Position numbers and translations under genes: made by a program. This document shows positions 1 to 64,000 of a stretch of 64,000 nucleotides of DNA, piece after piece (within the stretch, counting starts at the first letter, position 1; each line of letters starts with the position of its first letter). Origin of the DNA: Thelephora terrestris (taxonomy: Eukaryota; Basidiomycota; Agaricomycetes; Thelephorales; Thelephoraceae). The stretch covers positions 434,001 through 498,000 of the forward strand of contig WIUZ02000003.1 of NCBI GenBank assembly GCA_015956445.1, given 5' to 3'. Under the pieces are notes generated by a model. It saw only the letters and a program-made list of their open reading frames with translations. It did no database searches and had not been told where the DNA came from.

Positions 1-149
1 TCCGAATATGGGAGGTACCATTCGACTGTCACGTCAACGTCACGCCACAGCGACCTCGACCCAATTCTGCGTGTTCAGGTCCCGATGCAAACCGCTGTAA
101 GGTCGTCAGGTCGACGCTGAGCCCTCGATTTTTGGGACCATTGGCGTCG

Positions 150-390
150 GGCATGGACGGAAGGCGGCTAATGATCCTGGGTCCGTCGAGACGTCTGCGC
201 AGTCCTCGAATGAGTGCTTGTACCAAGGCGCAACCTGGTGCAGAGCTCATCGCCTACGATTTTCCAAAGGGGTGTTTGGCGCGGGCCGCGATATCCGTGC
301 GGCGATCCTAGACACGCCCTTTGGATAGAAATTAATCCACAATGTCGAATTTCCACCTCCCACAAGATATCACGCATTAGCTCGCTTTTC
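150..390 (+). pseudogene. Promoter and first codons of a decayed F-box gene
   Basis: The stretch repeats the 5' flank of genes B (2555) and N (minus strand near 58310-58540). It ends with an ATG at 341-343 that opens a short frame beginning MSNFHLPQDI, the family start, which stops after about a dozen codons. Nothing of the later exons follows. It is a truncated copy, probably left by one of the local duplications. Confidence 0.55.
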
Positions 391-1012
391 AGAGGACTGA
401 GTGGTTATTCTTTGTATCCGCAATGGACGTTTATACATGAAGGACGCTGGATGCAGAATCGGCGAGGAGATCAACAAAGTTGTTGGGCATCCCCAATTAT
501 CCCTGGGATTCATCGCCATACCCAAACACCTTCCTGCCTCTCGAGGGAGGAAATGAGAGATATGAGTAGTCCGTGGCGAAAAGCTATCGGTGAGAAGTTC
601 TTTGTGAGGAGCCTCTGCCAACTCCCAGATGGTGCTAATGCATCCGATGGACGCGGAGCGGAGAGAAACCGACTGAGCGCTGCCTTATCTGACTGCAACG
701 CCGTGACCATGACATCTACACCGTCCAAAAGGAATCCAGTGTCAGAATTTGAGTGATCCCGTCCATCCTCAACGGTCGTGGCAAGTAATTACAGTAGTGG
801 GTTCCGTGCAACCAAAGGCGCCTCCTCCCGAGCACATTACTGTAGAAGCCCGAAAGGCGCAGTCGAGACAAATTCGCGATGTCCAACGTTCAACTTTGGT
901 GCAGAGCTCATCGCCCGTACTTAACCTTCGGCGGCTAATGCGGAGGTGTCTGACTGGGACCAGCCTACCATACCGGCGCCAACACGTATGGCCTGGCTTT
1001 TCGACAGAAACC
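391..1012. other. Upstream region of gene A, shared with the gene O flank
   Basis: No gene is supported. Roughly 560-1010 is similar, in reverse orientation, to 59860-60400 upstream of gene O. It is therefore part of the inverted duplication joining the two F-box arrays. Open frames here are short and not family-like. Confidence 0.5.
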
Positions 1013-2181
1013 ATGATGTCAGATCGCCTCCCACAAGAAATCACCGATTCCATTATCGACCTCCTACATGATGAACCCCGAACCCTCAGACTGTGCTGCC
1101 TCGTCTCTAGGTCATGGATTCACCGCACAAGGAAATACCTGTTCGGCACGGTCAAGTTCAACTCCTCGACTGACCTCGAGACGTGGAAAAACACATTTTT
1201 GAACCCTTTCAACACGCCTGGCTATCATACACTTTGTCTGCAACTTGGTTGTTCGAAAGTTGCTGCTGCGGTTTTGGAAGAGTGTGGCTGGATTCGGGCG
1301 TTTCCAAACGTTGTACGGTTGGAGATCTGGTCCTGTACGTGAATCTTGCGTTTTCACTCCCTTACGACTGCTCACCATTCCCGAATCTCTCTGTGTAGAT
1401 TACACAACCCTGTCACCCTCACAAGTTTTCAACCTCATTCGTTACTTGCCATTTCTCGAAGATCTGGAAGTGACAAGTTTCAGAGTACTCGACGACGACG
1501 ACAATGACGACGCTGCCGTCTTCCAACCTTCAACCTCGCCGCCGTTAACTGGGACCCTTGAGCTTTGTTGGGTTTGGGCGTTGGAAACCGTCGTGCGCCA
1601 GCTATTGAGCCTGCCGAACGGCGTTCGGTTTCGAGAACTTGGCTGCACGTGGTATCTCGAGGGTGACTTTCGGTGGATAACGGCTCTGGTGGAGGGTTGT
1701 GCTGATACCCTTCAGTACGTTCATCTCAAATGCAGGACCTCCGGTGAGTACCACCCTTTTGTCGTTATGGGACCAGCAGCTCACAAGTTAAGTTATTTCT
1801 GTGCAAGAAACACCGCCGGCGGGTACGATCGACTTCTCCAGAGCGACGAAACTCAAAGAGGTCACGCTCCGACTCGATGACCTCGGTGACGTATTGACTG
1901 CTATGGCGCTCAAAACCCTTACGTCCCACCATAGAGATCTCCAGCAGATCTCAATCTACGTCTCCGTTGGTGACTCTGCCGATGACGGAGAAAGGGGTGT
2001 AGAGATCCAAAGGCAGTGGATGGACCTTGATTGCTTTCTCGCTCAACTGTGGGAGGTCAACTCATTTCACACCCGGGTCATATACAACACACAAAGAGAG
2101 GAGACAGAAGCGCGCGAGTGTTTAGAGAGGTTGTTTCCGGAGATGACGAAGAGAGGGATAATCCAGGTGGATAAATTATGA
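1013..2181 (+). CDS. F-box-like protein A, three exons
   Basis: Exons 1013-1334, 1399-1743 and 1808-2181 (1,041 nt, 346 residues). Both introns are 64 bp, GT-AG and phase 1, and the frame closes exactly. The N-terminus carries an F-box-like helix set (RLPQEITDSIIDLLHDE, then CCLVSRSW and TRKYLF), the segment that in F-box proteins binds Skp1 in SCF ubiquitin ligases. The rest has leucine-rich patches and family blocks: SPPLTGTLEL, LPNGVRFREL, IDFSRATKLKEV, QWMDLD and PEMTKRGI near the end. ATG at 1013 or 1016 is the start, because homology begins there. The closest relative in the window is gene O (58695-59861, minus). The substrate is unknown. It looks intact. Confidence 0.8.
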
Positions 2182-2554
2182 TGTGACTGGGGCAGCGTTT
2201 CATTTCGCCGTGCATGTGAACCCGCGGGGTGAATGAACACATGTACATGGACTAATTGGGGCCCATAAGCATCCGCTTAACATCCTTCAAGGAAATCTCT
2301 TTCTCCCTGTTCAGCCAATTTTCACCTCAAATTTTGGGAACCGTTATTAGTCTTGGGCGTGGACGAAAATCGGCGACTGATTCCGGGTCTGTCTGCGCGG
2401 CCTTTGAATAAGTGCTTGTAAGGCGCAACTTGGTGCAGGGCTCATCGCCTATGATTTTCCACGGGGATGTTTGACGCGGGCCGGCAACACTCAATGCGGC
2501 GGGCCGCGATATCCATGCGGCGATCTTAGACACGCCCTCTCGATAGAAACCGTG
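2182..2554. promoter_or_regulatory. Intergenic region between A and B, duplicated at O-N
   Basis: No gene. The whole spacer, including the segment just before the ATG of B, is alignable in reverse with 58310-58690 between genes N and O. It must hold the promoter of B and the 3' end of A. No specific element can be named. Confidence 0.45.
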
Positions 2555-3725
2555 ATGTCAAGTTTTCACCTCCCACAAGAGATCACGGATCACATTCTCG
2601 ACCACCTACACGATGAAACCGAAACCCTCAGACAATGTTCCCTCGTTTCTAGATCATGGATCCAAGGCAGCAGGAAACACCTTTTCTGCCAGGTTAGTTT
2701 CGGCTCCTCCCTTCTCCTCAAGAGGTGGGAAAAGGCATTTCCGAACCCTCTCAACTCTCCTGGATTTTACATCCGTCGTCTGGTCGTCAACGGCCCTGAA
2801 GTCTTTGCTAATGTCTCAGGAGAGTACGATTGGACCCAGGCATTTTCACGCGTTGTGGAGTTGGAGATGTGGTCCCGTACGAACAACCCACGTTTTCACT
2901 TCCTCTTACAACTTCTCATCATTTCCGAACGCCTTTGCATAGCTGTCGCGCCTTTATTACCCTCACACATTCTCAAGATTATTTGTTCCCTACCCTTACT
3001 CGAGGACCTGAGCATAGCAGGCTACGAAGTAGGCGACGATGACGACGACGACGACGCTTGCACGGTTTCACAACCTTCGACCTCCCCACCGTTGACTGGA
3101 ACCTTTCAAATTCGTTGGACTCGAGGGATAGGACCAACCGCACGCCAATTATTAGCCCTGCCGAACGGCATTCGATTTCGGGACCTTGACTGCGCGTGGT
3201 GTATCGAGAGCGATCTTCGGTGGATAAAGGCATTGGTGGACCGCTGCGCTGACACCCTCCAGTATGTTCGTCTCGACCGTAAGGTCGTCAGTGAGTTCCA
3301 TCTATTTGCCGCTATTGGACCAGCTCACGAGTTAAATCAATCCTGCGCCAGAGGCATCGTGCGCGAGCCCGATCGACTTCTCCCGTGCGACAAAGCTCAA
3401 AGAGGTCACACTCCAACTCGATGACCTCGGTGACGTTTTGACCGCCATGGCGCTCAAAACCCTCACGCCCGACCACAGAGATCTCCGGATGATCTCAATC
3501 TGCGCCATCGTTGATGACTATGTCAATGACGAACCACGGTTTGAAGAAATCCGCAGGAGTTGGATGGGCCTTGATCGTTTTCTTGTCCAACTGCGGGAGT
3601 CTACCGCATTTGACACCCGGGTCGTGTACAGCAAGGGAAAAGTGGGTAAGGGGTTACAAGAGCACGTTGAGAGCTTGTTTCCGGAGATGAGGAAGAGGGG
3701 GATAATAAAACTGGAGGAATTATGA
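2555..3725 (+). CDS. F-box-like protein B, three exons
   Basis: Exons 2555-2876, 2943-3290 and 3352-3725 (1,044 nt, 347 residues). Introns are 66 and 61 bp, GT-AG, phase 1. The start MSSFHLPQEITDHILDHLHD is the F-box-like segment, followed by CSLVSRSW and SRKHLF. An acidic run of about seven Asp (codons at 3038-3056) lies in exon 2, then SPPLTGTFQIRW, LPNGIRFRDL and the exon 3 motif IDFSRATKLKEV. Intron 1 has a length divisible by three and no in-frame stop, so its retention would add 22 residues without breaking the frame. Paralogue of N (57164-58390, minus). Intact as modelled. Confidence 0.78.
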
Positions 3726-3969
3726 GGTGTCTGGATATAAGCGTGATGGGCGGCTTTCCGTTTTGTGCGTACGAACCCACCCACCGTACATGGACTTGGG
3801 GTCAGTTGTACCTAATCGTAACACCAAATCAGAGCACGACCTCAAGGCAATCGGGCAAGTGGGATTTGTCCACCGAGAACGCGACGATGAGTCTTCTCCC
3901 AGTCAGGCTGGCGTGCGACCGTGTAGTAGATCCCGATCAGCGCTGAAAGCAAACCGATTGTCTGCCACG
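3726..3969. other. Spacer between B and C
   Basis: No gene. It resembles the minus-strand spacer between genes N and M (56972-57163), which continues the inverted duplication. From about 3809 it also resembles 12130-12330. Confidence 0.4.
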
Positions 3970-4140
3970 ATGTCCCGCCTCCCACCAGAAATTTGCGACC
4001 ACATCGTCGACCTCCTCCACGGCGAACCCGAAATACTCAAAGCGTGATGTCTTGTCTCCAAAACATGGGTTCCATGCGCCCGAAACCACCTTTTCGGCGA
4101 ACTCGCCTTCCGATCCCTCAATGACCTCAAGCCAAACACA
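3970..4140 (+). pseudogene. F-box gene fragment C
   Basis: ATG at 3970 opens MSRLPPEICDHIVDLLHGE, the same start as gene M on the other strand, and meets a stop at 4045-4047. Downstream codons in a shifted frame still read as the second half of the F-box (a SKTWVP block, then HLFGEL). The homology ends near 4140, where the promoter of gene D begins. It is an exon 1 remnant with no exon 2 or 3. A second copy, further shortened, lies at 12332-12480. Confidence 0.7.
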
Positions 4141-4321
4141 GAGGGTTGCGGTCGTGAACCTGTGAAGTGTCACAGTCGATGCTGGGTCATCGTAAATATT
4201 CATACGTGCAGACCTCTCGCAATCGGTCGTAACGTCCTGTGGGGTCGATGTGTGCAAGCGTCTGATCAGTTCGCGGCGACCATTGACCAGCGCCAAATGC
4301 ATTCAATCACCTACCGCGCCG

Positions 4322-5494
4322 ATGTCGTGTCCTCGTCTCCCACAGGAAATTTACGACTACATCGTCGCCGTCCTGCGCGACGAGCCCAAAACTCTCAAAA
4401 ACTGTGGCCTTGTCTGCAAGTTGTGGGTTCCAAGCGTCCAAAAACATCTTTTCGGTAGAGTCGCCCTCTTTTCCATGAGTGACCTCAGGGCCTGGAAGAA
4501 GACTTTCCCGGATGCTGTCGACTCGCCTGCATTGTATACCCGCACCTTGTATATCATTGGCGAAGAGGTTTTGTCCGCCATAGATAATGTTCCCGTCCAG
4601 GAATTTTGCAACGTTGTACGGCTGTCGGTGTGGGATGGTACGATGGACCTGAGCTTTTGTTTCATTGCGCAGCTTCTCACTCATTCTTTGTATACTTTCA
4701 GCAGTCTGCCCTGCCTCGCACATCCCCAAGCTTGTCTGTTCACTACCTCGTCTCGAGGACCTGGACATAACCAGTCAAGGGTTGGACAATAAAGATGATG
4801 AAAAACCCACCTCCCAGCCATCAACCTCACCACCGTTGACCGGGGCTCTCAGGCTCTCTTTGACTCGAGGGATGAAAACCATCACCCACCGATTGTTAGA
4901 ACTACCAAATCGCATTCGTTTTCGGGAGCTTGAGTGTAGAAGGTACATCGAGGAGGACCTTCGGTGCATAACCGCGTTGGTGGAGGAGTGCTCTGATACC
5001 CTAGAACGTGTCGATATAAGGTGTGAGCCCATCGGTAACTTCCATCTCTTCGGTCTCTCCTGGGGAGCAGGAAGCGGCTTACATTTGCGTCTGCAATAGA
5101 CAATCCACGGGTTGGTTCGGTTGACCTTTCGAAAGCGACGAGACTGAGAGAGGTGGTATTCTGGCTCGAAGAAGCCTACGACGTGTGGATTGCTATGGCA
5201 CTCAAGACCCTCACGTACAAACATAGCGATCTCCAGAAGGTCACAATCCACTTTCCCTGTAATCGCGGTCCACCCTCCAACGTCAGACAGACCATCGGAG
5301 AAGAGATTTACCATCAGTGGATGGCCCTCGATCGTGTTCTTGTCCGGTTGTGGGAGTCCAATGCGATTCCCACACAGGTCATCTACAATACAAATCGAGG
5401 GAAGGAAGCAGGGCACGAGTACGTGAGGGGCTTGCTGCCTGAGATGACGAAGAGGGGGATAGGCGAGGTGGTTGTTGGTAGTGATTGGTTTTGA
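4322..5494 (+). CDS. F-box-like protein D, three exons
   Basis: Exons 4322-4637, 4702-5034 and 5100-5494 (1,044 nt, 347 residues). Introns are 64 and 65 bp, phase 1, with clear acceptors (TTTCAG, AATAG). The F-box-like start is MSCPRLPQEIYDYIVAVL, with CGLVCKLWVP and VQKHLF after it. Later blocks are LVCSLPRLEDLDI, SPPLTGALRL, LPNRIRFREL, VDLSKATRLREV and LPEMTKRGI. The frame is open throughout. Copy D' (12661-13832) is nearly identical in sequence but frameshifted. Confidence 0.8.
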
Positions 5495-5830
5495 GACCTC
5501 GGATACGATCGACATCATTCGCCGTATACTCGACAGGTCATGTAGTCTTTTGCAGCACTTGTCGTACTGCTGAGTAGATTGGTTCTTAGATGACCGGATG
5601 GAAATTGTCTGTATTTGCAGAATGTGTACCCAAGGGTTTCATGCAGAATTGGCAGGGAGATCAAAGAAGTGGTTAGGCCCCGCCACCGGCTCCGGTTGTC
5701 CCCTAGGATATTCGCTGTGCTGAGCTCGACGTTGCCTCTAGGGAGGAGGAACGTTGAGAGAGCTAGCTAGTACATGTTATCAGTGAGCAGTTCAGAATGG
5801 ATTCTGCAAGCTCCTTGACCTCAAACCACG
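5495..5830. other. Spacer between D and E
   Basis: No gene. It is shared with 13833-14236 except that copy 2 holds about 70 extra bases just before the ATG, so copy 1 has a deletion (or copy 2 an insertion) in what should be the promoter of E. Confidence 0.45.
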
Positions 5831-6660
5831 ATGTCCGACCTCCGTCTTCCACCTGAGATCCTCGACCGCGTCATCGACTTCCTCCACGATGACCTCGATG
5901 CACTGAAGCAGTGTTCCCTGGTTACCAGATCCTTCGTGCCACGTACCCGAACGCACCTTTTCGTTCACATCAATTTCGAGTCCGACGACGACCTCGACGC
6001 GTGGAAGAGGGCTTTCCCGGATCACGCCAACTCACCTGCACGCCACGCTCGATCCCTATCCCTCGGCTGCCCGGATTTCATCGCCACCGCAGACCTAGGA
6101 GAAGGTGGATGGGTTCGGTCATTCTCAAACCTCGTACGATTGGAAGTTGACATCGGTACCGGTCGCTTTCCCGTTTCGTTTCTCTCGAAAGTCTTCTCAC
6201 CGGTTCCTCCACATCTCTGTGTGCAGTTGTAGTGCCATGCTCGCAAGTGTTCAACCTCGTTTGTTCACTGCTAGAGGACCTTTCGATAACAGGCGACTGG
6301 CCAGACAACGGGGATGAGGACGAAGACACCGTTTTTTATCCACAGACCTCGCCTCCGTTGACTGGGACCCTTGAAATTCGTCTGCCTCAAGGGTTGGAAT
6401 GTTGCCTGCCCCAGTGGGTCATGGAATACTATACGGGCCAGCTATTGGGCCTTCCGAACGGTATCCACTTTCGGGAGTCCGCTTGCAAACGGACGCTCAA
6501 GGGGGGCCTTCGGCGGACGAGGGATTTGGTGGAGGAGTGTTCTGATATCCTCGAATGCGTTGACCTCGAATGTGCCGCACCACGTACGTTCCTTACGCTT
6601 CTGTGATGGGAACGCACCCGATTTGAAATCCTTTGGCTTAGCAATGGGAAAATCCGAGGG
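5831..6660 (+). pseudogene. F-box gene E, lacking its last exon
   Basis: Exons 5831-6155 and 6227-6583 are clear: MSDLRLPPEILDRVIDFLHD, then CSLVTRSFVP and SPPLTGTLEI. The 71-bp intron is phase 1. Exon 2 has a 6-nt in-frame loss relative to copy E'. After the second donor the sequence follows E' to about 6655 and then diverges completely, so the 130-residue C-terminal exon is missing. A short read-through protein is possible, but compared with E' (14237-15446) this is a truncated copy. Confidence 0.75.
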
Positions 6661-7331
6661 TATGTCCCCCAACATCCCCTCGAGTCCTCCGAACTTGAGG
6701 CCGGAATCGAACCTACCACTATTGCCCGGAATTCGCTACCAAAGACCCCAACAGCCTCCCAGCACGCACCCAGGGTCTCATGAAATGAACACCAGGTCAT
6801 GAAACTTCCTGGTTAGCCGCGCGCAGTGCGTGAGCCCCAGTTTCGGGGGTCTGAGTAAGCGTAACTTGCCAATGCCTCACGTTTCACACGAGTTCCCTCG
6901 CAATATTTTTTGTGCCTCGCTTCTTCCGGGACACTATGCACCGCGCAACACCATGGACCTCCTTGGGAAACTTTGCCAACACAGCTGACGTGACTGTCTG
7001 CATCCCGTGTCGCCCCCTGTCATCCAAGGAGATTAGAAATCACATTGTGTACAGGGACCTCGAAGGCGTTCATTTCTCCAAGGGGTGATTGTACTGACGC
7101 CAGTTTTGGGCAACTGCCGGAAACAATCCATCGCCGGTCCTAATTCAACGTCGGGCCCGAATGCCGGTAGGTGGTCTCGGGGAATGCCGATAAATAATAG
7201 GAAACGCGTCCTCCTGCAAGAATCCGCGTGCCGATAACATAAAAGCAAGACACGCCCGATGTAGTTTACCCCTAGTCCCCCCATCCCTCCTCCCCACCCC
7301 CTTGGCACACCAGACCCTTTCCCGAAGAACT
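6661..7331. other. Region upstream of kinase gene 1
   Basis: The F-box duplication ends near 6660. No coding frame with family resemblance is seen to 7331. It presumably contains the promoter of the kinase gene; a C/T-rich stretch (about 7262-7302) precedes the start codon. Confidence 0.4.
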
Positions 7332-9635
7332 ATGGTCAAAGATTTTCGTCGGCTATGGCAGGACGTCACCAGCGCAACCGACGAAGCCGGTGCCGTCCGG
7401 GCTTTAGCTGAGATCCTGACCGAAAAGGAGGGCAGAAGCTTCATTTCGTCTTTGGAACGCAGCGATGCGGAGTTTTGTTTTGATATCTTGGACCGCGTAA
7501 GTCGCGATTTGTGTCTACAGCCAGCTTTGCCTTAGATGGTTTTCCAGGGCATCACAGGATACGATCTAAAAACCAGAGAGAGACAAGCTTTCTTTGTCAC
7601 GCTGAGGAGACTTGCCGGGTCCCACGGGCGATTACCAGATTCGATGATCATACCAGAAAAGATTGAGATTGAAGACAAAATTATTGCCAGTGGGGGGTTT
7701 GCAGATGTTAGGGTCGGAAGGTATCTGGGGCACCTTGTTGCAGTGAAGACCTTGAGGGTTGCACCGACTGATAACCTCCAGAAGCTGAGGAAAGTAAGTG
7801 TCAATGTCACTGCTTCAGATAGTTCGTACGTGCACTGAAAAGTTTCGCTCCAGCAATTTTGTAAAGAAGTTGTGCTCTGGAGCAGTCTGTCCCACCCGCA
7901 TGTCTTGAAGTTTAGGGGCATCTATGGGGATATGGAGCGAGGACAATTCACCACAGTTTCCGAGTGGATGGCCCACGGAGGCATAATGAACTACATCGAG
8001 GAGAATCATGTCAACAGACTGGAACTGGTACGTGGCTTCACCTCCCCGCCATTCCACCAACTGAGGTATAATAGTTGCATGGAGCAGCCCAGGGCCTGAA
8101 TTACCTTCACGATGTCGGCCTCGTACACGGAGACCTCAAAGGAGTTGGTGTTTTTTCGTTTTGGAATTAACTCCTCTTACCTGAAAAACAACAGGCAAAC
8201 ATCCTTATGTCGAATGACACACCTCCTTGTGCCTGTCTCGCCGACTTCGGTTTCATGACTATGGTCCTGGACCCTAGCCAACCTATGTCTTGCAGTGTGC
8301 AATTGGAGGGTGGCACAACAATGTTCATGCCCCCAGAACTCTTGGTCCCTTCGCGGTTTGGTATCAAAAATCCAATCCCCACTCCAGAGGCAGACGTCTA
8401 TGCGTTTGGATTGGTTATCTTCCAGGTATGCGAGGAACATGGCAGGTATCCGCTGTTGGCTTACGTTGTCCAGGTCCTTACAGGTGAAATGCCATTCCGT
8501 GGAGTTCGGGCAACGGAGTTGGCTTTCAATTTGGTCCAGGGACTTCGCCCAGACAAGCCGGCTAACGCTCCAACCATCGGCTTTTCTGATTCACTGTGGA
8601 CCTTCGTCCAACAATGTTGGCATGGCGATAGGAACTCGCGACCCAGAGTTGTGGAAGTTGTTGAACACCTTGCGGAGGCAGCGGCGAACTGGCATGGCCT
8701 GATGCCTCCTTTTGACAAGACAGAGAATGGCGCCTGCATTTCTAGTGAAACGATCCCATACGGTAAATTCGAAGCCTTGATTTCATCTCGGGATCTTTAT
8801 TAAACAAACAACGACACAGCTGCAATGTGTGTGGAGCCCCAAAGTGTCGTTCTGGAGAGTCCCGCAAATTCACAGACCGCCGAATCATCCAGCTATCTTT
8901 GTTTACAATCTACAGTGCTCACTGAACCGCCACAGCAGGAACCTTGGGAGACCGTCATTAAGCCTCCTACCGAACCGCCAGTGGACTGTTGGGGCGCCAT
9001 GGAGCGACGATCACAGGAACCGTCAGACGACCTTCCGGAGTTCCGACATGTGGCCCAGAATCACTGGCCTCCCCCAAGTGCCATTCCTCCGCCGAAACGG
9101 ATTTCCTTCCGGGAATTCAAGGCGAAATTCCGCCAGTTTTTTGGTTGCATCGAACCCCAATCTCCCCTCCGTATCGTTTATAAAAAAAGTAACTCTGGAG
9201 AATTTTCAGCTGGGATTAAGGGGGTGTTCGAAGATTTGAATGACCCGTGAATCGCCCCTTCTTCTTCCAACCTTGCGATTATTTACCCACTGTTTGTTGT
9301 TTAGGGACATCCCTCTCCCCAAGCCATCGGCCAGGTCAAACCCTACTGGTGTCATGGACCTGGGTGGGCTTGTGCTCTCGTCCAACCCTGTGCCACTAGA
9401 ACTGGTGGAGACAAACGACGAGTCCCAGGCTCAGGAGTTCATTGACAGACTCCTCGACGTGGTGTGTCACTCGGCAATTTCGTCGATGGATTGGCCTCCA
9501 CATGGGTCCCAGGCAGACAGCGGTCCGTCTTTCCTTAATCCATGGTCTCTTATCGCTATCATTGGGAGTATTTACCATCTTTCTATATCATTGTTTCTAC
9601 GTGACAATACTCGTGGTCATCACAGCTATTTTTAG
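7332..9635 (+). pseudogene. TKL-type protein kinase 1 with C-terminal membrane anchor; one frameshift
   Basis: Eight exons fit: 7332-7496, 7548-7793, 7854-8027, 8075-8144, 8195-8425, 8474-8762, 8820-9246 and 9305-9635. About 643 residues would result if the frame were whole. Kinase motifs in order: glycine loop ASGGFADV, VAVKTLR lysine, a KEVV helix, HGDLKGANIL catalytic loop (HGD in place of HRD, common in this class), ADFGF and PPELL. The last exon ends in a hydrophobic segment (SLIAIIGSIYHLSISLFL) typical of a tail anchor. The 69-nt exon 4 of kinase 2 has 70 nt here, one base too many just before the catalytic loop, and no splice choice restores the frame. The 3' exons rest on three phase-consistent junctions only. 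Either a young pseudogene or a sequencing error. Confidence 0.65.
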
Positions 9636-9681
9636 CTCAATCTTTTCGACACCTCAACCACCTCTGCGCCCCAACTCCCAC

Positions 9682-11598
9682 ATGTCGGCTCACGAACGCA
9701 TAATCACCCATGGCACCTCCCAAACCGAAGTCGTCGCTCTAATCAGGGAAATATTTACGAGTCGAGACAAAGTCAAGATGCTCGGTCACCTCCGTAGGGA
9801 CCATGCTCAGACCTTCATTGATGTTATAGACGAGGTATGGTTCTACACTCATATGCCTCTCAGCTCCGTGCTGCCGCATTTTCATTGTTTAACATCTGTT
9901 GACTAGGCCTTGGATCGCACTGACCTCCCGACACGGCTTCGGAGGAAGTGTTTGAGCGCCTTGTGCAAGATGTGCGGCCGTCACGCTTTACTTCCAAGAT
10001 CATTGAAAATCCCACTTTGCTACGATCGATCGGGTACCCCGTTGTGCCATGGCGGGTACGCTGACGTCTGGAAGGGTGAATATCAAGGTCGCCAGGTTGC
10101 AGTCAAAGTCTTGAGGGTTTACTATACGAGCGACTTTGAGAAAATGACTAGTGTAGGTTCCCGAGGGCTGTCACCGAGCATGTACCAGACGGCTGATACT
10201 TTCCATTCCAGAAGTGCTGCAAGGAGGTTGTAACTTGGAAGAATCTCCACCATCCAAACGTACTACCGTTGTTGGGAGTAATGATGGAAAATACACCCCC
10301 CCTCTTCGCAATGGCATCGGAATGGATGGAGAATGGAAACATTAACGAATTCATCAAAGTCCACCACGATGCAAATCGTTTCGAGCTTGTGGGGTCTTAT
10401 TTTTAATGTTGATGGTACCATCCTCACGACGAATTTTCTCGTAGCTCAAAGATGTCGCTAAGGGGTTGATATATATGCACAGTCAGATGATGATACATGG
10501 TGACCTGAAGGGGGTATGACTTCGAACGCCTGTCGCTACTCTGCCATCTGACTTGCTCTTTTGGCAAGGCTAATATCCTAATCGATCGGGATTGCCATGC
10601 TTGCCTAGCAGATTTTGGACTCCTCACCATTGTCTCGGATCCTACAAGCCCCACAACTCCGAGTTCCTCAATAACAGCCGGGACAACACAATGGATGAGT
10701 CCGGAGCTCCTTGATCCAGATCACTTCGGGGTCGTGGACAGTCAACCGACAAAAGAATCAGATTCCTATGCGTTAGGGATGGTGATACTCGAGGTGCTCA
10801 GTAGTCGTTCTCCATTCAGGGGAGTCAAAGATATCGTCGTAATGCGGATGGTTATTGAAGGCAAACGGCCTAAACGGCCAAATGGGGTGGAGGGGATGTG
10901 GTTCACAGATGACTTATGGCAGGTGCTGACCCTGTGCTGGAAACCTCAACGAGAAAGGCGGCCCAGTATTGAGGCGATCTTGAAGTCCCTGGAGCAGGTT
11001 TCAAGTACTTGGAAGCCACCCTCTCTGCCAGTGGACGAGGATGTGGAAATGGAAGTGGGTGAGGATGATTGGAGTCTCACAACAGTCGGGGATTCTTCCG
11101 GTATGACTGCTCTACAACACCTCGAATTGCTCATTACAGCTGTGGTCGAGCTCATGCTAACTTCGATCTCCCACCAGAATTGACACCCGACACCCCAGAG
11201 GAAGAACTGCCGAAAGGCATTAGACGATTCGAGAACAGGGGTCCAATAGATCCTGAACGTATGTACCAGGAGTATGATCGTGTTCTGTAGTTTTCTGACC
11301 CTGAGCTACTTCTCCAGGTATAAGGGGGCTGGTGCACGCATTGGGATTGAGCGGTGGGGAATCCAATCCCTCGGCACAACTGGCCACCCCTGCCACAGAT
11401 CGAGGAGATAACTTAAAAGGTGAAGGAGATGGAGGGTTAGGAACATCAGGTTTAGGTTCAAAGAAAACTGGCGGTGCCAAGAAGGGACTCAAAGGATTGT
11501 GGGCACGGTGGGTTCGGACCTTGGCCAGGGCTATGGGACTTCGCAGGCGTGTTCAATCCAAACCCAAACCCATTCATGCCAGGAGGAAGCAGAAATAA
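9682..11598 (+). CDS. TKL-type protein kinase 2
   Basis: Exons 9682-9834, 9907-10152, 10212-10388, 10445-10513, 10569-11100, 11151-11258 and 11318-11598 (1,566 nt, 521 residues). Exon 2 (246 nt) has the same length as in kinase 1, showing tandem duplication. Motifs: HGGYADVWKGE loop, VAVKVLR lysine, KEVV helix, HGDLKGANILID, LADFGLL and WMSPELL. The complete catalytic set suggests an active Ser/Thr or dual kinase of the tyrosine-kinase-like group. The tail is basic (RRRVQSKPKP) with no membrane segment. The weak point is the exon 5-6 junction: the proposed acceptor is GAG at 11150; the better CAG at 11139 leads to a stop at 11181-11183 and a shorter protein. Targets are unknown. Confidence 0.7.
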
Positions 11599-12331
11599 AC
11601 ACTGTTCCGCGGCGCTTTGTTGGTGCGCTAATTTATTGTGGACAGATGGCCAGTAACAGTGGTGTAAACAGGCCCATTGTCTCATTCTTTCCGGTCTTGA
11701 TGCCTTTCTCTCCTTCGTCACGTTACCCTACATCATTATCCCCCTTTTATATATGAACATGACCGCTCAGTCGTGTTGGCCCTTCCTTTCTCATTGACAA
11801 TCAGACGAAGGATATGTGATTGATGTTGTCCGTTGTTGACGAAGAGAGGGATAGTCGAACTGAAGAGATTGTGATGTGACTGGATAAGTACGATGGGCGA
11901 CTTTTCATCTGGTGCATGTTCGACAAGCTTCACGTTTACTTGAAGAACCCACGGGGGTGAACAAATACATGAACTTGGCGTATGGCGTCAGTCCGCAAGT
12001 TGTACCAAATAGTTGACAGCAAACTCATTTTGTGCGACGTGCCTTTCATGCGCCAGCAAAGAGCACAGGTTCGAGGCAAAATGAACAGGTGGCAGGCGGG
12101 CTTGTGACCATAGCCCAGGACCGGCGCATAAGTTGTACCTAATTGTAACACCAAACCTCTTTTGCGCGTCATGCCCTTCAGAGTTGACGAAGAGCACAAC
12201 CTCAAGGAGATTGGGCCAGTGGGACTTGTCTACTAAGAACGCGACAATGAGTCCCATCCCAGATAGGCGGGCATTCGACCACCGTAATGATGATCTCAAT
12301 CAGCGCCAAAGCGAACTGATTGTCTACCACA
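11599..12331. other. Intergenic region with an F-box 3' end relic
   Basis: Around 11836-11875 the sequence reads as the last codons of an F-box gene (TKRGIVELK...). The following 250 bp match, in reverse, 62150-62420 downstream of gene R. From about 12130 it joins the segmental duplication. No complete gene. Confidence 0.5.
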
Positions 12332-12480
12332 ATGTCCCGCCTCCCACCAGAGATCTCTGAATACATCGTCGACCTCCTCCACGGGCTGTATTGTCTCCAA
12401 AACATGGGTTCCATGCGCCCGAAACCACCTTTTCGGCGAACTCGCCTTCCGATCCCTCAATGACCTCAAGCCAAACACAG
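12332..12480 (+). pseudogene. F-box gene fragment C'
   Basis: It starts MSRLPPEISEYIVDLLHG and then loses about 30 bp relative to C before rejoining it at the TTGTCTCC block. Only part of exon 1 remains. Confidence 0.6.
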
Positions 12481-12660
12481 AGGGTTGCGGTCGTGAACCT
12501 GTGAAGTGTCACAGTCGATGCTGGGTCATCGTAAATATTCATACGTGCAGACCTCTCGCAATCGGTCGTAACGTCCTGTGGGGTCGATGTGTGCAAGCGT
12601 CTGATCAGTTCGCGGCGACCATTGACCAGCGCCAAATGCATTCAATCACCTACCGCGCCG

Positions 12661-13832
12661 ATGTCGTGTCCTCGTCTCCCACAGGAAATTTACGACTACA
12701 TCGTCGACGTCCTGCGCGACGAGCCCAAAACTCTCAAAAACTGTGGCCTTGTCTGCAAGTCCTGGGTTCCAAGCGTCCAAAAACATATTTTCGGTAGAGT
12801 CGCCCTCTTTTCCATAAGTGACCTCAGGGCCTGGAAGAAGACTTTCCCGGATGCTGTCGACTCGCCTGCATTGTATACCCGCACCTTGTATATCATTGCG
12901 AAGAGGTTTTGTCCGCCATAGATAATGTTCCCGTCCAGGAATTTTGCAACGTTGTACGGCTGTCGGTGTGGGATGGTACGATGGACCTGCACTTTCGCTT
13001 CCTTCTGCAGCTTCTCACTCCTTCTTTGAATCTCCCTGTATATTTTCTGCAGCCCTCACTGCCTCGCACATTACCAAGCTTGTCTGTTCCCTACCTCGTC
13101 TCGAGGACCTGGACATAACCAGTCAAGGGATGGACAAAAAAGATGATGAAAACCCCACCTCCCAGCCGTCAAACTCACCACCGTTGACCGGGGCTCTCAG
13201 GCTCTCTTTGACTCGAGGGATGAAAACCATCACCCACCGATTGTTAGAACTACCAAATCGCATTCGTTTTCGGGAGCTTGAGTGTAGAAGGTACATCGAG
13301 GAGGACCTTCGGTGCATAACCGCGTTGGTGGAGGAGTGCTCTGATACCCTAGAACGTGTCGATATAAGGTGTGAGCCCATCGGTAACGTACATTTCTTTG
13401 GTTTCTCTTGGGGAGCAGGAAGCGGCTTACATTTGCGTCTGCAATAGACAATCCACGGGTTGGTTCGGTTGACCTTTCGAAAGCGACGAGACTGAGAGAG
13501 GTGGTATTCTGGCTCGAAGAAGCCTACGACGTGTGGATTGCTATGGCACTCAAGACCCTCAGGTACAAACATAGCGATCTCCAGAAGGTCAAAATCCACT
13601 TTCCCCGTAATCGCGGTCCACCCTCCAACCCATCGGAGAAGAGATTTACCATCAGTGGATGGCCCTCGATCGCGTTCTTGTCCGGTTGTGGGAGTCCAAT
13701 GCGATTCCCACACAGGTCATCTACAATACAAATCGAGGGAAGGAAGCAGGGCACGAGTACGTGAGGGGCTTGCTGCCTGAGATGACGAAGAGGGGGATAG
13801 GCGAGGTGGTTGTTGGTAGTGATTGGTTTTGA
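12661..13832 (+). pseudogene. F-box gene D', frameshifted copy of D
   Basis: Exon positions correspond to D: 12661-12975, 13053-13382 and 13448-13832. Exon 1 lacks one G near 12898 relative to D, which ends the frame at 12919-12921. Exon 3 lacks 10 nt near 13629, a second frame break. Intron 1 is longer and less similar than in D. The F-box segment itself (MSCPRLPQEIYDYIVDVL) is intact, so an 86-residue truncated product is conceivable. Confidence 0.75.
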
Positions 13833-14236
13833 GACCTCGGATACGATCGACATCATTCGCCGTATACTCGACAGGTCATGGAGTCTTTTGCAGCACTTGT
13901 CGTACTGCTGAGTGGATTGGTTCTTAGATGACCGGATGGAAATTGTCTGTATTTGCAGAATGTGTACCCACGGGTTTCATGCAGAATTGGCAGGGAGATC
14001 AAAGAAGTGGTTAGGCCCCGCCACCGGCTCCGGTTGTCCCCTAGGATATTCGCTGTGCTGAGCTCGACGTTGCCTCTAGGGAGGAGGAACGTTGAGAGAG
14101 CTAGTACATGTTATCAGTGAGCAGTTCAGAATGGATTCTGCAAGCTCTCCGACGGACGCGGAACTATAGTTAGCGCTACCTTATCTGATCAACGCTGCCA
14201 GCAATCGGTCTGAACCCTCCTTGACCCCAAACCACG

Positions 14237-15446
14237 ATGTCCGACCTCCGTCTTCCGCCTGAGATCCTCGACCGCGTCATCGACTTCCTCCACGATGACC
14301 TCGATGCACTAAAGCAGTGTTCCCTGGTTACCAGATCCTTCGTGCCACGTACCCGAACGCACCTTTTCGTTCACATCAATTTCGAGTCCGACGACGACCT
14401 CGACGCGTGGAAGAGGGCTTTTCCGGATCACGCCAGCTCACCTGCACGCCACGCTCGATCTCTATCCCTCGGCTGCCCGGATTTCATCGCCACCGCAGAC
14501 CTAGGAGAAGGTGGATGGGTTCGGTCATTCTCAAACCTCGTACGATTGGAAGTTGACATCGGTACCGGTCGCTTTCCCGTTTCGTTTCTCTCGAAAGTCT
14601 TCTCACCGGTTCCTCCACATCTCTGTGTGCAGTTGTAGTGCCATGCTCGCAAGTTTTCAACCTCGTTTGTTCACTGCCGCTTCTAGAAGACCTTTCGATA
14701 ACAGGCGACTGGCCAGACGACGGGGATGAGGACGAAGACACCGTTTTTTATCCACAGACCTCGCCTCCGTTAACTGGGACCCTTGAAATTCGTCTGCCTC
14801 AAGGGTTGGAATGTTGCCTGCCCCAGTGGGTCATGGAATACTATACGGGCCAGCTATTGGGCCTTCCGAACGGTATCCACTTTCGGGAGCTCGTGTGCAA
14901 ATGGACGCTCAAGGGCGACCTTCAGTGGGCGAGGGCTTTGGTGGAGGAGTGTTCTGATACCCTCGAATGCGTCGATTTCGAATGGGCCGCACCTCGTACG
15001 TTCCTTACGCTTCTATGATGGGAACGCAACCCGATTTCAAACCCTTGGGCTTAGCAATGGGAAATTCCGACGGTGCGGCCTCATTCGACTTGTCCAAAGC
15101 GACGAAATTGAGACACGCGGTGTTCCGGCTGCATCGAGATTACCCCATCTGGATCACAATGGCGCTCAAAACCATCGCGTCTGAACGCACAGAGCTTCGG
15201 ATCTCACTTCACGTTCCTGTCTACCGCGGATCCATCGCATCTTCCTTCGATGTAGAGGTCGTTAGGCAGTGGGCGGACCTCGAGTACACTCTTATTAGAC
15301 TCTGGGAGTCACATGGGGTGCGCACGAGGGTGGTGTACGACCCAGGAGAAGAGAAGGCAGAGGCGCGCGAATACATAGAGAGACTGCTGCCGGAGGTAAT
15401 GAGGAGAGGAATAATTGAATTAGTGGTCAATTTTTCTTCGCAATGA
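14237..15446 (+). CDS. F-box-like protein E', three exons
   Basis: Exons 14237-14561, 14633-14995 and 15055-15446 (1,080 nt, 359 residues). Introns are 71 and 59 bp, phase 1. MSDLRLPPEILDRVIDFLHD forms the F-box-like start, with CSLVTRSFVP and TRTHLF next. An acidic stretch (DDGDEDED) follows in exon 2, then SPPLTGTLEI, LPNGIHFREL, FDLSKATKLRHAV and LPEVMRRGIIEL. This is the complete member of the pair; E at 5831 lacks the third exon. No frame break seen. Confidence 0.8.
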
Positions 15447-17990
15447 TGTTGCTAGCCATGATAGACAATGTGCCGTGTGTGCTCATTGACAAGCCCCCTG
15501 AGTGTACGGGCCATGAGGATGATATGTTTTACATATGAGCCCCGGAAGGTTGCTGGGGCCCGACGAACAAGATGTAGGCATTCCAGCGATGGTTGGTGAT
15601 CAAACACATGGCCAGGCCCCCAACTTGGGTGGAAACGCTAGAATAGGATAGTGTCCGCTCGAAATTACTGGTAGTATTACTCGCACCGACACTCAGGCGA
15701 CCAAGATCGACTTGCGAGATGCTGAAGCGAAGCGGTGGATGTTTCGGAAATTCTCGGAGGTGCTTGACAGAACTATTTGTAACGGGGGGGTCTTGGGCTC
15801 CAAAGTCAAACTTCAGGTGTAGCACTGCGCCGGCCGGGGTGTAGTGGTGCTTCGAGAGAGTTGGTGAACGGATCCGACCCGCGGACAAGACGAAGCCTTT
15901 TGAGGTAGTGTTGGGATCAACTCGCCCCCAGGGGGGAAGCGCCGTCTTGGGTAATGTGGTATGGCTAATGCTGGAGAAGATGACCAGCGACAAGACCCAC
16001 TCGCGGGTTCCCTAGTGCAGAAGTAGATGTAAGCCATCCGTTGGTCCACAGAACCTAAAGGGATAGAATTCACACATGCTCCGCACCGAAAAACCGCACG
16101 ACGTTGGAAGACGTGCGAACTCAACCGCTGCGGCGGACATGAAAACATGTCCAGCTAACGAGCAAAGAGTGACTGTGATATGCAGGGCGAGTTGACGGGA
16201 TGCGAGAGAAAGTCTGTTTCCGTTCCTTGAGGTCAAAGGTGATATCGAACGCGCGGAACCCATGATCTAGGAGGCGAAGCAACGGTTTTGTGCGCGTTTT
16301 GGGTTCGCAATGCAGAACGGTCGACGATGGGGTGGTGGGTCATCGTGGTAGAGAGCGCTCTATTGCAATTGCAATCTAGTCAACGCTGTGAGCGCGGACA
16401 TAGGATCGGACCCCAGCGAATTTGAGATTTGTCGCTGGAGAAAAGTCTGTCCGAGTGTTTCTTTCTATACCCAACGGAAAAAAACATCAACGAGAGTGAA
16501 TCGAAACACTCTCTGGAGTCTTTGGAGAGAATGGCGAGGCAGCCTAAAGTGCGTACGGTCTCGGATGCGGCTAAATGCTTGAAGGTTTTCGAGTGAATAC
16601 GGACACGCAGATGTCAAGTCTAAGCGTCGGACATCCATCATCGTCACAGATCCTGGGTATGGTCAGCTCACGAAAATGAATTCCATTCGGGAAGGACAAC
16701 GAATTGTTTAGCATGACCTTCATCTCCAGGTATACCATTCTGCAGAGGCTTACACTGGACGTGGGTGGAGTCTCGGGTCGATGAGATTTCCCGACAGCAC
16801 AAGGTCGTCGAGAAGTTGGAACGAACAATACTGAGAGTGCGCGAGATAAATGCGGCGCCTGTAGGTAGGGTTTAGGTGCGGACCAGATGAGTGGCGTTGC
16901 GAAATAGAGGAAAGCAGTTCTTCGGGAACCAATTGATATGGTCCACGCAGATTTTCAAAAAACTTGGCGTTTGCAAGGGTCCGGGAACGCATCCCACTAG
17001 GCAACAACTTCGGGACCGCCACGGGAGAAAAGGTGCGTCCTCGGCTTCAGAGGCCCACGATTTGGGGACGACGCCAGCGTCGGCTGTACCCTTCCCGTTT
17101 AAAGTTCCACTTCACCTGTCCATAACGGCCACACATAGTGGGGACCGGCAACCCGCCTTGGGCGCGCGTACTGATGTGAAATTCATTTTCAGTGAGGAGT
17201 ACCACGGCCTATTTTCCAGCATACCAAAGGCGAGCACATCAGATTGTATACACGGAAATAATACCTGGCATGATTGTGCAACTATCGGTGATGGGGATTT
17301 ATTTGAAATGAAACCACCAGCATGAAACATTCATTCCGGTGGTTGTTAAAGGAATGTCCTTGCTTAACAGTTGGGGTGTTATAACCGTCGAATTTTACCG
17401 CATTCTGGCTCGTTGGGCGCTACACTTGGCACTGCAGTTAACAACATATGGTGTATCTCATGTCAGGCTCAAGGGACGTGCTCTCTATCTTCATGGTCCC
17501 TTATATCCGGGTTACAGCCGTTGCGCTCAAGGGAGAGCTGTGGCGTACACCCCTGCCCTGTGGAGCTGCTTCACCCGGTTCGATCACTGAGATTTGTGGA
17601 AAAACTTCAAATTCTGCCGTTTGAGAAACGTTCAAAAAAAATCCCGTCACCGAATCAAAGCCTAAGGTACCCCCTCATGCTACATGTTTTCTAATCAATT
17701 GTAGTGGGTAACAATCCAGAGCAAATTGGTTTCGAAAAATGCGGCCAGAGCTGAGTGTGTGGGAATTCCGCGTGGAGCCAAAATTTGGCAGAGGGTTGCC
17801 GGTCCCCACACATAGAGCCGCATCGTGTGCACTTTGCTGCTTCCTGAAAGGCAGCGCGGGAAAAGGGGTTTCGGTTCGCTGGTAGGTACGAAGGGGTATG
17901 AATTATGGCACAACACGATGTGCTAAGGCCACCAGAATCGCCTACCGTGCCTATCTGGTGACATCAAGACAAACCATCATGATTTCCCCA
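15447..17990. other. Gene-poor stretch with scattered F-box debris
   Basis: No complete gene is supported. A 154-codon minus-strand frame (15529-15993) does not resemble the family and was not recognised. Two short minus-strand patches look like F-box remnants: the exon 2/intron 2/exon 3 junction at about 15985-16085, and an exon 2 block (FPNGIHFREL) at about 16640-16710. 17000-17990 holds nothing I can identify. Confidence 0.4.
15985..16090 (-). pseudogene. F-box exon 2-3 junction relic
   Basis: Read on the minus strand, the bases around 16080-16010 mimic intron 2 of gene M: a GTGTGAATTC donor, a CTTTAG, and CTGCACTAG as acceptor. It is followed by codons like the RVG.VDF start of exon 3. 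The flanking coding sequence is no longer recognisable. Confidence 0.35.
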
Positions 17991-18004
17991 CTTTGACCAT
18001 CCTT

Positions 18005-19110
18005 CTATTCGTCAGCCCCGGTAAAAACCTTTCCGTGTGTCCGTATGCCTCATCTCTCCCCCATCTCGTGTGGCACATGACCCAGGTTTGAACCGCGTTC
18101 ACCTCCCACAGTTGGACGAGAAGGCGGTCCACTGCCCGCGAGTTTCTTCGCTCATTTGTTTGACGTCGGGGTAGTCACCGAGAGTGATATAGATCGAGAC
18201 CTTGCGAAGACACCTGTGGTCGGATGTGAGGGTTTTGAGCGTCATAACAGCGCACACATTGTCGAGAGTAGTGAACCGGAATGCCACCTCTTTCAGTCTC
18301 TTGGCTTGCGAAAAGTCTGCTGGGATAGCATCTGGTGCAGGCGCAAGTGTAAGCCGCTCATTTGAGAAGAAACTGAAGAGGTAGAACTTACTGGGCACCA
18401 GGCAATAAACATCGACGATCTCGAGGGTTTCAGAACACCCCAACGCCAACCACGGAAGGCCGTCGTCGAAAGAAAAAGTCCAATACAGTATCCGAAAGTG
18501 AGCACCATTCGGCAAATCCAACAACTGACGTGTGATATGTTCCGTCCCTTGTTTCAGATCAAGTTGAAGGGACCCGGTCAAGGGTGGAGAAATCGAAGGC
18601 TTGGAGAATTCGCTGCTGGTGATTCCATGACCCTTCATATATAGGTCCTTGAGGATGGGTAGGAAACAAATTAAGTTGAAAAAATGCGAGGCAGGACAGA
18701 GTTGATCGTCTACACGGAGAGATTCGAGAACCGGTGAGGAGGCGTGAGTTGAAACCTATTGAAGTCCTCTTACTACTGTCCCAGATATCCAGCGATACAA
18801 CCTTGGAAAACGCCCGCATCCAACCATTCCCTTCTACAACTGTGGTGGAGATGATTTTCACACAACCAATGAACAGAGCACGGGTGTAACATGCAAGCGA
18901 ATTGTCAGGATCCGGGAAAGCCCGCATCCAGGCCTCGATGTGAGCGAGAGAATAAAAGGCGACTCGACGGAAAAGATGATTTTGGACGCGTGGGACCCAT
19001 GATTTCGAGACGAGGCAACATTTTTTGAGAGCAAAGCTTTCGTCCCGCAGGAGGTCCACAACGTAGTCGCATTTCTGGTGGAAGGCGAGGTTGTGACAAC
19101 CTGGTGGACG
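18005..19110 (-). pseudogene. F-box gene F, decayed
   Basis: All three exons can be followed on the minus strand. Near the start the codons for LPPE are followed by a 2-nt loss before CDYVVDLLRDE, so the true F-box start is out of frame. The 166-codon frame from 19059 begins inside the domain (MDLLRDES). Exon 2 shows SPPLTGSLQLDL and LPNGAHFRIL. Exon 3 shows FSQAKRLKEV and then a loss of about 8 nt within the QWMDLD motif that ends the frame near 18100. The divergent neighbour is G (19265), so the two share a 150-bp promoter interval. Confidence 0.65.
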
Positions 19111-19264
19111 GTGGCGACGATGTCAAAGTGTCTTCTCCAAGTTGTGCACCCATCAGTGCGTAGCGACGAGCAGAGGATGCAGAGCCCATCACGCGTCACG
19201 CGTAACGTTCGCTCAAATAACGCTTGACTGGCGCCGAATGTCCATCCCGTCGTTCGGAACAGTG

Positions 19265-20699
19265 ATGCCGAATACTCGCCTCCCGCAAGAACTCACCGAC
19301 TACATCATCGACTTCCTACACGACGAACTCGAAACGCTCAGACAATGTTGCCTCGTCTCCAGAACATGGGTCTCACGCACCAGGAAACATCTTTTCAGGA
19401 CGATCAGGTTCAAGTCCTCCGCTGACCTCAACGCGTGGAAAAAAGCATTCCAGAACCCTCTCAGCTCGCCTACATATCATACCCGTTGCCTAATTGTCAA
19501 CCGCACGAGAGTCGCTACTGCGATTTTAGAAGAGTCCGGTCGGGTTCAGTCGTTCTCAAACGTTGTGCGATTGGAGCTCTCGTCCTGTATGAAGGGCTCA
19601 CATTTTCAATTCATAACGACTCCTTACTGTTCTCAAAATTCTCTGCATAGATTTCACAACCCCGCTATACTCAGAAGTCTTCAGGTTTATCTCTTCCCTC
19701 CCTCTTCTCGAGGACCTGGAAATAAAAAGCGTGCGGGTGTGCAATGGCGCTCGCGTCTTCCAACATTCGACCTCGCCACCGTTGACGGGGACCCTTGGAA
19801 TATATGTGGCTCGAGGGATGGAACTCGCCGCACACCAATTATTGAACCTGCCGAACGGTTGTCACTTTCGGAGACTCGACTGTGCGTGGTATCTCGAGGA
19901 TGACGTTCGGTGGGTAAGGGCTCTGGTGGAGGGTTTTGCTGGCACCCTTCAGTGTGTCCATCTTGAGCGTAAGGTCACCAGTGAGTTCCATTCCCCCGCT
20001 TTTCTGGGCCTAGCTCGCAATTCGATTTACTCCTGCACCAGAGATATCGCGGGCGGATCCAATCGACTTCTCTAGACACTGGGTCCAGGGTAGAATAGGT
20101 TTTTGGGGATTATTTTGAATAATATTCTGAATATAATTAGAATGATAAACATTCCTTATCATAAACATATTCTTGCCATATCCTAAGATTATTTTATTCA
20201 AATCCAATGCCCAGAGCCAACCCTGCTGAGAGTTTATTCGCATTTGGATATTCTTTGGATGTGGGCAGAATCTGTTTAAAAAATATCACATCTATTATCT
20301 TAATTATATTCAGAATATTGTTTAGAATAATCCTCAAAAACCTATTCTACCCTGGACCCAGTGAGAGCGACAAAACTCAAAGAGGTCACACTTCGGCTCA
20401 GAAACCTCGGGGACGTATCGACCGCCGTCTCCCTCAAAACCCTCACATCAGACCACAAAGATCTCCGGCAGGTCTTGATCTACGTCCCAGTTGATGAGCC
20501 GTCCGACGACAGACTAAACATTGAAGAAATACAAAGGCAATGGGTGGACCTTGACCGCTTTCTTGTCCGAATGTGGGAATCGAGCGCAGTTCACACCCGG
20601 GTCATATACATCACGAATTGGAAGGAGGCGATTGAGTGTCTCGAATGGTTCCTGCCGGGGATGACGAAGAGAGGGATGGTCGAGCTAGGGAGTTATTAA
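19265..20699 (+). pseudogene. F-box gene G, split by a MITE in exon 3
   Basis: Exons 1 (19265-19586) and 2 (19651-19980) are intact, with 64- and 61-bp phase-1 introns. Start MPNTRLPQELTDYIIDFL, then CCLVSRTWVS, SPPLTGTLGI and LPNGCHFRRL. Exon 3 starts at 20042, reads PIDFSR, and is cut at 20076 by the 287-bp element at 20077-20363. The rest of the exon (RATKLKEV to MTKRGMVELGSY, stop 20697-20699) follows directly after the 3-bp target duplication. The element brings an in-frame stop, so the C-terminal 110 residues are lost. Confidence 0.75.
20077..20363. mobile_element. CACTG-ended MITE M1 (CACTA-like), 287 bp
   Basis: Terminal inverted repeats start CACTGGGTCCAGGGTAGAAT and extend, with mismatches, for most of the element (AT-rich, roughly palindromic). 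The flanking 3-bp duplication is AGA (20074-20076 and 20364-20366). It can be checked against the uninterrupted paralogues, which read straight through this point. CACT ends plus 3-bp duplications fit the CACTA (EnSpm) superfamily. No coding capacity. Confidence 0.8.
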
Positions 20700-21159
20700 A
20701 TTTTGTGGTAGGTCGTATAGGCAGCTTTGGCGCATCCTTGGTGAATCTTACCTTCAAGACCGTATGAGGGCGACAGAACGTCTGGACTTGGGATATGGCG
20801 TGAGCCTGAAGTCCCCTGCCGTGCACGTTAGTCGCATCGGAATCCTTTTGTTCACACTGCCTTCCAAGCATTGGCAAAGACCACAACCTACGGGAAAACG
20901 AGTTGAACGTTTGTTGCCCGGTGGAACTTGTCTATCAAGGAAACAATGATGATCCAGTCTGTAGTCCAGTGGGCAGCTATTGTGATCCGATGAAATGGGA
21001 CTGTAAAACAGCGAAGGGCACAGCCAATGCTGGCTAGTTGCGTTAGATATTAGGCAAGTAACGTTCGATGAGTGCGTTGTCCCAGTCGAGATCATCGGTA
21101 AGGGGCCTTGCGGCGACAGACCAGCACCAGATTGGCTAAGTCATCGCCCAACCATGTCC
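20700..21159. other. Spacer downstream of G, repeated at 48904-49140
   Basis: No gene. The sequence is alignable with 48904-49140, including a conserved block near 20873-20935. Direct duplication of an F-box 3' flank. Confidence 0.45.
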
Positions 21160-21660
21160 TGCTCTGGCCCCCGCCAGAGGTCTCCTGCACGGCGAGCTCA
21201 AAACCCTCAACGCGTGTTGTCTCGTCTCGAAATCAGATCATGGGTCCCGCGCGCCCGAAAATACCTGTTCGTGTGGAGTCGCCTTCCATTCTTTGGCTGA
21301 CCTCAAGGCCTGGAAACTGACGTTTCCGAATTTTGTCTGCTTGCCTGGATAGCACACCCGCCCTCTTTCCATCGCTGACGCAGAGGCGATCACAGCTGCA
21401 GTTGCGGGAAAGAGCGATTGGATCGAGGCATTTTTTAACGTTGAGGGTATGCGGTACGGGAGACTCGCACTTGTGATTACATCCCCAGTTCCTCACTGGA
21501 TCCCGAATCTCTCCACATAGTTTCTGAGATATGTTCTACTGTCAGAACGTGACCGAACGGCAGAAACTTGAGAACATTTGGTCTCAGGAGGAGGGGGACC
21601 TCTGCTGCACCATGGCTGCAATGGTGGTGTATTCTGATATCCTCGAGCGTGTTGAGTGAA
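21160..21660 (+). pseudogene. F-box gene relic
   Basis: Codons for LLHGELKTLNACCLVSKS, then SWVPRARKYLF after a small shift, identify exon 1. A second diverged block at 21300-21440 parallels 49180-49310. No continuous frame, several shifts, no exon 3. Remnant only. Confidence 0.55.
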
Positions 21661-21895
21661 AACTTGACATCATGGTATCTATCAAGAGGGCACGTCTAAG
21701 ATCTCCACACAAATATCACAGCCCACCACATTGTTGTGCCGACCTGCTTCAAACATTCTGTTTGGAAATCATAGGCAATGAGCTCTGCGCCTTAAGAGAA
21801 CTTGTACAAAAGCCGCACAGACAGATGGATGATCATTGGCTGAATTGCATCCATGCTTGACGCCAAGGATCCAACGGGTTCCAAAAATCAAAGGC
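21661..21895 (-). pseudogene. Inverted F-box promoter relic
   Basis: The minus strand resembles the upstream region of genes B and N (58320-58520), with a CAT at the expected start near 21672. It is abutted head-on by the plus-strand relic above, so the coding part is gone. This marks the edge of the F-box array; sequence beyond 21895 is different in character. Confidence 0.45.
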
Positions 21896-22215
21896 TTGGC
21901 GTCAACCCAACAACCTTATTGTTCTTGGCATCAGAACAGGTGTCAGGGAATTTATTCCGTAATTATCTGCACTTATCTGGTAGATAATGACAAAATAACC
22001 TCTTATGTAATGTGGGGCATGACATTATATAAGTTGACTCCCCATTTACAGTTGGGGAGGAACAACCATTTGGCTGATGGGAAAATAAGTTTGCAGCCAT
22101 TTTGCTGATGGGCTCACTTGTTGGATGGTCTCCTGCTGCCTTGCTTGAAGACATATCCAATGACCTAGTTTGATGAGACATATATACAAGCATGTGGGAG
22201 AAGCTGGCCAAAAAT
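21896..22215. other. AT-richer spacer before the tRNA-like array
   Basis: No gene recognised. The base composition changes from the GC-rich F-box array to a more AT-rich sequence. Confidence 0.4.
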
Positions 22216-22325
22216 AGCACTTGTAGGATTCGAACCTACACCCCCACAGGGTAGAAGATTTCAAGTCTACACCCCATGAGGAGCAGATTTCAAGTCTGCC
22301 GCCTTAACCTCTCAGCCAAAGTGCC
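22216..22325 (-). tRNA. tRNA-Ser(UGA)-like unit 1, atypical long variable region
   Basis: On the minus strand the unit has a 7-bp acceptor stem (GGCACTT with AAGTGCT), a GCTGAGAGGTTAAGGC D-arm, an anticodon stem GCAGA/TCTGC around CTTGAAA (anticodon UGA) and a T-arm GTAGG-TTCGAAT-CCTAC. A T-run follows, the usual Pol III stop. The region between anticodon and T arms is 43 nt, longer than normal for Ser tRNAs, and holds a second hairpin with a CTTGAAA loop. Functional status uncertain. Confidence 0.6.
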
Positions 22326-22404
22326 TTGGATCTGTGGTCAAGTGTGTGGCCTACATGCCATCGAAAATTGGCTCCTCAAGCATGCGGGGGAAGGTGGCAA
22401 AAAC

Positions 22405-22514
22405 AGCACCTGTAGGATTCGAACCTACGCCCTCACAGGATACAAGATTTCAAGTCTACACCCCATGAGGAGCAGATTTCAAGTCTGCCGCCTTAACCTC
22501 TCAGCCAAAGTGCC
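22405..22514 (-). tRNA. tRNA-Ser(UGA)-like unit 2
   Basis: A 110-nt unit like unit 1, with a few substitutions in the 3' half. It forms the outer end of the left inverted-repeat arm; its mirror image is 45444-45553. The spacers to units 1 and 3 (79-80 bp) resemble each other, so the array arose by tandem duplication with a period near 190 bp. Confidence 0.6.
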
Positions 22515-22594
22515 TTGGGTCCTGTGCCAAGTGTGCAGCCCATGTGCCATTGCAGAGTAGCTCCATAAGCACGTGGGAGAAGCTGGCCAAAAAT

Positions 22595-22655
22595 AGCACT
22601 TGTAGGATTCGAACCTACACCCCCACAGGGTAGAAGATTTCAAGTCTACACCCCA
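22595..22655 (-). tRNA. 3' part of a tRNA-Ser-like unit 3
   Basis: Only the second hairpin and the T-arm/acceptor 3' half are present (minus strand). The 5' half is replaced by the TGCTGA-rich sequence of the inverted repeat. A mirror copy lies at 45303-45363. Confidence 0.6.
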
Positions 22656-23624
22656 CATGAGCATCAGAAATTTTACCAATCTGCTGATTGCGCTGAACTC
22701 AGCACAAATTAGCATCAATTAGCATAAATCAGCACAGATCAGCATGTTCAGCATCAACATGAACAGCATAGAGCTCTTTTGTTCAGCATTATCTTCAAAA
22801 ATTGTACTTTGTTGCTTAACAATGCTGATCGGTGCTTAATGATGCTGATCAGTGCTTAATGAAGCTGATCAGTGCTTTGCCAACCACTGTTCATCGTGAT
22901 GAAGAATTGAGATTTTCACCAGTCCAGCTTCCATGCAAGGTCAAAACAACATAGCATCACTTGCTCAAAATCAAAGATGCAACAGCAACAATCAATGGCC
23001 CTGTATTTTCTGTTCTTGATCAAATCCCAATCCCTGAGACCAGGTCAGGCAGTTTCCACTGACACACCCAACAGTTCTCCCACTGACTCAGGAGCCTTTG
23101 TATGCTTGTTGCCTAGACATGGCTGTTGCTTCATCCAGCTTGCACGGAGTGACCTCTTGACTTTCTTCCAGTGTCTTTCTTCAGTGAGTTTCTGTAATTC
23201 TCATCAGGCCATAGATGTACTTATCTGTCAAAGGGCCCTTTTTTCCATACAAACATTCACGGGCCTGGCCACATTTCCCATATTCCTGCCAGGGCCATTC
23301 TTGCTTTAGCTACAGTTGAGCAACTCTCTACAACTCAGGTATACCCAAAAGGCTTCGAGGAAGTGCTACACTATCTCTGCCCAAACAATCTATAAGGACT
23401 GATAGATTGACTAAGTAGATTGTCCTACAATAGATATCTGTCAGGAACAAGGTATTTTAAACTTTTTATAACACGCTCTTTCTTCAAACTCTTCTTACCA
23501 TTTCTTATGTTTGAATGCTTCACCCTCCTTATCCTTCACACCCATCATTCAAACACACACATACGCGCATACATTCACAGCAATATGGAACAACTAGGCT
23601 ATACAAAATGCTTACACAATGTCC

Positions 23625-26272
23625 TCAAAAGTCGACTCGATCTACCGCAGGCCTCATCATCATCAACTGTTCGTCCTGGAGATTGAAGAACTGGCCCCTC
23701 CTCACCAGGATCTCTCCGAACATGGTATTGCCATCTTCCACGCTCAACTGAACCTCTAGTTCAAGCCGATAGGAAGAGATGCCTTCGAGCGGACCAATCA
23801 GCCTCCCAGATGTCACCGAACTGCGGAACACTTGGTCCCACATCTCCATCACCGGGTGACTGCTCGGCAGCACTGTCGACGTAGTCGAAGAGCGACCCTC
23901 ACTGGGGGCAAGGGGTCAAATACCCAGTGGGTACATGCTGAATACATTGTGATCACAGTCAAAAAGTGATCACAATGTGCCCAGTGGGGAAAATTTGAAT
24001 ACATTCAAAATTTACCTGGCCATGTGAACCCAATGTGCCCAGTGGGCACATTTTGATTGCGATCACAATGTACCCATCAATGTGATCTCAATGTGCCCAC
24101 TGGGGACATTTTGATTGCAATCACAATGTACACATCAATGTGATCTCAATGTGCCTGCTGTGCACATTTTAATTTCTTTCACAATGTCCCCATCAATGTG
24201 TTCCCAATGTACCCAGCTCATTACATAAGAGTTTCTTTCACAATGTTGTCCACAATGTGTCCAGCATGTGGCTGAGCCACTCATTCAAAATTCTTTCAAA
24301 GATTATCCAGTGATGTGTCCATAATGTCCCCAGGGGGTTCTTTTTGAAGTAATCACAATGTAATCACAATATTGTTTGATTTCACCATGAACTTTCAAAG
24401 AAATCACTATGTGTATGGCTGTACACATTCTAGACACATCACTGGATACTTTTTGAAAGAATTTTGAATGAGTGGCTCAGCCACATGCTGGACACATTGT
24501 GGACAACATTGTGAAAGAAACTCTTATGTAATGAGCTGGGTACATTGGGAACACATTGATGGGGACATTGTGAAAGAAATTAAAATGTGCACAGCAGGCA
24601 CATTGGGATCACATTGATGTGTACATTGTGATTGCAATCAAAATGTCCCCAGTGGGCGCATTGAGATCACATTGATGGGTACATTGTGATCGCAATCAAA
24701 ATGTGCCCACTGGGCACATTGGGTTCACATGGCCAGGTACATTTTGAATGTATTCAAGTTTTCCCCACTGAGCACATTGTGATCACTTTTTGACTGTGAT
24801 CACAATGTATTCAGCATGTACCCACTGGGTATTTGACCCCTTGCCCCCAGTGCCTCCGTCTCCCTCATTGGACCCCTGGGTGGGATCCTGCCTTGCGAGG
24901 TGAAGCTGGTGTCGAAGCTGGATCTCCGACTCGACCTGTCGGAAAGGACGGTGGACCTAGTATTGGAAGGATCGTCCCTCATCTCGACCAGACTGGTCAC
25001 CATCCGACTCAACTGGTCAAGGGTACAGATTAGCTGAGGGAGCCATATGATGAGCAAGGCGGCGTCGAGAGTGTTTACAACGCTGCTCCTTGATCACCAG
25101 ACGTACCTCAATGGTCCTCGGAGCATCTTTGGCCCGATCAACTGCCATGACCTCATCTTCGATCTTCACCAGTTGACTGATTGGCTGTAGCGGACAACGA
25201 CGACAGTTCTCCTTGTCGGACTCGGCCAAAGTGGAAGCCGGAGCCAGTGTCGGAACTGGAACAACGTTCTCGATTGGAGGCGTAGTGTAGGACAACGGGT
25301 TAGGCGATGGGAGTACCACCTCGTTGGCGTACTCTAGCTCAAACGGAATGTTGGCCGTACCCTGTCCAACCAAGACGGGACCTTCCTTGCAGTTACAGGT
25401 CTTGTCCTGCAAGGACTCGACCTGCGCCATCAACACGGACACCAGATCCTCGAGTTCCTCCATCTAGAAAGTGTCAGCTTCCCTCATTTCGTCTTCGAGA
25501 TGAGGAAAGCTACCTTATTGTCCCTCCTGTTCAAGGCACCCTTGATGTTGTTGTCCCGAACCTTCAGCCCGGCGATCAACTCTTGATGGTTAGCGACCAT
25601 CGCCGCCAATGCCTCGTTCGTCCCCTGCTGGAAGGTGGCCATAGTCTCCTTCATCAGAAGACCCTCCGCTGACAGACGAAGGATGTCTGCCTTTGCCTCC
25701 TTCACCTCACGCTCCAATCGTTCCACCTAGGCAGTTTGGTTAGTCAAGAGTCATACTCGAATATCCAAACGGAAAACCTACCTGGCTTTCCCCCTCTCGA
25801 ACGAGCGACCACAACAGCGTAGTGGAAGCTGTGGCGTGGCGAACGGCCCGAGGAACCGTTGCTCCGTGCTCCAACAGGTCCTGATCGTAGATCCCCCTCT
25901 GCAGGGTGTACCAGAGCTCCTTTTTGATCGGATGCTCCAGTTCCCTGAACCTACCCCTCATCCAGAAGATCACCTTCTCGGCAATCATCGACCGAACCCA
26001 GAGCTCATCGTCCCAGGTCAACCCCATCAAATGTGGGATCGTCTCCCTGAGACGTTCGGCGTCCACTTGCTTGACAACCTCTAAGATCTATTGGGAAAGA
26101 GTTAGAATTAACATTAAGGTTATTTCAAGCTCCCCCCCACCTGGTCATCGGTGGTGTAGGGAACCCCCGCCTCAGTGGCATAGGTCTTGCGGTTGGCGGC
26201 ACAGCGGTCGATGCGGGAGATGGTAGAGATACCATTGGCAACTTTGTAGGTATGGTTGTTGGGAAAAGACAT
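23625..26272 (-). pseudogene. Coiled-coil protein gene P1 of element E0
   Basis: Same layout as P3 (36324-38017): a short N-terminal exon beginning MSFPNNHTYKV, an exon with LTWDDELWVRSMIAEKV, a heptad-rich exon (LEREVKEAKADILRLSAEG), an exon with CNCKEGP and CRRCPLQ, and a last exon opening LSRMVTSLVE. MITE M2 is inserted in the last exon. Function unknown; no enzyme motif. The long coiled coil suggests an oligomeric or scaffold-like protein. Not expected to be functional. Confidence 0.6.
23900..24852. mobile_element. Palindromic CACTG MITE M2, 953 bp, inserted in P1
   Basis: It begins CACTGGGGGCAAGGGGTCAA and ends with the inverse. The two halves are close to reverse complements around a centre near 24376, so the whole element can fold back. 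The 3-bp duplication CCT (23897-23899, 24853-24855) is confirmed by the uninterrupted sequence in P2 and P3. A CACTA-like fold-back MITE with no coding frame. The relative M4 is at 41415-42251. Confidence 0.85.
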
Positions 26273-26383
26273 GTTGGTTGTCACGAACGCGTGACATAGT
26301 GAGCAAGATTGCACAAATAATTCAAGACATTGGTCTTATTCGGAGTAATAAAAATACAAAGGCAACTAACAGAAATTGGATAT

Positions 26384-27341
26384 CTAAACCAGAACAAAGG
26401 GATCTATGTCACAAGGGCAGTCCTGAGAGAAAGGGCAACGATGAGCGAAATGATGAGGGTTGTGCACACTCTGAGGACAGTACGAGTACACTCGAGTTAC
26501 CGGATCTTGCCAGCACTCCCTGCATCCCAACACATCATGAAACAAACTATCATGCATCTCCCGCTTCACGTCCGTCAACGCCACGCTCACTAAGGCGAAC
26601 CCATAACGGTCCTGGAGACCCGCTACCTCCACCTTCAGTTTCATCCGAACCTGCCGTGACTTGTCGGAGGGACGACAACGTTGTCCAGTACGAGTCATCG
26701 GACTCTTGCAACTCTTCTTCTGGGTTCTCTCCACCATCTGACGACTCGGAACAGGACTCCAAGGAGGGGACTGAGGGAGAGGAACTCCCTGATCGTGACG
26801 GAGGCGGAGGGACAATGGGGGAGTGAGGAGCTGCGTCGGTGCAATAGGATCCGCGGCACCGGTGACCGAAGTACCGGAGGAGAGATTCCTGGAAAGGTTT
26901 CCAATGTTCCAAAGCGAAGTGAGAGAAGTCCTCGTTAAGACTGTTGACAACAACATACATAACATCCATCCTCCTTTCCAACTTGAGGATTCTATCCTCT
27001 CTTTCTTGCTCCATCGCATCTCTCATTGGAGTGACTCCGGGAGCCCATCAACGAGTACGGTTGGAATCTTCATACCCAGCTTGTTCCCAGAACTCGGCGG
27101 GGGCGTTATGAGCCACCAAGAAATCAATGGCGACCTCGTTGTCGTGAGCGATGTTGGCAGGGGTGTCGTAGAGATGTTGTTCCACCTCAAGGGATGGAGA
27201 GAAGTTGAACGGAGTGGCAGCAGCATTGAGGAGAGCGTTGTTAGTAGCAAAAGCCGACATAGTAAGTAAAGGATGTTTAAGAGAGGAAGGTGGTAGTGGT
27301 AATTGTGGGAGAGGAAAAGAGGCAATGGAAGGAAAACCCAA
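26384..27341 (-). CDS. Coiled-coil protein gene of element E3
   Basis: Two overlapping minus-strand frames suggest at least two exons. The first (from about 27260) starts MSAFATNNALLNAAATPFN. The second (26550-27026) starts MRDAMEQEREDRILKLERRM, a strong heptad pattern, and ends in a Ser/Glu-rich acidic tail after a short Cys-containing patch. The splice sites could not be fixed with confidence. The plan (short head, coiled coil, Cys patch, acidic tail) resembles the P proteins, but no sequence identity is evident. Function unknown. Confidence 0.45.
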
Positions 27342-27844
27342 TAATTCCCCTAGATTATATACGTCTGACTCAATGGGACGCCAAAAAGGGAAGACAATAA
27401 GCCATTATCCACTCACACCCCAATTAGGACAAACGAACCCTTAACCCTAAATCACGATCCCATCAAATTGGAGAAATCCCCATCGCTCTTCTATTGCCAC
27501 CATGAAACGAGAGAAATCCCCAGCAAGCTCACAATGACTCATTTGCTATTGTTCCCTTACCTCGCACTCTCTACCTATCGTTCCAAGTTCCACTTCTCTG
27601 ACTCATTTACCCTGCCCTAAAGTACGCACAGACCATGTTGATCCCTGTTTCGTTTGTTGTAGAATAATGACTCCTGTAGAGAACTGGGTATATAAGGAAG
27701 AGCGTTCGCTCTCTTCTTTTCCCCATTCTCAATCTCTTCTGTACCTCCCTACCACAACCTCGAATAAACAAAGTAAGCTGAGGAATTCTCCTCACACCTT
27801 ACTTCCTTTCTGACTCTTTCAAGCAGGAATTCTCCTGCTAGTGT

Positions 27845-28468
27845 ATGTTCAGCGCCCCAAACCCATTCCCCTCTACCAGTCCCATCCAACGTCCGGTCAT
27901 ACCCGATGCTAGAAGATCTATCTGGGAGTATAAACTCATTAGAAGTCTTCAAGTAAACCGAACTGCCGGTTTACTTACTCACTTCCCTTACTATCGTCCT
28001 TTCGCAGCCCTCGACTCAGGAGTTACCACTCCCCCTTTCCTCTTAGGAGCTGATCATCAGTTCCTTTGGAATTCAGACACTACTGAGAGCGTCCTAGCGA
28101 CCGTCTACTTCAGTATAAGTCCCGCCTTCTACTTTCCCAATCCTCGCGTCCACCTCACCACTAACGTTCATACCCATTCCCCTGCTATCATCGTCTTGTG
28201 GTGGGAAATTCCAACTGAATTACCTTACTCGGTCTTAGAATACCTTGTGAACTTTGAACGCCTCAGCGACCAAGACTTCGACCCGTTCATCCAGCAATTA
28301 AATCAGTTTTGCCAGGATTACCATTCGCCCGTCCATCCTTATCAAACCGAGTCACCACTTGCTCTTGATATTCCACCGTCTCTCACTCCCACCCCCGGAA
28401 CCCCCTTCAACGCTCGACCCGACACTCCTCATCCATTCGCTAATCCTCTAGCGCTCCCTGAAAAGTGA
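27845..28468 (+). CDS. Unrecognised 207-codon frame in element E3
   Basis: A single open frame from ATG 27845 to a stop at 28466-28468, only 20 bp before the element end. It is rich in Pro, Phe and aromatic residues, with a central stretch PAIIVLWWEIPTELPYSVLE. No signal peptide, no membrane helix and no known motif. It is divergent from the coiled-coil gene, which implies a shared promoter near 27400-27800. The lack of stops over 620 bp in a C-rich sequence is suggestive, not proof, of coding. Confidence 0.4.
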   Translation: MFSAPNPFPSTSPIQRPVIPDARRSIWEYKLIRSLQVNRTAGLLTHFPYYRPFAALDSGVTTPPFLLGADHQFLWNSDTTESVLATVYFSISPAFYFPNPRVHLTTNVHTHSPAIIVLWWEIPTELPYSVLEYLVNFERLSDQDFDPFIQQLNQFCQDYHSPVHPYQTESPLALDIPPSLTPTPGTPFNARPDTPHPFANPLALPEK

Positions 28469-28903
28469 GCAGGCCCACAACCCTGACATTGGTAAGATGA
28501 TGGGGAAGTTGCTGGTGTTGCTGATCAAGGATGGCTCCAAGAAGACGTCCTTCTTATAGCCTAGATCGGTGATCCTTCACGTGACCTACCTCAACGAACC
28601 TCATTGGTCCGGGTCACATCAACTTCCGCCCTTGTACCATTATCGTTGGCTTACTACATCAAGCTGACACCTCGGCCCGCGGGACGGCCTTGGAAGAACT
28701 TCGTTCCGGAATGCCTAGAACGCGCGCGCACTAAAAATAGGTCTCATGACCTTGACGACCCCTTTACGACCCCTTTACGACCCCCTTACAACCCTGATGA
28801 CTCATTTATGACTTCATGATAACGACCAACCCTGGACCCTGATCACACACGTGGACAGTCACATCACAATCTCCTAACCGGAGGAAGGAATCGCCGTTAT
28901 TCG

Positions 28904-31900
28904 TGTCAGGGCCACTCTACCCTAACAACTACCAGTGCACTGAGCCGACTCCGCAGAGTACTCACTAGTCCAACTAGCTTGTGAGAGAACGATCACGTCT
29001 CTATTCTTCCGGTAGGTTGTCCGAGGTCACTACAAGTCAGGTCGAAATCCTAAAGAGAAACCCAACCTAAACCGTACTTCGTTCGGTTTAACAAGCAAGG
29101 GTTTATCCCTACAACAGGATTGATGACTCCACCAGTTAATCGACTGGACGCTCGAGGTGTTCTAATATGACTGCTGGGAGTCTATAGTTACGAGGCGCAG
29201 TTGACGCGCAGAGCGGGAGGGAGAGCAGATGGGGATGTCTTGGATCAAACAAGAAACTCTGACTTGTCCTTAACTGCAACTGGGCTGAGAAGGGCAGAGG
29301 ATTTCCTGAGGTAACAAAACTAAGGTACTACGATACAGCCACAGTTGCTACTTATACTAAAGGAGTGGCCATGACGTCAATACCCTAATATACCCTTATC
29401 AAGTCCAGAACAAAGGGAGATAAGGAGTGTGAGAACGCTAAGTAAGGGAAGCGAACAAAGGTGACGCGTGGGAGAGTAAAGGACAAAGGGCCTTACTAGC
29501 GTGTGAAGGATTGCATAAAAGATAAGGAATGTCCGCATGAAACATAGGGGTGAAGATAACACTAGTCCTAAAAGAAAAAGGGGCATGGGGTCATGAAAGT
29601 TCGTACCTGGGGATCACACCCAAGGGTCAGGTGGAAACCTCCCATTGCTTCGTGCAATTTTCGAGCGGCTCCGGGATAAGGGACCATGCAGCATCCCTTG
29701 TTGTCTGTAGGCGGTAACAGCATCACGGACTAGTGGCAACCTCACGTAGGTCCGAGCATGAGGAGCGCAGGCCTAGACTCATGGGACATGAGGGATTACA
29801 GATTCGCCGGCGTTTCACGCTAACGGCTACTCCACATGCGCTGGGCTAACCAGAAGAATCCTAAGGCAATGCTTCCAAATAGCGGCGAGTCCTTCCTCCG
29901 GTTAGGAGACTGTGATGTGACTGTCCACGTGTGTGATCAGGGTCCAGGGTTGATCGTAATCGTAAAGTCATGAGGGGTTGTAAAAGGGGTTCGTGATGTC
30001 ATAAAGGGGTCATCAGGGTCATGAGACCTATTTTTAGTGCGCGCGCGTTCTAGGCGTTCCGGAACGAAGTTCTTCCAAGGCCGTCCCGCGGGCCGAGGCG
30101 TCAGCTTGATGTAGTAAGCCAACAATGATGGTACAGGGGCGGAAGTTGATGTGACCTGGACCACTGAGGTTCGTCGAGGTAGGTCACGTGAAGGATCACC
30201 GATCTAGGCTATAAGAAGGACGTCTTCTTGGAGCCATCCTTGATCAGCAACACCAGCAACTTCCCCATCATCTTACCGAAACATGTCTTTCCCCAACAAC
30301 CATACCTACAAGGTCGCCAACGGCATCTCCACCATCTCTCGTATCGATCGTCGTGCCGCCGCTCGCAAGACCTACGCCTGTGCGGCTGGGACTCCCTATA
30401 CCACGGATGATCAGGTATGGGGGAGACCTAGAGCTTAGTATGTTTGCACTAACGCCTTCCTCTAGGTAGAGGAACGTTCTTTCGGCGTTGATGTCAAACT
30501 AACGGCTTCTAGATCTTGGAGGTTATTACGGAGGTGGACGCCGAACGTCTCAGGGAGACAATGCCTCATTTGGTGGGGTTGACCTGGGACGATGAGCTTT
30601 GGGTCCGTACGATCATCGCCGAAAAGGTGGCCTTCCGAATGAGGGGTAGGTTCGGGGAGCTGGAGCATCCGATCAAGAAGGAGCTTTGGTACACCCTGCA
30701 GAGGGGAATCTACGATCAGGACCTATTGGAGCACGGAGCAACCGTTCCTCGGGCCGTCCGCCATGCCACTGCCGCCACGTCGTTGTTGTGGTCGCTCGTT
30801 CGGGAGGGGGAGAGCAAAATAGGTTCTCCGTTTGAATATTCGAGTATGGCTCTCGACTAATCAAAATGCCTAGGTTGAACATTTGGAGCGCGAGGTGAAG
30901 GAGGCGAAGGCAGACGTCCTTCGTCTATCAGCAGAGGGTCTTCAATTGAAGGAGACCTTGGCTGCCTTCCAGCAGGGGACGAACGAGGCGTTGGAGGCAA
31001 TGGTCGCCAACCATCAAGAGTTGATCGCCGGGTTGAAGGTTAGGGATAACAACATTAAGGGGGCGTTGGCCAGGAGGGATGAAAAGGTAATGCCGCTTTC
31101 ATCATTTGCTTAGAATGATGGAAGCTGACATTTCCTAGACCGAAGAACTCGAGAACGTGGTGGCCGTGTTGACAGCGCAGGTCGAGTCTTTGCAGGACAA
31201 AACCTGTAACTGCAAGGAGGGTCCCAAATTGGTTGGTCAAGGGACAGCCGATGTTCCGTTCGAGTTGGAGTATGCCGACGAGGTGGTACTTCCATCACCT
31301 AACCCGTCGTCCTATGCGACGCCTCCGATCGAGAACGCGGTTCCCGTTCCGACTCCGGCTCCGGCTTCCACTCTGGCCGCTTCCGACAAGGAGAACTGTG
31401 GGCGCTGCGTCTTGCAGCCGATCCATCGGTTGGTGAAGATCGAGGATGAGGTCATGGAGGTTGACTGAGCTGAAGATGCTCCGAGGGTCGCCGAGGTACG
31501 TCCGGTGACTAAGGGGCAACGTTGCAAACGCTCTCGACGCCGTCCTGCTCATCGTATGACCACGTCGGCTAATCCTTACCCTCGACCAGTTGAGTCGGAT
31601 GGTGACCTCTCTGGTCGAGGTGGGGGACGAGAGTTCCGCTATCGAGTCAACCGTCCCTACCGACAGGTCGAGTCGGAGATCCAGCTTCGCCACCAGCTAC
31701 GACTCGCAAGGCAGGATTCCGCCCAGGGGTCCGATGAGGGAGACGGAGGGTCGCTTGCCGACTACGTCGACAGTACTGTCGAGCAGTCACCCGGTGATGG
31801 AGATGTGGGACCAGGTGTTCAGCAGTTCGGTGACATCTGGGAGGCTGATCGGTCCGCTCGAAGGCATCTCTTCCTATCGGCTTGAACTAGTCGTTCAGCT

Positions 31901-32208
31901 GAGTGCCGAAGACGGTGACGCCATGTTCGGGGAGGTTCTTGCGAGGAGGGGCCAGCACTACGATCTCCGGGATGGACAGTTGATGACCTTCAGGCCTGTC
32001 GTAGATAGAGTCGACTTTTGAGGACGTTGTATAAGCCTTAGTATAGCCATGTTGTTCCGTATTGTCGTGAATGTATGCGCGTGTGTGTGTTTTGAATGAT
32101 TGATACGAAGGATAAGGAGTGTGAAGCATTCAAAACATAAGAAGTGGTAAGAAGAATTCGAAGAAAGAGCGTGTTATAAAAAGTTTTAAAAATACCATGT
32201 TCCTGACA
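28904..32208. mobile_element. TGTCA...TGACA element E2, 3.3 kb, inserted in E0
   Basis: It starts TGTCAGGGCCACTC and ends ATGTTCCTGACA, with a perfect 5-bp duplication ATTCG (28899-28903, 32209-32213). The 5' third (28904-29895) is the terminal segment seen also in E0 and E5. Then come a promoter segment and the plus-strand coiled-coil gene P2. It is inverted relative to its host E0, so the flanking promoter segments face each other as a palindrome (28490-28898 versus 29896-30283). Nearly whole; its gene is probably interrupted about once. Confidence 0.8.
30283..32021 (+). pseudogene. Coiled-coil protein gene P2 of element E2
   Basis: Five coding segments separated by short introns, in the order described for P3. 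ATG 30283 (MSFPNNHTYKVANGIS) opens a 44-codon first exon ending at a GTATGG donor. Later segments hold the LTWDDELWVRTII block, a coiled coil, CNCKEGP, and the LSRMVTSLVE-led tail ending at 32019-32021. It is slightly decayed compared with P3. Function unknown. Likely no longer makes a full product. Confidence 0.6.
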
Positions 32209-33190
32209 ATTCGGAAGGAGTGCCTTAGACTCCTTTTGGTTAGCCAAGCGAATGTGGAAGTAGCTGTTAGCATGAAACACCGACGAATCTGTAATCCCTC
32301 ATGTCCCATGAGTCTAGGCCCGACCTCCTCATGTTCGGACGTACGTTGAGGTTGCCACTAGTCCGTGATGCTGTTACCGCCTACAGACAACAAGGGATGA
32401 TGCATGGTCCCTTATCTCGGAGCTGCTTGAAAATTGCACGAAGCAATGAGAGGTTTCCACCTGACCCTTGGGTGTGATCCCCAGGTATGAACTTTCAGGA
32501 CCCCATGCCCCTTTTTCTTTTAGGATTAGTGTTATCTTTACCCCTATGTTTCATGTGGACATTCGTTATCTTTTATGCAATCCTTCACACGCTAGTAAGG
32601 CCCTTTGTCCTTTATTCTCCCACGCGTCATATTTGTTCGCTTCCCTTACTTAGCGTTCCCACACTCCTTATCTCCCTTTGTTCGGACTTGATAAGGGTAT
32701 ATTAGGGTATTGACATCATGGCCACTCCAGTAGTATAAGTAGCAACTGTGGCTGTATTGTAGTACCTTAGTTTTGTTACCTCAGGAAATCCTCTGCCCTT
32801 CTCAGCCCAGTTGCAGTTAAGGACAAGTCAGAGTTTCTTGTTTGAACACAAGGCATTCCCACATCTGCTCTCCCTCCCGCTCTGCGCGTCAACTGCACCT
32901 TGTAACTATAGAACCCCAGCATTCATCATATAGAATACCTCAAGCGTCCAGTCGATCACCTGGTGGAGTCATCAATCCTGTTGTAGGGATAAACCCTTGC
33001 TTGTTAAACTGAACGAAGTACGGTTTAGGTTGGGTTTCTCTTTAGGATTTCGACCTGACTTGTAGTGACCTCGGACAACCTACCGGAAGAATAGAGAAGT
33101 GATCTTTCTCTCACAGCTAGTTGGACTAGTGAGTACTCTGCGGAGTCGGCTCAGTGCACTGGTAGTTGTTGGGGTAGAGTGGCCCTGACA

Positions 33191-34188
33191 CTCCCTATGT
33201 CATAGACTCGTCATTAGGTCTTTTGACATCATTTGGTTTGTTCCCTCTTGCTTCCTACATTCTCAGAGCCTCCTAGATAAGCCTCTGTATCTGATAGACT
33301 CAGCAGAGACCAATCCAGGGGACTGATTCCCATGTTTTCCTCTCCCTATTGTGCTCCTCTCGTTGTTGTCATCTCCCTATAGTCTCCTGTGTCCCCCCTA
33401 TTGTTCTCATCGTCATACCTGCGTCCCTGCGTTCTCGTCGTCGTCACTAGCGTCCTGTTGTCATCCCGAAGATCCCGACCTCCCGAAGTTCTCGTCGTCA
33501 TCCTGAAGTTTTCCCTTGTCGTTCCCTTGTCTGTTTCATTGATTCCTCTCTGTTATCTTTAGTTATCTTTAGTTCCCTCTTGATATCTACATCTCCCTAC
33601 ACGTCCCAACGTTCCTGACGTTCCCGACGTTCCTGATGTTCCCAATGTTCCCAATGTTCCCAATGTTCCCAATGTTCCCAATGTTCCCAATGTTCCCAAT
33701 GTTCCCAATGTTCCTGATGTTCCCGATGTTTCCCTTCATTTCCCTACAGTTCCCTACATGTCCCTACGGAGCTAGGAGGCATCGTACGACCAAGGACCAC
33801 CTTCATTGACGTTGACAGGGCACTCCATCTTCTCCCCATCGGACCTTAGCCCACATAGCCCCTGTTCACCGGATGCACACACACGGTATTCCCATCCATG
33901 CCCTTTCCACGCCTTCCAACACGCCTTCCAACACCATCGTCCCTTCGAACACTATCACAGCACCCAATACCGGAGATGCCAGTGACGGTGCGTGTTTGAT
34001 TTGCCATATGAATGACCAAATTTTTACCAGATCATCAGATGGGCCCACCGAATCAGCATGAAGTATTACATTACAATATGTAACCGGCCGAATCATGTCT
34101 ACCTCATGTTTGTTGCACCAATCCATATATAAGCTTGATTCCCCCCCCTTCAAACCCTAGGTCTCTCCCACCAGGGTACTCGCTCATT
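33191..34188. other. Spacer with 9-bp minisatellite and a TATA-like promoter
   Basis: A T/C-rich, low-complexity sequence. 33600-33740 is a tandem array based on AATGTTCCC. Just before the next gene, a TATATAAG at about 34127-34134 is a plausible TATA box. No gene recognised. Confidence 0.5.
33600..33740. repeat. Minisatellite with a 9-bp unit
   Basis: Around eight near-perfect copies of AATGTTCCC sit in the centre, with degenerate copies (GACGTTCC, GATGTTCC) on both sides. Typical slippage repeat. Confidence 0.85.
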
Positions 34189-36135
34189 ATGGCTCAACCA
34201 GACGCCCCTGGCAGCCCCATGCCTCCCCCACTAGCTGGGTTCCTGGAGTACCTCGCACTCTTTTCTTCTCAGAATGGCTCTCAACCCTCCCCCACCTGTA
34301 CCCCAGCCCATATCTCAGCGTGCTAACGTCATTCCTGCCTTGCCAGAAACACCTATGCCAGTGCTGACCGCAGGTTATGAATTCAACCAGCCTGGCCGTG
34401 GGACAGGGGGTGCACTCACAGAGAAGGTGAAGGTCTCAAAGAAAATCATGGTGTCTGCTACAAAGCAGAAGTCATTTCTTGACACTGATGTCATTGACCA
34501 ACTCCCAGCAAGTCCTGAGATTGTTGAGATCCCCAACCCAAAAAAAGTGAACAGCCCAAGACGGTGGCAGCAAAGGTCAGTGTTATCTCGATTTGCTTAG
34601 ATTGCCGCTGATAACGCATCAGCCCAGGCGCAAGCTAAGCGCAACAAGGCGCAGGCCTCCAAGAAATCAGCCAAGTCGGCAACAACCCCTGTTCCTGCCG
34701 GACCAATCCCAAGCCCGGTACGACCCTTCCTTCCCTTCTTTAACCCTGCTAACGCCCTTTCTCGATAGATCTCGACCCCTGCTCCCCCAATGCCTATACG
34801 CCCCACACCGCGCTTAACCAAACCGACTGTCAAGGTCCCAAAACCAGAACCAGTAGTTGATTCACTGATGGATGACATCTTCACCTCAGGGCTCCAGGAT
34901 ATTGAAAGCAGCAGTGAAAGCGATGATGAGACTGAGATTCCTGCCCCAACGAACAGCAGCCATCCTTCGACGTCCATTCAGAACCAAAATACCACGGTTC
35001 GTGCATTGTGCTTTATGGCACATCAAAATTTATTGATTCATTTCTAGCTCCCAGTGATCGACCTCGTTCATGCGGCTCTCGCTCAGTACAGAGGAGTCTC
35101 TCTTCCACTGCGTCCGGTCAAGCCCACTCCTGTTCCACCATCTCAGGACGACAATGCGAAGCAATTGAAGGGCATGGGATGTTACCCGAGTGGATCACAG
35201 AAAGTCCTGATCAAATCCAAGGACCTCTGCCGCTCTTCAATCTTACTCTACAGCTCCTTCCCTGGTCCCAATGACGTCCGTGTCATGGCTACTGAGAGTT
35301 TCCATGAAATATACACAACCCTATGCAGCGAGGGCCTCGTTCTCGAGCCTGGTACGTCCACTTAGCAGAGAGACATTTTTAATTGCTCACATGTTCTACC
35401 GAACAGAATTCTTGTGGAACAACCATATGCTGTTAATCGTGAGTGACCTTGATCATCAAGGTGTCAAGTTGGCTAACGTGTTGAATGGAACCACCACAGT
35501 TACTGAACGAGATCTCAACCTGCCGAAGTGAATTGAAGAAGCTCAGACAAGGCTCTGCTCCACCTGCCCATCTCGGACATCCGTTCAATGGCCTCGAGAA
35601 CAGAAAAGAAGAACACCAAGGCTCCGCCACAACCTACCCATGATCCCAGGCACGTTCGCGCCATTGTTGTCAATCGCCTTTTCCACTTTGCATACACTGG
35701 GGGCAAGGGCACCTGGAATTGGTGATTACATCCTGATTACATGGTGAGTTCATGTGCACTTTTCAATAATTGTAATCCCTGATTCTAGGTTGATTACATT
35801 TCAAATGTTACCTTGACATGTAATCCAGCCAATGTCCACCACAATTCCATTTGAAATGTTCTCAACAAATGTTTCTGGGATGCTTTTGACCTGTCGGCAA
35901 AAATGATACTGCAATGTAATCAGCATGTTCTTCAATCGTCCGAGATGTAATCTAAATGTGCTCAAAAATATGAGATGTTTTCACAATGTACCCACTGGGC
36001 ACATTCAGAAAACATTGCTTGGGAACATCTTGAGGAAATTTCAAATGGAGTTAGTGGCAACAGTTGAATTACATGTCAAGGTAACATTTGAAATGTAATC
36101 AGCCTGGAATCAGCGATTACAATTATTGAAAAGTG

Positions 36136-39100
36136 TGTCAGGAACATGGTATTTTTGAACTTTTTATAACACGTTCTTTTGTCGAACTCTTCTTACCATT
36201 TTTTATGTTTGAATGCTTCACACTCCTTATCCTTCACCCCCCCCCCCTTCATTCAAACAACGAAAAGCACAGTGTATTCAAGGCACATACAGAATGCGAC
36301 ACTAGTACTGCTACCAAGCTCTATCAAAAGTCGATTGAATCTTCTACGGGCACCCAATGCTCAGCCTGTCCATCCCGGTTCAGCCAACCTCCTCGCCCAG
36401 CGAGCAACCCTCCAAACATGGTGTCCCCGTCCTCTGCGCTCACCAGGACGAACAGCTCAAGACAATATGAAGAGACTCCTTCGAAGGGTCCCGTCAGCCT
36501 CCCAGAGGTCACTGAATGGTTGAACACCTGGTTCAACATCTCTAGGATCAGGTGTCCCCTCGGGAGCACTGTCGACGTAGTCGAAGAGCAATCCTCCGTC
36601 TCCCTCATCGGACCCCTGGGTGGGATCCTGCCATGTGAGGCGAAGCTGGTGGCGGAGCTGGATCTCTGACTCGACCTGTCGGTTGGGACGGTTGACCCTA
36701 TATCGGAAGGATTGTCCCTCGTCTCAACCAGACTGGTCACCATCTGACTCGACTGGACGAGGATAAGGGTAAGCCGAGGGAGCCATTTGATGATTGTTGC
36801 GGTAACGAGAGCGTTTACAACGCTGCCCCTTCATCACCGGACGTACCTCAACCACCCTCAGAGCATCCTCAGCCCGGTCAACTTCCATGACCTCATCCTT
36901 GATCTTCACCAGTCGACTGACTGGCTGCAAAGGGCAACGACCACAGTTCTCCTTGTCGGACTCGGCCAAAGTGGAAGCCGGAGCCAGAGTCAGAAGAGGA
37001 ACCGCGTTCTCTACGGGAGGCGTGGCGTAGGACAACGGGTTAGGCGATGGCTGTACCACCTCGTCAGCGTACTCCAACTTGAATGGAACAGCTGCTGTTC
37101 CCTGCCCAACCAAGATGGGACCTTCTTTGCAGTTGCAGGTCTTATCCTGCAAGGACTCGACCCACGCCGTCAAAACGGACACCAAGTCCTCGAGTTGTTC
37201 AGTCTAGAGAAAGATGTCAGCTTCCCTCATTGTGTCTTCGAGATGAGGAAAGCTACCTCATCGTCCCTCCTCTTCAAGGCCCCCTTGATATTGTTGTCCC
37301 TAACCTTCAGCCCGGCAATCAACTCCTGATGGTTGGCCACCATCGCCTCCAACGCCTCGTTTGTTCCCTGCTGGAAGGCGGCCATAGTCTCCTTCATCAG
37401 AAGACCCTCCGCTGATAGACGAAGGACGTCTGCCTTCGCCTCTTTCACCTCGCGCTCTAAACATTCAACCTAGGCCGTTTGGTTAATCGAGAGTCATACT
37501 CGAATATCCAAACTGAAAACCTACTCGGCTTTCTCCCTCTCGAATGAGCGACCACAACAGCGTCGTGGAAGCGGTAGCATGGCGGACGGCCCGAGGAACA
37601 GTCGCCCCGTGCTCCAACAGGTCCTGATCATAGATCCCCCGCTGCAGGGTGTACCAGAGCTCCTTTTTGATGGGATGCTCCAGTTCCCCGAACCTACCCC
37701 TCATTCGGAAGATCACCTTCTCAGCGATCATTGATCGGACCCAGAGCTCATCGTCCCAGGTCAACCCCATCAAATGTGGGATCATATCCCTGAGACGTTC
37801 TCCGTCCACCTGCTTGACGATGTTCAAGATCTAATTGGGAAAAGAGTTAGAATTAACATTAAGGTTATTTCTAGCTCCCCTCCACCTGCTCATCGGTGGT
37901 GTAGGGAACCCCCGCCTCAGAGGCATAGGTCTTGCGGGTGGCTGCACGGCGGTCGATGCGAGAGATGGTGGAGATCCCATTGTCGACTTTGTAGGTGTGG
38001 TTGTTTGGGAAAGACATGTTGGTAAGATGATGGGGAAGTTGCTGGTGTTGCTGATCAAGGATGGCTCCAAGAAGACGTCCTTCTTATAGCCTAGATCGGT
38101 GATCCTTCACATGACCTACCTCGACGAACCTCATTGGTCCGGGTCACATCAACTTCCGCCCTTGTACCATTATCGTTGGCTTACTACATCAAGCTGACAC
38201 CTCGGCCCGCGGGACGGCCTTGGAAGAACTTCGTTCCGGAACGCCTAGAACACGCGCGCACTAAAAATAGGTCTCATGACCTTTACGAACCCCTTTACGC
38301 CCCTTATGACTCATTCATGACATCACGATAACGACCAACCCTGGACCCTGATCACACACGTGGACAGTCACATCACAGTCTCCTAACCAGAGGAAGGACT
38401 CACCGTTATCCGGAAGTATCACCTTAGGATACTTCTAGTTAGCCCAGCGCATGTGGAGTAGCCGTTAGCGTGAAACACCGGTGAATCTGTAATCCCTCAT
38501 GTCCCATGAGTCTAGGCCCGACCTCCTCTTGTTCGGACGTACGTTGAGGTTGCCACTAGTCTGTGATGCTGTTACCGCCTACAGACAACAAGGGATGACG
38601 CATGGCTCTACTCGCGAATCCAGCTGGCGCCGCCAAGTAAAGGGAGATTGCCACCATACCCTTGGGTGTGATCCCCAGGTACGAACTTTCATGCCCCCAT
38701 GCCCCTTTTTCTTTTAGGACTAGTGTTATCTTTACCCCTATGTTTCATGTGGACATTCGTTATCTTTTATGCAATCCTTCACACGCTAGTAAGGCCCTTT
38801 GTCCTTTATTCTCCCATGCGTCATTCTTGTTCGCTTCCCTTACTTAGCGTTCTCACACTCCTTATCTCCCTTTGTTCGGACTTGATAAGGGTATATTAGG
38901 GTATTGACGTCATGGCCACTCCAGTAGTATAAGTAGCAACTGTGGCTGTATTGTAGTACCTTAGTTTTGTTACCTCAGGAAATCCTCTGCCCTTCTCAGC
39001 CCAGTTGCAGTTAAGGACAAGTCAGAGTTTCTTGTTTGAACACAAGGCATTCCCACATCTGCTCTCCCTCCCGCTCTGCGCGTCAACTGCACCTTGTAAC

Positions 39101-39384
39101 TATAGAACCCCAGCGTTCATCATATAGAATACCTCAAGCGTCCAGTCGATCACCTGGTGGAGTCATCAATCCTGTTGTAGGGATAAACCCTTGCTTGTTA
39201 AACTGAACGAAGTACGGTTTAGGTTGGGTTTCTCTTTAGGATTTCGACCTGACTTGTAGTGACCTCGGACAACCTACCGGAAGAATAGAGAAGTGATCTT
39301 TCTCTCACAGCTAGTTGGACTAGTGAGTACTCTGCGGAGTCAGCTCAGTGCACTGGTAGTTGTTGGGGTAGAGTGGCCCTGACA
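36136..39384. mobile_element. TGTCA...TGACA element E5, 3.25 kb, inserted in MITE M3
   Basis: It starts TGTCAGGAACATGG and ends GGCCCTGACA, with the perfect 5-bp duplication AAGTG (36131-36135, 39385-39389). The inverted repeat arms of M3 show the original, uninterrupted site. Layout from the right: a terminal segment (about 38407-39384) with a TATA-like AGTATAAGTAGC, a promoter segment (38018-38406), and the minus-strand gene P3. Best preserved copy; it looks whole. No LTR, integrase or polymerase present. Confidence 0.8.
36324..38017 (-). CDS. Coiled-coil protein gene P3 of element E5, five exons
   Basis: Start ATG at 38017. The second exon (37525-37830) holds LTWDDELWVRSMIAEKV and HPIKKELWYTLQRGIYDQD. 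The third (37257-37469) is heptad-rich. The fourth (from 37203) opens with EQLEDLVSVLTAWVESLQ, then CNCKEGP and CGRCPLQP. The fifth opens in LSRMVTSLVE style and ends at 36324. The last intron uses a GTACGT donor in all copies. The predicted length is about 480 residues. No enzyme motif, membrane segment or nuclear signal is obvious; the Cys pairs could bind metal (guess). The same exon plan in P1, P2 and, loosely, P4 argues for selection on the protein at some time. Confidence 0.6.
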
Positions 39385-41006
39385 AAGTGCACATGAACTC
39401 ACCACGTAATCAAGATGTAATTACTGATTCCAGGTGCCCCTGCCCCCAGTGATACCTCAACAATCCTCCGACACTAGAGGTAGGCGTCTTCTCCCTTTCA
39501 TCATCAGTTGACTGAAGGATTGACAGGGCAGCCGCCTCGCTCACCCAATCCTTGAGAAGCTCTGTAAGAGCTTCTATGAGGAAGACAAATGGCAACGTGC
39601 CCTCAAGTGCCAGGCATTTGGGGACAAGGAATGGAAATCTCCACAGTATCGCTGTGCCCTCAAAGAAAGGCAAACTGGCCACTTTGTCCAGAAGGCGTTT
39701 GAATGCGCCAAGTACATTGATGGCTATGGCCACACTTGAGGATGGATCGACTGCTGCATTCAAGATGAAGATGACGACCTCATGGTTGATCACCTCAGTT
39801 CCTGGGCAACTGACAGGTATTTCCGGCTCCCCTTCTTCTGAGCTGAAGAGCATCGGCTGATCGCATTCACCAGCTCATTTGTTCAAAGTCTCCCAGAGTC
39901 CGAGGACAATGACGAAGATGACAACAATCCCGCAGACCAGAGAGGATGACACCCGCCAATTTGCCGATAACGACTCTTGCCTCTTTGCCTCTTGTTTTGC
40001 TCCATTCCGTGTTTGATTTTAATGACATTGCTGAAACCTAGCACGCTTGTTTATGGTACTCTATATACGCCTCTGAATACAGAGAATTGTCAGGGCCACT
40101 CTTCGCCCTTCAGGTACCAGTGCTGTTGGTGAGTCGCAACTCCAACCAACAAGAAACAATGGGGCAAAGGGGGAACAACTTCCCTATATCCACCCAAAGT
40201 CTACGTGGTCCAAAACGCGATGGACGAGCGTTCTCCGGTAGGTTGTCCGAATTCACAGCAGGAGTGCCGAGCCTCTATCAGATAAATCCCTATCGTCTTC
40301 TGAGGACAGATATAAGAGCCCGAGGATGGCGCCTCAAACTGGTGCTTGATCCAGAGAGCGGCGAGGAACTCCTTTTCGTAAGCGCGTTCGCCGATTCTGG
40401 ATGCAAGGCCGAGAGAGAGAGGAGAGCGAACGTGTTCAGAGAGTTACTCGATAAGCTCTTCAGTGGCCTACAGCAAATACACCGATGCTGCAAGGAGAAG
40501 AGGACTTCCCGAGATATCAAAGATGGGAAGTCCTCAGCTACTCTACTGGTACCTATATAGGAGAGTGGCCGGAACATAGATAACCCTATCTAATAATAAC
40601 TCGGAGCAGAGAAGGACCGAGAGTAAGCTGGAACAGTAAGCGGCCCAGGTTATAGAATAGAAATGATAAAGGAATGACTAATGGGTCAGGGTTCGTGAGA
40701 GAATAAGAAAGGGGTCATGACGTCGTGTGGGAAAGGAATGACAAAGGATAATATCACATGTAAGGACGAACCAATGAGAGGACAACGCGTCAGCTCGTCC
40801 GATCGGGACAACAAAAGACCGAGTGGGGCGTGAATGTCGAGGGCGAATGTATGAAGAGTCTAGACCGGTGAAACGATGGTCTGATCCAATGGCGAATAGG
40901 ACGCGAGCGCTGTCGATGGTCGAATAAAGCGTAGCGCGAACCGGCTGTTGGATCCATCAAACTCCCTTCTTCCCAAACCAACAATCCCACCAACCAACTA
41001 CTCATC

Positions 41007-43574
41007 ATGCCCATGATCTCTGACCGTGTCTTCCGTGCTGAGAATAGCACTGCTACCATCGAGTCCGCGGATCCTCGGTCCGTGCAGAACAAGAGTTACT
41101 TCCTGCCCAATGCCAACGTGGCGTACCCCAGTTATCGCGAGGTGCGACGTCACGTGTCGCCGTTTGTTGGCAACAACTGACATCGCATTTGTAGATCTTC
41201 GTGGTTGCCGACAAGGTGGATGCTCGACAACTGGAGGCGACGATAGCCAAGCCTCCCAGCTACCTGACCATGGACGACGAGCTGTGGTACCACAACTTGA
41301 TCGACCACAAGCTACAGGAATCGATGCGAGGGGTAACGTTCAACACCGAGTTGCGCATGCCGTATGAGACTCCGGTGGCCTCGTCGTTGTGGGGGCTTCT
41401 GCGGATGGGGATCTCACTGGGGACAAGGGGTCAAATACCCAGTGGGTACATGCTGAACACATTGTGATCACAGTCAACAAGTGATCAAAATGTGCCCAGT
41501 GGGGGAAATTTGAATACATTCAAAATGTGCCTGGCCATGTGAGTCCAATGTGACCAGTGGGCACATTTTGATTGTGATCACAATGTACCCATCAATGTGA
41601 GCTCAATGTGCCTGCTGTGCACATTTTAATTTCTTTCACAATGTTCCCATCAATGTGTTCCCAATGTACCCAGCTCATTACATAATAGTTTCTTTCACAA
41701 TGTTGTCCACAATGTGTCCAGCATGTGGCTGAGCCACTCATTCAAAATTCTTTCACAAAGTATCCAGTGATGTGTACATAATGTCCCCAGGGGGTTCTTT
41801 TTGAAGTAATCACAATGTAATCACAATATTGTTCAATTTCATCATGAACTTTCAAAGAAATCACTATGTGTATGGCTGTACACATTCTAGACACATCACT
41901 GGATACTTTGTGAAAGAATTTTGAATGAGTGGCTCAGCCACATGCTGGACACATTGTGGACAACATTGTGAAAGGAACTATTATGTAATGAGCTGGGTAC
42001 ATTGGGAACACATTGATGGAAACATTGTGAAAGAAATTATAATGTGCACAGCAGGCACATTGAGATCACATTGATGGGTACATTGTGATCACAATCAAAA
42101 TGTGCCTACTGGGCACATTGGACTCACATGGCCAGGCACATTTTGAATGTATTCAAATTTCCCCCACTGGGCACATTGCGATCACTTGTTGACTGTGATC
42201 ACAATGTGTTCAGCATGTACCCACCGGGTATTTGACCCCTTGCCCCCAGTGTCTACAATCTGGGGAATGGAGAAGGAAGGTGGCCTGGAGCGACTCGCTC
42301 CCAACACTACACAGCAGCCGTTGGTCACCGCCTTTGGTTTCTATTGAGGACCGAACAGAAAGCGGTGAGTCGGTCTGTGCATCCCGCTTGTGGGATAACA
42401 CTGATGGACTTGTAGAATGAGCGGCTGAAACACGAGGTGAAGGAGGCAAAGGACGACGCCCGCAGGATGTACTCGGAGGCGTTGGACATGAAGAAGACGC
42501 TCCTGCTGATGAACGACACGCTCCGCATGACGTTTGAGAGCGAGATGCTGGCGATGCGCGAGGAACACAACCAGTTGGTCGAGTCCTTGAAGGAACGGGA
42601 CGACACCATCCAATGGGACCTAATTGAGGTTGACCGACGGCTCAACCGTCATAGAAGGGCTCTGAATGAGCTGGACACCAAGGTCGGTGCGACTTCTCCT
42701 GGTCTTTGTCCGAGAGAGCTCATGCCACTTCCCAGGTTGACACGTTGGACGATGCCTTGCCGTTGCTGGGCGCTCGGGTCGAGTCGATGAGCGAGCGGTT
42801 GTGCCACTGCCGTACTCGTTCGGTGGCTGCGGTTCGCGACGAGTCCGAAGACGAGTCGATTCCGGATTGGATGGCTTCCCCAATAGGTGGGATGTCGGTT
42901 GACATATTTGACTTGTCCACTGACATCCTTTTTAGCTTCCGATGGTTCGTACCGCACGCCTACGCATACTGATGGCGGGGAGGAGGTCGTCCACGAGACG
43001 TCCGAGGAGACAGCCGTGAACCCGGTTAGCAGTTCTCCCGAGTTGGAGTACGCGGGGGAGAACGAGGTGGCTGTTCCGATTCCGCCTCCGTCGATCTCGC
43101 CGGTGCGTGGGCAGCGTTCTATCCGTGCTCGTCGTTGGGTTCCTTATCGTGGGGCACTTCGTCCAGCGCACCGCATGCGTCCCAGTAACCCAGACGCCGT
43201 CCGCCAGGGTGGAGACATCGAGTCCACCGTCCTATTCCAACGCGACGATGTTGCAGTGTCGCCTGGATCGTGGGGAGCTAATCCCGGTGGAGTCCGTCGA
43301 CGTGAATGGCTTAACCGACCTTACGCTCTTGTCGGTCCAGCGCGCAGCGGAGGCCATTCGCCTGGTGGCTCAACTGACTGAGAGAGTGGAGGGTTGGTCA
43401 GTCCAGAGGACTCTGGATCAGACTACGGTCGATTCAGCGAGGAACCGCCTGCGCGCCGAGGTTCAGCTGGCCGTAGCTCATCGTCTGGAGGAAGCTCGGG
43501 TCGTCGAGAGTGCCTCGGAGGGGACGGAGGAGGAGATTGCCAGTGCTGAGGAGTACTGGCAGACTAGATCTTGA
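41007..43574 (+). pseudogene. Coiled-coil protein gene P4 of element E4
   Basis: A diverged homologue of P1-P3 with the same plan. The head exon ends near PSYRE at a GTGCGA donor; a second exon has MDDELWYHNLIDHKL; a heptad-rich exon begins near 42420 (LKHEVKEAKDDARR); the next has LGARVESMSERLCHC. The tail includes a long helical segment ending at 43574 (QRAAEAIRLVAQLTERVEG). MITE M4 sits in the second exon. Unknown function; not expected to be functional. Confidence 0.55.
41415..42251. mobile_element. Palindromic CACTG MITE M4, 837 bp, inserted in P4
   Basis: It begins CACTGGGGACAAGGGGTCAA and ends with the inverse (CCCCTTGCCCCCAGTG). The two halves are reverse complements around about 41833. 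The 3-bp duplication is TCT (41412-41414, 42252-42254). Very similar to M2 but shorter by about 115 bp. Confidence 0.85.
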
Positions 43575-43831
43575 CGGTTAGAGTATGCGCGTTAGCTTCT
43601 GTCCATAGGGTCGGTGCGGATTCAACTCCGTGGGCCATTCGTCTTGTGTCTTCGTCGTGGGTTCGCCCGCTTGTAATATCATCCGTGCCTTTGTCTGTGT
43701 TTCTTGATGACGTGTGAGTCGTGATAAGGGAAATGACAAGATAGGAAAGGGGTATAGGTAAGGAAAGTGGGCGAAAGTTGGGCGTGAAAATGGTTCAAAA
43801 AGGGAATAAAATTCGGCACGCTGACAAGAAT

Positions 43832-44519
43832 GTTTTTTCATTAATGTGCGAGCCTGATATGTTCCACCTCATCCCACCCCCCCTGGAAAAAGCACCTGAC
43901 ACCCGACACGTCACCCAGAGTCACAGAATCCACAGAGCCTCACAGCAACCGATCAGTTTTGTTGATGACAGGAGAAAAGGAGTGGAGTCTAATGGAAATG
44001 ACACGGCGTCGGATGCGCGATGTCTCACACAGTAGTTCAGCCATGTGCCGCCTTTATTTCTTTCGTTTCTTTGTTCCGTTAGTTCTCTTTGTACGAACGG
44101 CCTTTCAGCCACATGGCCACATGGTCTATTAGACAGTATATAAAGAGTAGCTACGTAGGTCGTGAACTCCACCGGTTTGTAGCCGCCTGGAGTTCACGAC
44201 AGCTGGAATCTCTATCTACGCCACTTTAAGAATTCCAACAGAGTCTGGTAGTGAGAAAATTTGACGAAAAAGCAAGCCTCCACTCCCCAACAGCTATTGT
44301 AATTGGTGGAAGCCTTTGGTTACTGCTGAAGCTGCCACCATTTTGACAGTATCTAAAGTACTGTATTTCCTTCTGTACAGAACAGGCTTACTATTGCAGG
44401 TTAACTTCTCTGCCTGAATGTGTTGCAGGCAACCTTGAGGCCCAGCAAGAGGCTGTTCTGTGAGATATCAGAGAGAAGCCCAGCCTCTCTTTTCTGTGTT
44501 GGACAAGGAAACTAGGCCA
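43832..44519. other. Spacer between E4 and the right inverted repeat
   Basis: No gene recognised. It continues the sequence interrupted by E4. A TATATAAAG at about 44138-44146 could be a promoter element pointing right. The sequence next to the repeat (44240-44518) has no counterpart beside the left arm. Confidence 0.4.
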
Positions 44520-45302
44520 GATATCTATTGTAGGACAATCTACTTAGTCAATCTATCAGTCCTTATAGATTGTTTGGGCAGAGATAGTGTAGCACTTCCT
44601 CGAAGCCTTTTGGGTATACCTGAGTTGTAGAGAGTTGCTCAACTGTAGCTAAAGCAAGAATGGCCCTGGCAGGAATATGGGAAATGTGGCCAGGCCCGTG
44701 AATGTTTGTATGGAAAAAAGGGCCCTTTGACAGATAAGTACATCTATGGCCTGATGAGAATTACAGAAACTCACTGAAGAAAGACACTGGAAGAAAGTCA
44801 AGAGGTCACTCCGTGCAAGCTGGATGAAGCAACAGCCATGTCTAGGCAACAAGCATACAAAGGCTCCTGAGTCAGTGGGAGAACTGTTGGGTGTGTCAGT
44901 GGAAACTGCCTGACCTGGTCTCAGGGATTGGGATTTGATCAAGAACAGAAAATACAGGGCCATTGATTGTTGCTGTTGCATCTTTGATTTTGAGCAAGTG
45001 ATGCTATGTTGTTTTGACCTTGCATGGAAGCTGGACTGGTGAAAATCTCAATTCTTCATCACGATGAACAGTGGTTGGCAAAGCACTGATCAGCTTCATT
45101 AAGCACTGATCAGCATCATTAAGCACCGATCAGCATTGTTAAGCAACAAAGTACAATTTTTGAAGATAATGCTGAACAAAAGAGCTCTATGCTGTTCATG
45201 TTGATGCTGAACATGCTGATCTGTGCTGATTTATGCTAATTGATGCTAATTTGTGCTGAGTTCAGCGCAATCAGCAGATTGGTAAAATTTCTGATGCTCA
45301 TG

Positions 45303-45363
45303 TGGGGTGTAGACTTGAAATCTTCTACCCTGTGGGGGTGTAGGTTCGAATCCTACAAGTGCT
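45303..45363 (+). tRNA. 3' part of a tRNA-Ser-like unit
   Basis: Mirror of 22595-22655: second hairpin, T-arm and acceptor 3' strand, followed by a TTTTT Pol III stop. The 5' half is absent. Confidence 0.6.
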
Positions 45364-45443
45364 ATTTTTGGCCAGCTTCTCCCACGTGCTTATGGAGCTA
45401 CTCTGCAATGGCACATGGGCTGCACACTTGGCACAGGACCCAA

Positions 45444-45553
45444 GGCACTTTGGCTGAGAGGTTAAGGCGGCAGACTTGAAATCTGCTCCTCATGGGGTGT
45501 AGACTTGAAATCTTCTACCCTGTGGGGGCGTAGGTTCGAATCCTACAAGTGCT
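45444..45553 (+). tRNA. tRNA-Ser(UGA)-like unit, plus strand
   Basis: A 110-nt mirror of unit 2 with a complete acceptor stem, D-arm, anticodon loop CTTGAAA, extra hairpin and T-arm. TTTTTT follows directly after the discriminator base. The complete cloverleaf parts and terminator make transcription by Pol III plausible. The extra arm is unlike standard Ser tRNAs. Confidence 0.65.
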
Positions 45554-46361
45554 ATTTTTTCACCACCTTTCTTCAAATGCATTCAACCCTTGAGCACTTA
45601 TCTGAGAAGCCACTCTTTTTACGACAACCATACACATCAGCATACCCATGCACTGATACTTGTACACAATCTTCTCACATGTCAGCAACATGGCATCATA
45701 GAATGCACCCATGATGTCAGTGTTTCTCCAAAATTCATGATCTTGTTTTATCGTTCAACCACTTCACATCCCTCTCCTCTTCTCCTCATCTTGGAATTTA
45801 CCACTTCTTGTAAATTTTCTTGGGTTACAAGTCATTACCAGAACACTCTTGTCATGGCACAGGCAAAACGAAAGCCCATGTATGTACCCCATTCCATGCA
45901 ACCAATGCTCTTACTGGGGGGAAGGCGGTGGTTTTCTATCCAGAATATCCCAAGTTCATGTAAGGGAAAACAATGGATAACCCACCTGCCCAAAACACAC
46001 CCAGTACATTCTAGATACATTTTCACCATTTGGACAATTCAGAAGGATATTCTCTCCACATTTTCCAAGTTTCTATGTTACAATGGACTCTCAGCAGAGT
46101 TTGTAAACAGGGATGGGATGTGAATACCATGTTTTTAGGATACAGACAGAATATCTTTGAGATGAGACAATTTAATCTTGATTTGATTCTCAACAATGCT
46201 TGAAATAATCCCAAAAATCTCATTCTATTCTGTATCCAGTGGATCAAGTTTTCTACAACAGCTTCGTCTTATTCACAATCCCTGCTTTTCGCCTCCATGA
46301 ATCCAATACATTCTCATCACTGTCACTACAAACATACATATTAGCATATCCCAGAGTTACA
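45554..46361. other. Spacer right of the inverted repeat
   Basis: No gene supported. A 177-codon frame (45590-46123) lacks known motifs and has a low-complexity start. The end of this stretch (about 46200-46241) resembles one end of M1, but no second end was found. Confidence 0.4.
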
Positions 46362-47868
46362 CTACAGTGCACTGGCAACAAGAATCTCCATCCATGAACC
46401 CCTGTCCCAACCTCCAGCAAGAATGCCCAGCATCCGCCTCTCAAAAATTACAATGGGCCTGTAGCGGAGATAATCAAACGCTCCCCTTGCCTCTTCCCTC
46501 CGAACCATGATCTCCAGTTCCTGCAAGGCACGCAGAATGTTATCATCAGAGACATCCGCACAAAAAACCAAGCGGAATTCCTGCATGCTATACATCTCGC
46601 GCAACACCCTGAATCCTGAATATATGCCCTGCAAGTAATTCTCACCCGAGGTAAAGTAAGCCTTTGGGCCAAACCCCCGACATCCCCAACCACCAAAGTC
46701 GCAGTCCCGATAGGTGATAATGACATCGAGAGTTGGGATGAACGAGGGGACAGTCTTAGGGAATTGTAATGCCCTGAGATGTGAGAGGTCCATCAAACCC
46801 ACAGTAGTCTCAAGTGTACGAAGGGACTTGTTCTGTGACAGATCCAGATCTTGCCTGGCATGGTGGTTCACTACAAATCACTCCTTAGAGTTCATCCTCT
46901 TCTACTTCCAATAGAATTCTTACCATGTGAATCACCAGTTGGGTACAACCTCAAAGTCTCCAGGGCGCCTGCGCATTCGTATAGAAGCAGCTGTGTGCAA
47001 CTCACCTCAGCGAGGTCCAGGTAACGAAACCGAAGTCCCCCAAAAAGGGTGACCATGTCCTTCACAATTTCATCCTCCTTAAAACAAATGAGCCTTAACC
47101 ACCCTCGCAGTGGGGGTGTGGAGAGGGGGATGAGCGTTGCGTCAGCTGGGGCCTTCAGCTCGCCAATAGACCTGCAGCAGTGAAGCTTAAGGTCTTGAAG
47201 GTTTGGGAAAAGTCCGATGAAATACAAAAGCTGACGACAGGTGCCCTTAGGCTCTTTGAGTGCAAGGAATCGAAGGTTTGGGGATAAGTGTCCAAAGCAA
47301 TGTTGAATGATTGGCATAAAGGCAGAGACCTGAAGATGGTCTATGCCAAGATCCTGGAGGTTTGTGAGTGCAGAAAAGTAACGCAGAGTGGACCCATTGA
47401 GGAGTTTGGGAGTGAACCCGATGACATGTGTGCGGAACCGGAACCGCTTGACGAGAGGGAGCAGACCGAGCTCGTATGATTTTTGAAGCGGTTTGGGCCA
47501 TGAGTACTCCCGGTCCGAGTTGTAGGTTGTGAGGGAGTGATGAAGATGAGGGACAGAAGCGATGTACCATGAGTAGCAAGTCGTTGAGCATGCAAGAAGA
47601 GTGGACGTGTCGTATATGAAGTAGGAGATGATTACCTCCACCAGGTCTTGTGGTAATTTGGTAATCGGGGACGGAGGTGCGGCGGACGCCTTCGAGGTAC
47701 CTCCGTGGAACGACCGCTTTATTTTGACTCTCGTTCGGTGCCAAAGCCTGCTAGTGAGCAGTTCATACGCTGGAGCGGGGTCAATTGCTTAGTATAGGGT
47801 TAAATTGCGAGAGATGGCCTTGAGAAAGTACCTGTCAAAGAGGACGTGGGCGTCTTTACCACCGACAT
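46362..47868 (-). CDS. F-box/LRR-like protein H, distinct class, three exons
   Basis: Exons 47868-47832, 47769-46924 and 46870-46362 (1,392 nt, 463 residues). Introns are 62 and 53 bp, phase 1. The F-box-like block is SPITKLPQDLVEVIISYFIY, with ACSTTCYSWYIASVPHLHHS after it. This is the long-form agaric F-box class, not the 345-residue class that fills the rest of the window. Leucine-rich stretches follow (LTNLQDLGIDHL, FPNLQDLKLHC). Probably a substrate receptor of an SCF ligase. It lies alone between the mobile-element block and the right F-box array. Intact as modelled. Confidence 0.75.
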
Positions 47869-48169
47869 TGTGGCCACGGTGAGGAAGCCTGAGCTTTGAA
47901 GCCAGCACGAACCAGCAGGGTTCCAGTCGAACCGACTCCGCTGATTATGACTTGCCAGTCGCTTGCAAGCAGTCGCAGGCTCGTGTACGTGTACGCTCCG
48001 GGTCGATTTCAAGTTGCAGCGGGATATGTAACCGACGAGTTGACGAGATAGCGACGAGAGTGCAACGACTCACGAGGAACTCTTTTTATGGGGTAGACAC
48101 GTGTGAGATCACGGGGTTGGGGCCAATACTGGGGAATCTGGTGGCACTAAATCCCCCTCTCTCACCATC
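47869..48169. other. Intergenic region between H and the 48170 gene
   Basis: The two genes point away from each other, so this 300-bp stretch should contain both promoters. No specific motif identified. Confidence 0.4.
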
Positions 48170-48598
48170 ATGCTCTTCCGCTCGTTGATCAAGTCGTCGC
48201 GCGCGAAGAAACCAGCATTCGTCCAACCAGTCACACCTCTCTTGCCCAGATTCATAAACTCCTCGTCCAACCCCGCGTCTCGCACTTCTGCCGCGAAGGT
48301 CAAGGTCGCAGAAGGCGAAGCTCCGTTATCCAAACCGCCCTCCGATCCAAACAAGCTTTCCGCTCGGGACCTTACAGAAGGCACCAACGAAAAGGTGTCT
48401 TTGGAGCCCATCACGACATACTCTGGGATGCGTTCTTACGTCGTCGACGAGCCCGACCCCGCGGACTCGGAACATGAGATCCCGACGGGAGCATATCATT
48501 CCACTGCGCCGTACGAGAAGTTGACAGAGGTGAAGTACGAGAGGTACGAGGGGGAGAGGAGCAGTTCGAGTTCGAGTTCGAAGGTCGCTCATGAATAG
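48170..48598 (+). CDS. Small putative mitochondrial protein, 142 residues
   Basis: A single exon. The N-terminus MLFRSLIKSSRAKKPAFVQP is basic, hydroxylated and free of acidic residues for about 40 positions, like a mitochondrial presequence. The mature part is charged and ends in a Ser run (SSSSSSSKVAHE). No catalytic motif. It may be a small fungal mitochondrial protein, but I cannot name it. Its stop (48596-48598) is followed at once by an F-box exon 3 fragment, so its natural 3' flank has been replaced. Confidence 0.6.
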   Translation: MLFRSLIKSSRAKKPAFVQPVTPLLPRFINSSSNPASRTSAAKVKVAEGEAPLSKPPSDPNKLSARDLTEGTNEKVSLEPITTYSGMRSYVVDEPDPADSEHEIPTGAYHSTAPYEKLTEVKYERYEGERSSSSSSSKVAHE

Positions 48599-48903
48599 GT
48601 CACATTCCGGCTCAGAAACCTCGGGGACGTATCAACCGCCGTATCACGGAAGACCACAGAGATCTCCGGCAGGCCTTGATCTACGTCCTAGTTGGTGACT
48701 CATCCAACGACAGACAAAAAGTTGAAGAAATCCAAAGCCAGTGGGTGGACCTTGACCGCTTTCTTGTCCAACTGTGGGAGTCGAACGCAGCTCACACCCG
48801 GGTCATATACATCACGAAATGGACGGAGGTGATTGAGTGCCTGGAATGGTTCTTGCCAGGGATGACGACGAAGAGAGGGATGGTCGAGCTAGGGAATTAT
48901 TAA
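48599..48903 (+). pseudogene. F-box exon 3 fragment
   Basis: It reads VTFRLRNLGDVSTAV, then a gap of about 20 bp, then the normal end of exon 3 (QWVDLDRFLVQLWESN to KRGMVELGNY, stop 48901-48903). Closest to G (20367-20699). No exons 1 or 2. Confidence 0.65.
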
Positions 48904-49140
48904 ATCTTGTGTTGATTTCACCAGGTATGTGTGGTGGACGGTTTCGGTGGATCTTACTTTCAAATAACGCACAGGGGCAACAGAACGTCCGAACTCGGGA
49001 TATCGCATTGGCCCTGGAGTCGTACCATATCGTGTCTATTAGTCGCATCGAAATTCTTTTGTCCGCGCGCCGCCTTTCAAGAATTGGCAAAGACCACAAC
49101 CTACGGGAAAACGAGTTGGTTTTTTGTTGCCCGGTGGAAC

Positions 49141-49500
49141 TGTAAAACAGCGAAGGGCACAGCCGACGCTGCCCTCAGGGCCTGGAAATCGACGTTCCCG
49201 AATCCTTTCTGCTCGCCTGGATAGCAGATCCGCCCTCTTTCCATCGCTGACGCGAGGTGATCACCGCCGCATTTGCGGGAGAGAGCGGTTGGATCGTAAC
49301 GTTGAGGGTATGAGCTACGAGAGACTCGCACTTTTGATTCCATCCCCAGTTCCTCGCAGGTTCTCAATTCCGTTGTAGTTTCTGAGATATGTTCTACTGT
49401 TAGGACTACCGAACGGCGGAACCTTGAGAACATATGGTTTCAGGAGGAGGACCTCTGCCAGGTGGCGTGTTCTGATACCCTCAAATGTGTCGCCATCGAG
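49141..49500 (+). pseudogene. F-box relic, copy of 21300-21660
   Basis: Fragments of exon 1 (about 49166-49300) and exon 2 (about 49400-49500) with several shifts, in the same order and with the same losses as the relic at 21160. The duplication therefore happened after the gene had decayed. Confidence 0.5.
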
Positions 49501-50062
49501 TGCATTTGGTTTAGAATTGGCCGGGAGGCTAACAAAGTTGATGAGCCCCCTTTGGGATGTCTTGCCATGCCCAAGTTCGTCCTTGTCTCTCGATTCAATT
49601 GAGGATGCATGATACGTGAGAGACGTAGATAGGGCATGTGAAGACACCCGGCCGGTGAACAAATCGATTGAGCGCCACCCTATCTGATCTCGATGCCCTT
49701 TTCATGATCCTGACCCCCGCGATATTCGAACGCTTGAGCGATGTTATATGCGCGCGAAAGAAGCGAGGAATGCCAGTGTCAGTCCTTGAGTGGCCTTGTG
49801 CGTTCTAGACAACCACCGCAGGTGACTTGTCCACGGGTTCGCCCAGAACTAGCCTACCAGTGGAATTCTAAACGCTTTTAAGGCTATCTTTGAGACCATT
49901 GGTAACGCAACGGCACAAGGACGTGCCATGTCGTTGGAAGTACAATCGTAACCTCACCAGGCCTGCAACGAGTAGTGGGTCGTTGGGCGCAGCGATCTGG
50001 CAGGAAACGCCCGGGGCCAGCGCCAAAGTGGAGTCGGATGGTCGTCCTCATCGACCGAAACC
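49501..50062. other. Upstream region of gene J
   Basis: The last 400 bp are alignable with 51390-51720 upstream of K, showing that J and K arose by tandem duplication including their promoters. No other gene. Confidence 0.45.
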
Positions 50063-51316
50063 ATGATGCCGAATGCTCGCCTCCCACAAGAAATCGTCGA
50101 CTACATTATCGACCTCCTACGCAACCAAACGAGAACGCTCATTCAATGCTCCCTCGTCTCTAAATCATGGGTTCCGCGCACCAGGAAACACCTTCTCCGT
50201 ACGATTATGTTCGAGTTCCGCTCTGAACTCGCGGCATGGGAGAAGGCATTCCCGAACCCTCTCGACTCCCCCGCATCTTACACCCGTTTTCTGGGCGTCG
50301 GTCACGCGAGGGTCGTTGCGGCGATTTCAGAAGAGTGTGGTTGGATTAAGTCATTTTCAGGTGTCGTACGATTGAAGATCTGGAGCTGTATGAGACCTAC
50401 CATTTTCACTTCCCTCAACGCGACTTCTTACCATCCTTGAATCTCTCTGCATAGATTCCGAAACCCTATCGCCCTCAAAAGTGTTTACGATTATTTGTTC
50501 CCTCCCCTTGCTCAAGGACTTGGACATAACGTGTCGCAGAATAGGCAGCTACGATCACGAAGATATCCCCCTACAATATCCAGCCTCCCCACCGTTGACT
50601 GGGACCCTTGAACTTTGTTGGGCTCGAGGGATAGAGGCCACCGCGCGCCGATTGTTGAATCTGCCGAACGGCATACACTTTCGGAGGATTGACTGCACGT
50701 GGTATCGCGAAGATGACCTTCGGTGGATACAGGCCTTGGTGGACGGTTGCGCCGATACCCTTCAGTATTTTTGTATCCGTGTCAAACGCATTTTAATTGG
50801 TGAGTCTCACTGCTCCGGGTCCTATTATGGAACCAGTATTCAACCTGATTTCCTCCTGTCGTAGTCACGCCGCACGTATTCACGTTGCAGGTGGCTTACA
50901 TCGACTTCTCTAGAGCGACGAGACTCAAAGCGGTAGCATTCCAGCTCGAAGATTTGAGTGACGTATCAGCCGTGATGGCACTCAAGACTCTTACTTCTGA
51001 CCATAGAGACCTCCAGGAGATCACGATCTGCCTCCCTGAAGATGACTCTGTCTACGACAGACAAAAGACGGGAGAGGTCCACAGGCAGTGGGTGGATCTT
51101 GACTTCTTTCTTGCTCGACTATGGAAGCTGAACGCATTTCGCCCCTGGCTGATATACACGACGGGAGAGGAGGAGGAGGCGTGTGAGCTTGCAGTGTGGT
51201 TGTTGCCGGAGATGACGAAGAGAAGGGTAGTCAAACTGGTAGCATCTGGATTCAGCTCTGATGTTGATTGGCATCGAGGCGATATTATATGGCACTTATC
51301 GAGTTATTACACCTAG
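50063..51316 (+). CDS. F-box-like protein J; exon 2-3 junction doubtful
   Basis: Exons 50063-50387 and 50455-50799 are clear (MMPNARLPQEIVDYIIDLL, CSLVSKSWVP, SPPLTGTLEL, LPNGIHFRRI), with a 67-bp phase-1 intron. The third exon (about 50891-51316) reads VAYIDFSRATRLKAV to PEMTKRRVVKL and runs 22 residues past the usual end. The usual GTGAGT donor and the acceptors available do not give the same phase, so there is a one-base discrepancy relative to K at the second intron. Either a rare splice choice or a recent frameshift. Tandem paralogue of K. Confidence 0.55.
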
Positions 51317-51721
51317 CCGGGTTAGCCATCGACGTGGATAGTGCATGTGAAGAAACACGGTGAACGCAGAGCTGGGAGGAATCGACTGACTCAGCGCTAC
51401 CTTATCTGATCTCGATGTCCTTCTCATGACCCCTTAACCGCAATATTTGAACGCTTGAGCGATGATATATGCGCGTGAATGAAGCGAGTAATGTCGGTGT
51501 CAGTCCTTGAATGGCACCGTGCATTCTAGACCAGCGCCGCAGGCGACTGGCGAGCCAACCCGTGGAAGTCCGGACGCTCGTAAAGCCGTCTTCGAGGAGA
51601 ACGTCGGTAACGCAACGGCCCAAGGATGTGACATGTCGATGGAAGTACAGTCGTAACCCGACCAGGAAACGCCCAAGGCCAGCGCCAAAGCGGATGGTCT
51701 TCCTCATCGATTGAAACCGTG
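51317..51721. other. Spacer between J and K
   Basis: Duplicate of the promoter region of J. No gene. Confidence 0.45.
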
Positions 51722-52900
51722 ATGCCGAACGCTCGCCTCCCACAAGAAATCATCGACTACATTATCGACCTCCTACACAACCAATCGAGAACGCTCAGCC
51801 AATGCTGCCTCGTCTCTAAATCATGGGTGCCGCGCACCAGGAAACACCTTTTCGGTACGATTAGGTTCAGGTCCTCCGCTGACCTCGCGGCATGGGAAAA
51901 GACATTTCCGAACCCTCTCAACTCCCCCGCATCTTATACCCGTTGTCTGGGCGTCAACTGCGCGAGGATCGTCGCGGCGGTTCCAGAAGATTGTGGCTGG
52001 ATTCAGTCGTTTTCAGCTGTCGTGCGATTGGAGATCTGGAGCTGTACGAGAGACCTACCGTTCTCACTCCCCTTCACGAGTTCTGACCATTCGTTAATCT
52101 CTCTGCATAGTTTTCGAAACCCTATCGCCCTCACAAGTGTTTAAGCTTATCTGTTCCCTCCCCTTTCTCGAAGACCTGGACATAACATGTTACAAAGTAG
52201 GCAGCTACGATCACGATGATACCTCCCTCCGATATCCAGCCTCCCCACCTTTGACTGGGACCCTTGAGCTTTGTTGGGCTCGAGGGATAGAGTCCACCGC
52301 GCGCCAATTGTTGGACCTGCCGAACGGGATTCACTTTCGGATACTTGACTGCACGTGGTATCGTGAAGATGACCTTCGGTGGATAAAGGCTTTAGTGGAC
52401 GCTTGCGCCCACACCCTTCAGTATTGTTGTATCCGTGTCGAACGTAGTTCCTTTGGTGAGTTCCATTGTTCCGACTCCTGTCATGAAATCAGTATTCAAC
52501 TTGGTTTGCTCCTGTTGTAGTAACATCGCAGGTTGCGTGCATCGACTTCTCTAGAGCGACGAAACTCAAAGGAGTGGCGTTTCAGCTCGAAGATCTGAGT
52601 GACGTATTGGCTGTCATGGCACTCAAGACCCTTACTGCTGACCATAGAGACCTCCAGGAGATCACAATCTGCCTTCCTGACGATGGCTCTGTCAACGACA
52701 GACAGAAGACGGGAGAGGCTCACGGGCAGTGGATGGATCTTGACTGCTTTCTTGCTCATTTATGGAAGCTGGACGCATTTCGTGCCTGGCTGATATACAG
52801 GACGGGGGGAGAGGGGGAGGCGTGTGAGCTTGTGGAGTGGTTGCTGCCGGAGATGACGAAGAGAGGGATAGTTGAACTGGTAGATTATGATGATTTGTGA
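51722..52900 (+). CDS. F-box-like protein K, three exons
   Basis: Exons 51722-52043, 52111-52455 and 52521-52900 (1,047 nt, 348 residues). Introns are 67 and 65 bp, phase 1. Start MPNARLPQEIIDYIIDLLHN, then CCLVSKSWVP and TRKHLF. Exon 2 has CSLPFLEDLDI, SPPLTGTLEL and LPNGIHFRIL; exon 3 has IDFSRATKLKGVAF, QWMDLD and LPEMTKRGIVEL. All junctions fit. The homologous first ATG of J is GTG here (51719), so translation starts one codon later. Intact. Confidence 0.8.
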
Positions 52901-53150
52901 TGAACGTCGCCAGATATGATGAAGCCGGACTTTAGGTGGATGCTCGAGAAGTCTCGTGTTTGAGTCCGTGGGGGTGGACGCATTCAAAGTCTCGAAGTCG
53001 AGAAATCAATATTTCCAACCTTTGCGCTGAGGGAGTCCATACTACAGGGGTCTGCACCACCGACCTCTCGTTGCTGGTTGGGAGTCCTGTGTTTGGGGTT
53101 GCGATCATTCGACCACAAGTGCCGAAGCGGTCAGATCTTCCGAGACCACG

Positions 53151-54395
53151 ATGTCTCGCCTCCCACCAGAAATATCCGACCACGTCGTCGACCTCCTGCA
53201 CGACGAACCCAATGCGCTCAGAGCGTGCTGCCTCGTCATGGGTTCCACGCGCCCCAAAACACCTTTTCCGTAAATTCGTCTTCCATTCCCTCCGCCTCCA
53301 GGCTACTAGGTATCGTCCCCTTCCGAATCGCGTCCTCCTCGCCTCTGAACTCGAGGCTGGATTCCAGCGTACTCCAGACCTGGAGAGATACTTTCCCGGA
53401 TCCTCTCAACTCGCCTACGAATCACACCCGTTACTTGCGCATCACTTGCAAAAAGTTCATACGTGCTGCGCTCTTCGAGAAGGGTGCTTGGTCTCAGTCG
53501 GTTTGCAATGTCGTGCGCTTTACAGTGTGGGGTACGAGGCCATCCTCTCTTTCGTTTACTTTCACAGCTTCTAACTTGTCCACAAATCCCCCGTGTAGCT
53601 TTTGAAATCCTCGGCTCGGCTCTTTTCGAGCTTGTTTGTTCCCTACCCCGTCTCGAGGACTTGGCAATAATAGTTAGCCAGGTCGACGACGACTTTGACG
53701 ACAACACCATCTTCTCTCTAACTTCGCCACCGTTGACTGGGCCCCTTGATCTTTGTGTGTCTCTGGGGATGGGACTCGTGGTGCGCCGGCTGTTGGAACT
53801 ACCGAATGGGATTTGTTTCCGGAAACTCGAGGCCACAGTGTACTCCGAGGAGGACCTTCGGCATGCTATTGCTGTGGTAGAGGGATGCTCTGAAACCCTT
53901 GAATGCATCGAGATCATATGCGGGAGCACTGGTAGGTTCCGCCCCTTTAGTGTCCCTTCCAGACCAGTAACCGGCTTTCGTTTGTCTGCACTAGTGAATC
54001 CATGGGCGGTTTCAATCGACTTCTCTGAGGTGATAAATCTCAAAGATGTGGCATTTAGCCTCGCGGGCCCTGAAGAAGTATGGATAGCCATGGCGCTCGA
54101 GACCATCACATCTAAACACACAGATTTTCGAAAGGTTTCAATCACAATCCAAATCGACCCTCCTGGTGTCGATTACCCTGACTACGTCAGAAAAGCCGTC
54201 GGGGAGAGGGTCTACAGGCAGTGGATGGACCTTGACCACGTGCTATTCCAACTGTGGGAGTCAAAAAAGATTCACGCGAAAGTCATCTATTCCGCAATGG
54301 AAGAGGCGGGAGATGGGCTCGAGTACGTGGTGGCCTTGCTGCCAGAGATGACGAAGAGAGGGCTAGTTAAATTGGTAGATGATCACTATGTTTGA
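53151..54395 (+). pseudogene. F-box gene L, broken in exon 1
   Basis: MSRLPPEISDHVVDLLHDEP is followed by an 8-nt loss after CCLV, which shifts the frame. At about 53303-53370 a 64-bp patch foreign to the family interrupts exon 1; the same patch occurs at 59955-60022. The downstream part is well kept: CSLPRLEDLAI, SPPLTGPLDL, LPNGICFRKL, and exon 3 to MTKRGLVKLVDDHYV. The second intron (53932-53994, 63 bp) has no in-frame stop, giving one frame from 53463 to 54395. Confidence 0.65.
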
Positions 54396-54859
54396 GGTTG
54401 TCGGCTATGATCAACCTCGGGCATGCTCGGCAGGTCAGGGTGCCTTCCGAGGTCTGTAACCGCCCGCGGCAGGACCGGTAGAATCTCGTCTTTCCAAGAT
54501 GAGCGTGCTCAAGCAGATCTCCGTTCGCTCTTTATTAGCGGTGAATACATCTTGGGCCCTGGCTTGCCAGCTCTTGGTACACTAAGTTGTGGCCCCGGAC
54601 TGCACGAAATACGGTTTTTATCCCCGCAAGTCGTCATTCGTCTTGCCTGTCCCAACTATTTCGGCGGCATATACCTTGTTCGCGTTAAGGTCCGTAGCAG
54701 TGCTTTCCTTCCGTCCGACGTTGCGGGTTGGGTGTTCATGGCCCAGATCATTGACTTGTCTTGGATTTTGTCGTACTCGATCGGTTGACCAAACTTACTG
54801 ATACCTCATCCACAGAGGCCGCTCATCACATTCGCGCCCCCATCCTGATGCTCTACAAA
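54396..54859. other. Spacer right of L
   Basis: Nothing recognised. A 121-codon plus-strand frame has no family resemblance. Confidence 0.4.
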
Positions 54860-55345
54860 GAGCTAGATGCCCAGTGAACACGGGTGGGCTCCAGCATCCT
54901 CAAGATCAGCTCCCTATCCCGGAAACCTTCCGCGTCGTTGACCGAGCTAACGCAGGCGATCACAGAGATATCCTCGAGTAGAAGTGGATCGATAAGGTCA
55001 GAAATGTACGAGGTGTGGATACTATTGCGGGATTTGCGAAAACCCGGTGGGAGGCGGCAACAAAGATCGCGGCGTTTCTGGTGCTTGTTTCGCCGGTTTC
55101 CATGACGTATCCCACAACCCAAGGGGACTTTGTGGTGTAGTAACCGCCCCCTTCTGCATCCGTGGTCGTGGCGACCTGAGGGTAGTGAAGAGTTTCTGTA
55201 GGACACATATTTCTCCATGATCGCGTAGAGCTTGACAGTGGTAGAAAGAAATGCTCTCGAGGACGTTGGATCCGTGATTTTGAAACGAGTCAGCAACTCT
55301 TGAGTGCATCCCTTAGGTTGTTAGAAGGTCGGCAAGAGGACATCA
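54860..55345 (-). pseudogene. F-box exon 1 relic
   Basis: On the minus strand the region opens with a promoter like that of D (55380-55440 matches 4150-4240 in reverse). Then come codons for RDALKSC, a stop, LVSKSRIQRPREHF and further weakly similar sequence. No exon 2 or 3 was seen. The longer open frames here (to 54853) do not match any family I know. Confidence 0.4.
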
Positions 55346-55774
55346 ATGACTCACGCGCTACGCGTTACGACCGATCGCAGGAGGTCTGCACGTATGAGAC
55401 TTTACGATGACCCAGCATCGACTGCGACACTTCACCGGTTCATCACCGCCACCCTCTGCATTCTTGGAGAAGAGAATTAGATTGCAAACGACGATCTTCA
55501 ATTTACACCGTCGCAGGGGAACCCAGGAACTGTCTCTGGCGCAGACAAAAGGACGGTTCAATTTTCGAGCGCAACTTGCGGATGGATGTGATTATGTAGC
55601 CAAGGATCACTGGTGGGAGACAGCGAACGTTCGACGTCGCGGTTCGAGTCAGGGTCAACGACTAATCCCAACTCAATCCTTTGGGAAGAAAGCTAATCAG
55701 TCGTATGGCAAACGCTGGGAGAAAAGGACCAGACCTACCCAGCATCCGAATGATATTGATCACATCCGACATCC
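55346..55774. other. Spacer between gene M and the minus-strand relic
   Basis: It contains the inverted copy of the gene D promoter segment at 55380-55440. No gene. Confidence 0.4.
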
Positions 55775-56971
55775 TCAAACCAAATCACGTCCATCCACCA
55801 CCTCAAGTATCCCCCTCTTCGTCACCTCTGGCAACATCCCTCCTATGTACTCACGTCCCTCTTCCTTCCCTTCCTCCGTAGTGTAGATGACCTGTGTCGG
55901 GATTGCATTCGTCTCCCACAATCGGATGAGAGCACGGTCGAGATCCATCCACTGCTTGTCTACCGCCCCCCTAATGGCCTGACTGATATTGACCGGATCA
56001 TCGATAGAAGGGGCCCTGATGGGGATGTGAATCGAGACCCTCTGCAGATCCCTATGTTTAGACGTGAGGGTCTTAAGCGCTATATCGATCTGCACATCGA
56101 GCGTGCCTCCAAGCCGGAACACAACCTCTTTCAGCCGAGTCGTTTTAGAAAAGTCTACCGAACCCACTCGCGCGTACCCTGGTGCAGACATAAATGTAAG
56201 CCAGTTGGTCCATAGAAACTAAAGGGACGGAATTCACATAGCTTGGCAGAGTCGATATCGATGGACTCTAGGGTACCAGAACATGCTTCCATCGTGGCTA
56301 CAGTCCACAGGGGGTCATCCCTCCCTAAGTTCCATTTACACTTAAGCGTCCGAAAACGAATACCATCCGGCAGTTCTAACAATTGGCGTGTGATGGCTTC
56401 CATCCCTTGTCTTACATCAAGTTTAAGGGTCCCGGTCAATGGTGGAGAGGTTGAAACTTGGGTGATGGTGTCGTCGTCTTTGTGGTCGTCTACCACTTGA
56501 CCCGCCACGTCCAGGTCCTCAAGAAGGGGTAGAGAACAAACAAGCTTGATCAATTGTGAGGCAGAACAGGCTTCGTGAGCTACATAATGAGATTTGAGAA
56601 CAAGCGAGAAGCTGGGTTAGGACAGGAAAATTGAAGTCCTTCGTACCCGGTACGCTCAACACAGACAATCGCACAACACCGGAAAACTCATCGATCCAAC
56701 TGCCCTCTCCCACAGCCGCGGTGAGAACGTCCTGTGCACAAGCGATGAAAAGAGAGCGGGTATAACACGCGGGCGAGTTGGCTGGATCCGGGAAAGTCTC
56801 TTCCCAGGCCTTGAGGTCATTGAGGGATCGGAAGGCGACTTCGCTGAAAAGGTGCTTTCGGGCGCATGGAACCCATGATTTGGAGACAAGACAACACGCT
56901 TTGAGTGTTTCGGGTTTGCCGTGGAGGAGGTTGACGATGTGGTCACAGATTTCTCGCGGGAGGCGGGACAT
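55775..56971 (-). CDS. F-box-like protein M, three exons
   Basis: Exons 56971-56647, 56579-56238 and 56178-55775 (1,071 nt, 356 residues). Introns are 67 and 59 bp, phase 1. Start MSRLPREICDHIVNLLHGKP, then CCLVSKSWVP and ARKHLF. Exon 2 has CSLPLLEDLDVAGQ, SPPLTGTLKLDV and LPDGIRFRTL; exon 3 has VDFSKTTRLKEVVF, QWMDLDRALIRLWE and LPEVTKRGILEV. The C fragments at 3970 and 12332 are remnants of its inverted duplicate. Intact. Confidence 0.8.
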
Positions 56972-57163
56972 CGTGGTGGACGACCAGTTCGCTTTCGGCG
57001 CTGATCGAGATCTGTACGGTTGCCCGCCCGTCTGTCTGGGAGGGAACTCATCGTCGCGTTCTTGGTAGACTTTGGTAGACAAGTCCATGTACATATGTTC
57101 GTTCGCCCACGTGGGTTCACACGCACAAAATAAAAAGCCACCCATGATGATTATCCGGTCACC

Positions 57164-58390
57164 TCATAACTCCTCCAGTTTGATTAACCCTCTCTTCCTC
57201 ATCTCCGGAAACAACCTCTCGACGAGTTTATGTACCCCCTCACCCGCTTCTCCCTTGATGTACATGACCCGGGTGTCAAACGCGGTATACTCCCTCAGTT
57301 GGGCAAGAAAGCGATCGAGGTCCATCCACCGCCTGTGGATTTCTTCGAACCCATTGACATAGTAGTCATCGACAACGACGCAGATTGAGATCTGCCGGAG
57401 ATCTCTGTGGTCGGACGTGAGGGTTTTGAGCGCCATAGCGGTCGATACGTCACGAAGCCCCTCGAGTTCGAGTGTGACTTCTTTGAGCTTCGTCGCTCTA
57501 GAGAAGTCGATCGGACTCGTACCCGATGCATCCGGCGGCAGGATTGATTTAAGCTTGCGAGCTGGTACCAGAACGGCGAAGGGATGAAACACACTGACGA
57601 TCTTGCGGTCAAGACGAACATACTGGAGGGTGTCAGCGCAACCGTCCACCAAAGCCTTTATCCACCGAAGATCGCGTTCTATATACCACGTGCAGTCAAT
57701 GTTCCGAAATCGAACGCCGTTCGGCAGGGCTAACGATTCGCGTAAGGTGGGTCCTATCCCTCGAGTCCAACGATTTTGAAAGGTCCCGGTCAACGGTGGT
57801 GAGGTTGAAGGTTGGGAGACCGGGCAAGCGTCGTCCGAGTCGTCGCGCATGTAGCCTGATATGCTCAGGTCCTCGAGTAAGGGTAGGGAACAAACAATCT
57901 TGAGAACGTGTGAGGGTAATAAAGGCGCGGCAACTATGCAAAGGGGTTTGAGGATGATGAGAAGTTGTAAGAGGAAGTGAAAACGAGGGTTGTTCGTACA
58001 GGACCACATCTCCAAGTTCACAACGCGCGAGAATGCCTGGGTCCAATCGCACTCTCCTGGGACCTTGGCGAAGACGTTTGGGCCGTTGACGACCAGATGG
58101 CGGGTGTAAAGTGCAGGAGAGTTGAGAGGGTCCGGAAATGCCCTTTCCCACCTCTCGAGGAGAGTGGGGGAGTTGAAACTAACCTGGCCGAAAAGGTGTT
58201 TCCTGCTGGCTTGGATCCATGATCGAGAAACGAGGCAACATTGCATAAGGGTCTCGGGTTCATCGTGTAGGTGGTCGAGAATGTAATCCGTGATATATTG
58301 ATATCTTGTGGGAGGTGAAAATTCGACATCGTGGTTTCTATCGAGAGGGTGTATCCAAGATCGCCGCACTAATATCGCGGCCCGCGTCAA
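57164..58390 (-). CDS. F-box-like protein N; altered N-terminus, stop-free introns
   Basis: A single 408-codon frame spans all three family exons and both intron positions without a stop. Exon 2 would be 57933-57595 if spliced; intron 1 keeps GTACGA and TGCATAG ends, but the second acceptor (CAG in B) is no longer evident, so intron 2 may be retained. The ancestral ATG (MSNFHLPQDI, 58329) is out of frame because of an 8-nt insertion in the F-box; the open frame instead begins at 58390 and rejoins at TDYILDHLHDEPE. Other blocks: CCLVSRSWIQ, SPPLTGTFQNRW, LPNGVRFRNI and IDFSRATKLKEV. It may make an F-box protein with a new head, or be an early pseudogene. Confidence 0.55.
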   Translation of the reverse strand: MTRAAILVRRSWIHPLDRNHDVEFSPPTRYQYITDYILDHLHDEPETLMQCCLVSRSWIQASRKHLFGQVSFNSPTLLERWERAFPDPLNSPALYTRHLVVNGPNVFAKVPGECDWTQAFSRVVNLEMWSCTNNPRFHFLLQLLIILKPLCIVAAPLLPSHVLKIVCSLPLLEDLSISGYMRDDSDDACPVSQPSTSPPLTGTFQNRWTRGIGPTLRESLALPNGVRFRNIDCTWYIERDLRWIKALVDGCADTLQYVRLDRKIVSVFHPFAVLVPARKLKSILPPDASGTSPIDFSRATKLKEVTLELEGLRDVSTAMALKTLTSDHRDLRQISICVVVDDYYVNGFEEIHRRWMDLDRFLAQLREYTAFDTRVMYIKGEAGEGVHKLVERLFPEMRKRGLIKLEEL

Positions 58391-58694
58391 ACACCCCTTT
58401 GGAAAACCATAGGCGATGGGCCCTGCACCAAGTTGCGCCTTACAAACGCTTATTCAAAGGCCGCGCAGACAGACCCAGGATCAGTGGCCGATTTTCGTCC
58501 ACGCCCAAGGCTAATAACGGTTCCCAAAAATCGAGGCGAGGGCAGGGAGAGAGGGATCTCATTGACGGATGTTAGGCGGATACATTATGGGCCCCAATTA
58601 GCCCACTGGCATGCACATGTGTTCATCCACCCCCGTGGGCTCGTTCGCATGTATGGCGAAATGAAAAGCTGCCCATCACGCATATCCAGTCACA
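58391..58694. promoter_or_regulatory. Spacer between N and O
   Basis: Inverted counterpart of 2182-2500 between A and B. It should hold the promoter of N. Confidence 0.45.
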
Positions 58695-59861
58695 TTATAA
58701 TTTCTCCACTTTGATTATCCCTCTCTTCGTCATCTTCGGAAACAACCTCTCTAAACACTCGCACGCTTCCTCCTCCTTCCCGTTTGTGTTGTATATGACC
58801 CGGGTGTGAAATGAGTTGACCTCCCTCAGTTGAGCGAGAAAGCAATCAAGGTCCATCCACCGCCTGTGGATTTCTACAGCCCTTTCTCCGCCACTGACAA
58901 AGACGTGGATCGAGATCTGCTGGAGATCTCTGTGGTTGGGCGTAAGGGTTTTGAGCGCCATAGCAGTCAATATGTCATCGAGGTCATCGATTTGTAGTAC
59001 GACCTCTTTGAGTTTTGTCGCTCTAGAGAGGTCAATCGAACCCGCCGGCGGTGTTTCTTGCACAATAATGGCTTAACTTGTGAGCTGCTGGTCCCATAAC
59101 GGCGAAGGGATGGAACTCACCGCAGGTCCTGCATTTAAGATGAACGTACTGAAGGGTATCGGCACAACTCTCCACCAGAGCCGTTATCCACCGAACGTCA
59201 CCCTCGAGAAACCACGTGCAGTCAAGTTTCCGAAACCGAACGCCGTTCGGCAGGCTCAATAGCTGGCGCACGACGGTTTCCACCCCCCAAACCCAACAAA
59301 GCTCAAGGGTCCCAGTTAACGGCGGTGAGGTTGAAGGTCGAAAGACCGCACCGTCGTCGTTGTCATAACCGTCGAGTACTTTAAAACTTGTCACTCCCAG
59401 GTCTTCGAGAAAGGGGAGGTAACGAATGAGATTGAAAACTTGTGAGGGTAACAGGGTCGTGTAGACTACGCAGAGAGATTTGGGAATGGTAAGCGGTCGT
59501 AAGGGGGAGTTTAAACGCAAGATCCACGCCACTCACAGGACCAGATCTCCAATCGTACAACGTTTGAAAACGACCGAATCCAACCACACTCTTCCGAAAC
59601 CGCAGCAGCAACTTTCGAACAGCCGAGTTGCAGACAAAGTGTATGATATCCGGGCGCATTAAGAGGGTTCGCAAATGCTTTCTTCCACCTCTCGAGGTCA
59701 GTCGAGGAGTTGAGCTTCACCGTGCCGAAAAGGTATTTCCTGGTACGCGGAATCCATGACCTAGAGACGAGGCAGCACAGTCTGAGGGTTCGGGGTTCAT
59801 CATGTAGGAGGTCGATAATGAAATCGGTGATTTCTTGTGGAACGCGAGAATGTGACATCAT
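58695..59861 (-). CDS. F-box-like protein O, three exons
   Basis: Exons 59861-59537, 59465-59121 and 59056-58695 (1,032 nt, 343 residues). Introns are 71 and 64 bp, phase 1. Start MMSHSRVPQEITDFIIDLLH, then CCLVSRSWIP and TRKYLF. Exon 2: YLPFLEDLGV, SPPLTGTLELCWVW and LPNGVRFRKL. Exon 3: IDLSRATKLKEV, RWMDLDCFL and FPKMTKRGIIKV. Inverted paralogue of gene A, with introns at identical positions. Intact. Confidence 0.8.
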
Positions 59862-60580
59862 GGTTTCTGTCGAAAAGCCAGGCCATACGTGTTGGGGTCG
59901 GTATAGTTAGGTATAGTAGGGTTGAGTCAGACCTCCGCATCATTCAGAGGCGTCGTCCCCCTAGGTATCGTCCCCTTCCGAATCGTGTCCTCCTCGCCTC
60001 TGAATTCGAGGCTGGATTCCAGCCTATCCGCATCGGCCGCCGAAGATATTTATGGGCGATGAGCTCTGCACCACCACGTTGGACGTCACGAACTGGTCTC
60101 GACTGCGCCTTTTGGGCTTCTACGGTAATGTGTGCGAGCGAGCAGGCGCCTTTGGTTGTACGGAAACCACTACTGTAAACACTTGCCACGACCGTCGAGA
60201 ATGGACGGGATCACTCAAGGACACTGGATTCCTTTTGAACGGTGTCAATGTCATGGCCACGGCGCTGTGGTCAGAGGAGGCAGCGTTCAGTCAGTTCCTC
60301 CCAGCTCCGCGTTCATTGGACGCATTGACACCCATCTGGGAGTTTGCAAAGCGAACTTCTCACCGATAGCTTTTCCCCATTCACAGCGTACTATCCGACT
60401 CTCTCATCTCTTGTTGATCTCCTTGTTGATTCTACATCCAGTGTTCTTGGATATCACCGCGGACGCAAAGTATCGCCACCCAGTACTCTGAGAGGCAAAC
60501 CGCTTAGTGGTATGGCCAACGATGGAGAAGACAACCGGACTTGCCCATCATCCGAACGATGTTGACCATACCCGACGACC
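59862..60580. other. Spacer between O and Q
   Basis: No gene. It aligns in reverse with 560-1010 upstream of A. It contains at 59955-60022 the 64-bp patch also found inside pseudogene L. Confidence 0.45.
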
Positions 60581-61773
60581 TCAAACATCACGATGATCCA
60601 CCACTTCCACCATCCCTCTCTTCATCACCTCCGGCAACAACCCCCCTATGTACTCAAGTCTCCCATTCTTTGTTCCTCTCGTGCTGTAAATGACCTGTGT
60701 GGAGACTGCATGTGACTCCCACAATCGGACGAGAATACGGTCGAGGTGCATCCACTGGTGGTGGATCACTCCTCGCATGCCCTCCATGCTACCAGCGGCT
60801 TCATCAACGAGAGGGGTCCAGACATGGATGTGGATTGCGACCTTCTCCAGAGCTCTATGATTGGAGGTGAGGGTCTCAAGTGCCAAAACAGTCCACACAT
60901 CGATTATGCGACCGAGCCGGAATACCACCTCTTTGAGTTTGATTGCTTTCGGGAAGTTGACTGGACCCGCTCGTGGACTCCCTAACGCAGACGCAAATGT
61001 AAGCCAGCTATCGGTCCAAAGAGCGTAAAGTGTTGGTACTTACAGGGCTCCTTGCAGTTGATATCGACAAACTCAAGGGTATCAGAACACACCTCCATCA
61101 CAGCCTTCGTACGCCGGAGGTCGTTCGTGCAGTACCATGTGCATTCAAGTTTCCGAAAGCGAAGAAAACTCGGGAGTCCTAACAGTCGGAGTGTGGAGTG
61201 TTTCATCCCTAGAGTCAAACGAAGTGTACGGGTCCCGGTCAACGGGGGCGAGGTTGAAGATCGGGAGATGGTGCCGTCGTCGTTGCGGTTGTCTGCCATT
61301 TCACCCCTCATGTCTAGGTCCTCAAGAAGGGGCAGAGAACAAAAAAGCTTGAAGAAAGTGGTCAAACAGGCCTTGTAAGCTACCCAGGGAGATTAAAAAA
61401 TGAGCGAGAAGCCGAAGTAGGAGGAAACGAAAATCCAAGTCCTGCATACCGTTGTACACCGACAACCGCACGGCGTTGGAAATGCCCGAACCCAATTTCC
61501 ATCTTCTACAAATACAGCAGGGATGACATCTGCACCAACGATGTGCAGAGCGCAGGTATAGTGTGCAGGCGAGCTGACAGGATCCGGAAAAATCTCGCTC
61601 CAGGCCACGAGGTCATCGAGAGAAGCGAAGGTGACCTCGCAGAAGAGATTTTTTCGGACGCGCGGAACCCATGATTTAGAGACGAGAGAACAACGTTGGG
61701 GTGTTTCGTGTTCACCATAGAGGAGGTCGATGATGTGGTCGCAAATTTCGGGCGGGAGGTGGGGACACGACAT
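60581..61773 (-). pseudogene. F-box gene Q with a one-base deletion
   Basis: Exons 61773-61450, 61379-61044 and 60981-60581; introns 70 and 62 bp. Start MSCPHLPPEICDHIIDLLYG, then CSLVSKSWVP and VRKNLF. Exon 1 is 324 nt, against 325 in O, M and E'; one base is missing in the codons for the N-V-V-R-L block near 61475, so the frame ends in the intron. Exons 2 (CSLPLLEDLDM, SPPLTGT) and 3 (PEVMKRGMVEVV) are otherwise open. Sequencing error cannot be excluded. The start resembles gene D. Confidence 0.65.
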
Positions 61774-62376
61774 CGGAGCGGTGGGCGGTTGAGTGCCTTC
61801 GGCGCTGGTCAATCACGGTCGCACTCGCCGCGGTACCCGTATACTGACCAGACGCCTTTCACAAATCGGCCTCGCAGAACGTTTCTCCGAGAGGTCTGTG
61901 CGTGTTCAGGTTTACGAGGACCTGGCATCGTCTGCCGCACCTCACCGGCCCACGACAACCTAGGAACTGTCTCCGACGCTGATAAAGAGGCGACTTGATT
62001 TGCGAGCGCGACTTGCAAATGGGTGCCGTAGTACGATGCCTGCTCCATGTAAGTTACTGTATTGATTCACCCACGTAAAACCTTTGAACGAGTAAGACTA
62101 GTCATAGTCAAATATTCTGGTCGCTTTGGCGCTGGGCTTAACCTCAGCTCTATATGGCCTGCAGTCCTCAAAGCTGTGCTCTTCGCTGACGCATGAAAGG
62201 CATGTCGCACAAAATGAGTTTGCTCTCGTCATTTGGTACTACTTGCGGACCGACGCCATACGCCAAGTGCATGCATTCTCATGTATTCGTTCACCCCTGT
62301 GAGTTCTTCAAGTAAACGTGAAGCTTGTCAAACATGCACCAGACGAACAGTCGCCCATCGTACTTATCCAGTCACA
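61774..62376. other. Spacer between Q and R
   Basis: 62150-62376, the 3' flank of R, is repeated in reverse at about 11875-12110. No gene. Confidence 0.45.
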
Positions 62377-63484
62377 TCACAATCTCCCTAGTTTGACTAT
62401 CCCTCTCTTTGTCATCTCCGGCAACAACCTCTCTAAACACTCGCGCGCTTCCTCCTCCTTTCTCCGGGTGTTGTATATGACCCGGGTGTGAAACGAGTTG
62501 ACCTCCCACAGTTGAGCGAGAAAGCGATCAAGGTCCGTCCATTGCCTGTGGACCTTTACAGCCCTTTCTCCGTCACCGACAGAGTCACCGACAAAGACGT
62601 AGATTGAGATCTGCTGGAGATCTCTGTGGTCGGATGTAAGGGTGCTGAGTGCCATGGCGGTCGACACGTCACAAAGGTTTTGGAGCTGTAACGTCACCTC
62701 TCTGAGTTTCGTCGCCCGAGAGAAATCAATCGGACCCGTCCGCGATGTCTCTACCCGCAGAAGAATAATCAAGGATGAGCGGCTGGTCTCATAACAGAAA
62801 CCGAAAAGACGCAGTACTCTCACCGCGGGCCCTACGTTCGAGACGAACGTACTGAAGGGTATCAGCACAACCCTCCAACAAAGGCATTATCCACCAAATG
62901 TTAGCCTCGAAATACCACGTGCAGTCAAGTTTTCGAAGCCGAACGGCGGTCCGCAGGCCCGGTGATTGGCGTGTGGTGGGTTCTGTCTCTCCGTCGTCCT
63001 CATTGCCTACTTTGAAACTTGTTATCTCCAGGTCTTCGAGGCAGGGGAGGGAGCAAATAAGCTTGAGAAGCTTTGAGGGTGACAGAGGTGTGAGGTCTAC
63101 GCAGGGAGATTTGAGGACGGTAAGAAGTCGTAAGGGGGAATGAAAACGTGAGTCCCTCTTACAGGACCAGATCTCCAATCGTGCAACATTTGAAAACGAC
63201 TCAATCAAACAACCCTCTTCCAAAATTGCAGCAACAACCGTCGGGCAAGAAATATCCAGACAGTGGGTATGATGTGCAGGCGAGTTGAGAGGGTTCGGAA
63301 ATGCATTGTTCCACCTCTCGAGGTCAGCGAAGGAGTTGAGCCTAACCGTACCGAAGATGTGTTTCCTGGTGCGTGGAGTCCATGATCTCGAGACGAGGCA
63401 ACATTGTCTCAGGGTTTTGGGTTCGTCGTGTAGGAGGTCAAGAATGTAATCGGTGATTTCTTGCGGGAGGCGAGAATCCGACAT
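62377..63484 (-). CDS. F-box-like protein R with an internal deletion
   Basis: Exons 63484-63163, 63096-62824 and 62750-62377 (969 nt, 322 residues). Introns are 66 and 73 bp, phase 1. Start MSDSRLPQEITDYILDLLHD, then CCLVSRSWTP and TRKHIF. Exon 2 is 72 nt shorter than in A: the SPPLTGTLEL block is missing and the frame passes directly from an acidic stretch (NEDDGE) to RLRKLDCTW. The loss is in frame. Exon 3 is normal (IDFSRATKLREV, QWTDLDRFL, LPEMTKRGIVKL). Intron 1 has no in-frame stop. Probably expressed, but lacking one LRR-like segment. Confidence 0.7.
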
Positions 63485-64000
63485 CAAGGTTTCGGTCGAA
63501 GCCGGGAGGGTGACCGCTTTACAATAGCGCCGGTATTTGGTTGCGCGTCTTGTACTGGTCAGATATCGTCGCAGCTGAACGCCAACGCTGCACGTGGTGA
63601 GATCTGCTATCGAGTTGGGCGTCACAAGGTTTCTACGTTTGTACATACTGGCGAAGAGGCGCCTGAAGTTGTACGAAATCCACCTACATACCTGTTGACG
63701 AGACCGCGCAAGGCAGAGGGGCCTGGAGACACCTGCACAAAACGCAAAAAAAAGGTTGGATTTGGAGTTATCGACGACCTCTGAGTTGGCGATGGCCTTC
63801 CCGGTGTCCGCGCGCATTAATTTCACCGCTCACCTGCACTGCGGTTGTCGATCCGCGCTCAAGATCTGACACTGAAATTCCTCGTTTCGTTCATGCGCGT
63901 CCCAGCCGGTTTCCAGCGTCACAGATGAAGCATCGAGATCAGACGAGGTAGTACCCAGCCAGTTTCTCCAGCTCCGCGTTCATCGAATGTCGTAGCACGT
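63485..64000. other. Upstream region of R to the window end
   Basis: An open minus-strand frame extends upstream from R to 63826, but family comparison places the start at 63484. No other gene seen. Confidence 0.4.

Follow-up and report, generated by a model that had tools for sequence, protein, structure and literature searches.

The window analysed in this study, a stretch of 64,000 nucleotides of the Thelephora terrestris genome, contains a cluster of insertions that begin with TGTCA and end with TGACA. E0 (23439..33190, gag-pol orientation plus) is a solo long terminal repeat (LTR) of the E5 family and is interrupted by a palindromic insert (23900-24852) and by two further insertions, E3 (26279-28488, plus strand, termini TGTCACG...CCTGACA, target duplication TTGGT) and E2 (28904-32208, gag-pol orientation minus, target duplication ATTCG), the latter being a solo LTR as well. 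Two more solo LTRs follow, E5 itself (36136-39384, plus, AAGTG) and E4 (40088-43826, minus, AGAAT), which belongs to a second chromovirus family and holds another palindromic insert (41415-42251). The solo LTRs E0, E2, E5 and E4 measure 2.9-3.3 kb, and E2, E5 and E4 each consist of one complete LTR with its target duplication, the internal region being absent.

Several other repeats were observed around these insertions. The two palindromic inserts (about 950 and 840 bp, with arms that are 98 and 96% complementary) are related to each other, and both are located within the LTR genes of E0 and E4 that are described below. The whole cluster is flanked by inverted arms of 1042 bp (22399-23440 and 44518-45559), which are 99.5% identical and 21 kb apart, and the left arm stops where E0 starts. 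Each arm contains an Rfam tRNA match of 111 bases (22404-22514 and 45444-45554) and a further one lies at 22215-22325; these are the three that Rfam gives between 20000 and 47000, and ARAGORN found no tRNA in the window. Related repeat arrays (at least 60% alike) are present on both sides of the cluster (982-5491, 12327-15443, 18173-21655 and 48644-63499), with encoded N-termini which we take to be F-box-like. A 9-bp tandem repeat (33586-33747) lies between E0 and E5.

A preliminary description of this region had reported TGTCA/TGACA ends with perfect 5-bp duplications for E2, E3, E5 and E4, and these were found to be exact. When all 66 TGTCA sites of the window were combined with all 72 TGACA sites at distances of 50-9000 bp, just five combinations had a 5-bp match, four of them being these insertions; chance was thus rejected as the source of the four, and the fifth (19121-25674) was taken for a chance match. 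The uninterrupted sites that had been described as readable were borne out for E2 and E3 by comparing E0 with E5, as E5 has a single TTGGT where E0 reads TTGGT-E3-TTGGT, and a single ATCCG where E0 reads ATTCG-E2-ATTCG. E0 does share the ends, as had been claimed, with TGTCA/TGACA-type termini at 23439 and 33190; its flanks showed no 5-bp duplication on comparison, though the ends and the LTR sequence are present. Most of the copies examined across the genome carry such duplications. Of the 29 full-length matches to E5, 24 are flanked by a perfect one, E5 (L009) and E2 (L037) among them. The E3-type family has ends of the same kind, and a duplication was found in 5 of its 8 copies examined. 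Four of the five other E5-type copies are the LTRs of two full-length elements with matching outer flanks, and one (L015) is without a duplication. A genome search for the TGTCAGG pattern alone was uninformative (3090 and 3072 sites, against 1955 and 1979 for the reversed control). The ends and duplications had been interpreted as pointing to an integrase of the LTR type, and our data uphold this view; integration by a Ty3-type integrase would account for both.

Comparison of E5 with the genome from which the window comes gave at least 60 matching pieces, at least 29 of them full-length, with 40 of 635 candidates scored. Two direct pairs of E5-type sequences lie on the same strand 9.3 kb apart, with LTRs identical at 3300/3300 and 3299/3299 positions and with 5-bp duplications on the outside only (CTGCC and AGGAT). 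E4-type sequences form direct pairs at two loci, with two mismatches per pair in LTRs of 2931 and 2934 bp and with outer 5-bp duplications ATGTC and GTTTT. Both families (two elements each) have direct LTRs, TG...CA ends and a short outer target duplication. The 6.0-kb interior of the E5-type pair (L039, L040) codes for a Gag that has a CCHC knuckle and for Pol, in which the Pfam domains (scanned in L039) are, in order, protease, RVT_1 (RT), RNase H, integrase, SH3_Tf2-1 and chromodomain; the interior of one E4-type element (L041) is that of a second chromovirus, with the same order of protease, RT, RNase H and integrase and a chromodomain. In the full-length copies gag and pol are two overlapping ORFs, and a purine-rich tract is also present. 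Between the two families Pol is 61% identical and Gag 29%. Because the E5- and E4-type sequences are paired around gag-pol, E0, E2, E5 and E4 can be identified as solo LTRs, the first three belonging to one Ty3/gypsy chromovirus family in T. terrestris and E4 to a second. The absence of long terminal repeats that had been noted earlier does not hold, since these insertions are themselves LTRs, their ends belong to Ty3/gypsy elements and their gag-pol parents are present elsewhere in the genome. Solo LTRs arise by recombination between two LTRs, and such an event would have removed gag-pol and left a single LTR with its duplication. E5-type LTR ends occur at least 410 times in the genome (up to 3 mismatches of a 30-mer; 0 for the control), a count that pools solo, nested and truncated copies, and among 94 matches of an RT search 8 are E5-type and 3 are E4-type RT copies.

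The primer site, 2 nt inside the internal region, is complementary to a segment of the LTR over 12 nt in the E5 type and over a different 11 nt in the E4 type, and this segment sits 34 nt (E5 type) or 33 nt (E4 type) after TATAAG. Such a match was reached by 5 of 2000 shuffled controls for the E5 type and by 11 of 2000 for the E4 type. The E5-type complement was measured on L023/L039 and its position was then located in E5, where TATAAG lies at 38928-38933 and the 12-mer complementary to the primer binding site of its relative, presumably the start of R and the self-priming segment, at 38962-38973 (both on the plus strand). The primer site thus pairs with the element's own presumed 5' RNA end, in a Tf1-like manner. 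As the presumed RNA start puts R near position 2880 of the 3.3-kb LTR, U3 would be about 2.9 kb long.

Inside the U3 of each LTR, in both the E5 and the E4 type, there is a gene with at least three introns that is antisense to gag-pol, the internal gag-pol ORFs of both families running on the opposite strand. In E0 this gene (23628..26272, minus strand) has exon 1 at about 26272-26138, exon 2 at 26087-25779, exon 3 at 25726-25514 and exon 4 from 25460, with its 3' part split by the palindromic insert, and by eye it matches the NCBI predicted protein P0002. The E2 gene (30283..32021, plus strand; exons 30283-30414, 30513-30818, 30874-31086 and 31139-31495, and a 3' part to 32021) is broken, as exon 4 contains one in-frame stop and the donor of intron 2 is altered. 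Exons 1-4a are intact in the E5 gene (36327..38017, minus strand). E4 carries a homologue of the E5-type gene (41007..43574, plus strand; exon 1 at 41007-41141, exon 2 from 41195), which is interrupted by the palindromic insert. The proteins of the two LTR types share 33% amino acid identity in their aligned parts, and introns 1 and 2 of the E4-type gene are, by eye, at places matching the E5 type. A TATA box lies 73 bp upstream of the ATG in the E5-type gene, and a search before the E4-type gene found none. The gene is predicted from its sequence to be transcribed, spliced and translated.

Of the 29 copies compared, 27 have exons 1-4a (1008 nt) undamaged. Intact copies are favoured in this sample, since it was made up of the sequences that match E5 best over its full length; it also includes two identical pairs. 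The two exceptions are L028, with a frameshifting deletion, and E2, whose altered donor is the one departure from the splice dinucleotides kept in all copies. The 3' part of the gene has two overlapping frames, one constrained up to about LTR position 2860 and the other between about 2870 and 3110. The NCBI models place a fourth intron in sequence that is itself constrained; this intron is doubtful, and the 3' end of the gene is uncertain. No Pfam family was matched by the protein, and a PDB profile search gave weak matches only, the best (E 0.1) being to a GCN4 (coiled-coil) fusion; the product is a probable coiled-coil protein. At NCBI the U3 gene products are annotated as hypothetical proteins of T. 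terrestris, many of about 481 aa. Among 79 proteins matched, metagenome fragments included, the first 61 all carry the T. terrestris name, and outside this species the word-based search found only metagenome or unnamed entries. The spliced, cellular-looking genes of the preliminary description thus exist as intron-bearing genes; that they are captured cellular cargo is not supported, since the genes of the E5- and E4-type LTRs are homologous to each other and have no Pfam family. The LTR gene behaves as the third gene of the element rather than as cargo, and since LTR ends number at least 410 and RT copies 8, many LTR scars should still hold a copy of it.

The dN/dS of exons 1-4a (NG86) was calculated for 27 E5-type copies, one of each identical pair being dropped, and had a median of 0.105 and a maximum of 0.20 over 351/351 pairs. 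In 80 sampled pairs the shifted forward frames gave 1.7 and 2.8, and the reverse frames 1.3, 0.20 and 3.4, where the frame with 0.20 shares third positions with the gene. It was found that 24 of 25 copies (L028 dropped) are stop-free, against 2.9 expected if the same substitutions were placed randomly. In exons 1, 3 and 4a third positions differ by 0.20-0.22, as against 0.06-0.07 for first and 0.01-0.05 for second positions; the divergence of introns 1 and 3 is 0.16 and 0.30. When two full-length elements were compared, third positions differed by 12% in pol and gag and by 16% in the LTR gene, and first positions by 1.6-2.8% in all three alike. These substitution patterns indicate that purifying selection acts on the E5-type LTR gene much as it does on gag and pol. 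Substitutions at positions 1/2/3 number 51/27/57 when private to one copy, against 61/35/202 when shared, and this weaker third-position bias of private mutations suggests that selection acts on the active element, individual solo copies seeming to be partly released from it after insertion. Third positions are still 12-20% different in the 25 pairs whose introns are most alike (1-4%), and the 1.37 kb of non-coding sequence before the ATG (L024 LTR positions 1-1370, in gene orientation) is 3-5% divergent, against 21% at silent sites. The low divergence of this non-coding part and of the introns in close pairs could be due to constraint or to exchange between copies. Hypervariable silent sites in the LTR exons were also considered and were dropped, silent divergence in gag and pol being nearly equal.

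E3 carries an antisense ORF (26550..27260, minus strand) with one in-frame stop, whose relatives are about 244 aa long and start with MSA, and a second ORF of 208 aa (27842..28468, plus strand) on the presumed gag strand, ending 20 bp before the right end. The antisense ORF has at least 150 matches in the genome (150 of 353 candidates scored), 19 of them with a stop by eye and most without, and the similarity of its protein to the E5- and E4-type LTR proteins was not beyond chance. Same-strand pairs of E3-type left ends 11.03 and 10.96 kb apart occur among 100 of 266 left ends. One such pair (C23) encloses about 8.7 kb, of which 5.5 kb was read. On the expected strand this part has CCHC matches and aspartyl-protease-like ones, none of which reaches the Pfam cut-offs, and RT was not seen in it. 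No gag-pol was present in the candidate pairs of L043, L046, L047, L048 and L049, which were mostly nested repeats and were rejected; an ORF between E3 copies (L043:2370-3437, minus strand) may resemble Plavaka-type transposases. The probable identity of E3 is a solo LTR left by a third LTR element, and this parent may itself need help in trans. The autonomous partner that had been called for therefore exists as full-length gag-pol elements for the E5 and E4 types, RT not being seen for E3, and movement in trans, which falls away for the LTRs of gag-pol elements, is possible for E3 alone.

Our data indicate, with a probability of about 0.85, that the cluster consists of solo LTRs of chromoviruses carrying a constrained, antisense, intron-bearing third gene. 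The integrase-type ends and intron-bearing genes of the preliminary description are part of this reading; the new class of cargo elements is not. Cargo elements without LTRs, moved in trans by the integrase of an unrelated element, would be in keeping with 24 of 29 copies standing alone with a duplication, with at least 410 LTR ends as compared to 8 RT copies and with the lack of RT in the 5.5 kb read for E3, but full-length gag-pol elements have these same sequences as their two LTRs and carry duplications outside only, which refutes this origin for the E5 and E4 types and makes it very improbable overall. Transposons of the Ginger/TDD type have a transposase that resembles LTR integrase and makes TGT...ACA ends, and DNA transposons of this kind would likewise show short inverted ends and 5-bp duplications. 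However, a Pfam scan of the four ORF products of the elements detected no integrase, and in the full-length copies two LTRs stand in direct orientation, together with a self-priming site and a purine-rich tract; the chance of such an origin is close to nil. Also very improbable is the view that the LTR gene is a relic, a chance ORF or an antisense non-coding RNA. In the window, E2, E3 and E4 carry broken copies, and the gene is known here from its sequence, but a third-position excess in exons 1, 3 and 4a beside 16-30% divergence of introns 1 and 3, a dN/dS of 0.1, 24 of 25 stop-free copies against 2.9 expected and the protein homology between two families all speak for a coding gene.

The antisense placement could explain the presence of an intron-bearing gene inside a retroelement, since genomic RNA is the complement of the gene and its introns would not be spliced and would survive. 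By analogy with Ty1 copy number control and with antisense genes of other retroelements, the LTR protein most likely acts in trans to regulate how its own element is transcribed, assembled or integrated. The promoter of the gene would point away from that of gag-pol, and as every LTR carries the gene, its dose would follow how many insertions have taken place, whether these are full-length or solo. We give somewhat less than an even chance to the view that the protein aids the element instead of restraining it, by nuclear import, integration targeting or suppression of silencing. It agrees with the retention of the gene in recent full-length copies, and selection on the element itself suffices for the observed dN/dS; there is no decisive point against it, and no fold or domain in Pfam or PDB favours either side. 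If the protein is indeed a self-regulator, a stronger and rather unlikely version is that the gene is a self-encoded device for immunity and counting, in which each insertion, even a solo LTR, adds one more functional copy of a repressor that acts in trans. Hundreds of solo LTRs would then record past insertions and restrain the element, and new variants of the U3 gene would escape the old ones.

The elements resemble the Tf1/sushi chromoviruses (Tf1, Tf2, Tj1) in gag, protease, RT, RNase H, integrase, SH3_Tf2-1, chromodomain, 5-bp duplications and a self-complementary primer site. Unlike those elements, they have LTRs of 2.9-3.3 kb with a U3 gene, and gag and pol in two overlapping ORFs. The self-priming arrangement is described for Tf1 and Tj1 in the excerpt of PMC4600332 used here. 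Additional antisense ORFs are described for maize Grande (gene23), RIRE2, Retand and PvRetro13 and for Boty of Botrytis (brtn) in the sections of PMC7264820 compared; these are likewise extra conserved genes antisense to gag-pol, in Grande with their own promoter, and for the plant elements their role is given there as undetermined. According to the same sections, however, the gene of the plant elements is placed between pol and the 3' LTR and would be lost from a solo LTR, whereas the Thelephora gene has introns and lies inside each LTR. An antisense gene is reported for HTLV (PMC10186651), and one was proposed in HIV-1 LTR DNA, going by the title of PMC1654176; these are partial parallels in antisense reading from LTR promoters, and the hosts differ. 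In crapaud of Podospora anserina, going by the portion of PMC10787394 compared, only the U3 half of the LTR varies, and 150 full copies stand against 1455 terminal repeats. It is alike in its variable U3 and in terminal repeats outnumbering full copies, but the variable U3 part is below 200 bp and a U3 gene is unmentioned in that portion. Copy number control of Ty1 by p22/p18, as given in the excerpt of PMC8458377, is a model of a self-encoded trans-acting restrictor, but p22/p18 is Gag-derived and internal, and the likeness is one of analogy only.

The elements themselves are retrotransposon scars, and the unusual part is the complete, intron-containing antisense gene, conserved as a protein, within each LTR. 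No spliced antisense gene enclosed in a retrotransposon LTR was found in a literature search whose coverage mostly excluded subscription journals. A gene that lies inside the LTR, bears introns, is constrained to nearly the same degree as gag and pol, and is retained in solo LTRs opens a clear test of whether retroelements carry self-regulators. For T. terrestris itself it is also a warning, as many 'hypothetical protein' entries of the genome are LTR genes.
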